Shown here one piece after another: positions 1-64,000 of a DNA stretch of 64,000 bases. The DNA is from Chitinophagales bacterium. GTDB taxonomy: Bacteria; Bacteroidota; Bacteroidia; Chitinophagales; UBA10324. The position numbers and the translations under genes are program-made. Under the pieces are notes generated by a model that made no database searches, was not told the origin of the DNA, and saw only the letters and a program-made list of their open reading frames with translations. How positions within the stretch are numbered: the stretch's first letter is position 1; every line of letters begins with the position of its first letter. The stretch is taken from contig JANWXQ010000094.1 of NCBI GenBank assembly GCA_025057275.1, positions 1-64,000 on the forward strand. The letters run 5' to 3'.

Positions 1-1406
1 CCGGCATAGGCCAGCACGCGCTGTCCCTTGCGCGACAGTTCAGCAGCCTGCTGCAGGAGGCCCGGAACCTGAGCAGGTTCTGCCAACCGTTCGGCGATTG
101 ATTCGGCCGCACCTTTGGTTACGGCAAGCCACTGCCCGTTAAGACGGTGAAACGTGGTCATGCACTTGCGGTCGCTGTCAAAAGGAATTTCGGCCTCCAT
201 GCCTGCTTCCTGTAGCAGGCGACGAATGCGACCGTTGCCGTACGTTTTGTCAACATATTCCACCAAAGCCCGCTCGGTGGGATCGCCTGCCCAGGCCTGC
301 TCCGCTGTCCAGCGTACTTCATGGCTGACCGCCATGCACCAGTGCAGCAAAGGCAGCCCGTCCATGGGCTGTTGCCAGATGCCGGGCAGTTCCGAAACCA
401 CCTGCATTCGGTTCTGAGTCAGCGTGCCGGTTTTATCGGAGCAGATAAAGGTTACCGAACCAAGGGCTTCCATAGCCGGCAGTTTGCGAACCAGGGCATT
501 GCCTCTAACCATTTGTTTGGCGCCGCGGGCCAGCGCGATGGTGATCAGTGCCGGCAAGGCTTCCGGAATGGCCGCTACAGCCAGGCTGATGGACAACAGC
601 AGCATGCGGAAAAGTTCCTCTCCACGCAAAAGACCGATGCCAAACAGCAAAGCGCAGATCATCAGGATGATGTACGACAGCTTGCGGCCGAAGTCGGCCA
701 TACGGATCTGCAAGGGCGTACGGGCTTCTTCTTCCTGCAACAGCCGGGCAATCTGACCGATTTGCGTTTGCATGCCGGTGGCCACCACCACTCCGGATGC
801 CTTGCCGGCCGTGATAATGGTGGTTTTGAATGCCATGTTAAAGCGGTCACCCACAGGCACATCTACCTCAGCTACGGTTCCCTTTTTTTTCTCCACCGGC
901 ACCGACTCGCCGGTCAGCGACGATTCGTCGGCTTTCAGACCAAAAACTTCCATCAGGCGGATGTCGGCCGGAACCACGTTGCCGGCTTCCAGCAACACCA
1001 CATCGCCGGGCACCAGTTCTTCGGCAGGCACCTCCGTTTCCCTGCCGTCGCGCAGCACCCGCGCCCGAAGCGCCGCCATCTGTTTCAAGGCCATAAGGGC
1101 CCGTTCCGCACGGAACTCCTGAATGAACCCGAGCACGGCATTGAGCACTACTATGGCAATGATGATGATTGTATCGGTCAGGTCGCCAATGATGCCCGAT
1201 AAAATGGCGGCGGCCACCAGCACCAGGATCATGAAATCCTTAAACTGATTGACCCAGATCTGCCAGGCCGTTTTTTGCTTTTTCTCCTCCAGCGCATTAG
1301 GACCCGTTTCCGCAAGCAGCGATCTGGCACGGTCAGCCGATAACCCCTGGGGCGAAGACCCCAACAGGGAGAATATCTGATCCTCCGGTAGACTATGCCA
1401 GTTCAT
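1..1406 (-). CDS. P-type cation-transporting ATPase (partial, C-terminal end outside the window)
   Basis: ATP-driven cation pump of the P2 (calcium/magnesium type) class in the inner membrane. The visible 468 residues begin MNWHSLPEDQ at an ATG and show, in order, a cation-ATPase N-terminal domain, transmembrane pairs at about 57-96, the actuator loop TGES (165-168), two helices at about 243-260 and 268-292 with PEALP (281-285) in the ion-binding helix, and the phosphorylation motif DKTGT with the acceptor D324, followed by the start of the nucleotide-binding domain. PEALP in place of the PEGLP common in calcium pumps leaves the ion uncertain. It is the last visible gene of a minus-strand operon, 30 bases after a lactate dehydrogenase gene. 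The family is certain; the transported ion is inferred only as calcium, magnesium or a monovalent cation. Confidence 0.93.
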   Translation of the reverse strand, partial: MNWHSLPEDQIFSLLGSSPQGLSADRARSLLAETGPNALEEKKQKTAWQIWVNQFKDFMILVLVAAAILSGIIGDLTDTIIIIAIVVLNAVLGFIQEFRAERALMALKQMAALRARVLRDGRETEVPAEELVPGDVVLLEAGNVVPADIRLMEVFGLKADESSLTGESVPVEKKKGTVAEVDVPVGDRFNMAFKTTIITAGKASGVVVATGMQTQIGQIARLLQEEEARTPLQIRMADFGRKLSYIILMICALLFGIGLLRGEELFRMLLLSISLAVAAIPEALPALITIALARGAKQMVRGNALVRKLPAMEALGSVTFICSDKTGTLTQNRMQVVSELPGIWQQPMDGLPLLHWCMAVSHEVRWTAEQAWAGDPTERALVEYVDKTYGNGRIRRLLQEAGMEAEIPFDSDRKCMTTFHRLNGQWLAVTKGAAESIAERLAEPAQVPGLLQQAAELSRKGQRVLAYA

Positions 1407-1436
1407 GATACATTATTAAAAAAAGTAATAACTGAC

Positions 1437-2423
1437 TCAACTGATCTCCCTGTTGCACCATCCCTGTTGTTCCCATTGTGTGAGGTTGTCCACGCTTTGG
1501 CGGGCAATAGCCTCCAGTGCTTCACGGGTAAGAAACGCCTGATGACCAGTGAGCAACACCTTGGGATGGCTGCGTAAACGTTCAAACAGCGGATCGTTGA
1601 TTGGGCGGCCGGAATAGTCGCAAAAAAACAGGCCGCGTTCGTGTTCGTACACATCGAGCCCCGCTGCCCCCAGCCGGCCATCATCCAATGCATCCAGCAG
1701 GTCCGTCGTGCGCACGATGGCACCACGTGCCGTATTGATCAGCACCAAACCGCGCTTGCAGCGGGAAAACACCGGTGCAGCAAACAAATATCGGGTGGAA
1801 GAAGTGAGCGGGCAGTGAATGCTGATGACATCGCTCTCCGCGCACAGGGAATCAAAGTCCGTGTAGATGATGCCGGCTTCCTGTTCCAATTGCAGATTCT
1901 TTACCGGATCGGTAGCCAGCAGGCGAGAACCAAAACCAGCCATCATGCGTGCAAAAGCGCTGCCGATGCTACCGGTTCCCACCACCCCTACGGTTTTGCC
2001 CCTGATTTCCCATCCAACCAACTCATCCAGCCGGAAATCATTGCTGCGCATTAATTGTACGCTGCGCACCAGCCTGCGGCTGAGTGCCAGCAACAGCATA
2101 ACTGCATGTTCGGCCACGGCCTGCGGCGAATAGGCCGGCACATTAGCCACCCGCATACCCAGTGCGCGGGCTTCTGCGAGATCCACATGATCATAACCTG
2201 CAGAGCGAAGAGACAAATAACGTACCCCCACGTCATGCAGTTGCCTGAGCACCGGTGCCGACGCAGCATCGCTGGTAAACAACAGGACGGCTGGAAATCC
2301 TTTTGCAAGATGAGCCGTTTCTTCGGTCAATGGCTCATGCGTAAAGTGCAGCTCGTGTTCACTTGCTGCGGCTTCCAGAAACGGCCGGTCAAAGCCGTGG
2401 GTGCTGAACACCAACGCTTTCAT
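1437..2423 (-). CDS. ldhA: D-lactate dehydrogenase (2-hydroxyacid dehydrogenase family)
   Basis: Cytosolic NADH-dependent reduction of pyruvate to D-lactate is the likely reaction. The 328-residue protein has the family layout: substrate-domain motif SLRSAGYDHVDL near residue 71, the NAD-binding GTGSIG at 149-154, the catalytic arginine in TARG (R233), glutamate in GLDVYEHE (E262) and histidine in TGHQAF (H294). The GLDVYEHE and C-terminal segments match LdhA-type D-lactate dehydrogenases better than glycerate or phosphoglycerate dehydrogenases. Its ATG overlaps the stop of the upstream PEP synthase gene by four bases, so the two are translationally coupled. The pairing suggests pyruvate and NADH balancing when respiration is limited; that role is an inference. 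Confidence 0.88.
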   Translation of the reverse strand: MKALVFSTHGFDRPFLEAAASEHELHFTHEPLTEETAHLAKGFPAVLLFTSDAASAPVLRQLHDVGVRYLSLRSAGYDHVDLAEARALGMRVANVPAYSPQAVAEHAVMLLLALSRRLVRSVQLMRSNDFRLDELVGWEIRGKTVGVVGTGSIGSAFARMMAGFGSRLLATDPVKNLQLEQEAGIIYTDFDSLCAESDVISIHCPLTSSTRYLFAAPVFSRCKRGLVLINTARGAIVRTTDLLDALDDGRLGAAGLDVYEHERGLFFCDYSGRPINDPLFERLRSHPKVLLTGHQAFLTREALEAIARQSVDNLTQWEQQGWCNREIS

Positions 2424-4834
2424 GGTTCTGTAGGTTTAGGTCTGAACCGCTTTTCTGCTTCGACGATATTTTTCAGTCCGTTCAAATAAGCATCCGGATT
2501 GAACGAAATGCTGTCAATGCCCAGTTGCACCAGATAGCCGGCAAACTCAGGCAAATCACTGGGGGCCTGACCGCAAAGCCCAACGGGAATACCTGCTTCA
2601 TGCGCCTGCTCAATAGTCCGGGCAATCAGCTCTTTTACAGCAACGTCTTCTTCGTTAAACAAATGGCTCACCAGGGCCGAATCGCGATCCAGGCCTAAGG
2701 TGAGCTGCGTGAGGTCGTTGGAGCCTATGGAAAACCCATCAAACAATCGCGCAAGGTCTTTGGCATGAAGTACATTGGAAGGAAGCTCGATCATGACATA
2801 AACTTCCAGACTGTTGTCGCCGCGGCGCAAACCGTTTTTTTCCATTTCAGCGAGCACCTGCGTGGCTTCCTGAACGGTTCGGCAAAAAGGAATCATGACC
2901 CGAACGTTTTTGAGGAGCATTTCTGCGCGCACCTTGTTAATGGCTGCACATTCCAGAGCAAACGCTTCCCGATAAGCCGGACTGTAGTAGCGCGAAGCCC
3001 CCCTGAGGCCGATCATCGGATTTTCTTCTTCAGGCTCAAAAAATCTTCCCCCCAACAGCTGCCGGTATTCGTTGCTTTTAAAGTCGCTGAACCGAACCAT
3101 TACCGGCTTTGGATAAAAGGAGGCAGCTACCAGTCCAACAGCTTCGGCCATGCGATTCACAAAATAGTCGGCCCCATCCGAATAACCTGAAGTCAGTTGC
3201 TCTATGCGGGCACGTTCCTGTTCATCTGCAACGCGTTGGGGAAACAGCAGGGCCATGGGATGCACCTGAATGCTGTTGGCAATGGTGAATTCCATCCGCA
3301 TCAGGCCCACACCTTGGTTGGTGATGCGGCTCAGGGTAAAAGCACGTGAAGGTTCGGAAAGGATAAACATCGGTGCGGTTTGCGGCATGGGCAAATCGCT
3401 GAAATCGTGTTCCTCCACTTCCCAGCTAGCTTGCCCATCGTATACGCGACCCTCGCTGGCTTCCGCACAGCTAACGGTTATGTATTGCCCATCGCTGACC
3501 TTGCCGGTGGCATTGCCGCAGCCAACCACGGCCAATGTTCCCAATTCTCGTGCAACAATGGCGGCATGACTGGTACGTCCGCCCTTATTGGTAACGATAG
3601 CGGCTGCACGCCGCAGTACGGGGTCCCAGTCAGGATTGGTGCTGTCGGTTACCAGAATCTGACCGGGCTCCAGCCGGTGGCCTTCCTCAGGGCTTCCCAG
3701 CAGACAAGCAGGGCCGCTGACAATGGCCTCGCCCAGAGGAATTCCAACGGCCAAAAGAGGGCCATGTTGCTTGAGCCGATAAACCTTCTGTATCATCGGA
3801 CTGCGCCGCTGGCTCACGGTTTCCGGACGCGCCTGAACGATGTACAACTGACCGTCTATGCCGTCTTTAGCCCATTCTATATCCATGGGTCGTCCGTAAT
3901 GTTGTTCAATCAGTCTGCACCATTTCGCCAGCTGAATTACTTCAGGCAAAGAGAGTACGAACTGCTGCTGCCGCTGAAGCGGTGTAGGTTCGTTGATGGT
4001 GGCCTGAATGCCCTGGCCTGCTTCTTCTTGCTGGCTATAGCGCATGGTCAGCTCTTTGCGGCCGCAGCGCATGCGAATGACCGGATGTGCCGACGGCTCA
4101 TCCAAATGAGGCTTGAACAGCAGCCATTCGTCGGGGGTGACGGCTCCCTGCACGATGTTTTCCCCCAAACCCCAACAGGCATTGATGACCACAAAAAGCG
4201 GATGCCCGCTGTCGGGCTCCACGGTGAATGCCACTCCTGCACCGGCCAGATCGCTGCGCACCATTTTTTGGATTCCTACCGAAATGGCCACATTCAGGTC
4301 GGCAAGCCCCATGTCGTTGCGGTACTTTATGGCCCGATCGGTGTACAGCGAAGCAAAACACCGGTGAACGGCAGCAAGCAGTTTCTCTTCTCCGCGCACA
4401 TTCAAAAAGGATTCCATCCTGCCGGCAAAGCTGGCCTGTGGCAGGTCTTCAGCCGTGGCACTGCTGCGCACGGCCACATCCACCGCATCGCAGCCATACC
4501 GCTCGCTTAACTGACGATATGCAAGGATTAACTCATTCCTGATGGATTCCGGCAGGGAGGCTGCCTGAATCAGGCTCCTCGCCTGATGGCCAATGCTCGT
4601 CAGGTTACCGTAAGAAACCGTATCCAACTGCTTCAGGATTTGGCTGAGCGGTTCCTGCAGGTTGCTTGTATTAAGGAAATGATAATAAGCCTCTGCAGTA
4701 AGGGCAAACCCCTCGGGCACACGTATGCCGGCAGCAGCCAAATGGGCAAACAGCTCCCCCAAAGAGGCATTTTTTCCGCCCACAATCGAAAGGTCGCTTA
4801 AGGTCAACTTGGAAAAAAAGCGAATGAACTGCAT
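2420..4834 (-). CDS. ppsA: Phosphoenolpyruvate synthase (pyruvate, water dikinase)
   Basis: Converts pyruvate, ATP and water to PEP, AMP and phosphate, the gluconeogenic entry step. The 804 residues show the N-terminal ATP-grasp domain (VGGKNASLGE near 18, AVRSSATAEDLP near 121, IVQARPETVS near 332), the swivelling phosphohistidine domain with GGRTSHAAIVARELG (catalytic H423), and the C-terminal PEP/pyruvate TIM barrel ending with the LCGQAPSD motif that carries the catalytic cysteine. The length is normal for the family. It lies 61 bases downstream of a universal stress protein gene and overlaps ldhA, so it is probably part of that operon. Start MQFIRFFSKL fits the usual short lead before the first glycine-rich motif. 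Confidence 0.94.
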   Translation of the reverse strand: MQFIRFFSKLTLSDLSIVGGKNASLGELFAHLAAAGIRVPEGFALTAEAYYHFLNTSNLQEPLSQILKQLDTVSYGNLTSIGHQARSLIQAASLPESIRNELILAYRQLSERYGCDAVDVAVRSSATAEDLPQASFAGRMESFLNVRGEEKLLAAVHRCFASLYTDRAIKYRNDMGLADLNVAISVGIQKMVRSDLAGAGVAFTVEPDSGHPLFVVINACWGLGENIVQGAVTPDEWLLFKPHLDEPSAHPVIRMRCGRKELTMRYSQQEEAGQGIQATINEPTPLQRQQQFVLSLPEVIQLAKWCRLIEQHYGRPMDIEWAKDGIDGQLYIVQARPETVSQRRSPMIQKVYRLKQHGPLLAVGIPLGEAIVSGPACLLGSPEEGHRLEPGQILVTDSTNPDWDPVLRRAAAIVTNKGGRTSHAAIVARELGTLAVVGCGNATGKVSDGQYITVSCAEASEGRVYDGQASWEVEEHDFSDLPMPQTAPMFILSEPSRAFTLSRITNQGVGLMRMEFTIANSIQVHPMALLFPQRVADEQERARIEQLTSGYSDGADYFVNRMAEAVGLVAASFYPKPVMVRFSDFKSNEYRQLLGGRFFEPEEENPMIGLRGASRYYSPAYREAFALECAAINKVRAEMLLKNVRVMIPFCRTVQEATQVLAEMEKNGLRRGDNSLEVYVMIELPSNVLHAKDLARLFDGFSIGSNDLTQLTLGLDRDSALVSHLFNEEDVAVKELIARTIEQAHEAGIPVGLCGQAPSDLPEFAGYLVQLGIDSISFNPDAYLNGLKNIVEAEKRFRPKPTEP

Positions 4835-4895
4835 GAGGAAACGATCAGGCCTGGTGGGTGAGCTGTCAAAAACGTCTGCCTTTCATGGATAAGCG

Positions 4896-5723
4896 CTACA
4901 CCGGAAAGGCCAGCAGGGGAATACGGGCATGGCAGACCACCTTTCGGGTATGGCCCGCATCCAGCAGATGCTGCCACCACCGACGGCGGCGGGTAACCAT
5001 AACCAGAAGGTCTGCCTCATGGCGCCGGGCAAGTTGCTGCAGGTCTTCCTTGACATCAGTGGAGGCAACTACCTGAAAACGCAACCGCTGGTTGCCTATG
5101 GCTTGACGAACCATCGCTTCATAATCGGCATGAATCGCTTTTTGCCGGTCGTTGGACCGCGCCGGCGAAAAATGCAGAATGTGCAGATGGGCATTTCTTG
5201 TAGCCGGCCATTGGCGCAGCAACCTGAGCGCCTGCAGATCTTCCAAATGATAATCGGTAGTAAAAACAATGTTTTTCACCGGCGCCGGCCGGTAGCGCTC
5301 CGGCACCGCCAAAACCGGACAAGGAGCCTGGGCAATGACCTGGGCAGTGGTGGTGCCGATTAATTTCTCCCGCAATCCGGTGGCCCCGGTAGTACCCATG
5401 ACGATCAGATCGGCCTGCTCTTTTTTTGCCAGAGCAATAACGGCACGGGCAGCAGCTCCCTGCTGAACTACGGCCACTTCGCTGATGGTAATGCCATGTT
5501 GCCGATGCATCTTACCGGCCAGGCGGTTAAGCTGTTGACGCAGCCGCTCTTCCTCGTAGGCGTTTTCTTCCTCTACCGTTTGTTCGGCCACAAATCCCCC
5601 TTGCAGAGGAACATAGGAATGCACCAGCATCAACCGGGCTTCGCCGGATTGAAACAGCCTGCCGGCAAATTGCAGGGCCTTGACTGAAGTCCTGCTGAAA
5701 TCAATAGGCACAATCACCTTCAT
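4896..5723 (-). CDS. Tandem-domain universal stress protein (UspA family)
   Basis: A 275-residue cytosolic protein with two Usp domains. The first (about 1-140) starts MKVIVPIDFS and carries the ATP-binding pattern G-2x-G-9x-G-T in VMGTTGATGLREKLIGTT; the second (about 145-275) has a degenerate loop (LVMVTRRRRWWQ) that lacks these glycines, so probably only the first domain binds nucleotide. Proteins of this family are induced in starvation, hypoxia or other stress and act as regulators or chaperone-like factors; the exact function is unknown. It is the first gene of the minus-strand set with PEP synthase, lactate dehydrogenase and a cation ATPase, and a TATGTTTG -7 element lies 19 bases ahead of its start. 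Confidence 0.9.
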   Translation of the reverse strand: MKVIVPIDFSRTSVKALQFAGRLFQSGEARLMLVHSYVPLQGGFVAEQTVEEENAYEEERLRQQLNRLAGKMHRQHGITISEVAVVQQGAAARAVIALAKKEQADLIVMGTTGATGLREKLIGTTTAQVIAQAPCPVLAVPERYRPAPVKNIVFTTDYHLEDLQALRLLRQWPATRNAHLHILHFSPARSNDRQKAIHADYEAMVRQAIGNQRLRFQVVASTDVKEDLQQLARRHEADLLVMVTRRRRWWQHLLDAGHTRKVVCHARIPLLAFPV

Positions 5724-5742
5724 GAGCTTTGCCCTTTGGGTT

Positions 5743-5750
5743 CAAACATA
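5743..5750 (-). promoter_or_regulatory. Bacteroidota -7 promoter element upstream of the Usp gene
   Basis: Minus-strand TATGTTTG matches TAnnTTTG exactly, 19 bases before the ATG at 5723. No good TTG -33 box is seen at 17-23 bases, so the call rests on the -7 element and its position. Confidence 0.5.
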
Positions 5751-5916
5751 CCGACCATTTGTCAGACACTTCATGCACCTATTCCTTTTTCATCACCTAA
5801 TCCGCAAACCAATGACGCAATGGTGCTGACATCAAGAACGGCGGTCATCTGTTGATATGAAGGTTGTCATGCTAACTCCCTGTATGAGGAGAAAAAACCG
5901 GCACCGGCCAAAACAC

Positions 5917-5924
5917 TACTTTTG
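5917..5924 (+). promoter_or_regulatory. -7 promoter element upstream of the lipoprotein gene
   Basis: TACTTTTG matches TAnnTTTG exactly and ends nine bases before the chosen ATG at 5934, so the transcript would start within a few bases of the start codon. It argues against an in-frame TTG at 5922, which lies inside the element. Confidence 0.5.
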
Positions 5925-5933
5925 GACTCCTGC

Positions 5934-6953
5934 ATGAGAAATGCCCCAATAGCATTGCTGTTTCTGTTCAGCGCCTGCAGCACCGATTTTGCTGTTACCA
6001 CGGACTGGAAGGATGTAACCGTCGTTTATGGGCTGTTGGATGCCGGCGACACCGCTCAGTACATCAAAATCAACAAAGCCTTTCTTGACCCGCAAACCAA
6101 TGCCCTGCAGCTTGCCCAAAATCCCGATTCGCTGTACTACCCTTACCTGGATGTGGTTCTGGAAGAAATCAGCAACGGGCAAACCGTTAAGACCGTTCCA
6201 CTCAATCGGGTGGATGGAAATCTGGAAGGCTACGTAAAAGACTCCGGCATATTTGCTTCCAGCCCTAACTACCTGTATAAAACCACCGAAAAGCTCAACG
6301 CAGCAAGCAGCTACCGGCTGGTCATCACCCAACCGGACAACGGCAAGCAGACCACTTCCACTTCGCCCGTAGTAGATGATTTTTCCGTCATCCGGCCCAC
6401 GCCCCAGCTTAAGCTCAACTTACTGCCCGGTTTTAAATACAACATCAGCTGGGTTTCGGCCCGAGATGGAAAGGTGTATGCTTTAACCTTTCGCTTTTAC
6501 TACACCGAATTCCGGTTTTCTGACCCTTCTTTCGTGGAACAAAAGTTTGCCGACTGGGTGCTGTTCACCTCCGAGCGCGCACCCAACACCAGTGGTGGCG
6601 TCAACATGGACTTTGATTTGGATGCTGACCTGTTTTATTCATGGCTCCGGTCGGCCTTGCCGGAAAATCCAGACATCTACCGCCAGGTAGGTAAAGCCGA
6701 TTTTCTTTTTTCCGTGGGCGGCGAAGTGCTGGATACCTACAAACAGGTTTTCCTGGCTCAACAAGGGTTGACCTCAGGTCAAAGCCTTCCCACCTATACC
6801 AATATTGAAAACGGCCTGGGACTTTTTTCAACCCGATATCACAAGACGGTAGCAGGCATCAGTTTTGAAAACCGAACCATTGATTCCATAGCCTGCCTGC
6901 CCCAGACCCGCCAGCTGAACTTCCTGCGCAGCAACGGCACACTATGCCCCTGA
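5934..6953 (+). CDS. Surface lipoprotein, DUF4249-like
   Basis: A 339-residue predicted lipoprotein of unknown function. The N-terminus MRNAPIALLFLFSAC is a short lipoprotein signal with lipobox FSAC, so the mature protein would start at C15. The rest is beta-rich without membrane segments. The segment TNIENGLGLFSTR near residue 290 resembles the conserved end of the DUF4249 family, which is widespread in Bacteroidota and often encoded near TonB-dependent receptors, but none is present here. I chose the ATG at 5934 because it gives a proper signal peptide and follows a TACTTTTG promoter element; an in-frame TTG 12 bases earlier is less likely. It stands alone, divergent from the Usp operon. 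The family assignment is from memory of motifs and moderate. Confidence 0.75.
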   Translation: MRNAPIALLFLFSACSTDFAVTTDWKDVTVVYGLLDAGDTAQYIKINKAFLDPQTNALQLAQNPDSLYYPYLDVVLEEISNGQTVKTVPLNRVDGNLEGYVKDSGIFASSPNYLYKTTEKLNAASSYRLVITQPDNGKQTTSTSPVVDDFSVIRPTPQLKLNLLPGFKYNISWVSARDGKVYALTFRFYYTEFRFSDPSFVEQKFADWVLFTSERAPNTSGGVNMDFDLDADLFYSWLRSALPENPDIYRQVGKADFLFSVGGEVLDTYKQVFLAQQGLTSGQSLPTYTNIENGLGLFSTRYHKTVAGISFENRTIDSIACLPQTRQLNFLRSNGTLCP

Positions 6954-7089
6954 ATCTGATTTTTTGTCCGGAAAATTCAGCCGAAAACGGGCGTAACGGC
7001 GCTTTTGGTGTGCCACATTTTCCGGCCTGAGGTCATTTTTTTTCCATGGCACAGCTATTGACCTTCGCATAACCTGAATTTGCTGCATC

Positions 7090-8985
7090 ATGGGAAAAAT
7101 TATCGGAATTGACTTAGGAACTACCAATTCCTGCGTAGCCGTTATGGAAGGGAACGACCCGGTGGTCATTCCTAACGACGAAGGATCGCGCACCACGCCA
7201 TCGGTTGTCGCCTTTCTACCTAACGGCGAACGAAAAGTAGGCGCTCCGGCCAAAAGGCAGGCTATCATCAACCCGAAAAACACCATCATGTCTATCAAGC
7301 GCTTCATGGGACGTCGTTACCATGAAGTGACCAACGAACTGAAATACGTAAGCTACGATGTCAAATCGGGCGAAAACGATACTGCCCGCGTAGAAGTGAT
7401 GGGCCGCCTGTACACCCCCCAGGAAATATCGGCTATGATTCTTCAGAAGATGAAAAAAATTGCTGAAGAATATCTGGGGCAACCCGTTACCGAAGCCGTT
7501 ATCACCGTTCCGGCATACTTCAACGACTCGCAACGTCAGGCCACCAAGGAAGCCGGTGAAATTGCCGGCCTCAAGGTGTTGCGCATCATCAACGAACCCA
7601 CAGCTGCCGCCCTGGCCTATGGCCTGGATAAGAAACACAAAGACCATCGCATTGCCGTGTATGATCTGGGCGGCGGCACGTTTGACATTTCCATTCTGGA
7701 ACTGGGCGACGGTGTGTTTGAAGTGAAAGCCACCAATGGCGACACCCACCTGGGCGGCGATGACTTCGATAACGTCATCATCACCTGGCTGGCTGATGAT
7801 TTTCAGAAAGAAGAAGGCATTGACCTGCGTAAAGATCCCATGGCCCTGCAACGCCTGAAGGATGCTGCAGAAAAAGCCAAAATTGAATTGTCTTCTTCGC
7901 TGGAAACGGAAATCAACCTGCCCTATATCACTGCCGTTGACGGCGTACCCAAGCACCTGGTTAAAAAACTGACCCGTTCCCGGTTCGAACAACTGGCTGA
8001 CCAACTCATCCAGCGCACCCTGGAACCCTGCCGCAAGGCGCTGGAAGATGCCAAACTCAACGCCTCGCAGATTGACGAAGTCATTCTGGTAGGCGGCTCC
8101 ACCCGCATTCCCAAGATTCAGGAAGTGGTGGAAAAGTTCTTCGGCAAAAAGCCGCATAAGGGCGTTAACCCCGATGAAGTGGTGGCTGTAGGGGCTGCCA
8201 TCCAGGGTGGTGTACTGGCCGGCGACGTGAAGGATGTGCTGCTGTTGGATGTCACGCCCTTGTCGCTCGGCATCGAAACGCTGGGTGGCGTAATGACCAA
8301 GCTCATCGAAGCCAACACCACCATCCCGACGCGGCGTTCCGAAGTGTTCACCACTGCCGCCGACAACCAGCCCTCCGTGGAAATCCATGTGCTGCAAGGC
8401 GAGCGTGCTATGGCGCGCGACAACCGCACCATCGGCCGTTTTCAACTGGATGGCATTCCGCCGGCTCCGCGCGGCGTACCCCAGATCGAAGTCACTTTTG
8501 ACATCGATGCCAACGGCATCCTCAATGTCAGCGCCCGCGATAAAGGCACCGGTAAGGAACAATCCATACGCATTCAGGCCTCTACCGGATTGAGCAAGCA
8601 GGAAATCGAAAAGATGAAGCAGGAGGCCCGCGAAAACGAAGCGGCCGACCGCCAGGCACGCGAACGCGCCGAAAAACTCAATGCCGCCGATGCGCTGGTG
8701 TTTCAGAGTGAAAAACAGCTCAAAGAGTTCGGGGAAAAAATCCCTGCCGACAAGCGCAGCCGCATTGAAGAGGCTCTCAGCCGCCTTCGCGATGCACACA
8801 AGAACCAGAATCTCGCTGCCATAGAATCGGCCACCAACGACCTGAATCAGGCCTGGCAGGCTGCTTCGGAAGACCTCTACCGTGCCCAGCAATCGGCACA
8901 GGCCGATCAGCCCTCAGGCAACGGCGCATCTCAGGAAGGCGTTCAGGACGTGCCTTTTGAAGAGGTCAAGGACAACAAGAACTAA
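7090..8985 (+). CDS. dnaK: Molecular chaperone DnaK (Hsp70)
   Basis: Canonical cytosolic Hsp70 of 631 residues: nucleotide-binding domain starting [20 protein letters not shown], with [17 protein letters not shown] (near 143), [22 protein letters not shown] (near 197) and VGGSTRIPK; then the substrate-binding domain with [17 protein letters not shown] and the helical lid. It works with DnaJ and GrpE in folding and stress protection; neither partner is in the window. The C-terminus is FEEVKDNKN rather than the usual EEVD-like end, although VPFEEVKD is typical of this phylum. I saw no CIRCE inverted repeat in the 136 bases upstream. A TGAATTTG sequence at 7075-7082 is a one-mismatch -7 element. 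A strong terminator follows. Confidence 0.98.
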
Positions 8986-9010
8986 ATTCCACCCGCCCCT
9001 TTGCGGCATC

Positions 9011-9047
9011 AGCGGAAGGCTTTGGGTAGCCTTCCGCTTTTTGTTTC
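9011..9047 (+). terminator. Rho-independent terminator after dnaK
   Basis: A perfect 11-bp stem (9011-9021 with 9028-9038, sequence AGCGGAAGGCT and its complement), a 6-base loop and a following T-rich tract. It ends dnaK transcription before the separately transcribed PKD-like gene. Confidence 0.9.
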
Positions 9048-9087
9048 TGACACCTGAAAAAACTTAACTTTATAGAAAGTTGCTGCT

Positions 9088-10386
9088 ATGACCAGAAGCC
9101 TCGCCTCAGTTCTGCTTTTGCTGTTCGCCAGCGGCCGTGTTCTCGCTGCCTGTGAAGCCTTTTTCTACTACACGGTTGACGGCTATCAGATTCATGTGGA
9201 CGGCTCAGCCTCAGCAGGCAACATCACTGTTTGGAAATGGTTTGTCAACGGCATATTGGCCAGCACCGACGGACCCCAAACCACCCTGACCGTCAGTTCC
9301 AACGGAACCTACAAAGTGTGTCTGGTGGTCAAGACTTCCGACAACTGCAGCGACGACTGCTGCCAGTACATTACGGTGGGTACCGGTGGCACCAGCTGCG
9401 AAGCGGTGATCAGTTACGAAATTGACGGAATGAAGGTGTGGCTGGACGGAAGCTCATCCTCCTCCAACCTTACCGGCTGGCAATGGTTCGTTGACGGCAA
9501 TTTGTTTGACGATTCCGGGCCGTTTACCGATTACACCGTTCCGGGTCCCGGAACCTATGAGTTTTGCCTGGTGGTCTGGAATGCCGATTGCTGCGACACC
9601 ACCTGCAAAACCATAACGGTGGAAGAAAGCAGCGGCAAGCCCTGCGAAGCCGTCATCAAAGTGGAAACCGATGGCCTAAACGTCTATTTAAACGGCAGCT
9701 ATTCTTCCTCCAACATCACCGGCTGGCAATGGTTCGTTGACGGCTATTTATTTGACGATACCGGGCCGTTCACCGATTACACTGTTCCGGGCCCCGGTTC
9801 CTATGAGTTTTGCCTGGTGGTCTGGAATGCCGATTGCTGCGACACCACCTGCAAAACCATAACTGTAGAAGAAAGCGGCGGCAAGCCTTGTGAGGCCGTC
9901 ATCCAGCACGAGACCGATGGGCTGCAGGTATGGTTGAACGGCAGTTTCTCCTCCGGCGACGTTACCGACTGGCAATGGTACCTGAACGGTCAGTGGATCG
10001 CACTGGGTGCAACGACTGACGTGTTGCTGCCGCAAAGCGGCACCTACGAAGTATGCCTCATCATTTTCACTGCCGACAACTGCACCGACACGGCCTGCAA
10101 GGAAATCACCGTGGCCGAACTTTCCGGCGGCAGCGGCATGAAAACCTATTACGAATCCGGAAAATTGTGGCTGGAGCTGCAATCGCCTGTTGCCGGAGCA
10201 GCCACAATACGCCTGCACGCCCCCGACGGAAGGCAGTGGTTATCGCAGCACCTGAGCGTTCAGGCCGGGAAAAACCGTATAGCCATCGCCGACGGTCAGC
10301 TTCCCGTCGGAGTGGTATTCATTACGGTAACCCTGCCGGAACAGAAAACACCGCTTCGTGCTGTAGGCATGACACTGAAAAACTGA
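9088..10386 (+). CDS. Secreted four-repeat PKD-like protein with T9SS-type C-terminal domain
   Basis: A 432-residue exported protein of unknown function. After a signal peptide (MTRSLASVLLLLFASGRVLA) come four cysteine-containing PKD/Ig-like repeats of exactly 82 residues starting at about 22, 104, 186 and 268, each opening CEA and carrying W-x-W-F/Y-x-(V/L)-(N/D)-G and a late C-x-x-C pair (CCDTTCKTI in the middle two). Residues about 350-432 form a beta-rich end ending in VGMTLKN that fits a T9SS type A sorting domain, so the protein is probably exported by type IX secretion and anchored or released. Repeats two and three are nearly identical in DNA. PKD-like modules usually serve as spacers or adhesins; catalysis is unlikely. 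A transcription terminator separates it from dnaK. Confidence 0.82.
   Translation: MTRSLASVLLLLFASGRVLAACEAFFYYTVDGYQIHVDGSASAGNITVWKWFVNGILASTDGPQTTLTVSSNGTYKVCLVVKTSDNCSDDCCQYITVGTGGTSCEAVISYEIDGMKVWLDGSSSSSNLTGWQWFVDGNLFDDSGPFTDYTVPGPGTYEFCLVVWNADCCDTTCKTITVEESSGKPCEAVIKVETDGLNVYLNGSYSSSNITGWQWFVDGYLFDDTGPFTDYTVPGPGSYEFCLVVWNADCCDTTCKTITVEESGGKPCEAVIQHETDGLQVWLNGSFSSGDVTDWQWYLNGQWIALGATTDVLLPQSGTYEVCLIIFTADNCTDTACKEITVAELSGGSGMKTYYESGKLWLELQSPVAGAATIRLHAPDGRQWLSQHLSVQAGKNRIAIADGQLPVGVVFITVTLPEQKTPLRAVGMTLKN
9151..10134 (+). repeat. Four tandem 246-bp coding repeats
   Basis: Units start at 9151, 9397, 9643 and 9889, each exactly 246 bp (82 codons). Copies two and three share a 64-base identical run (9554-9617 and 9800-9863) and are near-identical through most of their length, pointing to recent duplication or gene conversion. 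Copies one and four are more divergent. Confidence 0.92.
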
Positions 10387-10516
10387 TTGCTCAAGAGGGC
10401 TGCCGGTTCAGCAATTCCACCTCAAACAACCCTCCACCAAAAGAGCTACTAATTTAGGGGCAGTGCGGCGTAACCCCTGTTTCGGGGAATGCGTAATAAT
10501 CAAAAACTGCCCGATC

Positions 10517-12586
10517 ATGTGCCCACCCCGTTTCCTCCTATTGCTTTTTCTGTTTCTGATCGTCCATGAGGCTGAAGCCTACACCGTTACCGGCCTGCAG
10601 GCGTCGTATTCCAACGGACAGATTTTTCTTACCTGGACCAATCCTTCAGCCTCCAATCTGCAATACAACGTTTACCGCTCCGCTACGCCGTTCTCTTCTT
10701 CCGCTGATTTCACATCTGACAAGCGGCTGGGTTTTGTTCGTGACCATTCGGCCAAGAATGTACACTGGTCGCATCTGGCTGAAACCGACGTGTACTACCG
10801 CATTACCGACGGCGGCACACCGCTTGCTTCCACTCAGGGTCTGTACGTAACCACCTGCATCAACAACACCAGTTACTACTATGCCGTCACCGTTACCGAA
10901 CTGGCCAACAACACGGAACACAAGACCGTTGTGCCGGGACAGAACTGCCTCACCAATCCCATCGCCGGCGTTAAGACCCATCCCAAGCCTGTCTTTCAGC
11001 AGACGGTAAACACCAAAAACGGCGAAGTCAAACATCACTATGTATTTTTTGTGGATAATCAGGCCACTGACCAGTTTCCCGCCCTGTGCAATGTCGGCTC
11101 CTACGGCTTTAATTTCTGGTATGTCAAACGCGGCTCGGCTACTTCCTATCCGCTGTTCCTGCAGTTTGAAGGCTCCAGCAGCGGCAGCGCCGATAAGAAA
11201 CTTTCTCTGGATACCTCCTGGACCAACTGCTACATCATCGGACTGTTTGACTGGCTGCCCACTCCAAACAGCGATGGAAGCATTGGCATCAGCAACTACA
11301 ACTTCGGCTGGCACGAAAACTTTAATATCTATTCTAACACCAATCCCATTCCTACTTCCGGAATTGTACGAACCTATGCGCAGCAGCTTTACCGCGAAAT
11401 CCTGGAATGGGCAGAAACCAACCTGCCCATCGACAACAAAAAGGTTTACGCACGCGGCAGTTCGTCCAACGGTTACGGTGCTTTGCTGATGGCCAATATC
11501 TACTCCGAAAAAATCGCCGCCGTGTACGGCATCGTGGAACCCAACAGCGTGAGTTCAGGCACCAGCATTTACAAACAGATGTGGGGTGAAGTCAGCACCA
11601 AACTCAAAACCGATGTCGTTGCCTTTGATAACGGCGACACGCTTACCTACCCCGACCTGAAAGACCAGCAAAGGATGGTGCACCGCAACGAACAGCGCAG
11701 CATGCCGCCCATTTACGACATTCACGGTAAAAACGATGTTACCGTTCCCTGGAATTCCGGGCGCATCCGCTGGTTTGATTCCCTGGAACTGAACCGCATC
11801 GGCGGGGTGCGCTACTGGGACCAGCGCGACCACGGAAACAACGGCAAAAACTTCCTGGATTCCGAAACCGAACCCAATTACTATCGCTTTGCCACCAACA
11901 AAGGCTATCCTGCCTTTTCCAACTGCTCCATTGACCATAACCCCGGCGATGGCAATCCCTCCAACGGCGAGCCGTATGGTGCCATCAACGGCTATCTGGA
12001 CTGGAAGGATTCCACCGATAAGGACTGCAAATTCTGGGTGAGGGTATTTATTAAAGATTTTTATGTGGGTGGTGTACTTCATCCCCAGCAATACACCACC
12101 TGCACTGCCGACCTCACCCTGCGCCGCTTCAACAAATTCAAACCCGTGGCCGGTATGACGCTGAAGTGGAGCAACACCGATGTCAATGGCGTGAAAATCC
12201 AGAAAGGCACCATCAGCAATTACGACGGAAAGCTGATCACCCTTCCCAACCTGATTATTAACAAGACGGGAAATCTGATTAAGATAAAAATTCAGAATTG
12301 TCCGTATCGTTTCGGAGAAGATGACGAGGAGGATGATGCTCCGCTGACCAAATCGGTGGTCACCTGTGTACCGATGGCGGATGGGTACAAGCTGTTCATT
12401 CACGCTGCCCTGGCCGAAAAAGCCACCTTGCAACTGGTGGACCTCAGCGGAAGAATTGGGCACCGGCAGTGGCTGGATCTTTCAGAAGGCATGAATGAAG
12501 TTAAAGTCGTTGCTCCGGCCGGTGGCTTATACCTGGTAAGGCTTACTGCAGAATCATTTACTCACTGCCAGAAACTGTTTTTCTGA
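10517..12586 (+). CDS. Secreted alpha/beta-hydrolase (esterase-like) with T9SS sorting domain
   Basis: A 689-residue exported protein. The ATG at 10517 gives a signal peptide (MCPPRFLLLLFLFLIVHEAEA); an in-frame GTG 54 bases earlier would put charged residues before it. Domains in order: a fibronectin type III-like module (about 22-120), then an alpha/beta-hydrolase-like domain with the nucleophile elbow ARGSSSNGYGA, a candidate acid in DIHGKNDVTVPW and a candidate histidine in QRDHGNNGKN, then a beta module and a C-terminal T9SS type A-like tail (VDLSGRIGHRQWL... LYLVRLTAESF). This suggests an outer-surface or released esterase or peptidase on an extracellular polymer; the substrate cannot be told. 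It follows the PKD-like protein on the same strand but has its own 130-base upstream region. Confidence 0.78.
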   Translation: MCPPRFLLLLFLFLIVHEAEAYTVTGLQASYSNGQIFLTWTNPSASNLQYNVYRSATPFSSSADFTSDKRLGFVRDHSAKNVHWSHLAETDVYYRITDGGTPLASTQGLYVTTCINNTSYYYAVTVTELANNTEHKTVVPGQNCLTNPIAGVKTHPKPVFQQTVNTKNGEVKHHYVFFVDNQATDQFPALCNVGSYGFNFWYVKRGSATSYPLFLQFEGSSSGSADKKLSLDTSWTNCYIIGLFDWLPTPNSDGSIGISNYNFGWHENFNIYSNTNPIPTSGIVRTYAQQLYREILEWAETNLPIDNKKVYARGSSSNGYGALLMANIYSEKIAAVYGIVEPNSVSSGTSIYKQMWGEVSTKLKTDVVAFDNGDTLTYPDLKDQQRMVHRNEQRSMPPIYDIHGKNDVTVPWNSGRIRWFDSLELNRIGGVRYWDQRDHGNNGKNFLDSETEPNYYRFATNKGYPAFSNCSIDHNPGDGNPSNGEPYGAINGYLDWKDSTDKDCKFWVRVFIKDFYVGGVLHPQQYTTCTADLTLRRFNKFKPVAGMTLKWSNTDVNGVKIQKGTISNYDGKLITLPNLIINKTGNLIKIKIQNCPYRFGEDDEEDDAPLTKSVVTCVPMADGYKLFIHAALAEKATLQLVDLSGRIGHRQWLDLSEGMNEVKVVAPAGGLYLVRLTAESFTHCQKLFF

Positions 12587-12647
12587 AGGCGATAACCCCT
12601 TGAGTGAACTCCCGGGAGCGCTACTTTCGGAAGGAAAAAACACGCGC

Positions 12648-13289
12648 ATGGGATGGAAACTCTCCCTGTTTGCAGGCTGGATGGGAATAGGCTTTGGCTG
12701 TCAGCCTTCGCCGCAGCCCGCCGGTCATACCCTGCCTGGCGCAGGCATCAGCCAACCGGATACGGCGTGTTTTGCTGCCGGCTGTTTCTGGTGTGTGGAA
12801 GCCATTTTTGAAAGCGTTCGTGGTGTGCACGAGGTCGTTTCCGGCTATGCCGGCGGCCACACGGCACAGCCCACCTACAGGCAGGTGGGCTCGGGAACCA
12901 CCGGTCATGCCGAAGCCGTGCTTGTGGTGTACGATTCGTCCCGCATTGATTTTCCCCGGCTGGTCAGCCTGTTTTTTTCCTGCCACGATCCCACACAGGT
13001 CAACCGCCAGGGTCCAGATGTGGGCACGCAGTACCGTTCCATAGCGTTTTACCGTAATGCCACCGAGCGGCAGATCATTCTGGACACCATGAGCCAGCTG
13101 CAGGCCTCCGGGGTATACCGGCAACCTCTGGCCACGGAAGTGCTGCCCCTGCAGCAGTTCTGGCCTGCCGAAGCCTATCACCAGAACTTCGTTTCCCGAA
13201 ATCCGGATCATCCCTATGTGCGGCAGGAAAGCCTGCCGCGCCTGCGCCGCTTTCAGCAGCAGAACCCGCTCTGGCTGAAGCAACACTAA
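12648..13289 (+). CDS. msrA: Peptide methionine sulfoxide reductase MsrA, exported form
   Basis: Reduces the S-epimer of methionine sulfoxide in proteins. The 213-residue protein carries the MsrA signature CFAAGCFWCVEAIFESVRG with nucleophile C46, then VSGYAGGH, GHAEAVLVVYD, and DPTQVNRQGPDVGTQYRS. An N-terminal hydrophobic stretch ending in GIGFGC (C18) looks like a lipoprotein or signal sequence, so this enzyme probably acts in the periplasm, unlike the usual cytosolic MsrA. The ATG at 12648 is preferred over an upstream in-frame TTG at 12600, because a TACTTTCG near-consensus -7 element lies between them (12622-12629). No msrB fusion or neighbour is present. Confidence 0.93.
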   Translation: MGWKLSLFAGWMGIGFGCQPSPQPAGHTLPGAGISQPDTACFAAGCFWCVEAIFESVRGVHEVVSGYAGGHTAQPTYRQVGSGTTGHAEAVLVVYDSSRIDFPRLVSLFFSCHDPTQVNRQGPDVGTQYRSIAFYRNATERQIILDTMSQLQASGVYRQPLATEVLPLQQFWPAEAYHQNFVSRNPDHPYVRQESLPRLRRFQQQNPLWLKQH

Positions 13290-13301
13290 GCCGCAATGGC
13301 C

Positions 13302-14051
13302 TCAGGAATCCTCTTGAGCCGGTCTTCCCGTGCTGAGCCCTTGCTGGCGCTTATGCCGCTCGCGCATGTTGAGAAACTCCACCAGAAAGGCAAAGCCCAT
13401 CGAAAAATACAGATATTTTTTATCAATATGATAATGCAGGCCGTCGGCAACCAGCAGAAAGCCTACCATGAGCAGAAACGACAGGGCCAGCATCTTGAAA
13501 GTGGGATTTTTGTCTATGAAGGCACTGACCCAGCCCGCAAACAGCATCATAAACACAATGGCCACCACAACGGCAAGGATCATGATGCTTAACTCATCCA
13601 CCAGACCTACGGCCGTGAGAATGGAATCCACGGAAAAAACCATATCTATGAGAATAATCTGAAAAATGACCTTGCCGAACTGCCGAGCAGGACTTACCCG
13701 CGGCGAAACATCAAGGCCTTCAATTTTGTTGTGGATCTCTTTTACCGTCTTATACAACAAAAACACGCCGCCGGTAAACAGAATCAGGTCACGGGCCGAA
13801 AGGGCAAACTCATTGATGGTCAGCAGCGGCGTGGTCAGCCGGGTCAGCCAAGAAATGGAAAACAGCAGCAGCACGCGCATGATCAGCGCCAGACTCAGTC
13901 CGATGATCCGGGCCCGTGGCCGCAGCCTTTTAGGCAGCTTATCGGCCAGAATGGAAATGAAAATGATGTTGTCAACGCCCAGAATAATTTCCATGACGAT
14001 GAGGGTAAGCAGACTCATCCAACCCTCGGCGGTAGTTAACACGTCAAACAT
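13302..14051 (-). CDS. TerC family integral membrane protein
   Basis: A 249-residue inner-membrane protein with about seven hydrophobic segments. The N-terminal segment EIILGVDNIIFISILADKLP and the later VDSILTAVGLVD are the two acidic membrane motifs of the TerC family, which is linked to tellurite resistance and, in better-studied members, to manganese or metal-ion export during protein secretion. The conserved aspartates in both motifs are intact. It ends 12 bases from msrA in convergent orientation and lies 51 bases downstream of the nucleoside transporter gene, with which it may be co-transcribed. The substrate is unknown here; metal export is an inference from the family. Confidence 0.9.
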   Translation of the reverse strand: MFDVLTTAEGWMSLLTLIVMEIILGVDNIIFISILADKLPKRLRPRARIIGLSLALIMRVLLLFSISWLTRLTTPLLTINEFALSARDLILFTGGVFLLYKTVKEIHNKIEGLDVSPRVSPARQFGKVIFQIILIDMVFSVDSILTAVGLVDELSIMILAVVVAIVFMMLFAGWVSAFIDKNPTFKMLALSFLLMVGFLLVADGLHYHIDKKYLYFSMGFAFLVEFLNMRERHKRQQGLSTGRPAQEDS

Positions 14052-14102
14052 GGAATCAGCGGGTTAAGATGGCCGCAAAGGAACTATACGCAGAGCGGAT
14101 TT

Positions 14103-15440
14103 TTAAGGGACGTACATGGCCCCGGCAATAACGGCTGTCATCATGCAGGCGATGGTGCCTCCGATCAGGGCTTTTAAGCCCAGTTCGGCCAGGGTATTTC
14201 GCTGATTGGGAGCCAAGGCGCCGATGCCGCCGATCTGAATGCCGATGCTGGAAAAGTTGGCAAAACCACAAAGGGCATAGGTGACAATGACCACCGAACG
14301 GGGGTCGCTGAGCAGTTCCTGCTCCAGCATCCGGCTCATGCTAACATAGGCCACAAATTCGTTAAGCACCAGTTTTTCTCCCAACAGCTGCCCGATGGCC
14401 AACATCTCCGAAGAAGCCACGCCCATCGTCCAGGCCAGCGGCGCAAAAACGTAACCAAACAGGAACTGAAGCGACAAGCCGTCAAAGCGACCACCAGTTT
14501 GAGCAGCAATCAGTTCGTTGAGATTTCCGATACGGCCGCATAAGTTCAGCACAGCATTGATCACGGCCATCAGCGCAATGAACACAATGAGCATGCCGGC
14601 CACGTTCAGGGCCAGCCGCAGTCCATCGGTCGTGCCGTTGGCTATGGCGCCCAGAACGTTGTTGCCAATTTTTTCACGGGGTACGTGCAGATCGCGCGAC
14701 AGCAGCTCCGGCGTGGTTTGCGGAAAAAGCATTTTGGCGCAAACAATGGCTGCCGGCGCACTCATCACCGATGCCGAAAGCAGATGCAGGGCGAAAAACT
14801 GCTGGCGCTCTACATCGCTCCCACCCAGAAAACTGACGTAAGCGGCCATCACACTGCCGGCCGTCGTGGCCATGCCCCCTACCATGATGCATAACAGTTC
14901 GCTGCGCGTCATGTTGGGCACATAGGGCCGAACCATAAGCGGCGCTTCGGTTTGGCCCAGAAAAATGTTGGCTGCAGCCGATAAACTTTCAGCACCCGAA
15001 ATCTGCTTCATGGTCTTGCTCATCACCCAGGCAAAAGCCAGCACCACCAGTTGCAGAATTCCCAGGTAATAAAGCAAAGCCGACAAGGCAGCAAAAAACA
15101 CAATGTTGGGCAACACCTGTATGGCAAACACATAGCCCCAGGAGTTTGTCGGATTGGCCAATGGCCCGAACAGAAATTCCGTTCCCTGCCGCGCCAGTTG
15201 AATCAGCTTGACGAAGCCCTCGCTGATCCATTCAAATACCAAACGGCAAATGGGCACATGCAGAATACATAAAGCAAAAACGACCTGCAGCAGCAGACCG
15301 GTACCTACCAGTTTCCAGTCAATGGCCCTGCGGTTGTTACTGAACAGGTAACAAATGGCCAAAAGCACAGCCACACCCAGGGCACCACGCAGGATGGCCA
15401 GCACGTCCATTCGGATGGCAAGTTGAAAATCATTTTGCAT
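14103..15440 (-). CDS. Concentrative nucleoside transporter (CNT/NupC family)
   Basis: Inner-membrane cation-coupled nucleoside uptake protein of 445 residues. It contains the Nucleos_tra2_N region (GALGVAVLLAICYLFSNNRRAIDW), the gate motif, and the family motifs AANIFLGQTEAPLMVRPYV (the substrate-binding G-Q-T-E) and GGMATTAGSVMAAYV, then the C-terminal domain with SSEMLAIGQLLGEKLVLNEFVAYV and ALCGFANFSSIGIQIGG. About ten membrane segments are visible. Nucleoside versus nucleobase choice and sodium versus proton coupling cannot be read from the sequence. A nucleoside phosphorylase is encoded 15 kb away (30849-31718) and could use imported nucleosides. Confidence 0.94.
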   Translation of the reverse strand: MQNDFQLAIRMDVLAILRGALGVAVLLAICYLFSNNRRAIDWKLVGTGLLLQVVFALCILHVPICRLVFEWISEGFVKLIQLARQGTEFLFGPLANPTNSWGYVFAIQVLPNIVFFAALSALLYYLGILQLVVLAFAWVMSKTMKQISGAESLSAAANIFLGQTEAPLMVRPYVPNMTRSELLCIMVGGMATTAGSVMAAYVSFLGGSDVERQQFFALHLLSASVMSAPAAIVCAKMLFPQTTPELLSRDLHVPREKIGNNVLGAIANGTTDGLRLALNVAGMLIVFIALMAVINAVLNLCGRIGNLNELIAAQTGGRFDGLSLQFLFGYVFAPLAWTMGVASSEMLAIGQLLGEKLVLNEFVAYVSMSRMLEQELLSDPRSVVIVTYALCGFANFSSIGIQIGGIGALAPNQRNTLAELGLKALIGGTIACMMTAVIAGAMYVP

Positions 15441-15500
15441 TCTTTCACATCTTTTTACCTGATTCTGACCGGTTGCCGTAGAAGATCATATGCCAACAGT

Positions 15501-15508
15501 TATTTTTG
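15501..15508 (+). promoter_or_regulatory. -7 promoter element upstream of the metalloprotease gene
   Basis: TATTTTTG is an exact TAnnTTTG match ending 15 bases before the ATG at 15524. A TTG at 15473-15475 lies 25 bases upstream, slightly beyond the usual spacing. Confidence 0.5.
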
Positions 15509-15523
15509 GCCCAAACGACATCC

Positions 15524-17590
15524 ATGAAAAAGCTTCTCCTGCTTCTGGCCGCAGTTCCCTCCATTTCCGTAGCCCAGATGCCTCACTTTTGTGGCACCGA
15601 TCAGAAAAATCAGGAATTGCTGAATGCCCATCCGCACCTGCTGATTGAACACCAACGTCTGGAAGAATTCATTCAGAACTGGATAGCACACAATGCCGCC
15701 ACCCGCGACGAAACGGTGTATATCATTCCCGTTGTCTTTCACATCATTCACGATTACGGACCAGAAAACATCAGCGACGAACAGGTTCGTGATGCCTTGC
15801 GAATCCTTAACGAAGACTTCCGCAAACGCAACAGCGACACGTCATTGATTGTGCCCTCATTTAAAAACATTGCCGCCGATTCCCGCATTGAATTTCGGCT
15901 GGCCAACAAAACGCCCGGAGGCACCTGCACCAACGGCATTGAACGCATTCATTCCTTGACGACCTACCTGGGTACCGATGCCACCAAGCTGAACTATTGG
16001 CCGCGGGATCGCTACCTGAACATCTGGGTTGCAAGCAATCTGCCCGAAGGCGTGGCCGGTTACGCCTATCTGCCCAGCTCGGTTTCTGCCCCCCAGTTTG
16101 CCCCATACGATGGTATTATGATCCTGAGCAGTTATGTCGGCAGCATCGGCACCGGCTCCTCCTTTACGGCCCGTGCACTCACCCATGAAATCGGTCACTA
16201 CCTCAATCTGCTTCATCCCTGGGGCAACGGCGCGCTGGGTGCCGATTGCGGCGACGACAGCGTGGACGACACTCCGGAAACGAAAGGTTGGGCTACCTGC
16301 AAGCTGGATGGTTCGGTATGTAATCCACCCATCATAGAAAATGTGCAGAACTACATGGAATATGCCTATTGCCCGCGCATGTTTACACAGGGTCAGGCCG
16401 ACCGGATGCAAGCCGTGCTGAATGCCAGCACCAGCGATCGCAACAAGCTCTGGCAGCCTTCCAACCTGGAAGCCACGGGCACCAACGACACCATAGAACC
16501 CATTTGTCTGCCGCGCGTGGATTTTTATGCCTCCAGCCGGATGGTTTGCGTGAACACACCGGTAACGTTCTATGATGTATCGTGGAATGCTCCTGTCTCC
16601 AGCCGCCAGTGGACCTTCCCCGATGGCGTGCCGGCTACTTCAACCGATAAAAATCCACAGGTTTCCTTTACCACTCCGGGCTGGAAGGCCATAACCCTTA
16701 CGGCTTCCAACTCCGCCGGCTCGGCCACCCTTTCCCGTACCCAATACCTTTACGTAACCCAGCCGCCGGCTACCTACACCGTGGGTTATTGGGAAAATTT
16801 TGAAAATCCTTCTACGTTCTCTGCCGATTATCTGGTGTTTAATCCGGAAGAAAACAACAGCAAATGGCAACATGCTGCCGGTGTAGGTTATTACTCTTCC
16901 GGTTCCGTCCGGTTGAATAACCACAAGAATATGAACGGCGACATGGATGTGCTCATCACTCCGCCGTTTAATCTTACCGGAGCCGGCAACGTATATCTGA
17001 ATTTTTACTATACGGCAGCTTCCAATTCGGTCAGCGCCACCAACATCAGCGATGAGCTGAAGGTGTACGTATCCACCAACTGCGGGCAAACCTGGAGCCT
17101 GCGTCAGACCATTAGCGGTGTGGCCCTGGCCAATGCCGGTTACTATTCCGGCAGCTACACTCCCAATAGCGCTGCCCCATGGGTGGCCAAGTCAGTGGCT
17201 ATTCCCGGCAGCTTTCACAACGACAATGTCCGATTCAAATTTGAATACCGCACCAACGGACGCGGCAACAACATTTATCTGGACGACATTCATGTTTCCA
17301 GTAATCCGGTTGGGGTAACCTTTGCAGAAAACCAGGATGCCTCCCTTCAGGTGTTCCCCAATCCGGCCCATGGGCAAGCTACCCTGGTCGTTCGTTCAGA
17401 AAACCCCATGCAAGGACGGATCACCCTCAGCGATGCTATGGGACGGACGGTTCAGGTGCTTTATGAAGGCCTGTTGACCGGCGAACACCATTTTGATCTG
17501 AACACCGCTGAGCTTGGTGCCAAGGGGGTTTACTGCATAAGCCTGCTTACCGAAAAAGGCCTGGTGTATCGTCCGCTGGTGGTGCAATAA
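15524..17590 (+). CDS. Secreted M43-type zinc metalloprotease with PKD and T9SS domains
   Basis: A 688-residue exported protease. The signal peptide MKKLLLLLAAVPSISVAQ follows a TATTTTTG promoter element. The catalytic domain (about 60-310) has HEIGHYLNLLHPW with zinc ligands H221, H225 and H231 and the base E222, and a Met-turn in NYMEYAYC, the arrangement of pappalysin/cytophagalysin (M43) enzymes. Next come a PKD domain (about 330-425, WTFPDGVPATS... VSFTTPGWKAITLTASNSAG), a jelly-roll-like module (about 430-600), and a T9SS type A sorting domain (LQVFPNPAHGQATLVV...) at the C-terminus. It should be secreted by the type IX system and cleaved by a PorU-like sortase. Its natural substrate is unknown; M43 enzymes cleave proteins such as gelatin or host factors. 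Confidence 0.93.
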   Translation: MKKLLLLLAAVPSISVAQMPHFCGTDQKNQELLNAHPHLLIEHQRLEEFIQNWIAHNAATRDETVYIIPVVFHIIHDYGPENISDEQVRDALRILNEDFRKRNSDTSLIVPSFKNIAADSRIEFRLANKTPGGTCTNGIERIHSLTTYLGTDATKLNYWPRDRYLNIWVASNLPEGVAGYAYLPSSVSAPQFAPYDGIMILSSYVGSIGTGSSFTARALTHEIGHYLNLLHPWGNGALGADCGDDSVDDTPETKGWATCKLDGSVCNPPIIENVQNYMEYAYCPRMFTQGQADRMQAVLNASTSDRNKLWQPSNLEATGTNDTIEPICLPRVDFYASSRMVCVNTPVTFYDVSWNAPVSSRQWTFPDGVPATSTDKNPQVSFTTPGWKAITLTASNSAGSATLSRTQYLYVTQPPATYTVGYWENFENPSTFSADYLVFNPEENNSKWQHAAGVGYYSSGSVRLNNHKNMNGDMDVLITPPFNLTGAGNVYLNFYYTAASNSVSATNISDELKVYVSTNCGQTWSLRQTISGVALANAGYYSGSYTPNSAAPWVAKSVAIPGSFHNDNVRFKFEYRTNGRGNNIYLDDIHVSSNPVGVTFAENQDASLQVFPNPAHGQATLVVRSENPMQGRITLSDAMGRTVQVLYEGLLTGEHHFDLNTAELGAKGVYCISLLTEKGLVYRPLVVQ

Positions 17591-17597
17591 ACACCGC

Positions 17598-17984
17598 TCA
17601 GCCACATACCCGCGTAATTTCTTCCATTAACTGCTGACGGTAAAACGGCTTGCTCAGGTAACCGTCTAACTGGTACTCCTCAAGGCAACGCTGGCGGTCT
17701 TCATCGGAAGCATAGGCGGTAACCGCAATAATGGGCGGACACCGTTCCCCCAATTCTTTCCGCATCAAGCGGCTGACCTGCAATCCGTCCATATAGGGCA
17801 TCTGCAAATCCATCAGCACCACATCGAATCGCTGCTTACGGATGGCTGCCAGAGCTTCTTCACCGCTGGATGCTGTCACGCAATGAATTTTTTCAAACCG
17901 CAGCAGATCATGCAACAGCCTCTGATTGATTACATTGTCTTCAACGACGAGTGCTGTTAGCCTTTTGCGGGTTTTCCTGGTCAT
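17598..17984 (-). CDS. Single-domain response regulator (CheY-like)
   Basis: A 128-residue stand-alone receiver domain with no output domain. All key residues are present: acidic pair E15-D16 (VVEDN), phosphoacceptor D59 (VVLMDLQMP), switch T89 (IIAVTA) and K112 (YLSKPF). The VVEDNVINQRLL start is typical of receivers that work in hybrid histidine kinase phosphorelays. No kinase gene adjoins it; the flanking genes are a convergent protease gene (stop eight bases away) and metK. A TAGGTTTG -7 element lies seven bases before the start codon, so it has its own promoter and perhaps a leaderless mRNA. The partner kinase and target are unknown. Confidence 0.92.
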   Translation of the reverse strand: MTRKTRKRLTALVVEDNVINQRLLHDLLRFEKIHCVTASSGEEALAAIRKQRFDVVLMDLQMPYMDGLQVSRLMRKELGERCPPIIAVTAYASDEDRQRCLEEYQLDGYLSKPFYRQQLMEEITRVCG

Positions 17985-17991
17985 CTGCAGG

Positions 17992-17999
17992 CAAACCTA
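17992..17999 (-). promoter_or_regulatory. -7 promoter element upstream of the response regulator
   Basis: Minus-strand TAGGTTTG matches TAnnTTTG exactly, seven bases before the ATG at 17984. Confidence 0.45.
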
Positions 18000-18036
18000 C
18001 AACAGGCAGTCGTGCAGGCCGAACGGGAAAGCCCTG

Positions 18037-19320
<1,284 letters not shown>

Positions 19321-19340
19321 CAGCGCTTTTTTGCAGTCGG

Positions 19341-19348
19341 CAAAGATA
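19341..19348 (-). promoter_or_regulatory. -7 promoter element upstream of metK
   Basis: Minus-strand TATCTTTG matches TAnnTTTG exactly, 20 bases before the ATG at 19320. Confidence 0.5.
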
Positions 19349-19420
19349 GCCGCTTGCCTTCGGCTGCAGCAGTGGTGATAAAATTCAACGCCGAGGGCTG
19401 CAGTTCTTCCCCCGCTGGTT

Positions 19421-19428
19421 TAGCTTTG
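19421..19428 (+). promoter_or_regulatory. -7 promoter element immediately before carA
   Basis: TAGCTTTG is an exact TAnnTTTG match only two bases ahead of the ATG at 19431. If used, transcription would begin at or just inside the annotated start, favouring the GTG at 19434 or a leaderless start. Confidence 0.4.
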
Positions 19429-19430
19429 TG

Positions 19431-20597
19431 ATGGTGGCTGCATCCGCAAAAACTCCTGCTGTTTTGTTGCTGGACGATGGCACCGTTTATCACGGCACAG
19501 CCTGCGGAGCCATAGGCACCACAGCCGGTGAAATTTGCTTCAATACCGGAATGACCGGTTATCAGGAGCTTTTTACCGATCCCTCCTATTTCGGTCAGTT
19601 ATTGGTGACCACACACGTTCACATTGGCAACTACGGCATTCGGGAGGGACAGCATGATGAAAGCCAGTCGGATGCCATTCAAATAGCCGGATTGGTCTGC
19701 CGGTCGTTCAGTGGTTTTGCTTCGCGCTCACAAGCCACCGGCACGTTGGAACGCTTCTTTGTCCGGCAAAACAAGGTAGGAATTGAAGGGGTGGATACAC
19801 GTGCAGTGGTACGGCACATCCGCAGCCGTGGTGCCATGAATGCCATCATCAGCAGCGAAACCACTGACCTGGCGGTTTTGCGACGAAAACTGGCTGAAGT
19901 GCCTCCTATGGCCGGACTGGAATTATCCAGCCTGGTCAGCACACCACAGTGCTATGAACAGGGCGATCCGGCATCTCCTTTCCGCATTGCTGCTCTGGAC
20001 CTGGGCATCAAACGGCACATTTTGGACCAACTGGTTCAGCGGGGCTGTTATGTTCGGGTGTTTCCAGCCCGCACTTCGCTGCAGGAAATGAAAGCCTGGC
20101 AACCACATGGTTTTTTCATTTCCAACGGTCCGGGAGATCCCGCTGCCATGGATTATGCTATTCAAACCGTTGCGCAGATTCTGGATGAAAAGCTGCCGTT
20201 ATTCGGCATTTGTCTGGGTCATCAGCTGCTGGCTCTGGCCTCTGGCGTGCCCACTTTCAAAATGCATCATGGCCACCGCGGGCTGAATCATCCGGTGCGC
20301 AATACGTTAACCGGCCGATGTGAAATCACTTCTCAGAATCACGGCTTTGCCGTGGATGCCGACGAGCTGCGGCGGCGAAACGACATGGTGGTTTCCCACA
20401 TCAACCTTAACGATCTCAGTGTTGAAGGCATGTGTCTGCTGCACCGTCCGGCATTCTCCGTTCAATATCATCCGGAATCCGCTCCCGGCCCGCACGACAG
20501 CCGCTACCTGTTCGACCAGTTCCTTAGCTTGTTGCGTGGCGAACCGATGGAATGGGCACGCCGCGAACGCACCGTCGCCGTCAGTGCCGGATCGTGA
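19431..20597 (+). CDS. carA: Carbamoyl-phosphate synthase small (glutaminase) subunit
   Basis: Provides ammonia from glutamine to the CarB subunit for carbamoyl phosphate, used in arginine and pyrimidine synthesis. The 388-residue protein has the CarA N-terminal domain (LLLDDGTVYHGTACG, FNTGMTGYQELFTDPSY, VDTRAVVRHIRSRG) and a class I glutaminase domain with the nucleophile cysteine in LFGICLGHQLLALASG and the histidine-glutamate pair in QYHPESAPGPHDS. Three candidate starts lie together (GTG 19428, ATG 19431, GTG 19434); a promoter element covering 19421-19428 makes the first unlikely. carB is not nearby in the window. The stop lies 27 bases from the convergent ispE. Confidence 0.97.
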   Translation: MVAASAKTPAVLLLDDGTVYHGTACGAIGTTAGEICFNTGMTGYQELFTDPSYFGQLLVTTHVHIGNYGIREGQHDESQSDAIQIAGLVCRSFSGFASRSQATGTLERFFVRQNKVGIEGVDTRAVVRHIRSRGAMNAIISSETTDLAVLRRKLAEVPPMAGLELSSLVSTPQCYEQGDPASPFRIAALDLGIKRHILDQLVQRGCYVRVFPARTSLQEMKAWQPHGFFISNGPGDPAAMDYAIQTVAQILDEKLPLFGICLGHQLLALASGVPTFKMHHGHRGLNHPVRNTLTGRCEITSQNHGFAVDADELRRRNDMVVSHINLNDLSVEGMCLLHRPAFSVQYHPESAPGPHDSRYLFDQFLSLLRGEPMEWARRERTVAVSAGS

Positions 20598-20624
20598 TTG
20601 GTGCCTCCAGTTCAATGGCTTGGT

Positions 20625-21530
20625 TCAGGGAACAGGCCCAAGACTGCCCGTCCACCAGCGATGAACAAAAGGCAGCGCAGGCAACGATTCAGGCCGGTGC
20701 TCAAAAAGACCATACACAGCCGAGCCGCTTCCGCTCAGCGAAGCGTAGACTGCTCCCGATTCATAGAGCGCCTGCTTTAGCGTGGACAGATGCGGAAATC
20801 GGGTAAAAACCACCGATTCAAAATCGTTGTAAAGGTGATGCCTCCATTCGCTTACCTGAAGCCGGATCAGTTCACTCAGCTTAGCTTCAGGATGGGTTGC
20901 CGCAGACTGCTGATCCCAAGCGGCATACGCCCAGGCGGTGGACACCTGAACATCCGGAACTGCGATGGTTAAAACGTATGCAGACAGGTCAAGAGCAAGG
21001 GGTTCCAGCACTTCACCTCTACCTGTAGCCAGCACAGGCCGGCCTTTAAGAAAGAACGGACAATCGCTGCCTAACTGCTCGGCCCAATGAACCATCAATT
21101 CATCAGAAACACCATCAGGAAAGAGCGCCTGCAAAACCCGAAGTGTGGCAACGGCATCGGAAGAACCTCCTCCCAGTCCGGCACCGAGGGGAAGATTTTT
21201 TAATAGAAAAAGATGAACCGGCCGGCATCCGGTATGCTGCTGAAACAGGCGCCAGGCTTTGACACATAAATTCTCTTCCGGAGGGCCACAGGGTTGTCCG
21301 TAGCTGCGAAAAGCAAATGCATCGGCTGTTACAGCTTCCACGGCATCAAACCAGGGCACCGGATAAAGCACGGTTTCCACGGCATGATAGCCGTCGGCGC
21401 GCAGCGCACCCACCCGAAGCCCCAGATTGATTTTAGCCGGTGCAAAAGCCAGCACGGCAGCTAATGTGCTAAAAAGCCATGAGCCGGAGAACAACAACCG
21501 ATTTGCAGGTAGCTTCGTAATTTTACCCAT
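20625..21530 (-). CDS. ispE: 4-diphosphocytidyl-2-C-methyl-D-erythritol kinase
   Basis: GHMP-family kinase of the MEP isoprenoid pathway, phosphorylating CDP-methylerythritol. Motifs: FAPAKINLGLRV (substrate side), the phosphate-binding loop LPLGAGLGGGSSDAVATL, and GSGSAVYGLF near the C-terminus. From the ATG at 21530 it has 301 residues, with about 25 residues before the conserved start that are unlike the family; an internal GTG at 21455 would give a 276-residue protein beginning VLAFAPAKINLG, closer to the usual form. The true start is therefore uncertain. ispG of the same pathway is at 40780-42723. The gene is divergent from the porV-like gene, 35 bases apart. Confidence 0.93.
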   Translation of the reverse strand: MGKITKLPANRLLFSGSWLFSTLAAVLAFAPAKINLGLRVGALRADGYHAVETVLYPVPWFDAVEAVTADAFAFRSYGQPCGPPEENLCVKAWRLFQQHTGCRPVHLFLLKNLPLGAGLGGGSSDAVATLRVLQALFPDGVSDELMVHWAEQLGSDCPFFLKGRPVLATGRGEVLEPLALDLSAYVLTIAVPDVQVSTAWAYAAWDQQSAATHPEAKLSELIRLQVSEWRHHLYNDFESVVFTRFPHLSTLKQALYESGAVYASLSGSGSAVYGLFEHRPESLPALPFVHRWWTGSLGPVP

Positions 21531-21565
21531 AACAATACGCTGACTGCAAAGGCGTTGTGCCTGTG

Positions 21566-22663
21566 ATGAATCGCTTAGCCCTTTTACTTGCTGCTGGTAT
21601 GCTGGGATTCGTTCCGAAAGGGTATGGCCAATTTTACAAATACAGCAACGAATTCCTCGCCATAGGCGTAGGGGCCCGCGGTTTGGCGCTGGGAGGTGCC
21701 GTCACCAGCTCAAGCCACGACGTAACGGCTGCTTACTGGAATCCTGCGGGGCTTCCGTCCGGTCCTCCTAATCTGGACATTGGTCTGATGCATGCAGAAT
21801 ATTTTGCCGGCATTGCCAAATACGACTACGGTGCCGTTGCCTTGCCCATGCAGGAAGGGCTGCTGAACCGAAAGCTGGCTTTCTCGCTGATCCGCTTTGG
21901 CGTTGACGACATTCCCAACACCTTGTTCCTGATTGAGCCGGACGGCAGCATCAACTACGACAACATTTCCAATTTCTCTGTTGCCGATTATGCGGCCCTG
22001 ATCAGCTACGGACAGGAAACCGGCGTGGAAGGCCTTCAGGTAGGTGGAAGCTTGAAAATCATCCACCGCATTGCGGGAAGTTTTGCCTCCAGTTGGGGCC
22101 TGGGTGCAGACCTGGGCGTGCAATACCTCAAAAACGGCTGGCAATTTGGGGCTATCGGTCGCGACATTACCACCACGTTCAACGCCTGGTCGTACCACTT
22201 CACCAGTGAAGAACAAATGGTGCTGGCTACGACCAACAACCTGATTCCTGAAAATTCGATAGAGCTGACAGCGCCCCGGTTGGTAGCTGGAGCGTCGCGG
22301 GTCTTCACCTTCGGCCAGCAACAGACCTTCACGGTGATGCCGGCCTTGGATCTGGATGTTACGTTTGACGGGCGACGCAATACGCTGATACGCACAGGCC
22401 TCATCAGTATGGATCCCCGCCTTGGCGTAGAAGGCGGCTACAAGAAAACAATTTACCTGCGTGCCGGATTAAACAATTTTCAGCGCATCACGCAGCTGGA
22501 CGGCAGCACCGACCTGACGGTTCAACCTTCGGCAGGCGTCGGACTCAGCATCAAAAGTGTCATCATTGACTATGCCCTGACCAACCTGGGCGACTTGTCC
22601 GGCTCCCTGTACTCGCACGTGTTCTCGCTTCGTCTGTCGCTGGGCGCTGCCAAAAAGTCTTAG
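21566..22663 (+). CDS. porV: PorV/PorQ-family outer membrane protein, T9SS-associated
   Basis: A 365-residue outer-membrane beta-barrel. The signal peptide MNRLALLLAAGMLGFVPKGYGQ starts at the ATG at 21566 (a GTG nine bases upstream is also in frame). The mature N-terminus has the PorV/PorQ pattern FLAIGVGARGLALGGAVTSS... AAYWNPAGL, and many short amphipathic strands follow. In well-studied T9SS, PorV (LptO) is the shuttle that carries cargo from the translocon to the PorU sortase, and PorQ is a paralogue. Here the stop is only two bases from the ATG of a PorU-type sortase gene, so the two are translated together and probably form a complex. Distinguishing PorV from PorQ needs a phylogeny; the neighbour favours PorV function. 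Confidence 0.8.
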   Translation: MNRLALLLAAGMLGFVPKGYGQFYKYSNEFLAIGVGARGLALGGAVTSSSHDVTAAYWNPAGLPSGPPNLDIGLMHAEYFAGIAKYDYGAVALPMQEGLLNRKLAFSLIRFGVDDIPNTLFLIEPDGSINYDNISNFSVADYAALISYGQETGVEGLQVGGSLKIIHRIAGSFASSWGLGADLGVQYLKNGWQFGAIGRDITTTFNAWSYHFTSEEQMVLATTNNLIPENSIELTAPRLVAGASRVFTFGQQQTFTVMPALDLDVTFDGRRNTLIRTGLISMDPRLGVEGGYKKTIYLRAGLNNFQRITQLDGSTDLTVQPSAGVGLSIKSVIIDYALTNLGDLSGSLYSHVFSLRLSLGAAKKS

Positions 22664-22665
22664 GC

Positions 22666-25600
22666 ATGAAACACCTGCTACGCTTTGCCAGGGTATGGGT
22701 TTTTCTGTTACTGATTCCCTTGCAGCAGGCAAGCGCGCAGCTGTATGGCAACGAATGGATCAACTTCAGCCAGCAATATTTCAAGTTTCGCATCATCAAC
22801 GACGGCGTTTACCGGCTGACGGGCAGCACCATGCAGCAGTTCAACGTACCGATCAGCAGCATTTTCGGAAGCAATGTGCGCATCTATCACAAAGGGGTGG
22901 AAATTCCCGTTTACGTTTCCACCAACGGCCCTTTGGGCATAAACGATTACATTGAGTTTTATGCCAAACGAAACGATGGCTGGTGGGATTCCACCTTGTA
23001 TGCCGATCCGTTGTGGCAGGGCAACGACCGGCTCAGCATGTTTAACGACACCGGTTACTATTTTTTAACGTGGGCCGGCATTCCCTCCTCCAACCAGTTT
23101 GTTCAGGCTCCCAACACCATCGTCAATCCACCGGCTCCCGAGCCGTATTGCCTGTTTACTACTGCAACCGTTTATGGCAAAGAGAAAAGCAGCTTCAGTC
23201 AACTGGCACGCGGCCGATCCGCTTTGTATGGCTCGTTCGTTTTTGATTCCGACTTCAGCCCTACTGAAGGTTATTCCGATTATTTCACCAACAAGAACAC
23301 CAAAAACTACCCCTTAGCCACTCCGCAGCTTTACTACGAACCCGGTCTTACCGCCAGTCTGAGCATGCAGATCAACAGTCTGTGGGATGACCATCAGCTT
23401 ATTATATCCGTAAACAACAACCAAATCTGGTCGGCTTCTTTTGCTGCCTATTCCGTGCTGCGGCTCAACTTTGCGCCGGATGCTGCCTGGCTGACATCGC
23501 CCACCACGACGGTTACCATTTCCAATGCTCATTCGACCAGCGCCAACGATCTGGTCTCCGTTTCATGGATCGAGCTTACCTACCCGCGCTATTTGGATTT
23601 TGAGCAGGCTTCCGTGGCGCAGTTTGCTTTGCCTCCGTCGGGCAATGCCCGTTATCTGCGCATTACCCATTTTGATCGCAAGAATACGATTCCCGTTCTC
23701 TACGATTATGCCACGCTTCAAAGGCTGGAAGCTGTTGTGCAAAGCGATACCCTTTTGTTTCTGCTGCCTCCGGCCGCCGCTTCGGTGCGGCAGCTGTTGC
23801 TGGTAGCTCAGGATACCGTTGCCACCATCCGCAAAGTGGACAGCCTCTTTTCCGTGCACTTCGTGGACTATTCCCTTCCGCAAAATCAGGGCGACTTCAT
23901 CATCATCAGCCATCCGCTGATCATGAAAGACAGTTTGGGAAACAATCCGGTGGAGCAATACCGGTTGTGGAAGCAGCAGGAAGGGTATCAGGCCATTGTC
24001 GCCAACATCCTGGACCTCTACGATCAGTTTGCCTATGGAATCCGATTTCATCCTGCGGCAATCAACAAATTCGCGGAATATATCATTCATAAATGGCCTG
24101 ATGCCAAACGGTATCTCTTTCTGATTGGCAAGGGCATTGAATACGGAAATTTTAATGATAAGCCGTTCCTGCGCTCCTATTGCCTGGTTCCCACCTTTGG
24201 TTTTCCCGGTTCCGACCAGCTGCTCACTGCGTTAGGGAAATCGCAGAAGCCGCTGATCCCCGTAGGTCGCATTGCCTGTCTGACAGCTGAAGAGGTCTAT
24301 CCCTATCTGGAAAAGGCCAAGCAATACGTCAATGCGCAGAAAAGTCCCTTTCAGACTATTGCCGACAAGGGATGGATGAAAAACGTCATGCATCTGGTGG
24401 GCGGAGCTTCCAGTTCCGATCAGGCCTACTTCCTGAGTTTGCTCAACAAGTACCGCGATGTGGTGGAAGACACGCTTTATGGCGCACAGGTGTACACCTT
24501 TGCCAAAACGAGCACCCAGCCCATTCAGCAGGCTACTTCCGAATTTCTGGATTCGCTCATTACAGCCGGCACCTCGCTGATTACCTTTTTCGGCCATTCC
24601 TCTGCCAACAGCTTCGACTTCAATCTGGACAAACCGGAGAATTACCACAATGCCGGTAAGTATCCGCTCGTGCTGACCAACGGTTGCCTGATTGGCAACC
24701 TGTTCCAGCATTTTCACGGCATGGCCGACCAGTTCGTGCTCACCCCCCAGGCCGGTGCCATTGCCTTTCTGGGGCCTTCCATCTTTGCCATTGCCAGCAG
24801 CCTGGACCTGTACTCCACCCGCTTTTACCTCAACCTCTCGCGCAATCACTACAACCAGCCCTTTGGCGACATCATTCAGGCCACCATCAACGATGTGATT
24901 ACTACCTCCGGCAGCGACATGGATCGGGTGGTTGCCGAACAGATGCTCTTTTCAGGCGATCCCTCTCTGCAGTTTAACGTATATGAAAAACCCGACTATG
25001 TGCTGGAAACCCAGAATGTGCGCTTCCTGCCCCAGATGGTTACGGCCGGTACCGATTCTTTTTACCTGGAACTGATCGCCTACAACATCGGAAAAGCCAC
25101 CGACGACAGCATTTACGTGGACGTCGTCCGCACCCTGCCCGACCTTACCGAACAGGTGCTTCATCACCGGCGCATCAAAGCGCCGTACTTCCACGACACC
25201 ATCCGGCTGGTCGTTCGCAATGAAGGATTAAAATCTTATGGATTAAACAAATTCTATCTGAAACTGGATGCCGGTGAATACGGTTCCGCCAATGGTGATG
25301 TGGAGGAATTGAGCGAAATGAACAATGAACTGACCATAAATCTGTTCATTGATTCCGATGACATCCTTCCCGTGTACCCACCCCCCTATTCCATCATTTC
25401 CGAACCGAACATCACCCTGAAAGCGAGTACGATCAATCCGTTTGCGCCCGAACGGCAGTACGTCATTCAGCTGGATACGACCGACCTGTTTAATAGCCCC
25501 TTGCTGCAAACCTACAAGGTGAAGCAAAAAGGCGGTGTGATCAAGTGGGCTCCTTCCATGAATTGGATGGACAGCACCGTTTACTACTGGCGCACCAGCG

Positions 25601-27672
25601 TGGATTCTTCGTTCAGCAGCGACCCGGTCTGGCATCATACTTCTTTTGTGTTCATCAAAGGCTCGCCGCCCGGCTGGAATCAGTCGCATTATTATCAGCA
25701 CCTGAGCACGGTAACCAATCCGCTGGGCAACATCGTGCTGGGCAACGATCGCTTGTTCTCCTTTGTAAACGACATCAAATCCATCGGCATTTACACGGGC
25801 TTCACCTGGGGTTCATTCCCCGGCCCCCTGTCGTCCGACGATCCGGGCATCTACCTCAACGGCGTGCGCGTAGGCACCTGGACGTGCAGCAATGCCAACG
25901 TCATCATTGCCGTTATTGACAGTTCCACCGGCAGTTTCTGGATGAACCCGTACGGAGGCCTCTACGGCAGCATTCAGTGTAAGCTTACGCCGCGCATCAT
26001 GTTCAGCTACAACACCAGTCAGCCCATTAACGACAAGATGATCAGTTTTCTGCTGGACACCATCCCCGACGGAAACTACATCCTGTTCATGACGGTCAAC
26101 GATGCAAAAATTTACAACTGGGATAGCGTGCAAATAGATGCCTTTCATCAGTTGGGATTGACCCAGGTGGATGACATCAAGCAGCCGGCTCCCTATGCGT
26201 TCTTCCTGAAAAAGAACAGTTCGTCATATCCGATTTATGAAATCGCAGGAGATACGTTTACGGATATCATCGACACAACCTTCCAGATTGTAGGCAAATG
26301 GACGACCGGTTTTGTGGAATCTCCCCTGATCGGGCCTGCCCGCTATTGGACCCATGTTTTCTGGAAGGCCTGGCAAAGGGAACCCGGCAACGATGCATAC
26401 CGCTTTGAGGTATATGGCGTTAAAAACGACGGAAGCGAACACCTGCTGCTTCCCTCCCTTACGGTCAGCGACACAACTCTGCAATGGATTGATGCCAACG
26501 TCTATCCTTACCTCCGACTGCGTTTGCATTCCACCGATACCACCTTCCGCACTCCGGTGCAATTGGACTATTGGCGTGTGCACTATCAACCCGTTCCTGA
26601 AGCGGCCCTGAATCCTGCCCTGCACTTTTCCATGGCCGATTCAGTCAATCAGTTGCTGCCCCTGCAGTTTGCCTGTGCCGTGGAAAACCTGACTCCCTGG
26701 CCGATGGACAGCCTGCTGATGAAGTATGTCGTTACCGATGCCGTGAACGGTTCGCACGTTCATTACCGCCGGTATGCACCGCTGCAGGGCTTTGACACAT
26801 TGGTGGTTCGCTACACCTTCGCTACGGATTGCGCCTGCCTGGAAGGCCTGAACAGCCTTTTCATTGAAGCTAACCCCGACAACGATCAGCCCGAACAGAC
26901 GCATTTCAACAACATCGGCGTCCTGAACTTTTATGTCCGCGGCGACAACCTCAACCCCCTGCTGGACGTCACCTTCGACGGCATCCGAATTATGGATGGC
27001 GACCTGGTTTCGGCCAAACCCGAAATAGAAATCATGCTCAGGGATGAAAATCCGTATGTGCCGCTGAACGACACCTCCGCCTTTGACATCTACTTCATTT
27101 ACCCCGATGGTTCACGCCGCAACGTCGTCTTTGACCAGGTAACTTCCTTCTTCTTCCCGGCCGATAGCATGCAACTGAAAAAGAACAACACAGCCCGCGC
27201 CCTCCTGCGTCGCGAATTCACCCAGGACGGCACCTACCAGCTCGTGGTTCAGGGCTACGACCGTGCCGGCAATGCCAGCGGCAACTATGCTTACCGCATC
27301 CGTTTCCGCGTGATCAATAAGCCTATGATCTCCAATGTGCTGAACTATCCCAATCCGTTTTCTACCTCTACGCGCTTTGTGTTTACCCTCACCGGATCGC
27401 AGACGCCCGAACAGATGAAAATCACGGTCTTTACTGTCAGCGGCAAAGTCGTTCGCGAAATTTTCCTCAGCGAACTGGGTAACCTGCGCATCGGAAACAA
27501 CATCACTGATTTCAATTGGGACGGAACCGATCAGTTCGGCGATCGTCTTGCTCCCGGAGTGTATTTCTACAAAGTGGAAGCCCGCCTCAACGGCCGGCCC
27601 ATGGATCATTACGATAACGGCACCGACCAATACTTCCGCAACGGCATCGGCAAAATGTATCTGATGCGCTGA
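22666..27672 (+). CDS. porU2: Long T9SS sortase-like C25 peptidase (PorU2 type)
   Basis: A 1668-residue exported cysteine peptidase, predicted to remove the C-terminal sorting domain from T9SS cargo and attach it to the cell surface. Signal peptide MKHLLRFARVWVFLLLIPLQQASAQ; an N-terminal beta region with YGNEWINFSQQYFKFRIINDGVYRLT (PorU-like); a gingipain-type C25 domain at about 420-790 with the catalytic pair H644 (ITFFGHSSANS) and C674 (LTNGCLIGN), 30 residues apart; a very long beta-rich region with repeated Ig-like segments (about 800-1550); and a FlgD-Ig-like C-terminus (NYPNPFS... FNWDGTDQFGDRLAPGVYFYKVE). Ordinary PorU is about 1100-1300 residues, so this is the long form. It has no obvious sorting domain of its own. 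Translation is coupled to the PorV-like gene. Confidence 0.87.
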   Translation: MKHLLRFARVWVFLLLIPLQQASAQLYGNEWINFSQQYFKFRIINDGVYRLTGSTMQQFNVPISSIFGSNVRIYHKGVEIPVYVSTNGPLGINDYIEFYAKRNDGWWDSTLYADPLWQGNDRLSMFNDTGYYFLTWAGIPSSNQFVQAPNTIVNPPAPEPYCLFTTATVYGKEKSSFSQLARGRSALYGSFVFDSDFSPTEGYSDYFTNKNTKNYPLATPQLYYEPGLTASLSMQINSLWDDHQLIISVNNNQIWSASFAAYSVLRLNFAPDAAWLTSPTTTVTISNAHSTSANDLVSVSWIELTYPRYLDFEQASVAQFALPPSGNARYLRITHFDRKNTIPVLYDYATLQRLEAVVQSDTLLFLLPPAAASVRQLLLVAQDTVATIRKVDSLFSVHFVDYSLPQNQGDFIIISHPLIMKDSLGNNPVEQYRLWKQQEGYQAIVANILDLYDQFAYGIRFHPAAINKFAEYIIHKWPDAKRYLFLIGKGIEYGNFNDKPFLRSYCLVPTFGFPGSDQLLTALGKSQKPLIPVGRIACLTAEEVYPYLEKAKQYVNAQKSPFQTIADKGWMKNVMHLVGGASSSDQAYFLSLLNKYRDVVEDTLYGAQVYTFAKTSTQPIQQATSEFLDSLITAGTSLITFFGHSSANSFDFNLDKPENYHNAGKYPLVLTNGCLIGNLFQHFHGMADQFVLTPQAGAIAFLGPSIFAIASSLDLYSTRFYLNLSRNHYNQPFGDIIQATINDVITTSGSDMDRVVAEQMLFSGDPSLQFNVYEKPDYVLETQNVRFLPQMVTAGTDSFYLELIAYNIGKATDDSIYVDVVRTLPDLTEQVLHHRRIKAPYFHDTIRLVVRNEGLKSYGLNKFYLKLDAGEYGSANGDVEELSEMNNELTINLFIDSDDILPVYPPPYSIISEPNITLKASTINPFAPERQYVIQLDTTDLFNSPLLQTYKVKQKGGVIKWAPSMNWMDSTVYYWRTSVDSSFSSDPVWHHTSFVFIKGSPPGWNQSHYYQHLSTVTNPLGNIVLGNDRLFSFVNDIKSIGIYTGFTWGSFPGPLSSDDPGIYLNGVRVGTWTCSNANVIIAVIDSSTGSFWMNPYGGLYGSIQCKLTPRIMFSYNTSQPINDKMISFLLDTIPDGNYILFMTVNDAKIYNWDSVQIDAFHQLGLTQVDDIKQPAPYAFFLKKNSSSYPIYEIAGDTFTDIIDTTFQIVGKWTTGFVESPLIGPARYWTHVFWKAWQREPGNDAYRFEVYGVKNDGSEHLLLPSLTVSDTTLQWIDANVYPYLRLRLHSTDTTFRTPVQLDYWRVHYQPVPEAALNPALHFSMADSVNQLLPLQFACAVENLTPWPMDSLLMKYVVTDAVNGSHVHYRRYAPLQGFDTLVVRYTFATDCACLEGLNSLFIEANPDNDQPEQTHFNNIGVLNFYVRGDNLNPLLDVTFDGIRIMDGDLVSAKPEIEIMLRDENPYVPLNDTSAFDIYFIYPDGSRRNVVFDQVTSFFFPADSMQLKKNNTARALLRREFTQDGTYQLVVQGYDRAGNASGNYAYRIRFRVINKPMISNVLNYPNPFSTSTRFVFTLTGSQTPEQMKITVFTVSGKVVREIFLSELGNLRIGNNITDFNWDGTDQFGDRLAPGVYFYKVEARLNGRPMDHYDNGTDQYFRNGIGKMYLMR

Positions 27673-27709
27673 CCGTCGTTTGACGGCTGCATCGGAACTT
27701 TGCTCCTTC

Positions 27710-29560
27710 ATGGCAAAAATCCCTATTGACCTGCGCAACGCCACCTTGGCGCAGCAGGATGTTATTGTGGGCATTGACCTGGGAACCACCCATTCCCTGA
27801 TTGCCTACATGGATCCGGCCACCCGACGCCCCGTATGCCTTTCCGAAGCCGGCCAGCGCACCCTGGTTCCTTCCATCGTTTATTTCCACTCCGATGGCAG
27901 CATTCTGGTGGGCGACGCTGCACGAAGTCATCTGGCCACCGAGCCCGAACAGACCATTTATTCCGTCAAGCGTCTGATGGGGAAATCCTTTAATGAAATG
28001 TTGCCGCTGCAGCAATACTTCGGCTACCGGCTTGCCCATCAGGAAGGCAACGAACTGGTGCGCATCCGGGTGGGCGATCGGCATTATACCCCCATTGAAC
28101 TTTCTGCCCTGATTCTGCAGGAACTCAAGGCCAGGGCCGAACGCCTACTGAACCGACCCGTGCGTAAAGCCGTTATCACCGTTCCCGCCTATTTCAACGA
28201 TGCGCAACGGCAGGCCACCCGCGATGCTGGAAGGCTGGCCGGCCTGGATGTGTTGCGCATCATCAACGAACCCACATCGGCTGCTCTGGCCTACGGCCTG
28301 GACCGCAAACCCGAAGACGAGCTCATCGCCGTTTACGATCTGGGCGGAGGCACTTTTGACATCAGCCTGCTGCGCATCGGCAAAGGCATTTTTGAAGTGC
28401 TGGCCACCCACGGCGACACTTTCCTGGGTGGCGACGATTTTGACCGTGCCGTGGTGGACCTTTGGCTGCAACGCCATCGACAGCAGGAACGCATTCGTTC
28501 CGACCGCAGCCTGATGCAATCTTTAAGGCTCAAGGCAGAAGAAGCAAAAATTCACCTGACCCAGCACGACCGCTACGAAGGTCGCTTTGAAGACCTTTCG
28601 CTGCACATCAGCAGGGAGGAGCTGGAACAACAGACCCGTCCGCTCATTGATCGAACGCTGGCCAGCGTGCAGCAGGCCCTGCGCGATGCCGGCCTCAAAC
28701 CGCAGGACATTCACCATGTGGTGCTCGTAGGTGGCGCTACCCGCATGCCTGCCGTCAAGGCTGCCGTGGCTGCTTTCTTCAACCGAAAGCCCTATGACGA
28801 ACTCAACCCCGATGAAGTGGTTGCTCTGGGCGCTGCCATTCAGGCCGATGTGCTGGCCGGAAATCAGAAAGAAGTGCTGCTGCTGGATGTTACCCCGCTA
28901 TCGCTGGGCATAGAAACCCTTGGCGGCCTGATGGATGTCCTCATTCCGCGCAACAGCCGCATCCCGACAGCCGCATCCCGCCTGTATACCACTTCGCGCG
29001 ATGGCCAGACACAGCTTCGCATTTCCGTTTTTCAGGGCGAACGCGACCTGGTTAAGGACAACCGCAAACTGGCCGAGTTTATCCTTAGCAACATTCCTGC
29101 TATGCCTGCCGGACTACCTAAGGTGGAAATTACCTTCACCCTGAATGCCGACGGCATCCTGCAGGTGCGCGCCCGCGAATTGCGCAGCAACACCGAGCAA
29201 AGCATTGAGGTCAAGCCGCAGTATGGACTCACCGATCAGCAGATCGAACAAATGCTGGCCGACTCCCTGATGCATGCCCGCGAAGACATGGCGCAACGAA
29301 CCCTGCTGGAAGCAGCTACCGAAGCCCGTCAACTGGTGGCTGCCACTGAAAAATTTATCAAGGCAGCAGCAACCCTGCTTTCCGAACAGGAAAAAGATTC
29401 TCTGATCAGCCTGAACAACCAACTGGCCGAAGCTGCCAACAGCGGCGATGCCGACCGCATCCGTACCCTCATGCATCAGCTCAATGAATATGCCGCCCCT
29501 TATGCCGAAAAACTCATGAACCAGACGCTGAAAGCAGCACTGGAAACCAAAAAAATTTAG
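27710..29560 (+). CDS. hscA: Hsp70 family chaperone, HscA-like
   Basis: A second Hsp70, 616 residues from the ATG at 27710. It has the full ATPase domain ([68 protein letters not shown]) and substrate-binding domain ([16 protein letters not shown]) but only a short lid and no EEVD-like tail. The N-terminal extension before the first phosphate loop, the segment IYSVKRLMGKSFNEM, and the low lid length match HscA, the iron-sulfur cluster chaperone, more than DnaK. No hscB, iscU or iscS lies nearby; the gene follows the sortase by 37 bases and is perhaps co-transcribed with it. HscA function is inferred; a second general DnaK is the alternative. Confidence 0.85.
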   Translation: MAKIPIDLRNATLAQQDVIVGIDLGTTHSLIAYMDPATRRPVCLSEAGQRTLVPSIVYFHSDGSILVGDAARSHLATEPEQTIYSVKRLMGKSFNEMLPLQQYFGYRLAHQEGNELVRIRVGDRHYTPIELSALILQELKARAERLLNRPVRKAVITVPAYFNDAQRQATRDAGRLAGLDVLRIINEPTSAALAYGLDRKPEDELIAVYDLGGGTFDISLLRIGKGIFEVLATHGDTFLGGDDFDRAVVDLWLQRHRQQERIRSDRSLMQSLRLKAEEAKIHLTQHDRYEGRFEDLSLHISREELEQQTRPLIDRTLASVQQALRDAGLKPQDIHHVVLVGGATRMPAVKAAVAAFFNRKPYDELNPDEVVALGAAIQADVLAGNQKEVLLLDVTPLSLGIETLGGLMDVLIPRNSRIPTAASRLYTTSRDGQTQLRISVFQGERDLVKDNRKLAEFILSNIPAMPAGLPKVEITFTLNADGILQVRARELRSNTEQSIEVKPQYGLTDQQIEQMLADSLMHAREDMAQRTLLEAATEARQLVAATEKFIKAAATLLSEQEKDSLISLNNQLAEAANSGDADRIRTLMHQLNEYAAPYAEKLMNQTLKAALETKKI

Positions 29561-29611
29561 TGAGGTGTTGACGGCAGCATTTGCCTATCTTTTGCCAAAC
29601 AACCAGCCGCC

Positions 29612-29896
29612 ATGCGCCTGAATTACCTTTTCACCATAATATTTCTCTTGTTGGCCCTCATTTTCGCCATTCAAAACACCGACGTCATTTCCCTGCATTT
29701 TCTGATTTGGCAGTTCAGTGGTTCGCAGGCCCTTATCGTGGTGTTGATCTTTTTACTGGGTTACGTGTCAGGTTGGCTGTTGCAATGGCCGCGCATCTGG
29801 CGGCGCAATTCTGAAATTCGAAACCTCCGCAAAACCCAATCCTCTACGCTCGAATCGGCGCCTTCGGAATCTTCCGCCGAAAATCCAAAATCGTAA
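29612..29896 (+). CDS. LapA-domain small membrane protein
   Basis: A 94-residue protein with two transmembrane helices (about 4-22 and 41-60) joined by a short loop, FAIQNTDVISLHFLIWQFSGSQALIVVLIFLLGYVSGW, the pattern of the LapA/DUF1049 family (lipopolysaccharide assembly protein A domain). The C-terminal 30 residues are charged then serine-rich and probably cytosolic. E. coli LapA helps control LPS amount; a role here is inferred. It follows the HscA-like gene by 51 bases and converges on a Usp gene four bases beyond its stop. Confidence 0.85.
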   Translation: MRLNYLFTIIFLLLALIFAIQNTDVISLHFLIWQFSGSQALIVVLIFLLGYVSGWLLQWPRIWRRNSEIRNLRKTQSSTLESAPSESSAENPKS

Positions 29897-29900
29897 CTGC

Positions 29901-30791
29901 CTAAGCCTCCAGCTCGGCTACGTCAAACTTTTTGATGTTGATGCTCATGACCGGCACCGGCGACTCGCTGATGATGTTGCGTGCGGAAGAGCCGAACAGC
30001 AACTCGCTGAGCGCAGACTCCTGACCGGTAACGATAAAGATCATATCGCATTCGGTCTTTTCTGCAAACTCCAGCACCGATTCGCTGGGAGCCTGATGCC
30101 GGATGATGTGTGCTTCATACTCGATGCCCAGATCCGCCAACTGACGTTCCACTTCATGCACGCGTCGCGTAATATCGCGCACATCTACGACCAGTTCCTC
30201 AAAAAAAGCCGTTACGGCAAGTAACTGAATCTTGGCTCCGAAATACTTTGCCCAGCGAATGGCCACATCAATTTTCTGGGTAGATTCCGGAGTGCTGTCC
30301 AGCGGCACCAGCAAACGCCGTACGTCAAACGATTTGGGTCGTTGCCGCAGGGTGATGATCGGACAGGGCGCATTCTGAATCGTCCGGTAGGCATTGCTGC
30401 CAATCACAAACTTGCCGATGTTGGTAATACCCGAAACGCCCTGCGTGCCCATAACGATGAGCCGCACCTTTTCTTCGGCAGCCACCCGGTCAATTTCGCT
30501 GTGAATTTTTCCAATAGCCACCTGTGAGCGCAGCCGTACACCCGCCAAATGGGTGTTTTCCTGCTGGATTTCCTGAAACTTTTGTTGGATGCCTTTTTCA
30601 ATGATTTCGGTAAAGTCAAACCGAAAATCCAGCCCTGTATTCTGCGGATACGACTCCACCACATGCAGCAACAACAATTCTGCATCTTCGGCCCGGGCCA
30701 GATGCGCTGCATAATCCAACGCTGCCAACGACAAATCAGAAAAATCGGTAGGAACCAATACCTTTTTGACGGAAATAGTCTTTGATGACAT
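29901..30791 (-). CDS. Tandem-domain universal stress protein (UspA family)
   Basis: A 296-residue two-domain Usp. Domain 1 (about 1-150) carries VLVPTDFSDLSLAAL and the nucleotide-binding pattern in VMGTQGVSGITNIGKFVIGSNA; domain 2 (about 155-296) ends in the Usp-like SALSELLFGSSARNIISESPVPVMS with a glycine-serine loop. Both ATP sites look plausible, unlike the Usp at 4896-5723, whose second domain is degenerate. It is a single-gene unit with its own TACCTTTG -7 element 26 bases before the start and is divergent from a nucleoside phosphorylase gene. Function beyond stress adaptation cannot be assigned. Confidence 0.9.
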   Translation of the reverse strand: MSSKTISVKKVLVPTDFSDLSLAALDYAAHLARAEDAELLLLHVVESYPQNTGLDFRFDFTEIIEKGIQQKFQEIQQENTHLAGVRLRSQVAIGKIHSEIDRVAAEEKVRLIVMGTQGVSGITNIGKFVIGSNAYRTIQNAPCPIITLRQRPKSFDVRRLLVPLDSTPESTQKIDVAIRWAKYFGAKIQLLAVTAFFEELVVDVRDITRRVHEVERQLADLGIEYEAHIIRHQAPSESVLEFAEKTECDMIFIVTGQESALSELLFGSSARNIISESPVPVMSINIKKFDVAELEA

Positions 30792-30817
30792 GCTTGAACG
30801 CTTCTATTTTTCGGCGA

Positions 30818-30825
30818 CAAAGGTA
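30818..30825 (-). promoter_or_regulatory. -7 promoter element upstream of the second Usp gene
   Basis: Minus-strand TACCTTTG matches TAnnTTTG exactly, 26 bases before the ATG at 30791. Confidence 0.5.
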
Positions 30826-30848
30826 CACGTTGAACCCGCAACCCGACG

Positions 30849-31718
30849 ATGGAAGCCAGTGAACTTATCGTAACCCCGCGCGGATCGGTTTATCATCTGG
30901 ATCTGCGTCCCGAAGAGCTGGCTCCGATAGTGATTCTGGTGGGCGATCCCGATCGCGTGGCTCTGGTTTCTTCCCGATTTGATAGCGTTGAACTGAAGCG
31001 ACAGCACCGCGAATTCATTACCCATACCGGCTATCTGAGCAACCGGCGTATTTCCGTGCTTTCTACAGGCATCGGCACCGACAATGTAGACATCGTACTC
31101 AATGAGCTGGATGCCCTGGTCAATATCGACCTGCAGCGCCGGCAGGAGCAACCGCAAAAGCATTCGCTGACCCTGGTGCGCATCGGCACTTCCGGATCGC
31201 TGCAGCCTGACGTAGCTGTGGATTCGGTTTTGGTATCGGCCATGGCCGTGGGCATGGACAACCTGATGAACTTTTATCAGTTCGGCAACTCCGATAAAGA
31301 AAGACTTGTGCTCAATGCTTTTGTGCAGCACATGCACGTAGAGTATCTGCATTTTCTGCCCTACGTTGCCTCTGCCTCTGATTCCCTGCTGCAGTCCCTG
31401 GGTTACGGTTTGCCACGTGGCCTTACGCTGACCTGTCCGGGTTTTTACGGACCTCAGGGTCGTTCCCTGCGCCTGCCTCTGGCTTTACCGCAGTTATTGG
31501 AAACCGCATCTGCTTTTGAGCACGATCACCTACGGTGTACCAATTTTGAAATGGAAACGGCAGCGCTTTATGCACTGAGTGCTGCCCTTGGCCACCGGGC
31601 CATTTCGTTTAATGCCATTGTGGCCAACCGCATCCTGCGCCAGTTCAGCGACAACCCCGGAAAAACCGTCGAGCAGGCTATTGAACTGGTGCTGCAGCGC
31701 CTGGCTTCCCTGCCTTGA
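30849..31718 (+). CDS. Nucleoside phosphorylase (uridine phosphorylase type)
   Basis: Cytosolic phosphorolysis of a nucleoside to base and sugar 1-phosphate. The 289-residue protein belongs to the PNP/UDP family: VILVGDPDRVALVSSRF near the N-terminus, the phosphate-site STGIGTDNVDIVLNEL, VRIGTSGSLQPDV, and the substrate-site NFEMETAALYAL near 237. The acidic E in MET binds ribose in this family. Its length and the FEMET context favour uridine phosphorylase over purine nucleoside phosphorylase, but specificity is not settled. It is divergent from a Usp gene and converges on hldD with only five bases between stops. It could work with the nucleoside transporter encoded at 14103-15440. Confidence 0.9.
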   Translation: MEASELIVTPRGSVYHLDLRPEELAPIVILVGDPDRVALVSSRFDSVELKRQHREFITHTGYLSNRRISVLSTGIGTDNVDIVLNELDALVNIDLQRRQEQPQKHSLTLVRIGTSGSLQPDVAVDSVLVSAMAVGMDNLMNFYQFGNSDKERLVLNAFVQHMHVEYLHFLPYVASASDSLLQSLGYGLPRGLTLTCPGFYGPQGRSLRLPLALPQLLETASAFEHDHLRCTNFEMETAALYALSAALGHRAISFNAIVANRILRQFSDNPGKTVEQAIELVLQRLASLP

Positions 31719-31723
31719 AGCGC

Positions 31724-32689
31724 TCACCAATAGCGGTTCTTCAGCAGGTATTCGCCCACATAGTCCGCAATTCCTGCTTCCAGCGAATGAAAAGGCTTGG
31801 AATAGCCAAGAGCCAGCAACTTGTCCATCCGGGCCTCGGTATGATACTGATACCACGGACGAATGTCTTCAGGAATATCCACGAAATCCACGCCCGGCTC
31901 CATACCCATGGCCGCAAAGGTGGCAGTGGCCAGATCCAGAAAGGTGCGCGCTTTGCCACTGCCCACATTGAAAATGCCCGATGCAGGCTGGTTGCGGTAC
32001 AACCACCACAGCACATCCACAACATCTTTAACATAAACGAAATCGCGCATTTGCATGCCATCGGCATAATCCGGACGGTGGCTGCGGAATAGCGTCATGC
32101 GCCGCCGCTTGCGGATTTCGTTAAATCCGTGAAACACCACCGAGGCCATGCGCCCCTTGTGGTATTCATTGGGCCCGAACACATTAAAAAATTTTAATCC
32201 CCACCAGTGGGGTGGTCGCTCCTGCTGCGTCAGCACCCATTTGTCAAAAGCATGCTTGGATTTACCGTACGGATTAAGGGGCTTCAGTTGCGGCAGCAGC
32301 GATTCGTCGTCATCGTAACCGAGTTCGCCGGCTCCGTAGGTCGCTGCCGTCGAGGCATACACCAGCGGAATCCGGTACCGCACGCAGCGGTTCCATAATT
32401 CCACCGAATACTTCAGGTTCAGCCGGTTGAATACGTTGGGGTCCTGTTCCGTGGTATCCGTCCGGGCGCCCAGGTGAAAAATAAACTCTACCGACTCGTA
32501 CTGCAGATCCAGCCAGCGCAAAAAGGCTTCACGATCCTGCAGGTTCAGAAAACGCTTGGTGGCGTAATTGCCCTGCTTGGCCGGCGAAGAAAAATCATCT
32601 ACCGCCAGAATATGATAAATGCCTTCTGCATTGAGGCGTGCCAACAGGCCACTGCCGATGAATCCTGCTGCTCCGGTAATGACAATCAT
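31724..32689 (-). CDS. hldD: ADP-L-glycero-D-manno-heptose 6-epimerase
   Basis: Extended short-chain dehydrogenase of 321 residues that makes the L-glycero heptose donor for LPS core. It has the NAD(P) motif TGAAGFIGSGL at 5-15, the catalytic YGKSK (in NPYGKSKHAFD near 140), and signature segments FHLGARTDTTE, YASTAATYGAG, GLKFFNVFGPNEYHKGRMASVV and MQMRDFVYVKDVV that are characteristic of HldD/RfaD. It is 15 bases upstream of nothing else of the pathway; ychF is the neighbour on the same strand. Presence of an LPS core heptose is implied; glycerol-type epimerase alternatives are less likely. Confidence 0.93.
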   Translation of the reverse strand: MIVITGAAGFIGSGLLARLNAEGIYHILAVDDFSSPAKQGNYATKRFLNLQDREAFLRWLDLQYESVEFIFHLGARTDTTEQDPNVFNRLNLKYSVELWNRCVRYRIPLVYASTAATYGAGELGYDDDESLLPQLKPLNPYGKSKHAFDKWVLTQQERPPHWWGLKFFNVFGPNEYHKGRMASVVFHGFNEIRKRRRMTLFRSHRPDYADGMQMRDFVYVKDVVDVLWWLYRNQPASGIFNVGSGKARTFLDLATATFAAMGMEPGVDFVDIPEDIRPWYQYHTEARMDKLLALGYSKPFHSLEAGIADYVGEYLLKNRYW

Positions 32690-32704
32690 GTTGAGGTATG
32701 GCTA

Positions 32705-33802
32705 TTAAACATTAAACAGAAAATGAATAACATCGCCGTCGTGCACCACGTAATCCCGACCTTCCGTACGGAGTTTGCCCGCCTGCCGGCAGGCGGCTTC
32801 CGATCCGCAGGCCACAAAATCGTCGTAAGCGATGACTTCAGCACGGATAAATCCTCTTTCAAAGTCGGAATGGATTACCCCACCGGCCCGCTGGGCTGTT
32901 GTGCCCTCCGTTACCGTCCAGGCCCTGACTTCTTTGGGACCGGCGGTAAAAAAGGTTACGTAGCGCAACAGGCGGTATGCTGAACGAATCAGCCGGTGGA
33001 GCGCCGGTTCCGTTAATCCGGCTGCCTGAAGAAATGCCTGTCGGTCAGCCGCATCGTCCAGCCTTACGATTTCCGCTTCCATAGCCACGCTAAGCACCAG
33101 CAGCTCTGACCCTTCGGCTTCCACCAGAGGCTTCAGGCGTTCCACATAGGCATTGCCTCTGGCTGCATCTTCTTCGGACACATTGCAGACATACAGCACC
33201 GGCTTATCGGTCAGCAGATTCAACTCACCGAGGCGTTGCCGTTGCTCTACGGAAAGCACCAGGCTGCGCACCGGCTGTCCGGCCTGCAAATGCCGTTCAC
33301 AGGCCAACAACAGTTCGGCCAGTTGCTGATGCTCGCGGTCACCCAACTGCACGGCACGCTCCAGCCGCTGGCGGCGCCGGCTGACCGTTTCCAGATCGCG
33401 CAGCTGCAGCTCCAGATCCACAATTTCTTTGTCGCGCAGGGGATCCACAGAGCCTCCGACATGCGACACCTGCTCAGCGTCAAAACACCGCAACACGTGA
33501 ATGAGGGCATGCACGTTGCGGATATGGTCAAGAAACTGATTACCCAGACCTTCCCCCTGGCTGGCACCTTTTACCAGCCCGGCAATGTCCACCACTTCCA
33601 GCGTCGTGGGCGTGCATTGCTTCGGCTTTACCAGCCGGCACAATTGCCTGAGCCGTTCATCGGGCACTTCTGCAATGCCGTGGTTGGGTTCAATGGTGCA
33701 AAACGGAAAGTTGGCCGCAACTGCTCCGGCCTGGGTCAATGCATTAAACAAGGTGGATTTTCCGACGTTCGGAAGGCCAACAATGCCGCAACGCAATCCC
33801 AT
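32705..33802 (-). CDS. ychF: Ribosome-binding ATPase/GTPase YchF (Obg family)
   Basis: A 365-residue P-loop NTPase, known to prefer ATP and to bind ribosomes. Motifs: G1 GLPNVGKSTLFNAL (8-21), G3 DIAGLVKGASQGEGLGNQFL, the NVSE variant in place of NKxD in LYVCNVSEEDA, and the C-terminal TGS domain (FFTAGPKEVRAWTV... GDVIHFLFNV). The C-terminal FNV ending is the family's conserved finish. A TATTTTTG -7 element stands seven bases before the start, so the mRNA may be leaderless. Function in translation quality control or stress is inferred from the family. Confidence 0.97.
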   Translation of the reverse strand: MGLRCGIVGLPNVGKSTLFNALTQAGAVAANFPFCTIEPNHGIAEVPDERLRQLCRLVKPKQCTPTTLEVVDIAGLVKGASQGEGLGNQFLDHIRNVHALIHVLRCFDAEQVSHVGGSVDPLRDKEIVDLELQLRDLETVSRRRQRLERAVQLGDREHQQLAELLLACERHLQAGQPVRSLVLSVEQRQRLGELNLLTDKPVLYVCNVSEEDAARGNAYVERLKPLVEAEGSELLVLSVAMEAEIVRLDDAADRQAFLQAAGLTEPALHRLIRSAYRLLRYVTFFTAGPKEVRAWTVTEGTTAQRAGGVIHSDFERGFIRAEVIAYDDFVACGSEAACRQAGKLRTEGRDYVVHDGDVIHFLFNV

Positions 33803-33809
33803 GCGGCGG

Positions 33810-33817
33810 CAAAAATA
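33810..33817 (-). promoter_or_regulatory. -7 promoter element upstream of ychF
   Basis: Minus-strand TATTTTTG matches TAnnTTTG exactly, seven bases before the ATG at 33802. Confidence 0.5.
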
Positions 33818-33847
33818 GGTGCCGGAACCCGCTGCGCCCTCCGGTGT

Positions 33848-34267
33848 TCACCACCGCAGTTCCTCTTCCCCCTCGGAGTGCTGCGACGAAGGGGGGGGTT
33901 CTTCCTCTGATTGGGATCGTTCATCAGGGGCATCAGCGTTTCCTCCGGCCGGGCGTTCCTCATCGTTGCTGCCGGCAGCCGGTTCATCGTAGGCATCAAA
34001 ATCAAAATCCGGCATCAGTTGGGTACGCATGTGTTCAAACGTTTCATTAAACGTTTGAAGGAATTTTTTCAGATCTTCTTTATACAAAAAAATCTTATAT
34101 CGTTCATAGGTAGCATCCGGTCGTTTTTTGCTTTCGGTGATGACCAGAAAATAATCGTTGCTTTTTGCCGGACGAACGTCAAAAAAATATGTCCGGCGCC
34201 TGCCTGCCCGAAACCGACGGGTAAAAACGCTTTCAGCTTTGGAACTGTCCTTTTTGCCCTTTTCCAC
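33848..34267 (-). CDS. DUF3276 PUR-alpha-like nucleic-acid-binding protein
   Basis: A 139-residue protein starting at GTG. Residues about 12-85 (SVFTRRFRAGRRRTYFFDVR... DYFLVITESKKRPD... YERYKIFLYKEDLKKFL) match the DUF3276 family, a bacterial single PUR repeat known to bind single-stranded DNA or RNA. The C-terminal 50 residues are strongly acidic and low in complexity (runs of E, D, S and P), as in other members. It is cytosolic and not operonic with a partner: a TTTG-N19-TATATTTG promoter precedes it. The physiological role is not known to me. Confidence 0.88.
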   Translation of the reverse strand: MEKGKKDSSKAESVFTRRFRAGRRRTYFFDVRPAKSNDYFLVITESKKRPDATYERYKIFLYKEDLKKFLQTFNETFEHMRTQLMPDFDFDAYDEPAAGSNDEERPAGGNADAPDERSQSEEEPPPSSQHSEGEEELRW

Positions 34268-34293
34268 TTAGAAAAATTTTAATGATACCTCAG

Positions 34294-34324
34294 CAAATAT
34301 ACCAGAATCACTATCCAATTCAAA
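34294..34324 (-). promoter_or_regulatory. Full -33/-7 promoter of the DUF3276 gene
   Basis: On the minus strand TTTG (34324-34321), a 19-base spacer and TATATTTG (34301-34294), an ideal Bacteroidota housekeeping promoter. It overlaps the stop codon of the upstream ABC gene and lies 26 bases before the GTG start. Confidence 0.7.
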
Positions 34325-36122
34325 CAGGAACTACCCCGGCCTTTTGTTCCATTGCCTGTTTCTGATGTAACAGATAATAAATGCCGCGCCGTTGCAAGAG
34401 CGCCTCGTGCGTGCCCTGTTCGGCCAGCCGCCCCTGGTGGAGCACGAAAATCCGGTCAAAGGCCAGTGTGGTGAAAATGCGGTGGGTCACCACTACGGTG
34501 GTTTTGCCGGTAGCATAGCGATGCAGCTGCTCCAGCAGCCGCGCTTCGGTTTCGGCATCCACCGCAGAGAAACAATCATCCAGCAGCAGCAACTGCGGGT
34601 GGGTAATCAGCGTGCGCGCCAGCGCCAAGCGCTGCTTCTGCCCGCCGGAAAGGGTAAGACCCCGTTCACCGATCTGCGTCTGAAACTGACGCGGCATGTG
34701 CATGATGTCTTCCAGGATACTGGCCTGCCGGGCAGCCTCCTGCACCTGTTGTTCCGTATAGCGATCGGTTCCTGAAAACGCAATGTTGTGGTAGATGGTG
34801 TCGGAAAACAATACCACATCCTGAGGCATGTAACCGATGTGCCGGCGCAGATGATCCAAGGCATAATCCTGCAGGGGAATGCCATCCAAAAGAATCCGGC
34901 CCCGGGTAGGATCATAAAACCGCGGCAACAACTGAAGCAAGGTGGTTTTGCCGCTGCCGGTAAGGCCCATCAGGGCTACCCGTTCGCCGGGTTCAATGTC
35001 CAGGCTGACATCGTGCAACGCTTCAATGCCGCTGTGCGGATACGTGAACGACACCTGCTCCAACCTCACGGCCCCCGAAATCGGTTTTCGGATGATTCCC
35101 CGGTTGCGAACCACAGGCTGCTGCGCCAGAAATTCGTTGATGCGCTTTTGTGAAGCCGCCGCGCGCTGCACCAAGGCCATCACCCAACCGACCGAAGCAA
35201 TCGGCCACGTCAGCATGTTGATATAGATAACAAATTCAGCTATGTTTCCGGCTGTTACCGTTCCCTGCATCACCTGCCACCCGCCCACCAGCACGGTCAG
35301 CAACGTGCTCAACCCGACCAGAAGCAGGATCAGCGGATGATACCATGCTTCCACGCGGGCCAGGCTCATCGTGTTCTGACGATAGGCTTCCGCTTCATGC
35401 GCAAACCGCTGGCTCATGGCCGGCTGAAGACCCAGGCCCTGAATGACCCTGATGCCTGCATAACATTCCTGCGCCCAGGTGGTTAACCGGCCCAATTGCT
35501 GCTGGATTCGTTCGCTTTTCAGATGAATGATGCGACTGACCTGATAGATACCTACCCCGAGTACCGGCAACGGCAACAAGGTGTACAGCGTCAGCCGGGC
35601 ATCTACCTGAATCATGGTGGCCGTTACCAGCACAAACAATACCAGCAGGTTGAGCGAATACATCAATGCCGGACCGGTGTACATACGCACACGCGATACG
35701 TCTTCCGTCAGCCGCGACATCAGATCCCCCGTGCTGTGCGTCTTGTAAAATTCCAGGTCGAGACGCTGACTATGGGCATACAATTCGTTCTTCTGATCGT
35801 ATTCAATGAGCCGCGACATGACAATTAAGGTCTGCCGCATCAGAAACATAAACAGCCCGCGGCCAATGGCTACCAGCAGCACCAGGGCAGCAAAGCCGAT
35901 TAACGTCAGGCTCAGACCACCCACAAAAGCCTGCCGGCTTTCCGCATCGGAGAAATAGCCGGCATAAGCCGAATAGTGAATCACTGCATCAATGGCCTGC
36001 CTGACCAGCTGCGGGGCATAAACAGCCAACAGGTTGGCCAGAATGACAAATGCGGTTCCCCATAGCAATCGCCATCGATAGCGATACAAGTAGGGATTTA
36101 ATTGCCGCAATTCCTTCACCAC
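34320..36122 (-). CDS. ABC transporter, fused permease and ATP-binding (MsbA/MdlB-like)
   Basis: An inner-membrane ABC exporter half-transporter of about 600 residues. An N-terminal six-helix membrane domain (about 1-315) precedes an ATPase domain with Walker A GLTGSGKTTLL, Q-loop YMPQDVVLFS, signature LSGGQKQRLALAR, Walker B LLLDDCFSAVDA and the switch histidine in VVVTHRI. It would work as a homodimer or with a partner encoded elsewhere. The reading frame is open to a GTG at 36209, but the GTG at 36122 (VKELRQLNPYLYRYRW) gives the usual spacing to the first helix and follows a TTGGGTTTG near-consensus element, so I use it. The substrate could be lipid, LPS precursor or drug; it cannot be told. 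Confidence 0.92.
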   Translation of the reverse strand: MVKELRQLNPYLYRYRWRLLWGTAFVILANLLAVYAPQLVRQAIDAVIHYSAYAGYFSDAESRQAFVGGLSLTLIGFAALVLLVAIGRGLFMFLMRQTLIVMSRLIEYDQKNELYAHSQRLDLEFYKTHSTGDLMSRLTEDVSRVRMYTGPALMYSLNLLVLFVLVTATMIQVDARLTLYTLLPLPVLGVGIYQVSRIIHLKSERIQQQLGRLTTWAQECYAGIRVIQGLGLQPAMSQRFAHEAEAYRQNTMSLARVEAWYHPLILLLVGLSTLLTVLVGGWQVMQGTVTAGNIAEFVIYINMLTWPIASVGWVMALVQRAAASQKRINEFLAQQPVVRNRGIIRKPISGAVRLEQVSFTYPHSGIEALHDVSLDIEPGERVALMGLTGSGKTTLLQLLPRFYDPTRGRILLDGIPLQDYALDHLRRHIGYMPQDVVLFSDTIYHNIAFSGTDRYTEQQVQEAARQASILEDIMHMPRQFQTQIGERGLTLSGGQKQRLALARTLITHPQLLLLDDCFSAVDAETEARLLEQLHRYATGKTTVVVTHRIFTTLAFDRIFVLHQGRLAEQGTHEALLQRRGIYYLLHQKQAMEQKAGVVPV

Positions 36123-36211
36123 CCGACGGATTGAGCCAGCAAGAGCACGAAGTTGACTATTTTGCCCCAAACCCAAGGATGGGCCGGTCTGCTGCCTGCA
36201 AAAAATCACCC

Positions 36212-36219
36212 TACCTTTG
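36212..36219 (+). promoter_or_regulatory. -7 promoter element upstream of leucine dehydrogenase
   Basis: TACCTTTG matches TAnnTTTG exactly and ends 40 bases before the ATG at 36260, leaving a leader of about 35 bases. Confidence 0.5.
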
Positions 36220-36259
36220 TCGGGTCTGCATTCGGTCTTAGACAGAAAAAAACAATGAT

Positions 36260-37363
36260 ATGACTGTTGCCAGCACCCCCGAACTTGACAAGAATGCCAC
36301 TACGGTCTTCGGCCAGATCAGTTCCATGGATCACGAGCAGGTGATGTTCTGCTTTGATCAGCAAACAGGCCTCAAGGCCATTATTGCCATTCACAACACG
36401 GTACTGGGTCCGGCTCTGGGGGGCACCCGCTTCTGGAACTATGCCCATGAAGGAGAAGCGCTCCGCGATGCCCTGCGCCTGTCGCGCGGTATGACCTACA
36501 AAGCCTCTATCACTGGTCTTCATCTCGGAGGCGGAAAAGCCGTCATCATTGGCGATTCCCGAAAAGACAAATCCGAAGCCCTGTTTCGACGCTACGGCCA
36601 GTTCGTTAATTCGCTCAACGGCCGCTACATAACCGCCGAAGATGTAGGCACCACCTCAGCCGATATGGAGTGGGTGGGGCGTGAATCCAAATTCGTTACC
36701 GGCCTTCCCGAGTATCTGGGTGGCGGGGGCGACCCCTCCCCCTTTACCGCTTACGGTGTATATCTGGGCATGAAAGCCGCCGCACACGAAGCCTATGGTT
36801 CCGACAGCCTCAGCGGAAAAAAAGTTATGGTTCAGGGAGTCGGTCATGTGGGTGAGTATCTGGTGGAACACCTGCACAAGGAAGGCGCTGTCATTTACAT
36901 CGCAGACATCTATGAAGACCGCCTTCAGGCCGTTGCCTCGCGCTTTAAGGTTTTTACTGTTGGCGCCGATGAAGTCTTTTCTGTTCCCGTAAACATTTAC
37001 GCCCCCTGTGCCCTGGGCGGAACGCTCAACGAAGAAACCATTCCCAAGCTTCAGTGCGATATTGTGGCCGGAGCAGCCAACAATCAGCTGGAAGATGAAA
37101 CGGAACACGGACAGATGTTGTCCGATAGCGGTATTCTTTACGCTCCCGATTATGTAATCAATGCCGGCGGTCTGATCAATGTGGCTTCGGAATGGGAAGG
37201 CTACAGCCGGGAACGTTCTCTGGCCCAATGCGAGCGCATCTACGACCGTACGCTGGAAATTTTCCGGATGGCGAAAAGCAAAAACATCCCCACTTCTTTA
37301 GCTGCCTACCACATTGCCGACGAGCGCATCCGCAAAATCGCTGCCATCCATGCCCGCCGCTGA
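36260..37363 (+). CDS. Leucine dehydrogenase (Glu/Leu/Phe/Val dehydrogenase family)
   Basis: NAD-dependent oxidative deamination of branched-chain amino acids, or the reverse amination. The 367-residue protein has the N-terminal substrate domain (GLKAIIAIHNTVLGPALGGTRF, with the catalytic lysine region GMTYK (K81) and GLHLGGGKAVI (K93)), GRYITAEDVGTT, and the Rossmann motif VQGVGHVGEYL. The GGTRF and GGGK patterns match leucine/valine dehydrogenase rather than glutamate dehydrogenase, which is longer. It is preceded by its own promoter and followed 33 bases later by nusB on the same strand. Role: branched-chain amino acid catabolism or branched fatty-acid precursor supply, by inference. Confidence 0.92.
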   Translation: MTVASTPELDKNATTVFGQISSMDHEQVMFCFDQQTGLKAIIAIHNTVLGPALGGTRFWNYAHEGEALRDALRLSRGMTYKASITGLHLGGGKAVIIGDSRKDKSEALFRRYGQFVNSLNGRYITAEDVGTTSADMEWVGRESKFVTGLPEYLGGGGDPSPFTAYGVYLGMKAAAHEAYGSDSLSGKKVMVQGVGHVGEYLVEHLHKEGAVIYIADIYEDRLQAVASRFKVFTVGADEVFSVPVNIYAPCALGGTLNEETIPKLQCDIVAGAANNQLEDETEHGQMLSDSGILYAPDYVINAGGLINVASEWEGYSRERSLAQCERIYDRTLEIFRMAKSKNIPTSLAAYHIADERIRKIAAIHARR

Positions 37364-37396
37364 TGCGGCATTATACTGGCTCTGCTTACCGCCAAC

Positions 37397-38335
37397 ATGA
37401 TTTCCCGACATCTGGCCCGCATCAAAGTCATGCAGGTCTTGTATGCATATTCCCAGGACAACGATAAAACGCGAAACCGGTTGGAACGGTATCTGCTGGA
37501 AAATCTGAACAAGACCTATCGCTCATTTCTGTACAGCCTGTATGTGCTCTGCAAAACCGCCGAATACGTGTTTACCGATGTGCAAATCCGCTCCGGAAAA
37601 TTTCTTCCTACCGAGGAAGATCAGATCCGTTCCACGGCTGTGTTTGACAATCCCATCGTACAGCATCTGGTAAAAACCGAAAAGCTGTATGAAGCCGTGC
37701 AGCAAGAAAAGCTGCACCAGCTGGCAGATCCCGATCTCTTTCGCCTGTTTTTTCAACAGCTGCGCAAAACAGAGGAGTATCGTGCCTTTGCTCTCAAAAC
37801 CTACACGCTGCTCAGTGAAGAGCGGGACCTACTTCTTTTTCTGTATCGCAGCGTCATTAGCGCTTCCGACCTGTTTCAGCAACACATGGAAGACCTGTTC
37901 AGCAGCTGGCCTGACGACCGCGAGCTGGTGTTCAAGGTTATTCTGCATCACCTGTCCACCATCGGTCCTTCCGATCCGCCCGGTATCATCCGCCAGGCGC
38001 AGGAACAGCGGGAAGTCAAACAGTTTGCCGTTAGCCTGTTGCATCAGGTGCTGGACCATTCCCGGGAAACCGAAGAGCTGATTCTTCCCCATCTGGAAAA
38101 CTGGGATCCGGAACGGGTGGCCCTCCTGGATATGCTGCTCATGAAAATGACCCTGACCGAATGGCTTTATTTTCCCGAAATACCCATAAAAGTCAGCTTT
38201 GACGAATACATCGAAATCGCCAAAAGCTACAGCACCCCGAAAAGCGGTGAATTCATCAATGGCCTGCTGGATGCCCTATTGAAAAAGCTCCGCGACGAGC
38301 AACGTATCCATAAATCAGGCCGGGGCACTATGTAA
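37397..38335 (+). CDS. nusB: Transcription antitermination factor NusB (long Bacteroidota form)
   Basis: NusB binds boxA RNA with ribosomal protein S10 during rRNA antitermination. At 312 residues it is twice the usual length. The start ISRHLARIKVMQVLYAYSQ and the C-terminal segment LLMKMTLTEWLYFPEIPIKVSFDEYIEIAKSYSTPKSGEFINGLLDALL are the NusB signatures; about 130 residues between them replace a short loop in the E. coli protein. This form is common in Bacteroidota. It sits between leucine dehydrogenase and rplS, with 59 bases to rplS, which has its own promoter. Confidence 0.94.
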   Translation: MISRHLARIKVMQVLYAYSQDNDKTRNRLERYLLENLNKTYRSFLYSLYVLCKTAEYVFTDVQIRSGKFLPTEEDQIRSTAVFDNPIVQHLVKTEKLYEAVQQEKLHQLADPDLFRLFFQQLRKTEEYRAFALKTYTLLSEERDLLLFLYRSVISASDLFQQHMEDLFSSWPDDRELVFKVILHHLSTIGPSDPPGIIRQAQEQREVKQFAVSLLHQVLDHSRETEELILPHLENWDPERVALLDMLLMKMTLTEWLYFPEIPIKVSFDEYIEIAKSYSTPKSGEFINGLLDALLKKLRDEQRIHKSGRGTM

Positions 38336-38343
38336 GTGCCTCA

Positions 38344-38375
38344 TTTGCCTGCGCGATTACCGTTTATTAACTTTG
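38344..38375 (+). promoter_or_regulatory. Full -33/-7 promoter of rplS
   Basis: TTTG at 38344-38347, a 20-base spacer and TAACTTTG at 38368-38375: an ideal TTTG-N20-TAnnTTTG promoter ending 19 bases before the rplS ATG at 38395. Confidence 0.8.
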
Positions 38376-38394
38376 CCCGCCTTTCCGATTTGCC

Positions 38395-38790
38395 ATGAAC
38401 GCGATCAACTACTTTCACCAGCAGGTAACACCGGAAAAAAAACTGCCCGACTTCAAGGCTGGAGACAACATCACGGTGCACTACAAAATCATCGAGGGCA
38501 ATAAGGAACGGATTCAGGCTTTTCGCGGCGAGGTATTGCAGCGCAGGGGGCGGGGCGCCACCCAAACCTTCACGGTTCGCAAAATCTCCAATGGCGTGGG
38601 GGTAGAGCGCATCTTTCCTTTGTATTCCCCCAATATTGAAGCTATTGAGGTCAATAAGCGCGGGCGGGTACGTCGGGCCCGACTGTTTTATCTGCGTCAG
38701 CGTTCAGGCAAAAAGGCTAAAATCCGCGAAAAGCGCCTGAATGTGGAAGGAGCAGCTTCGCCCGAAGCCACCCAACCTGCTGCAGGTTGA
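38395..38790 (+). CDS. rplS: 50S ribosomal protein L19
   Basis: Ribosomal protein at the 30S-50S interface. The 131 residues contain the L19 core: [77 protein letters not shown]. It has a 16-residue alanine- and proline-rich tail after the core. A clear promoter precedes it, so it can be transcribed alone; the usual rpsP-rimM-trmD neighbours are absent. A 7-bp stem with CTG loop (38773-38789) covers its stop codon. Confidence 0.98.
38773..38789 (+). terminator. Possible hairpin at the rplS stop
   Basis: CAACCTG-CTG-CAGGTTG forms a 7-bp stem with a 3-base loop over the last codons of rplS; the following ATTTACTT is only weakly T-rich. It also lies at the 3' end of the convergent glycosyltransferase gene, so it could act in both directions. 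Confidence 0.3.
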
Positions 38791-38791
38791 T

Positions 38792-40699
38792 TTACTTACT
38801 CAGGTACACTCGATACGATTCCGCATAGTCAGGAATCGGTTCGACCGTTCCGTATAACCAGGGATTTCCGGCTTCCGCCTGCAGTTGCAGTTGTTCAGCC
38901 TGCAAAAAGAAACGGCTTTTGTTCCACACATAAGCTTTCAGCAAGCGCTGCCCTTTCCGCATCGGATAATCGCGCAGCCGCAAAGCCACATACACGGTTC
39001 CCTTGCCGTCAGTGGCCCCCTCACTCAGCAGTCGCCCCAGCCAGTAGCGTTGCTCGGTTCCTTCCATCAGCTCCACCACCAGAAAGGCTTCGGAACCGGA
39101 TGGCAGAGCCGAAAAGCGCAGGGCAGCAACGACCCAGTCATCCGGATACCGCACCATGCTGTCCAAGGATACCTCCAGGGCAGCACTGTACTCCGCCAGG
39201 GAATCGGAAAAGAACAGCCGTTGCCCCAAAGGCCTATGCGCTGGTAATTGGGCATTGAAGAACGAATCCGAATAGTACACCAACGGAAGCGCAGCTGGAC
39301 CCCTTCGGGAAAAAACATACCAATCGTAGTTATTGCCCGAATGCCGCTGCATCAGGTAAGGATAGAATTCCCGTACTACCTGAAACTGCTCGTAAGGCAA
39401 ATTACTGCAAACAACCTCGGTCGCGTGCTGCTGCTGCAGCCACTGACGAAACTCGGCTTGCGTAAGGCGCTGCAGGTCTTTCCAAGGCACAAAAGCCGGC
39501 CGAGGCTTTTCTTCGCGCAGGTAGTATTCCATGTATTTCGGCAGATGATTCAAAATAGCCAGCACCGGTTCGGCTGCCTGCCGTTCGTATTGTGCCGTGA
39601 GGCGCACTGCCTGTTCAATGGGCTGATGATAGAACAAGTCATAATGTTTCCGTTGGTCTATGAGTGTAAAGCTGCCCACAGCCAGCAGCAATACCACGCC
39701 GGTGGCTGTGATTACCGGCTGGCGGTCGGAAGCAAAAGAAAACAACCACAGCAGCAAAAACGGAAGACTGAACAAAAGAACCCAGTAATGAAGCAGCGGA
39801 TTTCGCCAAACGGAATACGCAAATCCGATGAGCGCGGGCAAGGTGCCCAGCAGGAAAGCGATTAAGCGCATACGATTTTTTTCTATATTTCTAAAGTTTG
39901 CAGCCGCAGCGGCAACTGCAACCAGGCACAATGTCAGCTGAAACCCAGCGGAAAAATGCGTGAGATAGCCGAGGTACTTCAGAAAAAAATCAGGGCCGGG
40001 TGCAGCCAGCCATCCTCCTATGCCCCCTTGTTGCAGATGCACTTTCGTTATGGGCCAGTGAGGCAGCCACAACAGGGCAATCAGAACACAGGCCAGCACA
40101 TAACCCCTGCTTTTCTGTGCCGGCACCAGAAACCACCCCAAACCACACACCAACACGGCCTGCAGCAGGCTGAAATAATGGTTGTACGTGCACAGCACTG
40201 CCCCAGCCACAAACCACAGCAGATGCGTGCGGCTTTCATTTTCGGATTGCAGATATAGCCACCAGTGCCGCACCATGAGAAGCGTCAGAAAAAGGCCGCT
40301 GGCATAGGGGCGGGCTGTCTGCGACTGCATGACGGCCAGCTGAGTTACTGCCAATAAGGCTGCACTCAACAACCCGCAGCTGGCGCTAAACCATTCCTTG
40401 CCGATGCGATAAATCAGATAAAGCGATGCCGTTCCCATCAGCAAAAACGGCAGCTTAAAGGCGGCCTCGCTGTCGCCAAAGACAAAACGATAATAATTCA
40501 GAAACACCTGCACCAAAGCGGGATGGGTGTCGCGCATCACCCCTTCATGGATGAGCTGGCGAAAGGAGGTAAAGCCGGTTCGCCCCCAGGTGCTGAGTTC
40601 ATCAAACCAAAAGGGAATATTCGGAAAACCATAAAAACGCAATGCAGCTCCGGTGAGCACAATCAATGCAAGCAGGGCAAACTCCAGGCTTCTGCGCAT
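38792..40699 (-). CDS. GT39-like membrane glycosyltransferase
   Basis: A polytopic inner-membrane protein of 635 residues from the ATG at 40699 (the frame is open to an upstream GTG at 40753). The N-terminus LRFYGFPNIPFWFDELSTWGR places the conserved acidic pair D-E in the first periplasmic loop, as in polyprenol-phosphate-sugar transferases of the GT39/ArnT/PMT type; LLHYWVLLFSLPFLLLW and about ten further helices run to residue 330. Residues about 390-635 are a soluble beta-rich periplasmic domain without a clear match. It probably glycosylates a lipid, protein or glycan in the periplasm with a lipid-linked sugar. It is alone on its strand, ending 2 bases from rplS in convergent orientation and divergent from ispG; the acceptor is unknown. 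Confidence 0.82.
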   Translation of the reverse strand: MRRSLEFALLALIVLTGAALRFYGFPNIPFWFDELSTWGRTGFTSFRQLIHEGVMRDTHPALVQVFLNYYRFVFGDSEAAFKLPFLLMGTASLYLIYRIGKEWFSASCGLLSAALLAVTQLAVMQSQTARPYASGLFLTLLMVRHWWLYLQSENESRTHLLWFVAGAVLCTYNHYFSLLQAVLVCGLGWFLVPAQKSRGYVLACVLIALLWLPHWPITKVHLQQGGIGGWLAAPGPDFFLKYLGYLTHFSAGFQLTLCLVAVAAAAANFRNIEKNRMRLIAFLLGTLPALIGFAYSVWRNPLLHYWVLLFSLPFLLLWLFSFASDRQPVITATGVVLLLAVGSFTLIDQRKHYDLFYHQPIEQAVRLTAQYERQAAEPVLAILNHLPKYMEYYLREEKPRPAFVPWKDLQRLTQAEFRQWLQQQHATEVVCSNLPYEQFQVVREFYPYLMQRHSGNNYDWYVFSRRGPAALPLVYYSDSFFNAQLPAHRPLGQRLFFSDSLAEYSAALEVSLDSMVRYPDDWVVAALRFSALPSGSEAFLVVELMEGTEQRYWLGRLLSEGATDGKGTVYVALRLRDYPMRKGQRLLKAYVWNKSRFFLQAEQLQLQAEAGNPWLYGTVEPIPDYAESYRVYLSK

Positions 40700-40765
40700 G
40701 CGTGTTTTTCCGGTGAATATACTTACTGCCTTTCCGCTGTTTCCAGCAGCCAACAGCCCTCAGCC

Positions 40766-40773
40766 TATCTTTG
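40766..40773 (+). promoter_or_regulatory. -7 promoter element upstream of ispG
   Basis: TATCTTTG matches TAnnTTTG exactly and ends six bases before the ATG at 40780, so the mRNA is probably leaderless. It excludes the in-frame TTG at 40771 as a start. Confidence 0.5.
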
Positions 40774-40779
40774 CCGGTA

Positions 40780-42723
40780 ATGCACTCTCCTTATTGCATT
40801 TCCCTGGTTCGTCCGGTGCGTTTTTCGACCCGCGAAGTGCGGTGCGGCGATGTGGGCATTGGCGGCAACAACCCCATACGGGTACAGACCATGACCACCA
40901 CCGACACTCAGGACACAGCAGCCACGGTAGCTCAGTGCATTCGATGTATAGAGGCCGGCAGCGAACTGGTACGCATCACCGCTCCCAGCATCAGCGATGC
41001 AGAAAATCTGGCCAACATCAAAAGCGAATTGCGGCGCCTGGGTTACCGCACCCCCCTTGTAGCCGATATTCATTTCACCCCTCATGCCGCTGAAATCGCT
41101 GCCCGAATAGTGGAAAAGGTGCGCATCAACCCGGGCAATTATGCCGATAAGAAAAAGTTCGAGCAGAAAGAATACACCGACGCTCAGTATGCCGCCGAGC
41201 TGGATCGCATCCGCGACCGCTTTGTTCCACTGGTGCGTATTTGCAAGCAGTACGGTACAGCCATGCGCATCGGCACCAACCACGGTTCGCTGAGCGACCG
41301 CATCATGAACCGCTACGGCGATACACCCGAAGGAATGGTGGAAAGTGCTCTGGAATTTGTACGCATTGCTGAAGACGAGGGCTATTACGACATCGTGCTG
41401 TCCATGAAGGCCAGTAACCCTCAGGTTATGGTACAGGCTTACCGGCTGTTGGTGCGGCGCATGATGGAAACGGGCCGAAATTATCCGCTTCACCTCGGCG
41501 TAACGGAAGCAGGTGACGGCATGGACGGCCGCATCAAATCGGCCATTGGCATCGGCGCTTTGCTTGCCGACGGGCTCGGCGATACCGTCCGGGTGTCGCT
41601 TACCGAACCTCCCGAAGCGGAAATTCCCGTAGCGAAAAAACTGGTAAGCCGTTACGCTTCATTGCGCGTGGCAGATGCCGATTTCCCTCCCGTCGTGTCG
41701 GAGACCAGCCCGTTTGATCCCTATGCGTACCAGCGACGCCTTTCGCATGCCGTGGGCAAAACCGGAGGCCGGCAGGTGCCGGTGGTTGTCGGGGACTTCA
41801 GTTCAAATCCGCCCAATCATCCCGATGCTCTTTTGCCCATAGGTTATCGCTACGATGCAGCCTCCGATAAATGGTCGCTCAGTGACCTCGCTGCCGACCT
41901 GATCTATTGCGGCAGTCACAGTCTGTCGTTTGCCTTACCGGGAAGTCTGGGGGTGATAGAAGATTTTGCCTGGTGGCGCCAACAGCCGCCGCGCAGTAAT
42001 GTGTTCCCTCTTTTGTTGCCTGGTGAACTGGACGCCTTTTCCGCAACTGAAACTATTGCCTTCCTCCTGGTTCGGCCTGCTGAACTGCAAAGCCCCCTGC
42101 TGGATGCACTCACCCGCTACCCACAGCTGATTCTGGTGCTGCACACCGAAAGTGAATTGCCCGTTCCGGCGTTGCGGCAGGCGTTTTATCTGCTGCATCA
42201 GCGCCGCAGTACAGCGCCGGTTATCATTCGTCTGCGTCTTGCCGAAACCGACCCCGAATCGTTTCTACTCCGGCTGGCTGCCGATGCAGGAACGTTGCTG
42301 GTTGACGGCATGGGCGATGGCCTTTGGCTTACCGGCCCGCATCACGACGCTGCCTTCATCAATCAGGTATCGTTCAGCATCCTGCAGGGATGCCGCCAGC
42401 GCATTTCCCGTACCGAATACATCAGTTGTCCGAGCTGTGGTCGTACGCTTTTTGATTTGATGGAAACCACTGCCCGCATCCGTGAACGAACGCACCATCT
42501 CAAAGGCGTTAAGATTGCCATTATGGGTTGCATCGTCAACGGACCGGGCGAAATGGCCGATGCCGATTACGGATATGTTGGAAGCGGGCCGGGCAAGGTG
42601 ACACTTTATCGCGGCAAAGAAATCGTGCGCCGCAACGTCAACACCGAAGATGCCGTGGATGCACTGATTGACCTGATCCGAGAAAACGGCGATTGGGTGG
42701 ATGAACCCACGCAACAGGACTAA
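40780..42723 (+). CDS. ispG: 4-hydroxy-3-methylbut-2-enyl-diphosphate synthase, long form
   Basis: Iron-sulfur enzyme of the MEP isoprenoid pathway. At 647 residues it is much longer than the 370-residue E. coli protein: it is the three-domain form known in plants, Chlamydiae and Bacteroidota, with a TIM barrel (about 1-290; VRPVRFSTREVRCGDVGIGG, GSELVRITAPS, HLGVTEAGDGMDGRIKSAIGIG), a large central insertion (about 295-540) and the cluster domain with YISCPSCGRTLFD and VAIMGCIVNGPGEMADADYGYVG-like motifs. Cysteines of the 4Fe-4S site are intact. It has its own promoter and follows a divergent glycosyltransferase gene; the preceding pathway enzyme gene ispE is at 20625-21530. Confidence 0.96.
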   Translation: MHSPYCISLVRPVRFSTREVRCGDVGIGGNNPIRVQTMTTTDTQDTAATVAQCIRCIEAGSELVRITAPSISDAENLANIKSELRRLGYRTPLVADIHFTPHAAEIAARIVEKVRINPGNYADKKKFEQKEYTDAQYAAELDRIRDRFVPLVRICKQYGTAMRIGTNHGSLSDRIMNRYGDTPEGMVESALEFVRIAEDEGYYDIVLSMKASNPQVMVQAYRLLVRRMMETGRNYPLHLGVTEAGDGMDGRIKSAIGIGALLADGLGDTVRVSLTEPPEAEIPVAKKLVSRYASLRVADADFPPVVSETSPFDPYAYQRRLSHAVGKTGGRQVPVVVGDFSSNPPNHPDALLPIGYRYDAASDKWSLSDLAADLIYCGSHSLSFALPGSLGVIEDFAWWRQQPPRSNVFPLLLPGELDAFSATETIAFLLVRPAELQSPLLDALTRYPQLILVLHTESELPVPALRQAFYLLHQRRSTAPVIIRLRLAETDPESFLLRLAADAGTLLVDGMGDGLWLTGPHHDAAFINQVSFSILQGCRQRISRTEYISCPSCGRTLFDLMETTARIRERTHHLKGVKIAIMGCIVNGPGEMADADYGYVGSGPGKVTLYRGKEIVRRNVNTEDAVDALIDLIRENGDWVDEPTQQD

Positions 42724-42765
42724 GAATAAAAAAATGAATGACTCAGGTCGTTGTTCAGCAACGAA

Positions 42766-43020
42766 CTACTCGTATACATCGTCAGCCAGCTGCTTACGCC
42801 TGCGCTGGTTGGTGTACCACCAGTAACCGATAGCGCCAGCCAGCACATAAGGCATCACCAGCAGGTACATGATTCCGGCATTGAGGCCTTTGGCCTGCTC
42901 CCGATTCTGTCCAACCGAAGATTCGGCTTTGGCCTTGCACAACGGGCACATGGCTTCGGCCCGGGGAGTCAGCCCAAGCAACATGCCCGAAAGAAGAACA
43001 GCTGCCAGCCAACGTTTCAT
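42766..43020 (-). CDS. Small CPLC-motif membrane protein, unknown function
   Basis: An 84-residue protein with an N-terminal signal peptide ([23 protein letters not shown]) followed at once by [11 protein letters not shown], a paired-cysteine motif (C25, C28) that would face the periplasm, then one membrane helix at about 49-66 ([24 protein letters not shown]) and a basic cytosolic tail. CPLC resembles redox or metal-binding sites. I recall similar short proteins across Bacteroidota but no assigned function. A TAACTTTG -7 element lies only four bases before its ATG, so the mRNA is probably leaderless. It is divergent from prfA, 93 bases away. Confidence 0.75.
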
Positions 43021-43024
43021 ACAG

Positions 43025-43032
43025 CAAAGTTA
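43025..43032 (-). promoter_or_regulatory. -7 promoter element upstream of the CPLC-motif gene
   Basis: Minus-strand TAACTTTG matches TAnnTTTG exactly, only four bases before the ATG at 43020. Confidence 0.5.
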
Positions 43033-43113
43033 CGGCATCATGCGCTTCTGCAACGGTTTGCTGACCAAGCCATGCTGCCTGCCGCTGCGCGCCCTGTTGC
43101 TAACTTCGCCGCA

Positions 43114-44187
43114 ATGCTGGAACAACTGGAAGGTCTGCGTCTGAGGTTCCTCCATGTCCAGGAACAGCTGAACGATCCGGCGTCCTTTGCTGACCCTCAG
43201 CGTTACAAACAGCTCAACCGGGAATACAAGGAACTGCAGCGCATCCTGGACGCTTACGACCGCTACCGGCTATTGCGCCAGCAACACGATAGCGCCGAGC
43301 AACTGCTTCGCAGCGAAAACGATGACGAATTGCGCGAACTGGCACGCAGCGAACTGCAGGATCTGGAGCTGAAACTGCAGCAGGCCGAACAGCACCTGCG
43401 CCGCTTGCTCACCCCCAAAGACCCGCAGGATGAGCGTAATGCCATTGTAGAAATCCGGGCCGGCACCGGTGGTGACGAGGCCTGTTTGTTTGCAGGAGAC
43501 TTGTTTCGGATGTACGTGCGTTTTTGCGAATCGCGCGGCTGGAACGTAACCGTGCTGAATGAAAACCCGGGGCCCAAGGGCGGTTTTAAGGAAGTGATTT
43601 TTGAAGTGGAAGGGGAAAATGCCTATGGCACGCTGAAGTACGAAAGCGGTGTGCACCGAGTGCAACGCGTTCCCGAAACAGAAGCGCAGGGTCGAGTGCA
43701 TACCTCTGCAGCAACGGTGGCGGTTTTGCCTGAAGCCGAAGAAGTGGATGTGGAACTAAAGGATAGTGACGTGAAAATGGAAACTGCCCGCAGCGGCGGG
43801 GCTGGCGGGCAGAACGTGAACAAGGTGGAAACTAAAGTCATCCTTACTCATATCCCCACCGGTAAGGTCGTTATGTGTCAAACCGAACGCACCCAACTGG
43901 CCAATCGGGAAAAAGCCATGAAAATGCTTCGCACCCTGCTGTACGAGGAAGCGGTCCGCAAGCAGGAAATGGAAATGGCCAGCAGGCGAAAGACCATGGT
44001 CAGCACCGGCGACCGATCGGCCAAGATCAGAACCTACAACTTCCCTCAGAATCGCGTCACCGACCACCGCATTGGCAAAACCATGTACACCCTGGATCGG
44101 TTTCTGGATGGCGAGGTGGGCGAAATGATCGAAGCGCTGGAACTGGCAGAGAATGCCGAAAAATTAAAGGCCGGACAGGCAAACTGA
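43114..44187 (+). CDS. prfA: Peptide chain release factor 1
   Basis: Recognises UAA and UAG stop codons and triggers release at the ribosome. The 357-residue protein starts [19 protein letters not shown] and has the peptide-anticodon region [29 protein letters not shown] and the catalytic GGQ in [15 protein letters not shown]. The frame is open to 42751, but that extension overlaps the antisense CPLC gene and lacks family similarity; the ATG at 43114 is the normal start. A TAACTTCG near-consensus -7 element lies at 43101-43108, five bases ahead of it. The stop codon lies in the loop of a rho-independent terminator. Confidence 0.97.
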
Positions 44188-44199
44188 CCGGCCTTTTTC
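44166..44199 (+). terminator. Rho-independent terminator of prfA
   Basis: AAAGGCCGG (44166-44174) pairs with CCGGCCTTT (44188-44196), a 9-bp stem with a 13-base loop followed by further T. The prfA stop codon is in the loop. Read the other way it also follows the tRNA-Asn gene. Confidence 0.85.
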
Positions 44200-44205
44200 T
44201 TGTTG

Positions 44206-44279
44206 CTCCCCGGGCTGGACTTGAACCAGCGGCCCTCTGATTAACAGTCAGATGCTCTAACCAGCTGAGCTACCGAGGA
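44206..44279 (-). tRNA. tRNA-Asn (anticodon GTT)
   Basis: A 74-base cloverleaf on the minus strand: acceptor TCCTCGG pairs with CCGGGGA and a G discriminator, the D arm is GCTCAGCTGGTTAGAGC, the anticodon stem-loop is CTGACTGTTAATCAG with anticodon GTT, and the T arm contains GGTTCAAGTCC. No CCA is encoded. It lies seven bases from the prfA terminator. Confidence 0.97.
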
Positions 44280-44315
44280 ATTTTTTCCGGTGGGCAAAAA
44301 TAAAGCGGATGCCGC

Positions 44316-45164
44316 TTATGTGGAACCGTCCCGGCCCAGATGAAAACGCAGCAGGGCTTCTCCAGGCCGCGCTAAAAATCGTCCCGGACGAAATCCCGCT
44401 TGGCTCAGGACATTTTTGATTTCATCCTCAAACAAACAACCCACACTGCCCGATACATGGATGGCTAATGCGTTATGCGGTGCATAACTACTCAGGATGC
44501 GATGAACTAATCCCTGGTAAACTTCTGTCAACAATTGCTGCATGAACGGATGGTAACGATGTGCTGCGACAAACCGGGTATGATCGGCAAGAAACCGGCG
44601 TGCTGACTGCGAACGGTAAATCCGTTCCAGGATTTGATCGCGCGATAGCGGCTGAAAAGCAGCAAAAGCATGAGAGAGTTCTTGAGGCAACTGCCCGCGC
44701 AGAGCAGCCTGCAACACCCGGCGGCCAAGATCGGTGCCACTTCCCTCATCGCCCAGCACGTACCCCAGCGAGTCCACCTGATGGCGGATGCTGTTGCCGT
44801 CATAAAGGCCGTTATTCATGCCTGTGCCCAGCAGAAGAACGATGGCCGGCTGGCTGCCCGCAACGGCACGGGCTGCACCCAGCAGATCATCATGAACGGT
44901 AATGACGGCCCTGGGAAAAACCAGGGTAAGGGCCTGTTTCATCATGGTGCGCATGGAGGCGCCAGCACAACCGGCGCCATAGAAAAACAGACTACCGCTG
45001 AAGTCGCTCCAGCCGCCTGCTTCCTTTTTTATGGCATCGGCCAGTTCAGCTGCTGATGCAAAGCTGTAAGGGTTGAAGCCCGGAGTCAGCAAGGTGCGAA
45101 CGGTTCCATCGCTGCGCAGCCAGTGGGCTTTGGTACTACCCGAATCGCAAACCAGCACGCTCAT
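44316..45164 (-). CDS. BadF/BadG-type ATPase, N-acetylglucosamine kinase-like
   Basis: A 282-residue cytosolic ASKHA-fold kinase. Phosphate-1 motif CDSGSTKAHWL (6-16), the connect/phosphate-2 region AIVLLLGTGMNNGLYDG, and YVLGDEGSGTDLGRRVL are those of the eukaryote-like N-acetylglucosamine kinase group within the BcrAD/BadFG family. In Bacteroidota such proteins salvage amino sugars from peptidoglycan or chitin; the substrate here is inferred. A TACCTTTA one-mismatch -7 element lies at 45172-45179. It is divergent from a PfkB kinase gene; tRNA-Asn lies downstream on the same strand. Confidence 0.83.
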   Translation of the reverse strand: MSVLVCDSGSTKAHWLRSDGTVRTLLTPGFNPYSFASAAELADAIKKEAGGWSDFSGSLFFYGAGCAGASMRTMMKQALTLVFPRAVITVHDDLLGAARAVAGSQPAIVLLLGTGMNNGLYDGNSIRHQVDSLGYVLGDEGSGTDLGRRVLQAALRGQLPQELSHAFAAFQPLSRDQILERIYRSQSARRFLADHTRFVAAHRYHPFMQQLLTEVYQGLVHRILSSYAPHNALAIHVSGSVGCLFEDEIKNVLSQAGFRPGRFLARPGEALLRFHLGRDGST

Positions 45165-45286
45165 TTAGACGTAAAGGTATCCGATGCCATACAGTAGCAG
45201 GAACGCCGTGCATATTTTGCTTCAAAGGCACCGGGCGGCTTGCCAAAAGGTTGCACTTTTGCCCTGCACCCGGATCAGGCGGAATC

Positions 45287-46258
45287 ATGTCCATACTGGA
45301 TGTTCTACAACGTGGCCACCACGACAGCGGCTCCAGCATCCTGGTAGTCGGCACTCTTGCTTTTGACTCTATTGAAACGCCATTTGGCTCCGCCGACCGC
45401 ATTCTGGGCGGAACCGGCCTGTACATCAGCCTGGCGGCTTCCTATTTCACCCGAAACATCAGGCTGGTATCCGTAGTGGGTAACGATTTTCCGCTGCATG
45501 AATTAAGCCGACTCAACGAGCGCGGGATTCATACGGAAGGCGTTCAGGTCAAAACGACCCAGAAATCCTTTTTCTGGAAAGGGCGCTATCACCTGGACAT
45601 GAACACCCGCGATACGTTGGTTACCGAACTCAATGTCCTGGCTGATTTTGATCCGATAATTCCGGAGAGCTACCAGGACAGTCAGTTTTTGATGCTGGGC
45701 AACCTCACTCCCGCTGTGCAGATCAGTGTCATCCGCCGGCTGCGGCAGCGACCCCGCCTCATCGTCATGGATACAATGAACTATTGGATGCGTAACACGC
45801 CGCGCGAGCTGGCCGAAGCCCTGCGCCTGGTGGATGTGCTGGTGATCAACGATGAAGAAGCCCGCGAGTTTAGCGGCGAATACTCATTGATCAAGGCGGC
45901 GCGCAAGGTGCTGAACAGCGGGCCCAAATACCTGGTCATCAAAAAGGGCGAACACGGTGCCTTGCTGTTTTACGATAACAACGTCTTTTTTGCTCCGGCT
46001 CTGCCCCTGGAAGATGTTTTTGACCCCACCGGCGCAGGTGACACCTTTGCCGGAGGCTTCACCGGTTACCTGGCTAAAACTCAGGATATTTCTTTTGATA
46101 ATATGAAACGCGCCGTTATTTACGGATCGGCCATGGCCTCGTTTTGCGTAGCCAAATTCGGCGCCGAGCAACTGACCCAACTGACCCCGGACGACATTGA
46201 AGAGCGCGTCAACGATTTTGTTGATCTGGTTCAGTTTGATATTTCGCTGGTGGATTGA
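45287..46258 (+). CDS. PfkB family carbohydrate kinase
   Basis: A 323-residue ribokinase-fold sugar or nucleoside kinase. Start chosen at the ATG at 45287 (MSILDVLQRG); the frame is open 36 bases further up. Motifs: TLAFDSIETPFG, GGTGLYISLAASYF (substrate side), and the C-terminal ATP site DPTGAGDTFAGGFTGYL with the catalytic aspartate in GAGD. The early IETPFGSA... GGTGLYIS pattern is characteristic of a PfkB subgroup common in Bacteroidota, substrate unknown to me. Its 3' end overlaps the convergent asd gene by 28 bases. Confidence 0.9.
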   Translation: MSILDVLQRGHHDSGSSILVVGTLAFDSIETPFGSADRILGGTGLYISLAASYFTRNIRLVSVVGNDFPLHELSRLNERGIHTEGVQVKTTQKSFFWKGRYHLDMNTRDTLVTELNVLADFDPIIPESYQDSQFLMLGNLTPAVQISVIRRLRQRPRLIVMDTMNYWMRNTPRELAEALRLVDVLVINDEEAREFSGEYSLIKAARKVLNSGPKYLVIKKGEHGALLFYDNNVFFAPALPLEDVFDPTGAGDTFAGGFTGYLAKTQDISFDNMKRAVIYGSAMASFCVAKFGAEQLTQLTPDDIEERVNDFVDLVQFDISLVD

Positions 46259-47259
46259 TCTTCAGCTGCCGGCACCGATCGGAGGCTGAGCAGGTGTTCC
46301 ATGATTTGCACGGCATTGGTAGCAGCACCCTTGCGCAAATTATCGGCCACAATCCAGCAGTTCAACGTATTGTTCTGCGAATGATCCCTTCGCAAACGAC
46401 CTACAAATACCTCGTCTTTTCCCTCCACATCACAGGGCATGGGATAGCGGTTTTGGTGCGGATCATCGCACAACACCACGCCGGGTGCCTGTTGCAGAAG
46501 TTCGCGGACCTCTTCCAGATCAAAATCACGCTCAAAGGTGACATTCACGCTCATGCTGTGCCCCACACGCACCGGCACGCGAACACACGTGGCTGACACG
46601 CGCAACTGAGGTAAATCCATAATCTTACGCGACTCATTGATCATCTTGCGTTCTTCGCCAGTATCGCCATCCTCGGTGAACGAATCAATGTGGGGAATCA
46701 GATTTAGGTCTATGGCATGCGGATAGGCAGCGTTTAAGGAAACGCCGCTGCGTTCTGCTTCCAACTGGGCCAGTCCCCTTGCCCCGGTGCCACTGACGCT
46801 TTGATAGGTGGAAACCACAATGCGCTGCAAGCCGTACCGTCGGTGCAGGGGATACAAGGCAACTACCATCTGAATAGTAGAGCAGTTCGGATTGGCAATC
46901 AACCGATGCGTATGCTGCAACACATGGGCATTGACCTCCGGCACCACCAGCGGCACTTGTGGATTCATGCGCCAGCACGACGAATTGTCCACCACGATGG
47001 TACCGGCTTCGGTAAAAAGGGGTGCATACACGCTTGACACTTTCGAACCTGCAGAGAACAGTGCCATATCGGGCTTGTGTTCCAAAGCCTCTTCCGCTGT
47101 AAGCACAATATGGGAACGTCCCTGAAAATGCACCGACTGACCAACTGACCGGCTGCTGGCAACCGGCAGCAACAGTTTAACCGGCAGCGCACGCTCCTCG
47201 AGCACCTGCAACATAGTACGCCCTACCAGGCCGGTGCATCCGACAACAGCAACTTTCAT
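46231..47259 (-). CDS. asd: Aspartate-semialdehyde dehydrogenase
   Basis: NADPH-dependent conversion of aspartyl phosphate to the semialdehyde, on the path to lysine/diaminopimelate, threonine and methionine. The 342-residue protein has the nucleotide loop VAVVGCTGLVGRTML (3-17), the active-site cysteine in ANPNCSTIQMVVAL (near 129), and VSTYQSVSGTGARGL with the substrate arginine and histidine region RVPVRVGHSMSV. A TAATTTTG -7 element lies 11 bases before the start. The last 28 bases overlap the end of the convergent PfkB-kinase gene. Confidence 0.97.
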   Translation of the reverse strand: MKVAVVGCTGLVGRTMLQVLEERALPVKLLLPVASSRSVGQSVHFQGRSHIVLTAEEALEHKPDMALFSAGSKVSSVYAPLFTEAGTIVVDNSSCWRMNPQVPLVVPEVNAHVLQHTHRLIANPNCSTIQMVVALYPLHRRYGLQRIVVSTYQSVSGTGARGLAQLEAERSGVSLNAAYPHAIDLNLIPHIDSFTEDGDTGEERKMINESRKIMDLPQLRVSATCVRVPVRVGHSMSVNVTFERDFDLEEVRELLQQAPGVVLCDDPHQNRYPMPCDVEGKDEVFVGRLRRDHSQNNTLNCWIVADNLRKGAATNAVQIMEHLLSLRSVPAAEDQSTSEISN

Positions 47260-47270
47260 CTGGGGTCTGG

Positions 47271-47278
47271 CAAAATTA
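47271..47278 (-). promoter_or_regulatory. -7 promoter element upstream of asd
   Basis: Minus-strand TAATTTTG matches TAnnTTTG exactly, 11 bases before the ATG at 47259. Confidence 0.5.
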
Positions 47279-47316
47279 GAATTTTGGCCATGGGTTTTTC
47301 GGTACGCTGCTGCCTG

Positions 47317-48321
47317 TCAGGACAGACGCTTTCTAATCGTTTCCACGATGTTTTTCATTCTGTGCAGATTCATCAAAAATGCTGCTCCCAGTTTCAATGG
47401 CCAGAGCACTGCATACAGCAGCCCCATGATCGGATGGCATCGCACCGGCGCCGGTTCATAGCCCAGCGTCTTCATCAACTGGCCACAAACGCGTTGACAG
47501 ATCCAGATTTCCGTTGCTGTCAGGCCACCACGCGCCCAGCTTTGCGCCCTTCCGGCATTGATGCCTTTTACCTCGCTGCGGTCCTGTCCGCTGGATGAAC
47601 CTACCTGCGGCACTTCTTTTAGCTCCGGAAAAAAGGTTATCCCGACATGACGGCAAACCTCCGCTATGACGCTGTCGGGATCAGCCAACAGATGCTCAAA
47701 CCGCACGGTGAGCACATGAGGATGCTGCACCGAAGTGCCCGCCCGCACGGCTGCCACCCAAAGTCGGCTGATGGTGTAAGGATGATAGTTGACCCAGGCG
47801 CGTATGGTTTCGTACCAGGTGGCATGCGAGCCGCCCAGAAAACGACGCCGCCACTTGCGTTTTTGCGACAGAAGCACGTCGCGCGGATCGCGCACCAGGT
47901 TGACAAAGCGGGCTTCGGGAAACAATTCCAGTATTTCCTTAATATAAAAAACATTTTGCGGCGTTTGATCGCAACCCATCTCTTTTCCGTTTCGCTGCAC
48001 TTCGTAGCGCACTACGGCAGCAAACACGTCGCTGGCCACCATGTGACCGGACACTTCCCGTTGCAGCAGGCTGCGGGCTTCATCCAGGAAATCGGCCACA
48101 TGGCGTCGGGCAAAATAGCCCTCGCGCGATATGTTCAGCAACAAAGCGGCCAGATCTGCAGCCTCTTCCGGTGTCAACTGCCAGTTGCGGTCAGCTGAAG
48201 ACCACAACTGTTCAAAAAAATGCAGCTCGGGAAAGGTGTGGACGCGGGGATGATTGTTGAGAATGCGACCCATCATGGTCGTGCCGCTTCGGCTGTTGCC
48301 GACAACAAAAACCAGGGTCAT
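47317..48321 (-). CDS. Sulfotransferase family protein (ST1)
   Basis: A 334-residue PAPS-dependent sulfotransferase-like protein. The phosphosulfate loop is VVGNSRSGTTMMGRIL (6-21) and the 3'-phosphate site is VNLVRDPRDVLLSQKRKW. It is the most divergent of the seven sulfotransferases in this region: it lacks the RDLSxWL end shared by the others and has a different first motif (GNSRSGTT against GAxKxGTT), so it may act on a different acceptor, such as a small molecule or glycolipid. A TATCTTCG near-consensus element lies at 48328-48335, six bases before its start. It is separated from the main cluster by a CBS-domain gene; a link in function is inferred. Confidence 0.88.
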   Translation of the reverse strand: MTLVFVVGNSRSGTTMMGRILNNHPRVHTFPELHFFEQLWSSADRNWQLTPEEAADLAALLLNISREGYFARRHVADFLDEARSLLQREVSGHMVASDVFAAVVRYEVQRNGKEMGCDQTPQNVFYIKEILELFPEARFVNLVRDPRDVLLSQKRKWRRRFLGGSHATWYETIRAWVNYHPYTISRLWVAAVRAGTSVQHPHVLTVRFEHLLADPDSVIAEVCRHVGITFFPELKEVPQVGSSSGQDRSEVKGINAGRAQSWARGGLTATEIWICQRVCGQLMKTLGYEPAPVRCHPIMGLLYAVLWPLKLGAAFLMNLHRMKNIVETIRKRLS

Positions 48322-48363
48322 GAGCGGCGAAGATACAGTGCGGCCCTACGCTCCGGCCACTCA

Positions 48364-48792
48364 TCAGCTTCCGGCTATGTATTGCTCCAGGTGTTGGATG
48401 GTGGATTGCTGCTCTTCTATAACGGCCTTAACCACATCGCCGATGGAAATAAGACCCACCAGTTTTCCGTTTTCCATCACCGGCAAATGGCGAATGGCAT
48501 TGTTGGTCATCAGCTTCATGCAATCCGAGGTATCGTGGTCGGGCGTTACGGTAATCAGGTCGGTTACCATAACGTCGCGAATCAGGCTATCGGCTGATGT
48601 CTTGCCTTTCAACACGATTTTACGGGCGTAGTCGCGTTCGGTGAAGATGCCTACTGCCGTTTCCCCTTCCATAACCAGGACGCCGCCGATGTTACGTTCG
48701 GCCATTTTTTTCAGGGCATCCAGCACGGTAGAGGCCGGCGTAACCGACACTACTTCGTTTCCCTTTCGCCGTAATATCTCACGAACCTTCAT
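48364..48792 (-). CDS. Two-CBS-domain protein
   Basis: A 142-residue cytosolic protein made only of a CBS pair: KVREILRRKGNEVVSVTPASTVLDALKKMAERNIGGVLVMEGETAVGIFTERDYARK (first) and VMVTDLITVTPDHDTSDCMKLMTNNAIRHLPVMENGKLVGLISIGDVVKAVI (second). Such stand-alone Bateman modules bind adenosine nucleotides or SAM and regulate partner enzymes. The partner is unknown; it sits between the SDR gene of the polysaccharide operon and ST1, 51 bases from the former. Role in sensing PAPS/PAP or energy state is possible but speculative. Confidence 0.9.
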   Translation of the reverse strand: MKVREILRRKGNEVVSVTPASTVLDALKKMAERNIGGVLVMEGETAVGIFTERDYARKIVLKGKTSADSLIRDVMVTDLITVTPDHDTSDCMKLMTNNAIRHLPVMENGKLVGLISIGDVVKAVIEEQQSTIQHLEQYIAGS

Positions 48793-48843
48793 AGCAAGCC
48801 CTCTTGGAATTTCAGATGAAGTTACAAAAAATCCCTTGCTTCC

Positions 48844-49833
48844 TCAGGAAGGCTGGCCTTTCGCTTTCTGCTGCAGGTAGGCAAACATATCGCCCACCGT
48901 TTGCTCCAGGCTGTAGCGCTGTTGCCATCCGGTTCGGGCTTTCAGGCGGGAACTGTCGCCCACAATAACGGGCTCGTCGCTGGGGCGCAACAGGTCAGCA
49001 TCTTCCACCACAGCCAGTTTCAGGCCGGTAACGTGCTCAATGATTGGAATCAGCTCGGCAATCTGGTAAATGCGTTCGCCGCTTACGTTGTACACCTCCC
49101 CGGCTTCGCCCCGTTCGGCAAGCAACAGCAGGGCTGAAACCAGATCGCGCACGTCGGTAATAGCACGCCGGGTGTTGAGGTTACCCACCCGAAAGTGGTT
49201 GGCAGCTCCGCTGCGGATGGCAAATGCGCGACTTACAAAATCGCTGACCACATCGTTGGTTTTGCGCGGTCCGGTTGTGTTGAAAATGCGCACGCGCACG
49301 CAACGGATGCCGAAGTTTTTCCAGTACTGAAAAGCCAGCAGATCCTGGCCCACCTTGCTGACGCCGTAGGGATGCAGCGGCAACAGGGGAGCCTCTTCCC
49401 TGATGGGCAGGTTTTCGGCAGTGAGCGATGCGCCGTATTCGGCACTGCTGCAGGCCACCACCACCATAGGGTCATAGGCCGGATCATGCTCGCGCAGGCG
49501 ACGAACTGCTTCAAACACATGCACCGTGCCGTTCACATTGATGTGAATGGTTTCTGCCGGTTTTTGCCAGGAGACGGTAGGATAACTCTGCGCCGCCAGA
49601 TGATAAATCACCGATGGCCGGTGGCGAAGCAGACTATCGGCCACCGCTTTGGCATCCGTTACGTCCAGCGGTTCGGTAACGCACCGTCCGGTCAGATCCG
49701 CCAAATCAATGGTGGGGTTATGCCACGTGCCAATGATTTGATCAGCGGGCATCTGCTGGTGAAGGGCTTCCGCCAGATGGGAGCCTACCATGCCCGCCGT
49801 ACCGGTAATCCACACCTTATGACTGCCGTTCAT
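48844..49833 (-). CDS. rmd: GDP-6-deoxy-4-ketohexose reductase-like SDR
   Basis: A 329-residue extended SDR, starting at the ATG at 49833. Motifs: VWITGTAGMVGSHLAEAL (cofactor), YHLAAQSYPTVSW, CSSAEYGASL, YGVSKVGQDLLAFQYW (catalytic YxxxK) and RIFNTTGPRKTNDVVSDFV. This pattern is that of GDP-4-dehydro-6-deoxymannose reductase (Rmd) and the related GDP-mannose 4,6-dehydratase; the length and the FNTTGPRK stretch favour Rmd, giving GDP-D-rhamnose. No separate Gmd is in the window. It is the last gene of the sulfotransferase operon, overlapping the preceding GT4 gene by 17 bases, so it probably supplies a deoxyhexose to the polysaccharide. Confidence 0.85.
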   Translation of the reverse strand: MNGSHKVWITGTAGMVGSHLAEALHQQMPADQIIGTWHNPTIDLADLTGRCVTEPLDVTDAKAVADSLLRHRPSVIYHLAAQSYPTVSWQKPAETIHINVNGTVHVFEAVRRLREHDPAYDPMVVVACSSAEYGASLTAENLPIREEAPLLPLHPYGVSKVGQDLLAFQYWKNFGIRCVRVRIFNTTGPRKTNDVVSDFVSRAFAIRSGAANHFRVGNLNTRRAITDVRDLVSALLLLAERGEAGEVYNVSGERIYQIAELIPIIEHVTGLKLAVVEDADLLRPSDEPVIVGDSSRLKARTGWQQRYSLEQTVGDMFAYLQQKAKGQPS

Positions 49834-51004
49834 GCAACGCTTTGTGATAAACTTCCATGACCTGGCTACCGATTTGATTCCAGGAAAAACGCTGTTCGGC
49901 AGTCTGGTGTGCCCGTTCGCGAAGCTGCTGCAGCCGGACATCATCATCCAACACTTCCAGAATGCGTTCGGCCAGGTGAACGGCATCTTCATTACGAAAC
50001 AGCAGGCCGTTGTCGTTATCGGTGATGATGTTGCGAAAGGCGGACAGATCGGAAGCAACAATAGCTGCTCCGTAATCCAAAGAACGAACCATCACGCCAC
50101 TGCTGTAGATTTCGCGATAAGGCAGCACCACCAGATCAGCAGCGGCATAGTAAACGGGGATGTCCTCGTTGGGAATATAGGCATAATTAAAGGTGCAGGA
50201 AGATTCCAGTTGCTTTTCCCGGACGATCCGATCAAAGATTTCCTGCTCCACCTTCCAGGGCCTGCCTACCACTACCAGATGAGCGCGGGGGTTGCGCTGA
50301 CGCACGATCGCCCAGGCGTTCAGAAGCACATCCAGCCCCTTGACTTTCTTGATTTGACCGAAAAACAAAACAATACGCGCATCGAGCGGCAAATGCAGTT
50401 GCCGACGGGCCTCTTGCGGCAACAGGGGTCTTTTGAAAAGAAAGTCGGCATCGCCGTGGGGCACTACATGAATGCGATCGGGAGGGTACCCTTTGAAATG
50501 CCTGAGCACCGATTGCCGGGCATAATCGCTGTGCACGATAATACGATCCAGACGACTCATAAATGCGCCGTGATGGGAATGCTTCGGCTGCTGGCCATAA
50601 GTTTCAAAATTCTCCACATCGTGAATGGTGGCTACAATACGAAAGCCGCGCATGCGAAACAGCAGCAGGTTCAGCAATTCCCGCGAAGCGAAATGATAAA
50701 TGTGCAGATGAGCCAGCTGCAACCGGTTGCGTACGGCATGGGTAACGGTTCGCCAGGAGCCCAGCACGTAGCGCATGCCACGCAGCCATTTGGGGTCGGT
50801 TCCGTAAATGCGACGAAAAGGCTTTTCCGTGGCAAAGGGAAAGGCAAACCGTTGATCCAACGTGGTTTCGTCGCAGGTGTAGAACACCAGTCGGGCACCT
50901 TGTTCGGCCAGGGCTTTGCACAGTCCGAAATCATAAAAATCGTTGCCGCTGTGCCCGCCGATGGGCTCCACCATGGCCACGGCTATCTTACCGTTGTGCA
51001 GCAT
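49817..51004 (-). CDS. GT4 family glycosyltransferase
   Basis: A 395-residue GT-B glycosyltransferase from the ATG at 51004 (MLHNGKIAVAMVEPIGGHSG). The N-terminal domain carries HSGNDFYDFGLCKAL; the C-terminal donor domain has VLFFGQIKKVKGLDVLLNAW and the E-x7-E-type retaining motif region LPYREIYSSGVMVRSLDYG. It is predicted cytosolic or membrane-peripheral and adds a sugar to a lipid-linked repeat unit. The upstream extension to 51097 lacks similarity and overlaps ST2. It overlaps both neighbours (ST2 and Rmd) by 17 bases, so it is translationally coupled within the polysaccharide operon. Confidence 0.92.
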   Translation of the reverse strand: MLHNGKIAVAMVEPIGGHSGNDFYDFGLCKALAEQGARLVFYTCDETTLDQRFAFPFATEKPFRRIYGTDPKWLRGMRYVLGSWRTVTHAVRNRLQLAHLHIYHFASRELLNLLLFRMRGFRIVATIHDVENFETYGQQPKHSHHGAFMSRLDRIIVHSDYARQSVLRHFKGYPPDRIHVVPHGDADFLFKRPLLPQEARRQLHLPLDARIVLFFGQIKKVKGLDVLLNAWAIVRQRNPRAHLVVVGRPWKVEQEIFDRIVREKQLESSCTFNYAYIPNEDIPVYYAAADLVVLPYREIYSSGVMVRSLDYGAAIVASDLSAFRNIITDNDNGLLFRNEDAVHLAERILEVLDDDVRLQQLRERAHQTAEQRFSWNQIGSQVMEVYHKALHERQS

Positions 51005-51878
51005 TCCAGACGGATAGATTTTTCTGCAATAACTTCTCCAGCATGGCCACGTCGTCACGATAAATGCGCTGCAGCTCATCCAACACCTCCTGGCCAACCT
51101 CCGGCATCCGCTTACTGGTCAGCACCCATCGTTTTACGCGGCTGACGGCCCCGGCAGGCATGAGCGTACGGGCCATTTGCCTGAGCACCTTCTGTCCATA
51201 CAGTACATGCATCACTTTATTGCGCGGCAGGGAAAACGGATTGTGCCGCTCATTGGGATCCGGCAGATAGGACGGACTTAAATGAAGAAAACGATACAAT
51301 TCAAGAAGACCCTCATGAACTTGTTCCACCCATTCCTCGTAAATGAAAATTTTTACCTGTTCACTCGGAAAAGTTTCCAGGTAACGTTTGACCTGCTGAT
51401 AATAAAGACCCAGCTCCACATACTGCTGATACCACAGGGCCGCGCGCTTGTGCCGTGTTTTACGAAAAACCACATCGGCCAGCGGCACATTCACGTATCC
51501 CAGCTTGTACTCCATGAAGTAATGCGACAAAGCGCGCTCCACAGGATTACGCAGGGAAATAATAATTCGGGCGTGAGGTATTTTTTGGCGGATGCGTTGT
51601 GGTACAGATGGGTAAAACAGATAGGCCACGCTGGCTTCGCCTACCGCTTTGTAACTGCCATTGGCGCCGGCAAACAACTGCACATATTTTTCCCAGTCTC
51701 CAATGCCCTTCTCCTTATGATACAGATTTTGCGCCAAGGTATCCTGATAACAGAAGTAGTTGGGTTCTTTCACCGGCGACATGAACACTTCCGGATGGCG
51801 ACACAAATAATGATACAGCGAAGTGGTTCCCGCTTTGGGAGCACCGACGATAAAAAAATCAGGAAGCCGTGGGTTCAT
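50988..51878 (-). CDS. Carbohydrate sulfotransferase (ST2)
   Basis: A 296-residue heparan/chondroitin-type sulfotransferase. The phosphosulfate loop FIVGAPKAGTTSLYHYL (9-25), the motif HPEVFMSPVKEPNYF after it, and the 3'-phosphate site IISLRNPVERALSHYFM are complete, and it ends with LLQKNLSVW, the family's conserved tail. It would transfer sulfate from PAPS to a sugar hydroxyl or amine; the position is unknown. It overlaps ST3 by 20 bases and the GT4 gene by 17, so it is a core member of the polysaccharide operon. Confidence 0.92.
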   Translation of the reverse strand: MNPRLPDFFIVGAPKAGTTSLYHYLCRHPEVFMSPVKEPNYFCYQDTLAQNLYHKEKGIGDWEKYVQLFAGANGSYKAVGEASVAYLFYPSVPQRIRQKIPHARIIISLRNPVERALSHYFMEYKLGYVNVPLADVVFRKTRHKRAALWYQQYVELGLYYQQVKRYLETFPSEQVKIFIYEEWVEQVHEGLLELYRFLHLSPSYLPDPNERHNPFSLPRNKVMHVLYGQKVLRQMARTLMPAGAVSRVKRWVLTSKRMPEVGQEVLDELQRIYRDDVAMLEKLLQKNLSVWNAAQR

Positions 51879-52809
51879 ATGCCGATCGGGTTAACCATTC
51901 CGGCCAACGGCTAATTCCGTGCTGCTGCAGCAGGGCAACCAAACGGGCGTTGTAGGGCCGGTAAATTTCTTCCAGCCATTGCCGGTCCTCCTCTCTGAGT
52001 CGCTCGCGTTTTCCTTCCACAGTATTGACCTGCTTATACCACCTGCGCAAAGTTCGTTTCAGAGCCACATTCTTTCTCCAGAACGATTCAAACTTTTTGT
52101 TCACAGCCAACAGACTTCGATGCAGCCAGCCTGAGCGCACAGCTGTAGTTTGATTTTCTATCACAAAGTCCTCAGGACGATAGACGGAAAAATCCAGCTC
52201 CAGCCACTGACACAATTCCTGCATAAAGGCCGGCGTGTCGTTGCGCAGGTCTTCAAAGAAAAGCAGCCGCAGGCGATTGCCGTAGCGCTCCAACCAGGGG
52301 GGCAGGTAATCGGCATAAAAACCTTCGCTGATACCGCGGCGCAGCAGCGATTCCGTATCCTCCTCGCGCAGGCCTTTCGGTTCCTGCCCGCAGCGCTGCA
52401 GCGACAATTCAGCAAAGCGGCGAAAGGTCATGTCCTGCGGCAGATAGGCATTTACCTTCTTGCGTTCATAGAAAGAAAACAGCCGCTCCGCAGGATTGCG
52501 CAACAAAATCAGGATACGCACTTCGCGTCCCAGCAGCTCTTCCAGCGCGGCAGCAATGACTGATCCGCCGTACAAATAACTGGGACTGGCTTCGAGCCGG
52601 TATTTCGCCTGCGGCTTGCAATGGTTCCAGTAGGCAGCATACACGGAAGCGTCGGGCAAGGGCAGCCCGTAACGCAGCGGCATGAAATAACCGATTTCCT
52701 TAATGGATGAACCGCAGACCTGGGGATGCAGCGACAGGTAGGTAAAAACAGATGTGGTTCCGGCTTTGTGCACACCGGCAATAATCAGATTCGGAAGCTG
52801 CTGACCCAT
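51859..52809 (-). CDS. Carbohydrate sulfotransferase (ST3)
   Basis: A 316-residue sulfotransferase with loop LIIAGVHKAGTTSVFTYL (9-26), KEIGYFMPLRYG after it and LILLRNPAERLFSFYER for 3'-phosphate binding. The end LLQQHGISRWPEWL is more like eukaryotic heparan-sulfate enzymes (GISRWP) than the RDLSSWL tail of ST4-ST7, so it may use another acceptor position. Its start ATG shares a base with the stop codon of the Wzy-like gene (TGATG), the tightest coupling in the operon, and its end overlaps ST2 by 20 bases. Confidence 0.92.
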   Translation of the reverse strand: MGQQLPNLIIAGVHKAGTTSVFTYLSLHPQVCGSSIKEIGYFMPLRYGLPLPDASVYAAYWNHCKPQAKYRLEASPSYLYGGSVIAAALEELLGREVRILILLRNPAERLFSFYERKKVNAYLPQDMTFRRFAELSLQRCGQEPKGLREEDTESLLRRGISEGFYADYLPPWLERYGNRLRLLFFEDLRNDTPAFMQELCQWLELDFSVYRPEDFVIENQTTAVRSGWLHRSLLAVNKKFESFWRKNVALKRTLRRWYKQVNTVEGKRERLREEDRQWLEEIYRPYNARLVALLQQHGISRWPEWLTRSAYEPTAS

Positions 52810-54158
52810 CAGACAGTAAGCGGAGTTTTGTAGTGACGACCGTAATGCAGTTCGGCGAAATAGAAAAAGTAATGAATCCCTACGAAGGTTGCCGTCGTGG
52901 CGCTGCCCGGATCAAAAAAGCTGCCTCCCGTCGGTATGCCGCGAATAAATAGAAACAGGATGAAGTAGAGCACGGCCTGGTAAAAGCTTTCGTTGCGATG
53001 CAAGCGGACCCGCTGGTGGTTGCGTAAGGCAAACAGAAACAGCAACGACATGCCTACCAGCAGACCCAAAACGCCATACTGAAAGATCACACCAAAAATG
53101 CCCAGGTCTGAGGCGTAGAAGCGCAGAAAGTCCACCGGTATGCCCGGCCAGTCTGTATCCAGCTTGCCGTTGCCAAAAACCCATCCCAACGGATAGCGAT
53201 CCAGATACTTCATGGCAATCAATCCCTGCCGGATGCGGGCATCAGCCGATGCTTCTCCCGTTCGTTCGCCCATGACGGCCATAAAGGCATTGGTGTAGGT
53301 ATTGACAATGCGGTCCAGCACATCCGGATAAAACAAATACAGAGCCCCCACCAGCAAGCCCAGCGCCAAAACCGCCATAAACGAATAATAAATCAGCTTA
53401 TCGCGACTCATATGAAACAGGGAATATATGCCCACTGTAGCCAACAGCGACAGCGAAACCCCTCGTTTCTGATTGATAAAAAATATGTAGCTAAAAAATA
53501 TAAGGAAAAACAGACCGTAATGCAGCTTATTGGTTTTGATCAGACGCACATAGTAATAAATAGAAGCAAACAGAAAAAAGAAGATTTCAAATTCAAACTG
53601 GCAACCTCCCTTGGCTTCGTTGCAATACACAAACAAGGTGCCGGCAAACTGAGAAGGGTTGAGCGTAAAAATCATCAGCAGAAATACGGGAAGCTGAAAC
53701 CAGGCGCCGAACAACAAGGCATCGCGGATAATGGTTAAATCCAAAAACCGGATGCGGAGCAGGTAAAATACTATGAGTCCGTCCCACACCATGCCCCAGA
53801 ATTTATACGTGGTCATCCCGGTAAATATGGGCTGACCGTAGAAGAAATAAGGCGCCAGCCCGCCCTGAAGCATCATATAGGCATAAAGCAGAATGATAAC
53901 GAATTCGTAAACATTAAATCTTCCTTTATTGACCAGCAGGCGATTCAATACATAAAAAAGCCCAAAACCGATCTCCACAAAAAGTAAGGGCAGCCCAACG
54001 TACAGAAAGTAATATTGGGTGAGCGGCGTTTTGATCATCGTGCCAAACACCCGAACCATGATCAGATAGGCAACGAAGACTCTTAAAGCGCGGTAGGCAT
54101 CGGTAAGGGCAGAGTGCCCGGCCGGAAGCGGAACGGTCAGCTCATGTCTCGTGTGCAC
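52809..54158 (-). CDS. O-antigen polymerase/ligase-like membrane protein (Wzy-like)
   Basis: A 449-residue inner-membrane protein with about ten to twelve hydrophobic segments and a long periplasmic loop at about 290-350 containing GERTGEASADARIRQGLIAMKYLDRYPLGWVFGNG, the region where O-antigen ligases and polymerases carry catalytic charges. The motif RxGxxxxxAxxY is not conserved, so this is called from topology and context. It would polymerise or ligate lipid-linked repeats in the periplasm. It lies between a GT2 gene (overlap 22 bases) and ST3 (one shared base), supporting a Wzx/Wzy-type pathway. Confidence 0.75.
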   Translation of the reverse strand: MHTRHELTVPLPAGHSALTDAYRALRVFVAYLIMVRVFGTMIKTPLTQYYFLYVGLPLLFVEIGFGLFYVLNRLLVNKGRFNVYEFVIILLYAYMMLQGGLAPYFFYGQPIFTGMTTYKFWGMVWDGLIVFYLLRIRFLDLTIIRDALLFGAWFQLPVFLLMIFTLNPSQFAGTLFVYCNEAKGGCQFEFEIFFFLFASIYYYVRLIKTNKLHYGLFFLIFFSYIFFINQKRGVSLSLLATVGIYSLFHMSRDKLIYYSFMAVLALGLLVGALYLFYPDVLDRIVNTYTNAFMAVMGERTGEASADARIRQGLIAMKYLDRYPLGWVFGNGKLDTDWPGIPVDFLRFYASDLGIFGVIFQYGVLGLLVGMSLLFLFALRNHQRVRLHRNESFYQAVLYFILFLFIRGIPTGGSFFDPGSATTATFVGIHYFFYFAELHYGRHYKTPLTV

Positions 54159-55222
54159 GTTCGTTTTCCCGCAAGAATTTTTAGAATCAACACGGATTCC
54201 TGCACATTGCCTTCCGCCACGTTTTTGACGGCTTTAAGCAGCAACCGAAGAACCGGAGCGAAGATAAGGTAGGGGTAGTAATACCAGTAAAACAGCAGCC
54301 AGCCGCGGTACTTGCAACACATAAAGAACAAGGGCCGACGCCGGGCTTTGATTTCTTTTCCGGTAGTTACTCCCTGCTTGTGGTAGATGACGCTTTGCCA
54401 GGCATAGCCATGTTCCCAGCCTTTTCGTTTTCCGCGCACCTCCCAGTCCATTTCCTCGAAATACGCATAATACGCTTCATTCATCAGACCCACCTCGTTC
54501 AGAAATTCAGTGCGCACAAAGAGGCTGGCGCCATAGACGTAATCAAAAGCTACCCCGTCATGGTCGTACTGGCCCTTGTCGGGTTCGTTGAGGCCAAGGT
54601 GATAGCTCCATGTGGTCCACTTATTAAATTTTCCGCCAATCGCATTGATTTTGTCGGGCCAGCGGTACCAGCGCAGCTTGGATCCGATAATGCCTACCCG
54701 CCGGCCACTGCTGCGGTATTGCCGGTCTTTTTCCATCAGTTGCTGAAGCGCATCCGGCTCCAACGTCGTGTCGTTGTTTAGCAGCCAGACGAAGGCAGCA
54801 TCTCCGCGGGCCAGCGCCAGCCGCGAACCCACATTGTTGCCTCCGGCAAAACCAATGTCGCTACGTGCCTGAACAAATAACAACGGATACAAAAAAGCAC
54901 CCGTCTGTTGCTGTTGCTGATCCTGTTCAGGCCGGCCGCCCTGTTCTGCTTCTGCCACTTCATAATCTGCATAGGCGACCGGTTTGGCACACAGCGGATA
55001 AGTCAGGTGACGAATGGCATCAGGCGGGGTAAATTCCGGTGTCCATGCGCCCGCAGCCCATTGCCGGATCAGGTGCAACGACTGCGGCGTGTTGTTGTCC
55101 ACCACCACCACCTGAAAATTCCGGTAGGTCTGTTTGGCCAGACTCTCCATGGTTTCAATGGTGTTGAGGTGGCCGTTGAAATTGACCAGCACCACATAGA
55201 CCTTGCCCTCAGCGGACTTCAT
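54137..55222 (-). CDS. GT2 family glycosyltransferase
   Basis: A 361-residue inverting GT-A glycosyltransferase. It has the GT2 start VYVVLVNFNGHLNTIETMESL, VVVVDNNTP, a DXD-like acidic site in WLLNNDTTLEPDAL, and the acceptor region YAYFEEMDWEVRGKRKGW. A basic, hydrophobic C-terminal segment (about 300-340, RGWLLFYWYYYPYLIFAPVLRLLLK) suggests membrane attachment. It resembles rhamnosyltransferase-type GT2 proteins. It overlaps ST4 by four bases and the Wzy-like gene by 22. Confidence 0.93.
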   Translation of the reverse strand: MKSAEGKVYVVLVNFNGHLNTIETMESLAKQTYRNFQVVVVDNNTPQSLHLIRQWAAGAWTPEFTPPDAIRHLTYPLCAKPVAYADYEVAEAEQGGRPEQDQQQQQTGAFLYPLLFVQARSDIGFAGGNNVGSRLALARGDAAFVWLLNNDTTLEPDALQQLMEKDRQYRSSGRRVGIIGSKLRWYRWPDKINAIGGKFNKWTTWSYHLGLNEPDKGQYDHDGVAFDYVYGASLFVRTEFLNEVGLMNEAYYAYFEEMDWEVRGKRKGWEHGYAWQSVIYHKQGVTTGKEIKARRRPLFFMCCKYRGWLLFYWYYYPYLIFAPVLRLLLKAVKNVAEGNVQESVLILKILAGKRTCTRDMS

Positions 55223-56172
55223 GATTTTACCTCAAGCCATGCTGACAGGTCGCGGTCAATGAGACGCGACAGTTCACGAATGTCGTCAGCGAAAATTTCT
55301 ATCAGAAAGCGTCGTTCATCCGGCTGCAGGCGGGGCAGGTTTTTATCGGTAAACAGTGCAGTTTTTGCCCGCCTTCGCAGGGAGCGGGGCAAGGCCCCCT
55401 TAATCCAGTCGCGCATGCGCTTTTGCGTGTTGAGCAATTGTACGAGGCGGTTTCTGGGGATGAAGCTGGGATTGTACTTCCGGCCGAAATCAATAGCTAC
55501 CTGGTCATTGACGCCCAGAAAGCGAAACAAATCCTTCACGACCGCTTCTGCATTTTTCACAAAATCATCAAACAGATAAATGCGCACCCGATCGGCTGGA
55601 AAGGTGTCGAGATAGCGCTTAACCTGCCGGGCGTACTGGCCGATTTCGATGTACATGTTGCTGATGCCCCAGCCTTTTGGATTGCGTGCCATGTCCTTTT
55701 TCAGAGCCGTCATGAAATCGGCTGTTTCGTAGCCAATGCGCAGGTCCATCAGATAATGGCTGAAGGCGCGGTCGGCCGGGTTGCGCAGCATCATAATGAT
55801 CCGGGCATCGGGAAATTTCCTGCGAATGTTGGCTGCCGCTTCCGACGAATACAGGTAAGAGTTCGTTACTTCACCGATGGCCTTTTGGTTTTCGGCCAGG
55901 CGAAACAACTGCACATACTGATTCCAGTCCTGAACAAAGGCGTGAAAGATGCCTTCCTTCATGTCGCCCTGAAGCCAGCGGCTGAGGTCTTTGTTTAGGG
56001 AACGGGCATAATTGGGGCGGAAAGATGCCGGATCAATGTCGGTGCTGAAGTGGTGGGTTTCCTTTATCGGAGCCATATACACTTCCGGATGCTGCTTGAG
56101 GTACTCGTACAGCGAAGTGGTGCCGCTTTTTGCAGCACCTACGATAAAGAAGTTGGGAAGGTGTTCCGCCAT
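55219..56172 (-). CDS. Carbohydrate sulfotransferase (ST4)
   Basis: A 317-residue sulfotransferase from the ATG at 56172 (MAEHLPNFFIVG); the frame is open another 105 bases upstream without similarity. Loop FIVGAAKSGTTSLYEYL (9-25), KETHHFSTD, 3'-phosphate site IMMLRNPADRAFSHYLMD and the shared tail LIDRDLSAWLEV. A TATCTTCG near-consensus -7 element lies at 56185-56192, 12 bases ahead. It is 31 bases after ST5 and four bases overlapping GT2. Confidence 0.92.
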   Translation of the reverse strand: MAEHLPNFFIVGAAKSGTTSLYEYLKQHPEVYMAPIKETHHFSTDIDPASFRPNYARSLNKDLSRWLQGDMKEGIFHAFVQDWNQYVQLFRLAENQKAIGEVTNSYLYSSEAAANIRRKFPDARIIMMLRNPADRAFSHYLMDLRIGYETADFMTALKKDMARNPKGWGISNMYIEIGQYARQVKRYLDTFPADRVRIYLFDDFVKNAEAVVKDLFRFLGVNDQVAIDFGRKYNPSFIPRNRLVQLLNTQKRMRDWIKGALPRSLRRRAKTALFTDKNLPRLQPDERRFLIEIFADDIRELSRLIDRDLSAWLEVKS

Positions 56173-56203
56173 GTGAACCGGCGGCGAAGATAAGGCGGCA
56201 GGC

Positions 56204-57136
56204 TTAGCGCAGCCACGATGACAGGTCGCGCTGCAGCAAACCCTGCAGTTGTTCCACCTCCGTTCTGTAAACGTCAATGAGCTGGCGACGCAGGTCGGCA
56301 GGAAGCGTTTCCCGTTCCAGGTTGTGGCGATAAACGAGTGACTGAACCCGCAGGCGCAGGCGACGACGCAACGCAGCCGGCAGCAGACTGCCCAGCAATT
56401 CCTTCACCTTGTTCTTACGCTTGAGAAAACGATTTACCGCCAGAATGCGGGGTCTTCCGCTGACGTTCAGCTCACCGCCGGCATCCAGATTCACCGCGGG
56501 CAGTCCCAGAAATTCCTGAACCCGAAGCAACGTGGCAGCCGGATCGTTGCGCAGGTCATCAAACAGCAAAATGTGCACGTGCGGAAAGTGATCCCGATAG
56601 GCTTTTACCTGACGGTAATAAAACCCACGTTCCAGATAGGAATAATCAAAATGCCAGTTGTGCTCCCGTCGCCAGGCTTCCTGCTGCAGGGCCTCTTCAA
56701 AGGACAACGTTTCGGCCCCGTCGCGCACTTTGTGCATGTACTGCGAAAAAGCTCGCTCCACCGGATTTCGCAAAGCAATAACGATGCGCACCCCATCGGG
56801 GTCGGGATGCAGCCGACGAATGTTGGCTATGGTTTTTTCATAAAAAAACAAATAGGTAGTGGAGGATTCCCCGCGGTAGCGGCGTTGACATCCGGGAGCA
56901 AACAACTGCAGATAATCGGATTGACGGTTTACCAGAAAGCGGGGCTGTGTGATGAGGCGGCCGTTGTTAATGAACTGCAGCGGCTCGTCAGGCCAGGTAA
57001 AATATCCCGGTTCTTTTTTCGGACTCATGAATACATCCGGGTGCTGGGCCAGGGCATAATGAAGTGTGGTGGTGCCGCTTTTTGCAGCGCCTACAATGAG
57101 CAGATTGGGCCAGCAGGCTTCAGGATTGGGGTGCAT
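56204..57136 (-). CDS. Carbohydrate sulfotransferase (ST5)
   Basis: A 310-residue sulfotransferase. Loop LIVGAAKSGTTTLHYAL (12-28), KEPGYFTWPDEP, 3'-phosphate site VIALRNPVERAFSQYMH and tail LLQRDLSSWLR. It shares more motif identity with ST4 than with ST2 or ST3. Its start overlaps the end of ST6 by 17 bases, so it is coupled to it. The acceptor residue is unknown. Confidence 0.92.
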   Translation of the reverse strand: MHPNPEACWPNLLIVGAAKSGTTTLHYALAQHPDVFMSPKKEPGYFTWPDEPLQFINNGRLITQPRFLVNRQSDYLQLFAPGCQRRYRGESSTTYLFFYEKTIANIRRLHPDPDGVRIVIALRNPVERAFSQYMHKVRDGAETLSFEEALQQEAWRREHNWHFDYSYLERGFYYRQVKAYRDHFPHVHILLFDDLRNDPAATLLRVQEFLGLPAVNLDAGGELNVSGRPRILAVNRFLKRKNKVKELLGSLLPAALRRRLRLRVQSLVYRHNLERETLPADLRRQLIDVYRTEVEQLQGLLQRDLSSWLR

Positions 57137-58004
57137 ACCAACAGCTCAGGTCGCGGTCAATCAGTTGTTCAAGCCTTTTGATATCGGTCAAAAAGTACTG
57201 CTCAATCAGTTCTGCAGCCCGTTGCGGGCTGAGTTGCGGAGTGCGCGAAGGGGCAGTGTTCAATCGTTCGCCAGCCTGCTGTAATCTTCGGCGCAGCGAT
57301 CGTGGCAAAAGGACTGAGGCTGCGCTTCGGATCAGCCCCTTGCCGCGCATCAGCCTATGCAGCCAGGGAAGCCGGATGTCGGCTGCTTCGTTACGCCGGA
57401 TGTCCAGATTCAGGGGGCGCACCGGAACGTCCAGAAATTCCTGAATGCGACGGAAGGTAAGGCTGCGGTTACGGATCAAATCTTCTTCCATAATCAAAAA
57501 CAACATGTGATCTCGCGGGAACAACTTCAGAAACCGCTCGATCTGGCCTGCATAGTAGCCGCGGGCCAGGTAGCTGAACTGCAAACGCCGATCGCTATCC
57601 TGCTGCAACCGCTGCGGCTCGGCCTGAAGTGCTTCTTGGAAGGAAAGCGTTTCAAAGCCCCGGCGCCGGCTCATCAGGTAATGGGAATAGGCGCGTGTGG
57701 CCGGATGGCGCAACAGAAAAATCAGCTTGACGTTGCGGCCTAAGGTTTCGGCAATGCGTCCGGCCGCCGGCTCTTCAAACATCATGGCAGGATCCACCTC
57801 ACCCACCGCCTTTTGTCCGTTCCACTCACTGAAAAACTCCTGCTCGTACCATGCCGCACCCTTGGCGTAACGGTCAGCAAAAACAAAAAACTTGGTCTCC
57901 TTTACTTTCCGGGGCAGGAAGATATCGGGATGCTGACGCAGAATCTGATCCAGCGTGGTCGTGCCTGCCTTTTGCGCGCCGACGCACAGAAAATTAGGAA
58001 GCAT
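57120..58004 (-). CDS. Carbohydrate sulfotransferase (ST6)
   Basis: A 294-residue sulfotransferase from the ATG at 58004 (MLPNFLCVGAQKAGTTTL); the upstream in-frame ATG at 58061 would add 19 residues and read across a TATCTTCG element (58021-58028). Loop CVGAQKAGTTTLDQIL, KVKETKFFVFAD, 3'-phosphate site IFLLRHPATRAYSHYLM (H for N) and tail LIDRDLSCWYAP. The internal start 16 bases after the promoter-like element suggests it can be transcribed separately from the upstream flippase gene, 53 bases away. Confidence 0.92.
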   Translation of the reverse strand: MLPNFLCVGAQKAGTTTLDQILRQHPDIFLPRKVKETKFFVFADRYAKGAAWYEQEFFSEWNGQKAVGEVDPAMMFEEPAAGRIAETLGRNVKLIFLLRHPATRAYSHYLMSRRRGFETLSFQEALQAEPQRLQQDSDRRLQFSYLARGYYAGQIERFLKLFPRDHMLFLIMEEDLIRNRSLTFRRIQEFLDVPVRPLNLDIRRNEAADIRLPWLHRLMRGKGLIRSAASVLLPRSLRRRLQQAGERLNTAPSRTPQLSPQRAAELIEQYFLTDIKRLEQLIDRDLSCWYAPQS

Positions 58005-58057
58005 GAACGAAGCGGCGCTGCGAAGATAGCGGTGCGGGCGACACCGCCGGGCAAGCC

Positions 58058-59494
58058 TCATTCGCCCAGGCTGTTGGCATCGTCATCGGCATCTTCGGAT
58101 TTGCGCTTGCGGTCGCGACGCAAAGCCTCACGGATGTCCTGAAGCAATTGTTTGGGTCGGATGCGAAACAAATCGCGAACATCCAGCGTGTAGAACCCAT
58201 AAAATCGACGAATCAGAAAAAACGGAATGACATTAAGGATGAAAACACCCAGCGTGTTGACCAGGGCAGCGCCCAAAGCGCCCAAAACCGGAATGAGCCA
58301 TAGATTGAGCAGGATCGCCAGCACGGTGGTAGCTACCATTAGGTTTCGGTTCAGTTTCTGACGGCCGGTCATAATCAGAATGTTGCTTACCGGTCCGGTG
58401 GCGGCATTGATGAACTGTCCAAAAGCAAGCACCATAAGCACCGTGCTGCCGGCAACGAATTCTTTACCAAAAATGCCCATGATCAGCGGTGCAGCTAGGA
58501 TGATGACCAGCAGAATCGGAGCCGAGCACCAGAAAATGATTTTGGTAACGTATTGGGCTGAGCGTCTCAGTTCGTCCATTTTTCCCGCTGCGAACAACTC
58601 AGCAAACTTGGGCGCCGCAGGAATGAGCATCGCCACCAGGGCAATACGTGTAACGGTAGCTACCTTGAAGGCATTTCGGTAAATGCCCACCTCTTCCATG
58701 GAAGCGTAGCGCGAAAGAATGAGTGTGTCGGCATAACCGCGCACCAAAGAGGCCAGCGAAGCCACAAACAGCGAAATGCCGATCCAGAATTTTTCCCTGA
58801 AGCCAATGCCTTCCGACGGCCGGGCTTCCAGATAGTGGGAATAAACAATAAACCAATACAGACTGAGCAGAGCCGTCAGGGTGATAAAAGCGGTGTAGGT
58901 AACGACGACGATCTCCGGATCCCTGTTGGAAGAAAACAGCAGGATGCCGCCCAGGATCAGGATGCCAAAAAGAAAGTTACTTACATTGTGCAGGAAGGCA
59001 TAGTGACGGATTTTCTTCAGTCCGCGAATACCTCCGGTGGCAATCTGAAATACGGTAAGCGGCAGCAGGGCAAATGAGCCCATCCGGAAATAAGGCGCCA
59101 GCTCCGGCTTGGCAAAAATGCGGGCGGCGATCAGATCGGCTTCAAAGAAAATCAGAGCAGAAAGCCCAAGTGCCAGCGGAACAGACATTAAGAGATTTTT
59201 ATTAAACAAATCCTTAATGTTTCCCCATTGGCGCTGCATGAAATACTGAACGCCGAAGCGGGTCATCAGCGTGTCGGCTCCCAGCTTGGACAGGGTGCCA
59301 CTAAAATTCAGCACCGTCTGCACCAGGTTGTAGATGCCGGTGCCGGCGGCTCCCGTACTGCGGGCCACCATAACGGCAAACACCCAGTTGAAGACCATGC
59401 CCACCAAACGCAGCGAAAAAGCGGAAATGCCGCCGCGTATCAGTTCTTTCTGATGCGAATCGGAAGAAGGAGAGGGAGAAGCATCCTGCTTCAT
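58058..59494 (-). CDS. Oligosaccharide flippase (Wzx-like, MATE/MOP superfamily)
   Basis: A 478-residue inner-membrane protein with about 14 helices. The start ELIRGGISAFSLRLVGMVFNWVFAVMVAR and the pattern of paired helices match the polysaccharide biosynthesis (PST/Wzx) family, which moves lipid-linked repeats to the periplasm. A basic, charged C-terminal tail (about 445-478, ALRRDRKRKSEDADDDA) is cytosolic. In the operon it lies between ST7 and ST6, before the glycosyltransferases and Wzy-like protein, giving the full Wzx/Wzy set. Lipid-linked substrate is inferred. Confidence 0.93.
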   Translation of the reverse strand: MKQDASPSPSSDSHQKELIRGGISAFSLRLVGMVFNWVFAVMVARSTGAAGTGIYNLVQTVLNFSGTLSKLGADTLMTRFGVQYFMQRQWGNIKDLFNKNLLMSVPLALGLSALIFFEADLIAARIFAKPELAPYFRMGSFALLPLTVFQIATGGIRGLKKIRHYAFLHNVSNFLFGILILGGILLFSSNRDPEIVVVTYTAFITLTALLSLYWFIVYSHYLEARPSEGIGFREKFWIGISLFVASLASLVRGYADTLILSRYASMEEVGIYRNAFKVATVTRIALVAMLIPAAPKFAELFAAGKMDELRRSAQYVTKIIFWCSAPILLVIILAAPLIMGIFGKEFVAGSTVLMVLAFGQFINAATGPVSNILIMTGRQKLNRNLMVATTVLAILLNLWLIPVLGALGAALVNTLGVFILNVIPFFLIRRFYGFYTLDVRDLFRIRPKQLLQDIREALRRDRKRKSEDADDDANSLGE

Positions 59495-59521
59495 GCTGCA
59501 GCGGAGCGCACAAGATACAAC

Positions 59522-60412
59522 CTACTGCAGCCAACTGCTCAAATCACGACCGGTAAGCTGCTGCAACCGCAACACATCTGCCCGAAAATAGTCAACAAGC
59601 TGTCTGCGCGTTTCCGGATTCATGGGTTCGATCTGCTCCATAAAATTTCGGGTGAAGAATTCATGGGTACGCACTCCCCGACGCCGCCGGAAGAAAAACT
59701 TCAGTATGCGTTTGAATACATTATCCGACATGAGCAGCCATCGGATCAGGGGATTTTTCCAACGCCTGCCTCCTTTGTTCCAGACCTTGGAATAATCAAT
59801 GACTACATCAGAACGAAGACCCAGAAACTCGAAAACGCCCTTCAGCACCTTATCGGGATGTTGCCGGAATTCATCATACCACATAATGTGCACATGAGGG
59901 AAATGTTGGAGGTATGCCTGCACGGCATCGGCATACAGGCTCATACGCCGGTATTGCATGAACAGCGATTCGCCCTTTTGCCAGCGTTCCTCTTCCAGCT
60001 GCAAGGCCTCTTCAAACGAATACCGTTCGGCCGGGTTGTTGAGGTGAACAAAATTGTATGCCGAGTAGGCGCGTTCCACCGGATGCCTCAGAATCATCAT
60101 GATGCGCACTTCAGGACCCAGGTAGTGCAGGATGTTTTTTATCGCTTCCTCATAAAACAGCAAATACATCACGCTGGCCTCTCCGATGGCCTTTTTACCC
60201 GCTGCATTGGCAAACAGGCGGAAGTAAGCTTGTTCATCTTCCACCCATTTCTGAATGCGTCCGGCCACCTGGCGGGCAACAAAAAACTGCGGCTCCTTAA
60301 GCGACGGCATAAACACATCCGGATGCTGAATCAGGTAGTTGTACAGGGATCGCGTGGCGCTTTTGCCTGCGCCCACCAGAAGAAAATTGGGTTTAATCCG
60401 GTCGTTGCCCAT
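59522..60412 (-). CDS. Carbohydrate sulfotransferase (ST7) with variant phosphosulfate loop
   Basis: A 296-residue sulfotransferase. Overall layout is normal (KEPQFFVARQVAG, 3'-phosphate site MMILRHPVERAYSAYNF, tail LTGRDLSSWLQ), but the loop reads LLVGAGKSATRSLYNYL: the usual GTT is replaced by ATR. The lysine that contacts the bridging oxygen is kept. It may still bind PAPS with altered geometry, or use another donor or be non-catalytic. Its start overlaps the SGNH gene by 20 bases; the flippase follows after 27. Confidence 0.87.
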   Translation of the reverse strand: MGNDRIKPNFLLVGAGKSATRSLYNYLIQHPDVFMPSLKEPQFFVARQVAGRIQKWVEDEQAYFRLFANAAGKKAIGEASVMYLLFYEEAIKNILHYLGPEVRIMMILRHPVERAYSAYNFVHLNNPAERYSFEEALQLEEERWQKGESLFMQYRRMSLYADAVQAYLQHFPHVHIMWYDEFRQHPDKVLKGVFEFLGLRSDVVIDYSKVWNKGGRRWKNPLIRWLLMSDNVFKRILKFFFRRRRGVRTHEFFTRNFMEQIEPMNPETRRQLVDYFRADVLRLQQLTGRDLSSWLQ

Positions 60413-61517
60413 AGTGCTGATTCAGGTTCGGATAGTAGCGGCGCAAAATATCGCTGGCCAGCTGAGAAGAAAACAGCGTGGCTCCTTCCAGGTTCATGTG
60501 GTTGTCGTAGAAGTATTGAAGGTTCAGGTAAATGCTGTCCTGACTGTAGTCGCGGAAAGGCACTTCATAACGGGCACAAAGTTCCTGAACGGTTTGGTAG
60601 GAGGGCTCCATGCCAAACGGGGCCAGAGCCGGTGACATAACCACCATGACGGCTACCCCCCGGGATTTGAGCGACGTCATCATTTCCTCCAGCGCAGCCA
60701 CCTTATGTTTGTCCACCCGCTTTCCTTTCTGTTCGCGCAAGGCGGCATTCTGGCGGATCAGTTCCTGCGCCTTCTGTTCGGAGATCACTCCTTTCAGGGG
60801 TTTGAATCCTGCATGCGAGTGGCGTTTGCGGAATATTCCGGACAGGATATCCAGCGGCATAGAATTATACGGATAAATACCCGATAACATTTTAATCTTT
60901 TCCGTATTTATTGGAATGAGATATTCTTCCATGGCGTGCAGCCGGAACCAGAAGTTATCCCAGCTGTTATCGGATGGCTTGGCCGGCCTGACGCGCAGGG
61001 AACCGGGCTCCCAGTGGCCGTCCCGCACGCCACGCAGCAAGTATATGTCGCGAACTTCAGGATAGTCATGGTAATAGGGTGCCAGCACATTGAGGCGATC
61101 GTAATGCAGCTCACGGTAATAAAGCTCTTCCGGATTCAGATCAATAATTACCAGCCTGGGGGTGTAGCGGTTGAGCACACTGCGCACCACTGCCAGTTCG
61201 TAAAAAACCGTTTGCCCGTCGTGTCCGCCGTTGTATACGCGGAAACCCAAGGTGTCGGACAGAACCAGGGAGTTGTAGTTGCGCCTGCCGCGCGAGGAGC
61301 CGAGAATCAGTCCGTCGGCTTTCATGGCAGAAAACAAAAAGGTGGTTTCTGCATTGGGCCCAGCTTTCTGCCGGAAATACAAGTAGCGCAGAATCAGTCC
61401 ACCGATCTGGTCCAGCACAACTACTGCCAGCAACAGCAGCAGACCGTTGCGCAGCAGCCGGCGAAGGGCTTTACCGCCGGACCGCTCAGAACTGGAAGTA
61501 GATGAACTGGCTTGCAT
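60393..61517 (-). CDS. SGNH-fold protein, partner of an O-acyltransferase
   Basis: A 374-residue protein with an N-terminal membrane anchor (about 23-45) and a periplasmic SGNH-like domain. Block I is LILGSSRGRRNYNS (GSSR in place of GDS, candidate nucleophile S75) and block V is YDNHMNLEGA near the C-terminus, with the D-x-H pair of DltD/AlgX/AlgJ-type acyl acceptors. The order and coupling fit: its start overlaps the end of the MBOAT gene by 32 bases. Such pairs pass acetyl groups through the membrane and onto polysaccharide hydroxyls. Start taken at the ATG at 61517; a GTG nine bases upstream is in frame. Confidence 0.8.
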   Translation of the reverse strand: MQASSSTSSSERSGGKALRRLLRNGLLLLLAVVVLDQIGGLILRYLYFRQKAGPNAETTFLFSAMKADGLILGSSRGRRNYNSLVLSDTLGFRVYNGGHDGQTVFYELAVVRSVLNRYTPRLVIIDLNPEELYYRELHYDRLNVLAPYYHDYPEVRDIYLLRGVRDGHWEPGSLRVRPAKPSDNSWDNFWFRLHAMEEYLIPINTEKIKMLSGIYPYNSMPLDILSGIFRKRHSHAGFKPLKGVISEQKAQELIRQNAALREQKGKRVDKHKVAALEEMMTSLKSRGVAVMVVMSPALAPFGMEPSYQTVQELCARYEVPFRDYSQDSIYLNLQYFYDNHMNLEGATLFSSQLASDILRRYYPNLNQHYGQRPD

Positions 61518-62928
61518 CAAAAACACCCAGGGTTAAGATCACGGCAATGATGGTGGCATACCACAGGTATTTTCCCCAAACCGCCCGAGGTTCAGGGAAT
61601 ATGGCATCTTTTTGTTTGGCATAGTTCTCCTGCCATTCTTCCAGTGCAAACAAAGCCACAATGCCAAAAATGCCATACCACAATGTGGACGCATCGCCCT
61701 CGTAAAATTTCAGACTGGAGAAGCTGAACATCTGACTGTAGTAATACAGTGCATCGCTTACCGACCCGGACCGGAAAAACACATAGGAAAAAATACCGCA
61801 GTGAAAGGCCAGGATGGTGTTGACGATCCGGCCAAACAGCGGATGGATGGCGTACACCTGTTTATCAAACCATTCCAACTGGCGGCGCAGGATCAGGCGT
61901 GAAGCAAGGAACATAAAAAAGACAAGAAAACACAGCACGTACGTCCAGTTGGCCCCATGCCAGAGGCCGGCCAGAAACATGAGTACACCCAAATTGAAAA
62001 TGCCGCGCCACTTTCCCTTTCGGTAACCCCCCAGCGGGGTGAACACATAGTCGCGGAACCAGGTGGTCAGGGAAATATGCCAGCGCTGCCATACTTCCCC
62101 TACGGACTGGCCTAAGTACGGGCGGCGGAAATTGGTCATCAGCGTAAAGCCCATTACCCGCGCCGAGCCAATGGCAATCAGGCTGTAGCCACCGAAATCG
62201 CAATACAGCTGAATGGCAAAAAACCAGGCCGCCACCCAGAATGTAAGCGGTTCGCCATCGTGCGAACGCGGAAAGTTGAATACGTTAGACACGTAGGCGC
62301 CCAGTCTGTCGGCAATAACAACTTTCATGAACAGGCCCAGCAACATCATCTTCAGGCCGCTGACCATGCGATCATAATCCAGTTCGTGTTTTTCATAAAA
62401 CTGATGGATCAGGTTCTGCGGTCGTTCAATAGGGCCGGCCACGAGCTGAGGATAGAACATGACGTACAAGGCATAGATGCCGAAATCGCGCACCGGCTTG
62501 AAATTGCCCCGGTAAATCTCAATGGTGTAGCTCATGGCCTGAAAGGTGTGGAACGACAGGCCGATGGGTAGAATAATGTTAAGGTATTTCAAATCCGGTT
62601 GCAATCCCAGCCACTGACCGATAACATTGATGTTATCAATAAAGAAATTGTAATACTTAAACACAGCCAGCACCCCGACGTTGGCCACAATGCTCATGAG
62701 CAGATACAGCTTTCGCTTTTGGCCCTGGGCCTGATCAATCAGGATACCGGCGAAATAGTCAATGATGATGGTAAAAACGAGAATAAGGATGTAGATGGGA
62801 ATAAAAAACATGTAAAAGACGCAGCTGGCAATCAGCAAATGGAGCCAGCGCCACCGGTGGGGAAGCAAAAAATAGATGGTCGTAACCACCGGAAAGAATA
62901 CCAAAAACGCAAATGAATTAAAGACCAC
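61486..62928 (-). CDS. MBOAT family O-acyltransferase (AlgI/DltB-like)
   Basis: A 480-residue inner-membrane protein with about ten helices, starting at GTG (MVFNSFAFLVFFPVVTTIYFLLPHRWRW, the typical AlgI start). The catalytic histidine is H324 in FLAGLWHGANWTYVLCF, and the preceding RWHISLTTWFRDYVFTPLGGYRKG segment is the family's cytosolic funnel motif. It transfers acyl, probably acetyl, groups from a cytosolic donor to a periplasmic carrier or polysaccharide. It is the first gene of the polysaccharide operon; a TATATTTG -7 element lies 41 bases upstream. Acetylation of the sulfated polymer is inferred from gene context. Confidence 0.94.
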   Translation of the reverse strand: MVFNSFAFLVFFPVVTTIYFLLPHRWRWLHLLIASCVFYMFFIPIYILILVFTIIIDYFAGILIDQAQGQKRKLYLLMSIVANVGVLAVFKYYNFFIDNINVIGQWLGLQPDLKYLNIILPIGLSFHTFQAMSYTIEIYRGNFKPVRDFGIYALYVMFYPQLVAGPIERPQNLIHQFYEKHELDYDRMVSGLKMMLLGLFMKVVIADRLGAYVSNVFNFPRSHDGEPLTFWVAAWFFAIQLYCDFGGYSLIAIGSARVMGFTLMTNFRRPYLGQSVGEVWQRWHISLTTWFRDYVFTPLGGYRKGKWRGIFNLGVLMFLAGLWHGANWTYVLCFLVFFMFLASRLILRRQLEWFDKQVYAIHPLFGRIVNTILAFHCGIFSYVFFRSGSVSDALYYYSQMFSFSSLKFYEGDASTLWYGIFGIVALFALEEWQENYAKQKDAIFPEPRAVWGKYLWYATIIAVILTLGVFDASQFIYFQF

Positions 62929-62969
62929 GCCGGCAGGGGTTCAGGCTGATTTACCGTTGAAATGCGGCG

Positions 62970-62977
62970 CAAATATA
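62970..62977 (-). promoter_or_regulatory. -7 promoter element of the polysaccharide operon
   Basis: Minus-strand TATATTTG matches TAnnTTTG exactly, 41 bases before the GTG start of the MBOAT gene at 62928. It is the only exact match in this 145-base gap and would drive the operon; no clear -33 TTG is seen. Confidence 0.55.
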
Positions 62978-63073
62978 GGATGGCAGACATGCTGCACCAT
63001 TGGCACCGCAGGTTAACCGAAGTTTAAGTGTCCACAAACCGGCGTGAACAGCCAGGCCGGCTAAAGAAAAAAA

Positions 63074-63871
63074 TCAATTACCGGCTGGGTACTCCACAAT
63101 GAAAAACGGATTGAGCAGGTTTTCCTTGTTGTACTGCAACCGCTGGCCGCTTTGCCAGTCAGAAACCGTGCCTCCGGTAAGTTCCACAATCACCTGGCCG
63201 GCTGCCGTGTCCCATTCCATGGTAGGACCAAACCGCGGATACACATCAGCCTGTCCTTCTGCCACCAGGCAAAACTTGATGCTGCTTCCGCTGGAGACAA
63301 AATCCACCTGCTTTCCTTGCTGACGCAAAGCATCCACAAACTGTAATGTGTTTTCATCCAGATGCGACCGGCTGGCCACGACGCGCACATGGTTCAATTG
63401 CCGCCAGTTGCTGCCCCTCTGCAGCCGGCGTACCGAGCCATCGGCCTGAACGGCATAAGCACCCAGCTGATGCAGTCCGTACCACAGGCGGCCCTGAGCC
63501 GGTGCATACACCACTCCTACCACCGGCATGCCCTCTTGCAGCAAGGCAATATTGATGGTAAATTCTCCGTTTTTCTTAATGAACTCTTTTGTGCCGTCCA
63601 GCGGATCCACCAGCCAATACATGCTCCAGTGGCGCCGCTCTTCGTAGGGCACCTGCTTGGTTTCTTCAGACAGAATGGGGATTTTCGGAAACCGTTCGCG
63701 CAGCGCTTCTATAATGAGGGCGTTGGATCGCTTATCGGCTTCAGTCAACGGCGAGTGATCAGCCTTCAATTCTACCTGTTCCGCAACATCCCGTTCGTAA
63801 ACTTCCATGACGGCCTGTCCGGCCCTGCGGGCTGTGTCCAGAACAAATTCCAGGTCTTTTGGCGTGAGCAT
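63074..63871 (-). CDS. cysQ: 3'(2'),5'-bisphosphate nucleotidase CysQ
   Basis: Magnesium-dependent phosphatase of the inositol monophosphatase fold that hydrolyses PAP (3',5'-bisphosphoadenosine), the by-product of PAPS-dependent sulfotransferases, to AMP. The 265 residues show metal site 1 EETKQVPYEERRHWSMYWLVDPLDGTKEFIKK (E in EET, DPLDGT) and the second WDTAAGQVIVELTGG. DGTKEF is the CysQ signature, as opposed to DGTxNF in inositol phosphatases. The start at 63871 is chosen because an in-frame ATG at 63910 lies upstream of a TACTTTTG -7 element at 63888-63895. The gene is the natural partner of the seven sulfotransferases next to it. Confidence 0.94.
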   Translation of the reverse strand: MLTPKDLEFVLDTARRAGQAVMEVYERDVAEQVELKADHSPLTEADKRSNALIIEALRERFPKIPILSEETKQVPYEERRHWSMYWLVDPLDGTKEFIKKNGEFTINIALLQEGMPVVGVVYAPAQGRLWYGLHQLGAYAVQADGSVRRLQRGSNWRQLNHVRVVASRSHLDENTLQFVDALRQQGKQVDFVSSGSSIKFCLVAEGQADVYPRFGPTMEWDTAAGQVIVELTGGTVSDWQSGQRLQYNKENLLNPFFIVEYPAGN

Positions 63872-63887
63872 GGGGAAAATATGCGGG

Positions 63888-63895
63888 CAAAAGTA
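63888..63895 (-). promoter_or_regulatory. -7 promoter element upstream of cysQ
   Basis: Minus-strand TACTTTTG matches TAnnTTTG exactly, 16 bases before the ATG at 63871, and separates cysQ from the gene end further upstream. Confidence 0.5.
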
Positions 63896-63910
63896 GGCTA
63901 CTGCCGGCAA

Positions 63911-64000
63911 CTACAGTTCGTTGTTGCGCAAGGGATTTCGCGCCAGCAATTCCACATACTCCCTCTGACGCATCGTTTCGTGCAAAACAAGGCAGGATGC
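63911..64000 (-). CDS. C-terminal end of an unidentified gene (partial)
   Basis: The minus strand reads open from the window edge for 29 codons to a TAG at 63911, ending LLARNPLRNNEL. The protein is not recognisable from this fragment. Because the PAP phosphatase and sulfotransferases follow, a sulfate-assimilation gene is possible, but nothing in the fragment shows it. Confidence 0.4.
   Translation of the reverse strand, partial: ASCLVLHETMRQREYVELLARNPLRNNEL

Follow-up and report, generated by a model that had tools for sequence, protein, structure and literature searches.

Few bacterial sulfated polysaccharides are genetically defined. The product of the synechan xss genes (Synechocystis PCC 6803, plasmid pSYSM) is proven to be sulfated; the cluster is of the Wzx/Wzy/PCP type and contains two sulfotransferases, one from each of two subfamilies, and eight glycosyltransferases (PMC8205485). 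No further bacterial exopolysaccharide (EPS) cluster with sulfotransferases was known to that 2021 paper. In Vibrio KMM 8419 and Cobetia marina KMM 1449, the capsule clusters combine sulfotransferases, three of them in Vibrio, with PAPS genes inside the cluster and export by an ABC transporter (PMC11641403, PMC11766843). Sulfate and acetyl groups are both present in the Vibrio polysaccharide (PMC11641403), and the Cobetia paper names CysQ (PMC11766843). A putative sulfated glycosaminoglycan (GAG) cluster of Pontiella sulfatireligans (Kiritimatiellae) has one sulfotransferase resembling GAG enzymes and eight glycosyltransferases, and a sulfated exopolymer was measured there (PMC7356697). In granular sludge, sulfated glycosaminoglycan-like polymers have been measured but their producers are not known (PMC7356697, PMC10483923). 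A search for sulfotransferase-dependent EPS of Chitinophaga yielded no paper in the literature collection covered.

We analysed a window of 64,000 nucleotides, the whole stretch of DNA under study, from a draft assembly of an uncultured member of the Chitinophagales (Bacteroidota). It contains a run of 13 open reading frames, all on the minus strand (48844-62928), which a sequence-only reading had described as tightly spaced genes including six for sulfotransferases. The coordinates match and Pfam identifies six Sulfotransfer_1/3 proteins, here named ST1 to ST6; the assignments as MBOAT, flippase (Polysacc_synt), GT2, GT4 and SDR are supported in the same way. The SGNH and Wzy-like proteins are without a Pfam match, and their AlphaFold models match DltD/SGNH hydrolases and WaaL/RodA/FtsW, respectively. 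We consider it likely (probability about 0.8) that these genes direct the synthesis and Wzx/Wzy/Wza-type export of a single surface polysaccharide, which is O-acylated and multiply sulfated, the six sulfotransferases being predicted to be position-specific. The genes of the locus and its flank are as follows.

C23:72459-73451, outside the window: UDP-xylose-synthase-like SDR
C23:71717-72316, outside the window: hexapeptide acetyltransferase
C23:70419-71720, outside the window: UDP-sugar dehydrogenase
C23:69319-70377, outside the window: RmlB
C23:68269-69267, outside the window: epimerase
C23:65820-68171, outside the window: Wza/SLBB protein
C23:64654-65802, outside the window: Wzz-like protein
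C23:63911-64657, minus strand: CpsB/CapC phosphatase; only 63911..64000 inside the window
63074..63910, minus strand: CysQ 3'(2'),5'-bisphosphate nucleotidase; TIGR01331, 292.7 bits (cut-off 228.8)
61486..62928, minus strand: MBOAT O-acyltransferase (AlgI/DltB type), 480 aa; PF03062, 4.9e-25
60393..61517, minus strand: SGNH/DltD-like acyl-transfer partner, model-based; no Pfam match
59522..60412, minus strand: sulfotransferase ST1; PF00685, 2.6e-11
58058..59494, minus strand: Wzx-type flippase; PF01943, 2.2e-19
57120..58004, minus strand: sulfotransferase ST2; PF00685, 1.9e-15
56204..57136, minus strand: sulfotransferase ST3; PF13469, 1.2e-15
55219..56172, minus strand: sulfotransferase ST4; PF13469, 8e-20
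54137..55222, minus strand: GT2 glycosyltransferase; PF00535, 9.4e-10
52809..54158, minus strand: putative Wzy-type polymerase, from fold and position; no Pfam match
51859..52809, minus strand: sulfotransferase ST5; PF00685, 3e-13
50988..51878, minus strand: sulfotransferase ST6; PF00685, 3.3e-15
49817..51004, minus strand: GT4 glycosyltransferase; PF00534, 4.5e-24
48844..49833, minus strand: SDR nucleotide-sugar dehydratase/epimerase; PF16363, 5e-53, no equivalog cut-off reached
48364..48792, minus strand: CBS-domain protein encoded between ST7 and the 22-gene locus, to which it may be unrelated; PF00571, 1.3e-26
47317..48321, minus strand: sulfotransferase ST7, of a different subfamily, linked downstream; PF13469, 4.8e-32

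With realistic start codons (ST2 at 58004, ST4 at 56172, GT4 at 51004, SDR at 49833), all junctions in the 13-gene run overlap or have a gap of at most 53 bases. The extent of 14 kb proposed earlier holds for this run, but not its start at 62928: the locus continues via cysQ beyond the window edge to about C23:73451. It comprises 22 genes in about 24.6 kb, the nine additional ones encoding the CysQ PAP phosphatase, CpsB, the Wzz-like and Wza-like proteins and five nucleotide-sugar enzymes. We infer a single transcript. A less probable arrangement, which still deserves consideration, divides the run into several transcription units and uncouples expression of the sulfotransferase half from that of the export half: a gap of about 145 bases precedes the MBOAT gene and about 142 bases separate the UXS-like and acetyltransferase genes, and in synechan the sulfotransferase genes are regulated separately from wzx/wzy (PMC8205485). 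The overlap or near-overlap of 13 genes argues against such a split, as does a terminator scan, which revealed no clear candidate in the gaps. Consensus scans for sigma-70 promoters and terminators gave counts near background and no clear transcription-unit signal.

Six of the nine sulfotransferases of the genome lie in the 13-gene run (P ~3e-9, assuming 2100 genes). Because of this value, and because the gene-for-gene arrangement is kept in other genera, the clustering is not due to chance. Tandem duplication or an annotation artefact was rejected, the six enzymes being only about 25-39% identical and each having its own cross-genus clade. There is no sign of a recently acquired island, as the GC content (0.50-0.56) is like that of the remaining window and the locus is common to the host's family. 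A viral origin was rejected after the Wzy protein matched nothing when viral contigs were scanned with it.

A cross-genome search showed the gene order to be kept across at least five genera. Synteny is gene-for-gene in four related genomes (G001, G003, G007, G008) and, on shorter contigs, in three more (G004, G009, G011). Each slot from ST1 to ST6 is a separate orthologous clade with 100% bootstrap, and comparison with a same-genus genome indicates purifying selection on the slots (synonymous sites near saturation, nonsynonymous pN 0.05-0.20). MBOAT is 60-94% identical among family members, and in relatives the Wzy-like protein remains inside the Wzx/GT2/sulfotransferase run. CysQ occupies the same position in G001, G003, G007, G008, G011, G006 and G012; the gene order outside the window is kept in G001 and G003 and partly in G007 and G012. 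ST7 is linked to the locus in G001, G003, G007, G008, G009 and G012, and the CBS-domain gene is conserved near ST7 in G001, G003, G007, G008 and G009. Order-level relatives carry 0, 1, 2, 4 or 6 sulfotransferases on related backbones. Entire sulfotransferase slots are missing from the reduced loci, where proteins of about 534 aa adjoining Wzy had no Pfam match. Outside the host's family the highest count was four, among 79 sampled loci, many of them on short contigs.

The nearest solved relatives of known function for ST1 to ST6 are heparan sulfate 3-O- and N-sulfotransferases: NDST for ST1 (2.6e-10) and ST5 (1.3e-9), 3-O-sulfotransferase 3A1 for ST2 (1.7e-15), 3-O-sulfotransferase 1 for ST3 (6e-10) and ST6 (9e-12), and by profile both NDST (8e-20) and 3-OST (1e-14) for ST4. 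All six share with these enzymes the PAPS 5'-phosphosulfate loop, the KE-motif glutamate, which in ST2 aligns to that of 3-OST-5, and the 3'-phosphate motif. The loop sequence of ST1, KSATR, departs from K(S/A)GTT and is kept in 7/7 orthologues. In contrast to the heparan sulfate enzymes, the bacterial proteins have no N-terminal anchor; their loop begins within the first 20 residues, too early for any signal peptide or anchor to precede it, and ST1 to ST6 are hence predicted to be cytosolic. Sequence identity to the heparan sulfate enzymes is low and leaves the acceptor unfixed. Synechan XssA, a proven sulfated-EPS enzyme, is homologous to ST1-ST4 and ST6 and is the best match of ST6 (25%, E 2e-26), while ST7 is the best match of XssE (E 1e-10). 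As in the xss cluster, there are sulfotransferases of two subfamilies, with six genes inside the polysaccharide cluster and one linked to it.

Contig C19 of the genome carries sat-cysC and two sulfate-permease-like transporters (CitMHS/Na_sulph_symp). Neither PAPS reductase nor sulfite reductase was found in this 99.4% complete genome, and PAPS reductase was likewise not found in G001 and G007. Since Sat, CysC and the transporters are present without these reductases, PAPS appears to serve sulfation only. CysQ, which clears PAP, the by-product of sulfation, is encoded in the locus itself.

Among the assembly genes, the flippase matches PF01943, and export and regulatory functions are represented by a Poly_export plus SLBB protein of 783 aa and by CpsB_CapC. 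Between them lies the Wzz-like protein of 382 aa with two hydrophobic ends and no Pfam or strong NCBIfam match. The initiating phosphoglycosyltransferase often lies within a capsule or EPS locus but may be encoded elsewhere; here there is none in the locus, and two PF02397 genes are on other contigs. With GT2 and GT4 as its only glycosyltransferases, the locus would give a repeat unit that is very short for six enzymes, unless genes elsewhere complete it. As to a hexosamine/uronate backbone, TviB- and TviC-like enzymes gave good matches below the equivalog cut-offs. The overlapping MBOAT and SGNH genes resemble AlgI/AlgJ and DltB/DltD pairs. MBOAT carries a GLWHG motif and reaches 132.8 bits against DltB TIGR04091, far under the cut-off of 375, so that D-alanylation by a DltB/DltD system was rejected. 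Its partner has one N-terminal membrane helix, a model matching DltD (E 4e-6) and SGNH hydrolases, and Ser75, Asp338 and His340 invariant in 9/9 aligned sequences. Such pairs can transfer acyl groups besides acetyl; acetyl is the probable group here.

The earlier proposal of a sulfated, exported polysaccharide is strengthened by the presence in this locus of genes for Wza, a Wzz-like protein, CpsB and CysQ, and by the PAPS gene complement, the heparan-type homology and the six slots conserved across genera. In the proposed pathway, the unlinked Sat and CysC would turn imported sulfate into PAPS, and locus enzymes would supply hexosaminuronate-type, 4-keto-6-deoxy and UDP-xylose-type nucleotide sugars. 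An unlinked initiating sugar transferase, GT2 and GT4 would build a lipid-linked repeat unit, which the six cytosolic enzymes would sulfate, one acceptor position each, with CysQ clearing PAP. Wzx would flip the sulfated unit; MBOAT would carry an acyl (probably acetyl) group through the membrane to the SGNH partner, by which the glycan would be esterified. Wzy would polymerise the units, and export by Wzz/Wza under CpsB control would yield a capsule or released EPS.

The polymer may bear fewer sulfates than there are enzymes, if these act successively, on alternative units or under differing conditions, giving moderate sulfation. We give this version real but lesser weight. In Vibrio KMM 8419 each disaccharide bears one sulfate, although the cluster has three sulfotransferases (PMC11641403), synechan drops little upon xssE removal (PMC8205485), and two glycosyltransferases would fit it as well; redundancy, however, would not be expected to maintain six parallel clades with intact motifs in at least five genera, nor does the loss of whole slots from reduced loci favour it. 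A cell-bound product (capsule or LPS O-antigen) instead of released EPS, with the Wzy-like protein possibly a ligase, is rather unlikely. The best match of the Wzy-like model (pLDDT 82.6) is indeed the O-antigen ligase WaaL (2.9e-4), followed by RodA and FtsW, and Wzy and WaaL have the same fold, which fits polymerase and ligase alike. Against this reading, Wza/SLBB and CpsB are typical for capsule/EPS export, and the gene is flanked by GT2 and sulfotransferase genes, the position expected of a polymerase gene. That the sulfotransferases act on lipids, proteins or small molecules beside unrelated polysaccharide genes is very improbable: PF13469 is functionally broad and ST7 is nearer to CurM/polyketide and protein-tyrosine sulfotransferases, but the solved relatives of ST1-ST6 with known function are glycan sulfotransferases only, and in related genomes the ST1-ST6 genes are interspersed with those for Wzx, GT2, Wzy and GT4.

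Compared with the synechan cluster, the multiply sulfated polysaccharide locus proposed here has six (seven with ST7) sulfotransferases to two glycosyltransferases, in Bacteroidota instead of Cyanobacteria, and an MBOAT/SGNH pair, CysQ and Wza, which the xss stretch as annotated lacks. The novelty lies in so many parallel sulfotransferases beside only two glycosyltransferases, in the lineage and in the natural series of 0/1/2/4/6 enzymes. A bacterial heparinoid, with a very short hexosaminuronate-containing repeat built by two or three glycosyltransferases and up to six positions sulfated by six dedicated enzymes of the heparan sulfate type, is a speculative extension that we rate as doubtful; if true, the relatives would form a natural series of sulfation density.

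With this locus, a lineage of Bacteroidota is identified whose conserved gene set for a probable sulfated polysaccharide is near-complete. In these genomes, lacking PAPS and sulfite reductases, PAPS supply would be a clean marker of sulfation. ST1 to ST6, prokaryotic relatives of the heparan sulfate sulfotransferases that each have orthologues across genera, can be tested singly for acceptor specificity, and little-known bacterial sulfated polysaccharides thereby become testable in a new, uncultured lineage of Bacteroidota.

The 13 minus-strand genes that the sequence-only reading had assigned to a polysaccharide operon at 48844-62928 are present as described. Pfam analysis confirmed the six sulfotransferases (PF00685/PF13469; here ST1-ST6, in order of transcription) and identified MBOAT, Polysacc_synt flippase, GT2, GT4 and SDR proteins. 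The Pfam search gave no support for the names of the SGNH and Wzy-like proteins in this run, although both were upheld by structure models. The SGNH model (pLDDT 77) resembles DltD (E 4e-6) as well as SGNH hydrolases, and all nine aligned sequences retain Ser75 and Asp338-x-His340; the Wzy model (pLDDT 83) matches WaaL, RodA and FtsW, a fold group common to polymerases and ligases and compatible with either role. An initiating sugar transferase is absent from the locus, and two PF02397 genes are located elsewhere in the genome. The window also contains many long antisense ORFs, e.g. 49832-51145 (plus strand, 437 aa, antisense to GT4), which seem to stem from codon composition and not to be genes.

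The proposed limits hold for the 13 genes but not for the run, which extends beyond 62928. The source genome (2.48 Mb, 108 contigs, 99.4% complete) carries the window as bases 1-64000 of contig C23, and same-strand genes continue upstream of MBOAT to C23:73451, before the divergent uvrB. The full locus thus spans about 24.6 kb and 22 genes, including its own outer-membrane exporter. The genes flanking the 13-gene run are, in chromosomal order:

47317-48321, minus strand: ST7, a linked seventh sulfotransferase of a different subfamily, downstream of the CBS gene
48364-48792, minus strand: CBS-domain protein between the locus and ST7, conserved there; could be a nucleotide sensor
First gene upstream of MBOAT, same strand: CysQ (TIGR01331, 293 bits, cut-off 229)
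Upstream of CysQ, same strand: CpsB/CapC
Upstream of CpsB/CapC, same strand: Wzz-like protein
Upstream of the Wzz-like gene, same strand: Wza (Poly_export/SLBB, 783 aa)
Upstream of Wza, same strand: TviC-like epimerase
Upstream of the epimerase, same strand: RmlB
Upstream of RmlB, same strand: TviB-like UDP-sugar dehydrogenase
Upstream of the dehydrogenase, same strand: hexapeptide acetyltransferase
Last gene of the run, ending at C23:73451, same strand: UDP-xylose-synthase-like SDR

In each of ST1-ST6 the PAPS loop lies in the N-terminal ~20 residues, and a KE-x-x-aromatic/His-F motif and an RxPxxRxxS 3'-phosphate motif are also present. With the loop so close to the N-terminus, neither a signal peptide nor an anchor would fit ahead of it, and sulfation is therefore most likely cytosolic, before flipping, as judged from these sequences. 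The glutamate of the KE motif, the catalytic base in 3-OST and NDST, aligns in ST2 with that of human 3-OST-5. By sequence, the closest solved structure is the bacterial sulfotransferase 3rnl, deposited without a substrate name, after which only heparan sulfate 3-O-sulfotransferases and NDST are found among the nearest. ST1 (59522-60412, minus strand) has the PAPS loop KSATR instead of K(S/A)GTT, as do 7/7 orthologues, perhaps reflecting a different donor geometry or acceptor. ST7 matches CurM-type and protein-tyrosine sulfotransferases, weakly.

A gene-order search revealed that the arrangement recurs in at least five genera. Four relatives (G001, of the same genus, G003, G007 and G008) share, gene for gene, the order CysQ-MBOAT-SGNH-ST1-Wzx-ST2-ST3-ST4-GT2-Wzy-ST5-ST6-GT4-SDR, except that in G007 one additional, divergently oriented gene separates CysQ from MBOAT; partial contigs of G004, G009 and G011 are consistent with it. 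Linkage of ST7 is kept across the family; in G003 and G008 other genes intervene, with ST7 still near. In a maximum-likelihood tree of 62 sulfotransferases every slot forms its own clade (100% ultrafast bootstrap), with ST7 apart. Comparison with G001 gave pN of 0.05-0.20 for every gene, sulfotransferases included, at synonymous sites near saturation (pS 0.69-0.81), indicating strong purifying selection on each. Mutual identity among the six is only ~25-39%. They are thus old enzymes, each maintained separately, rather than recent copies.

Of the order's 398 genomes, 33 matched the Wzy profile; they belong to three families. Around Wzy, ST1-6-type enzymes number six in five home-family genera, two in genus g6 and in G002, up to four in family f14, and one or none in family f19. 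These loci share related backbones and form a natural series. A genome-wide search using the ST4 profile found no locus with more than four such enzymes outside the family among 79 named loci, a sample rather than a census, with many short contigs. In the reduced loci, Wzy is flanked by ~534-aa proteins in g6 (L036:10723-12324, L149, L150; no Pfam match for the one protein examined) and by ~554- and 508-aa proteins in f19 (L157-L165), at positions held by sulfotransferases in six-enzyme loci.

Clusters for sulfated polysaccharides are already known as a kind. The proven model is synechan of Synechocystis, with two sulfotransferases, eight glycosyltransferases and a sugar:sulfate ratio of 8:2 (PMC8205485); XssA has homologues in ST6 (25%, E 2e-26) and other sulfotransferases of the locus, while XssE best matches ST7 (E 1e-10). 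Sulfated capsules of Vibrio and Cobetia likewise combine PAPS genes with sulfotransferases, but use ABC export (PMC11641403, PMC11766843). The Actinoplanes cluster has two sulfotransferases (PMC13390465), and Pontiella, which produces a sulfated GAG-like polymer, has a putative cluster with one such enzyme (PMC7356697). New here are the high number of sulfotransferases per glycosyltransferase, which is strictly conserved, the coupling of MBOAT to SGNH, a CysQ gene within the locus, and the lineage.

The best-supported model, export of an O-acylated, multiply sulfated surface polysaccharide via Wzx/Wzy/Wza, rests on gene content, order, conservation, motifs, fold matches and the PAPS gene complement; the chance estimate for clustering assumes ~2100 genes. 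We infer sulfation of the glycan itself, a separate acceptor position for each sulfotransferase, acetyl as the acyl group moved by MBOAT/SGNH, and transcription of the run as a single unit; the sugar identity of the polymer is likewise predicted. Vibrio counsels caution, as sulfotransferases there can outnumber sulfates (PMC11641403). Elsewhere in the source genome, a sulfotransferase directly adjoins a second Wzx-like flippase on contig C96 (L011:9754-12104), a candidate second, smaller sulfated-glycan locus, and another sulfotransferase lies at C27:74240-75046 (L012).

For PAPS supply, sat adjoins cysC on contig C19 (L015:3074-8800), near two tandem CitMHS/Na_sulph_symp-type (TrkA_C) transporters. 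A ~300-aa CysD-type match was found in none of the six-enzyme genomes and in most other relatives, so the former appear to use a Sat-type sulfurylase instead. PAPS_reduct (PF01507) and NIR_SIR (PF01077) had no match in the source genome; among control genomes they were detected in 14/14 and 11/14, respectively. Draft genomes may miss genes, but G001 and G007 (completeness at least 99% each), which both have CysC, likewise lack PAPS_reduct; CysH-sized matches occur in G003, G004 and G008. Sulfation would thus be the sole visible use of PAPS in at least three genomes. Lacking both PAPS reductase and sulfite/nitrite reductase, the source organism should, on its gene complement, require reduced sulfur and yet still activate sulfate.
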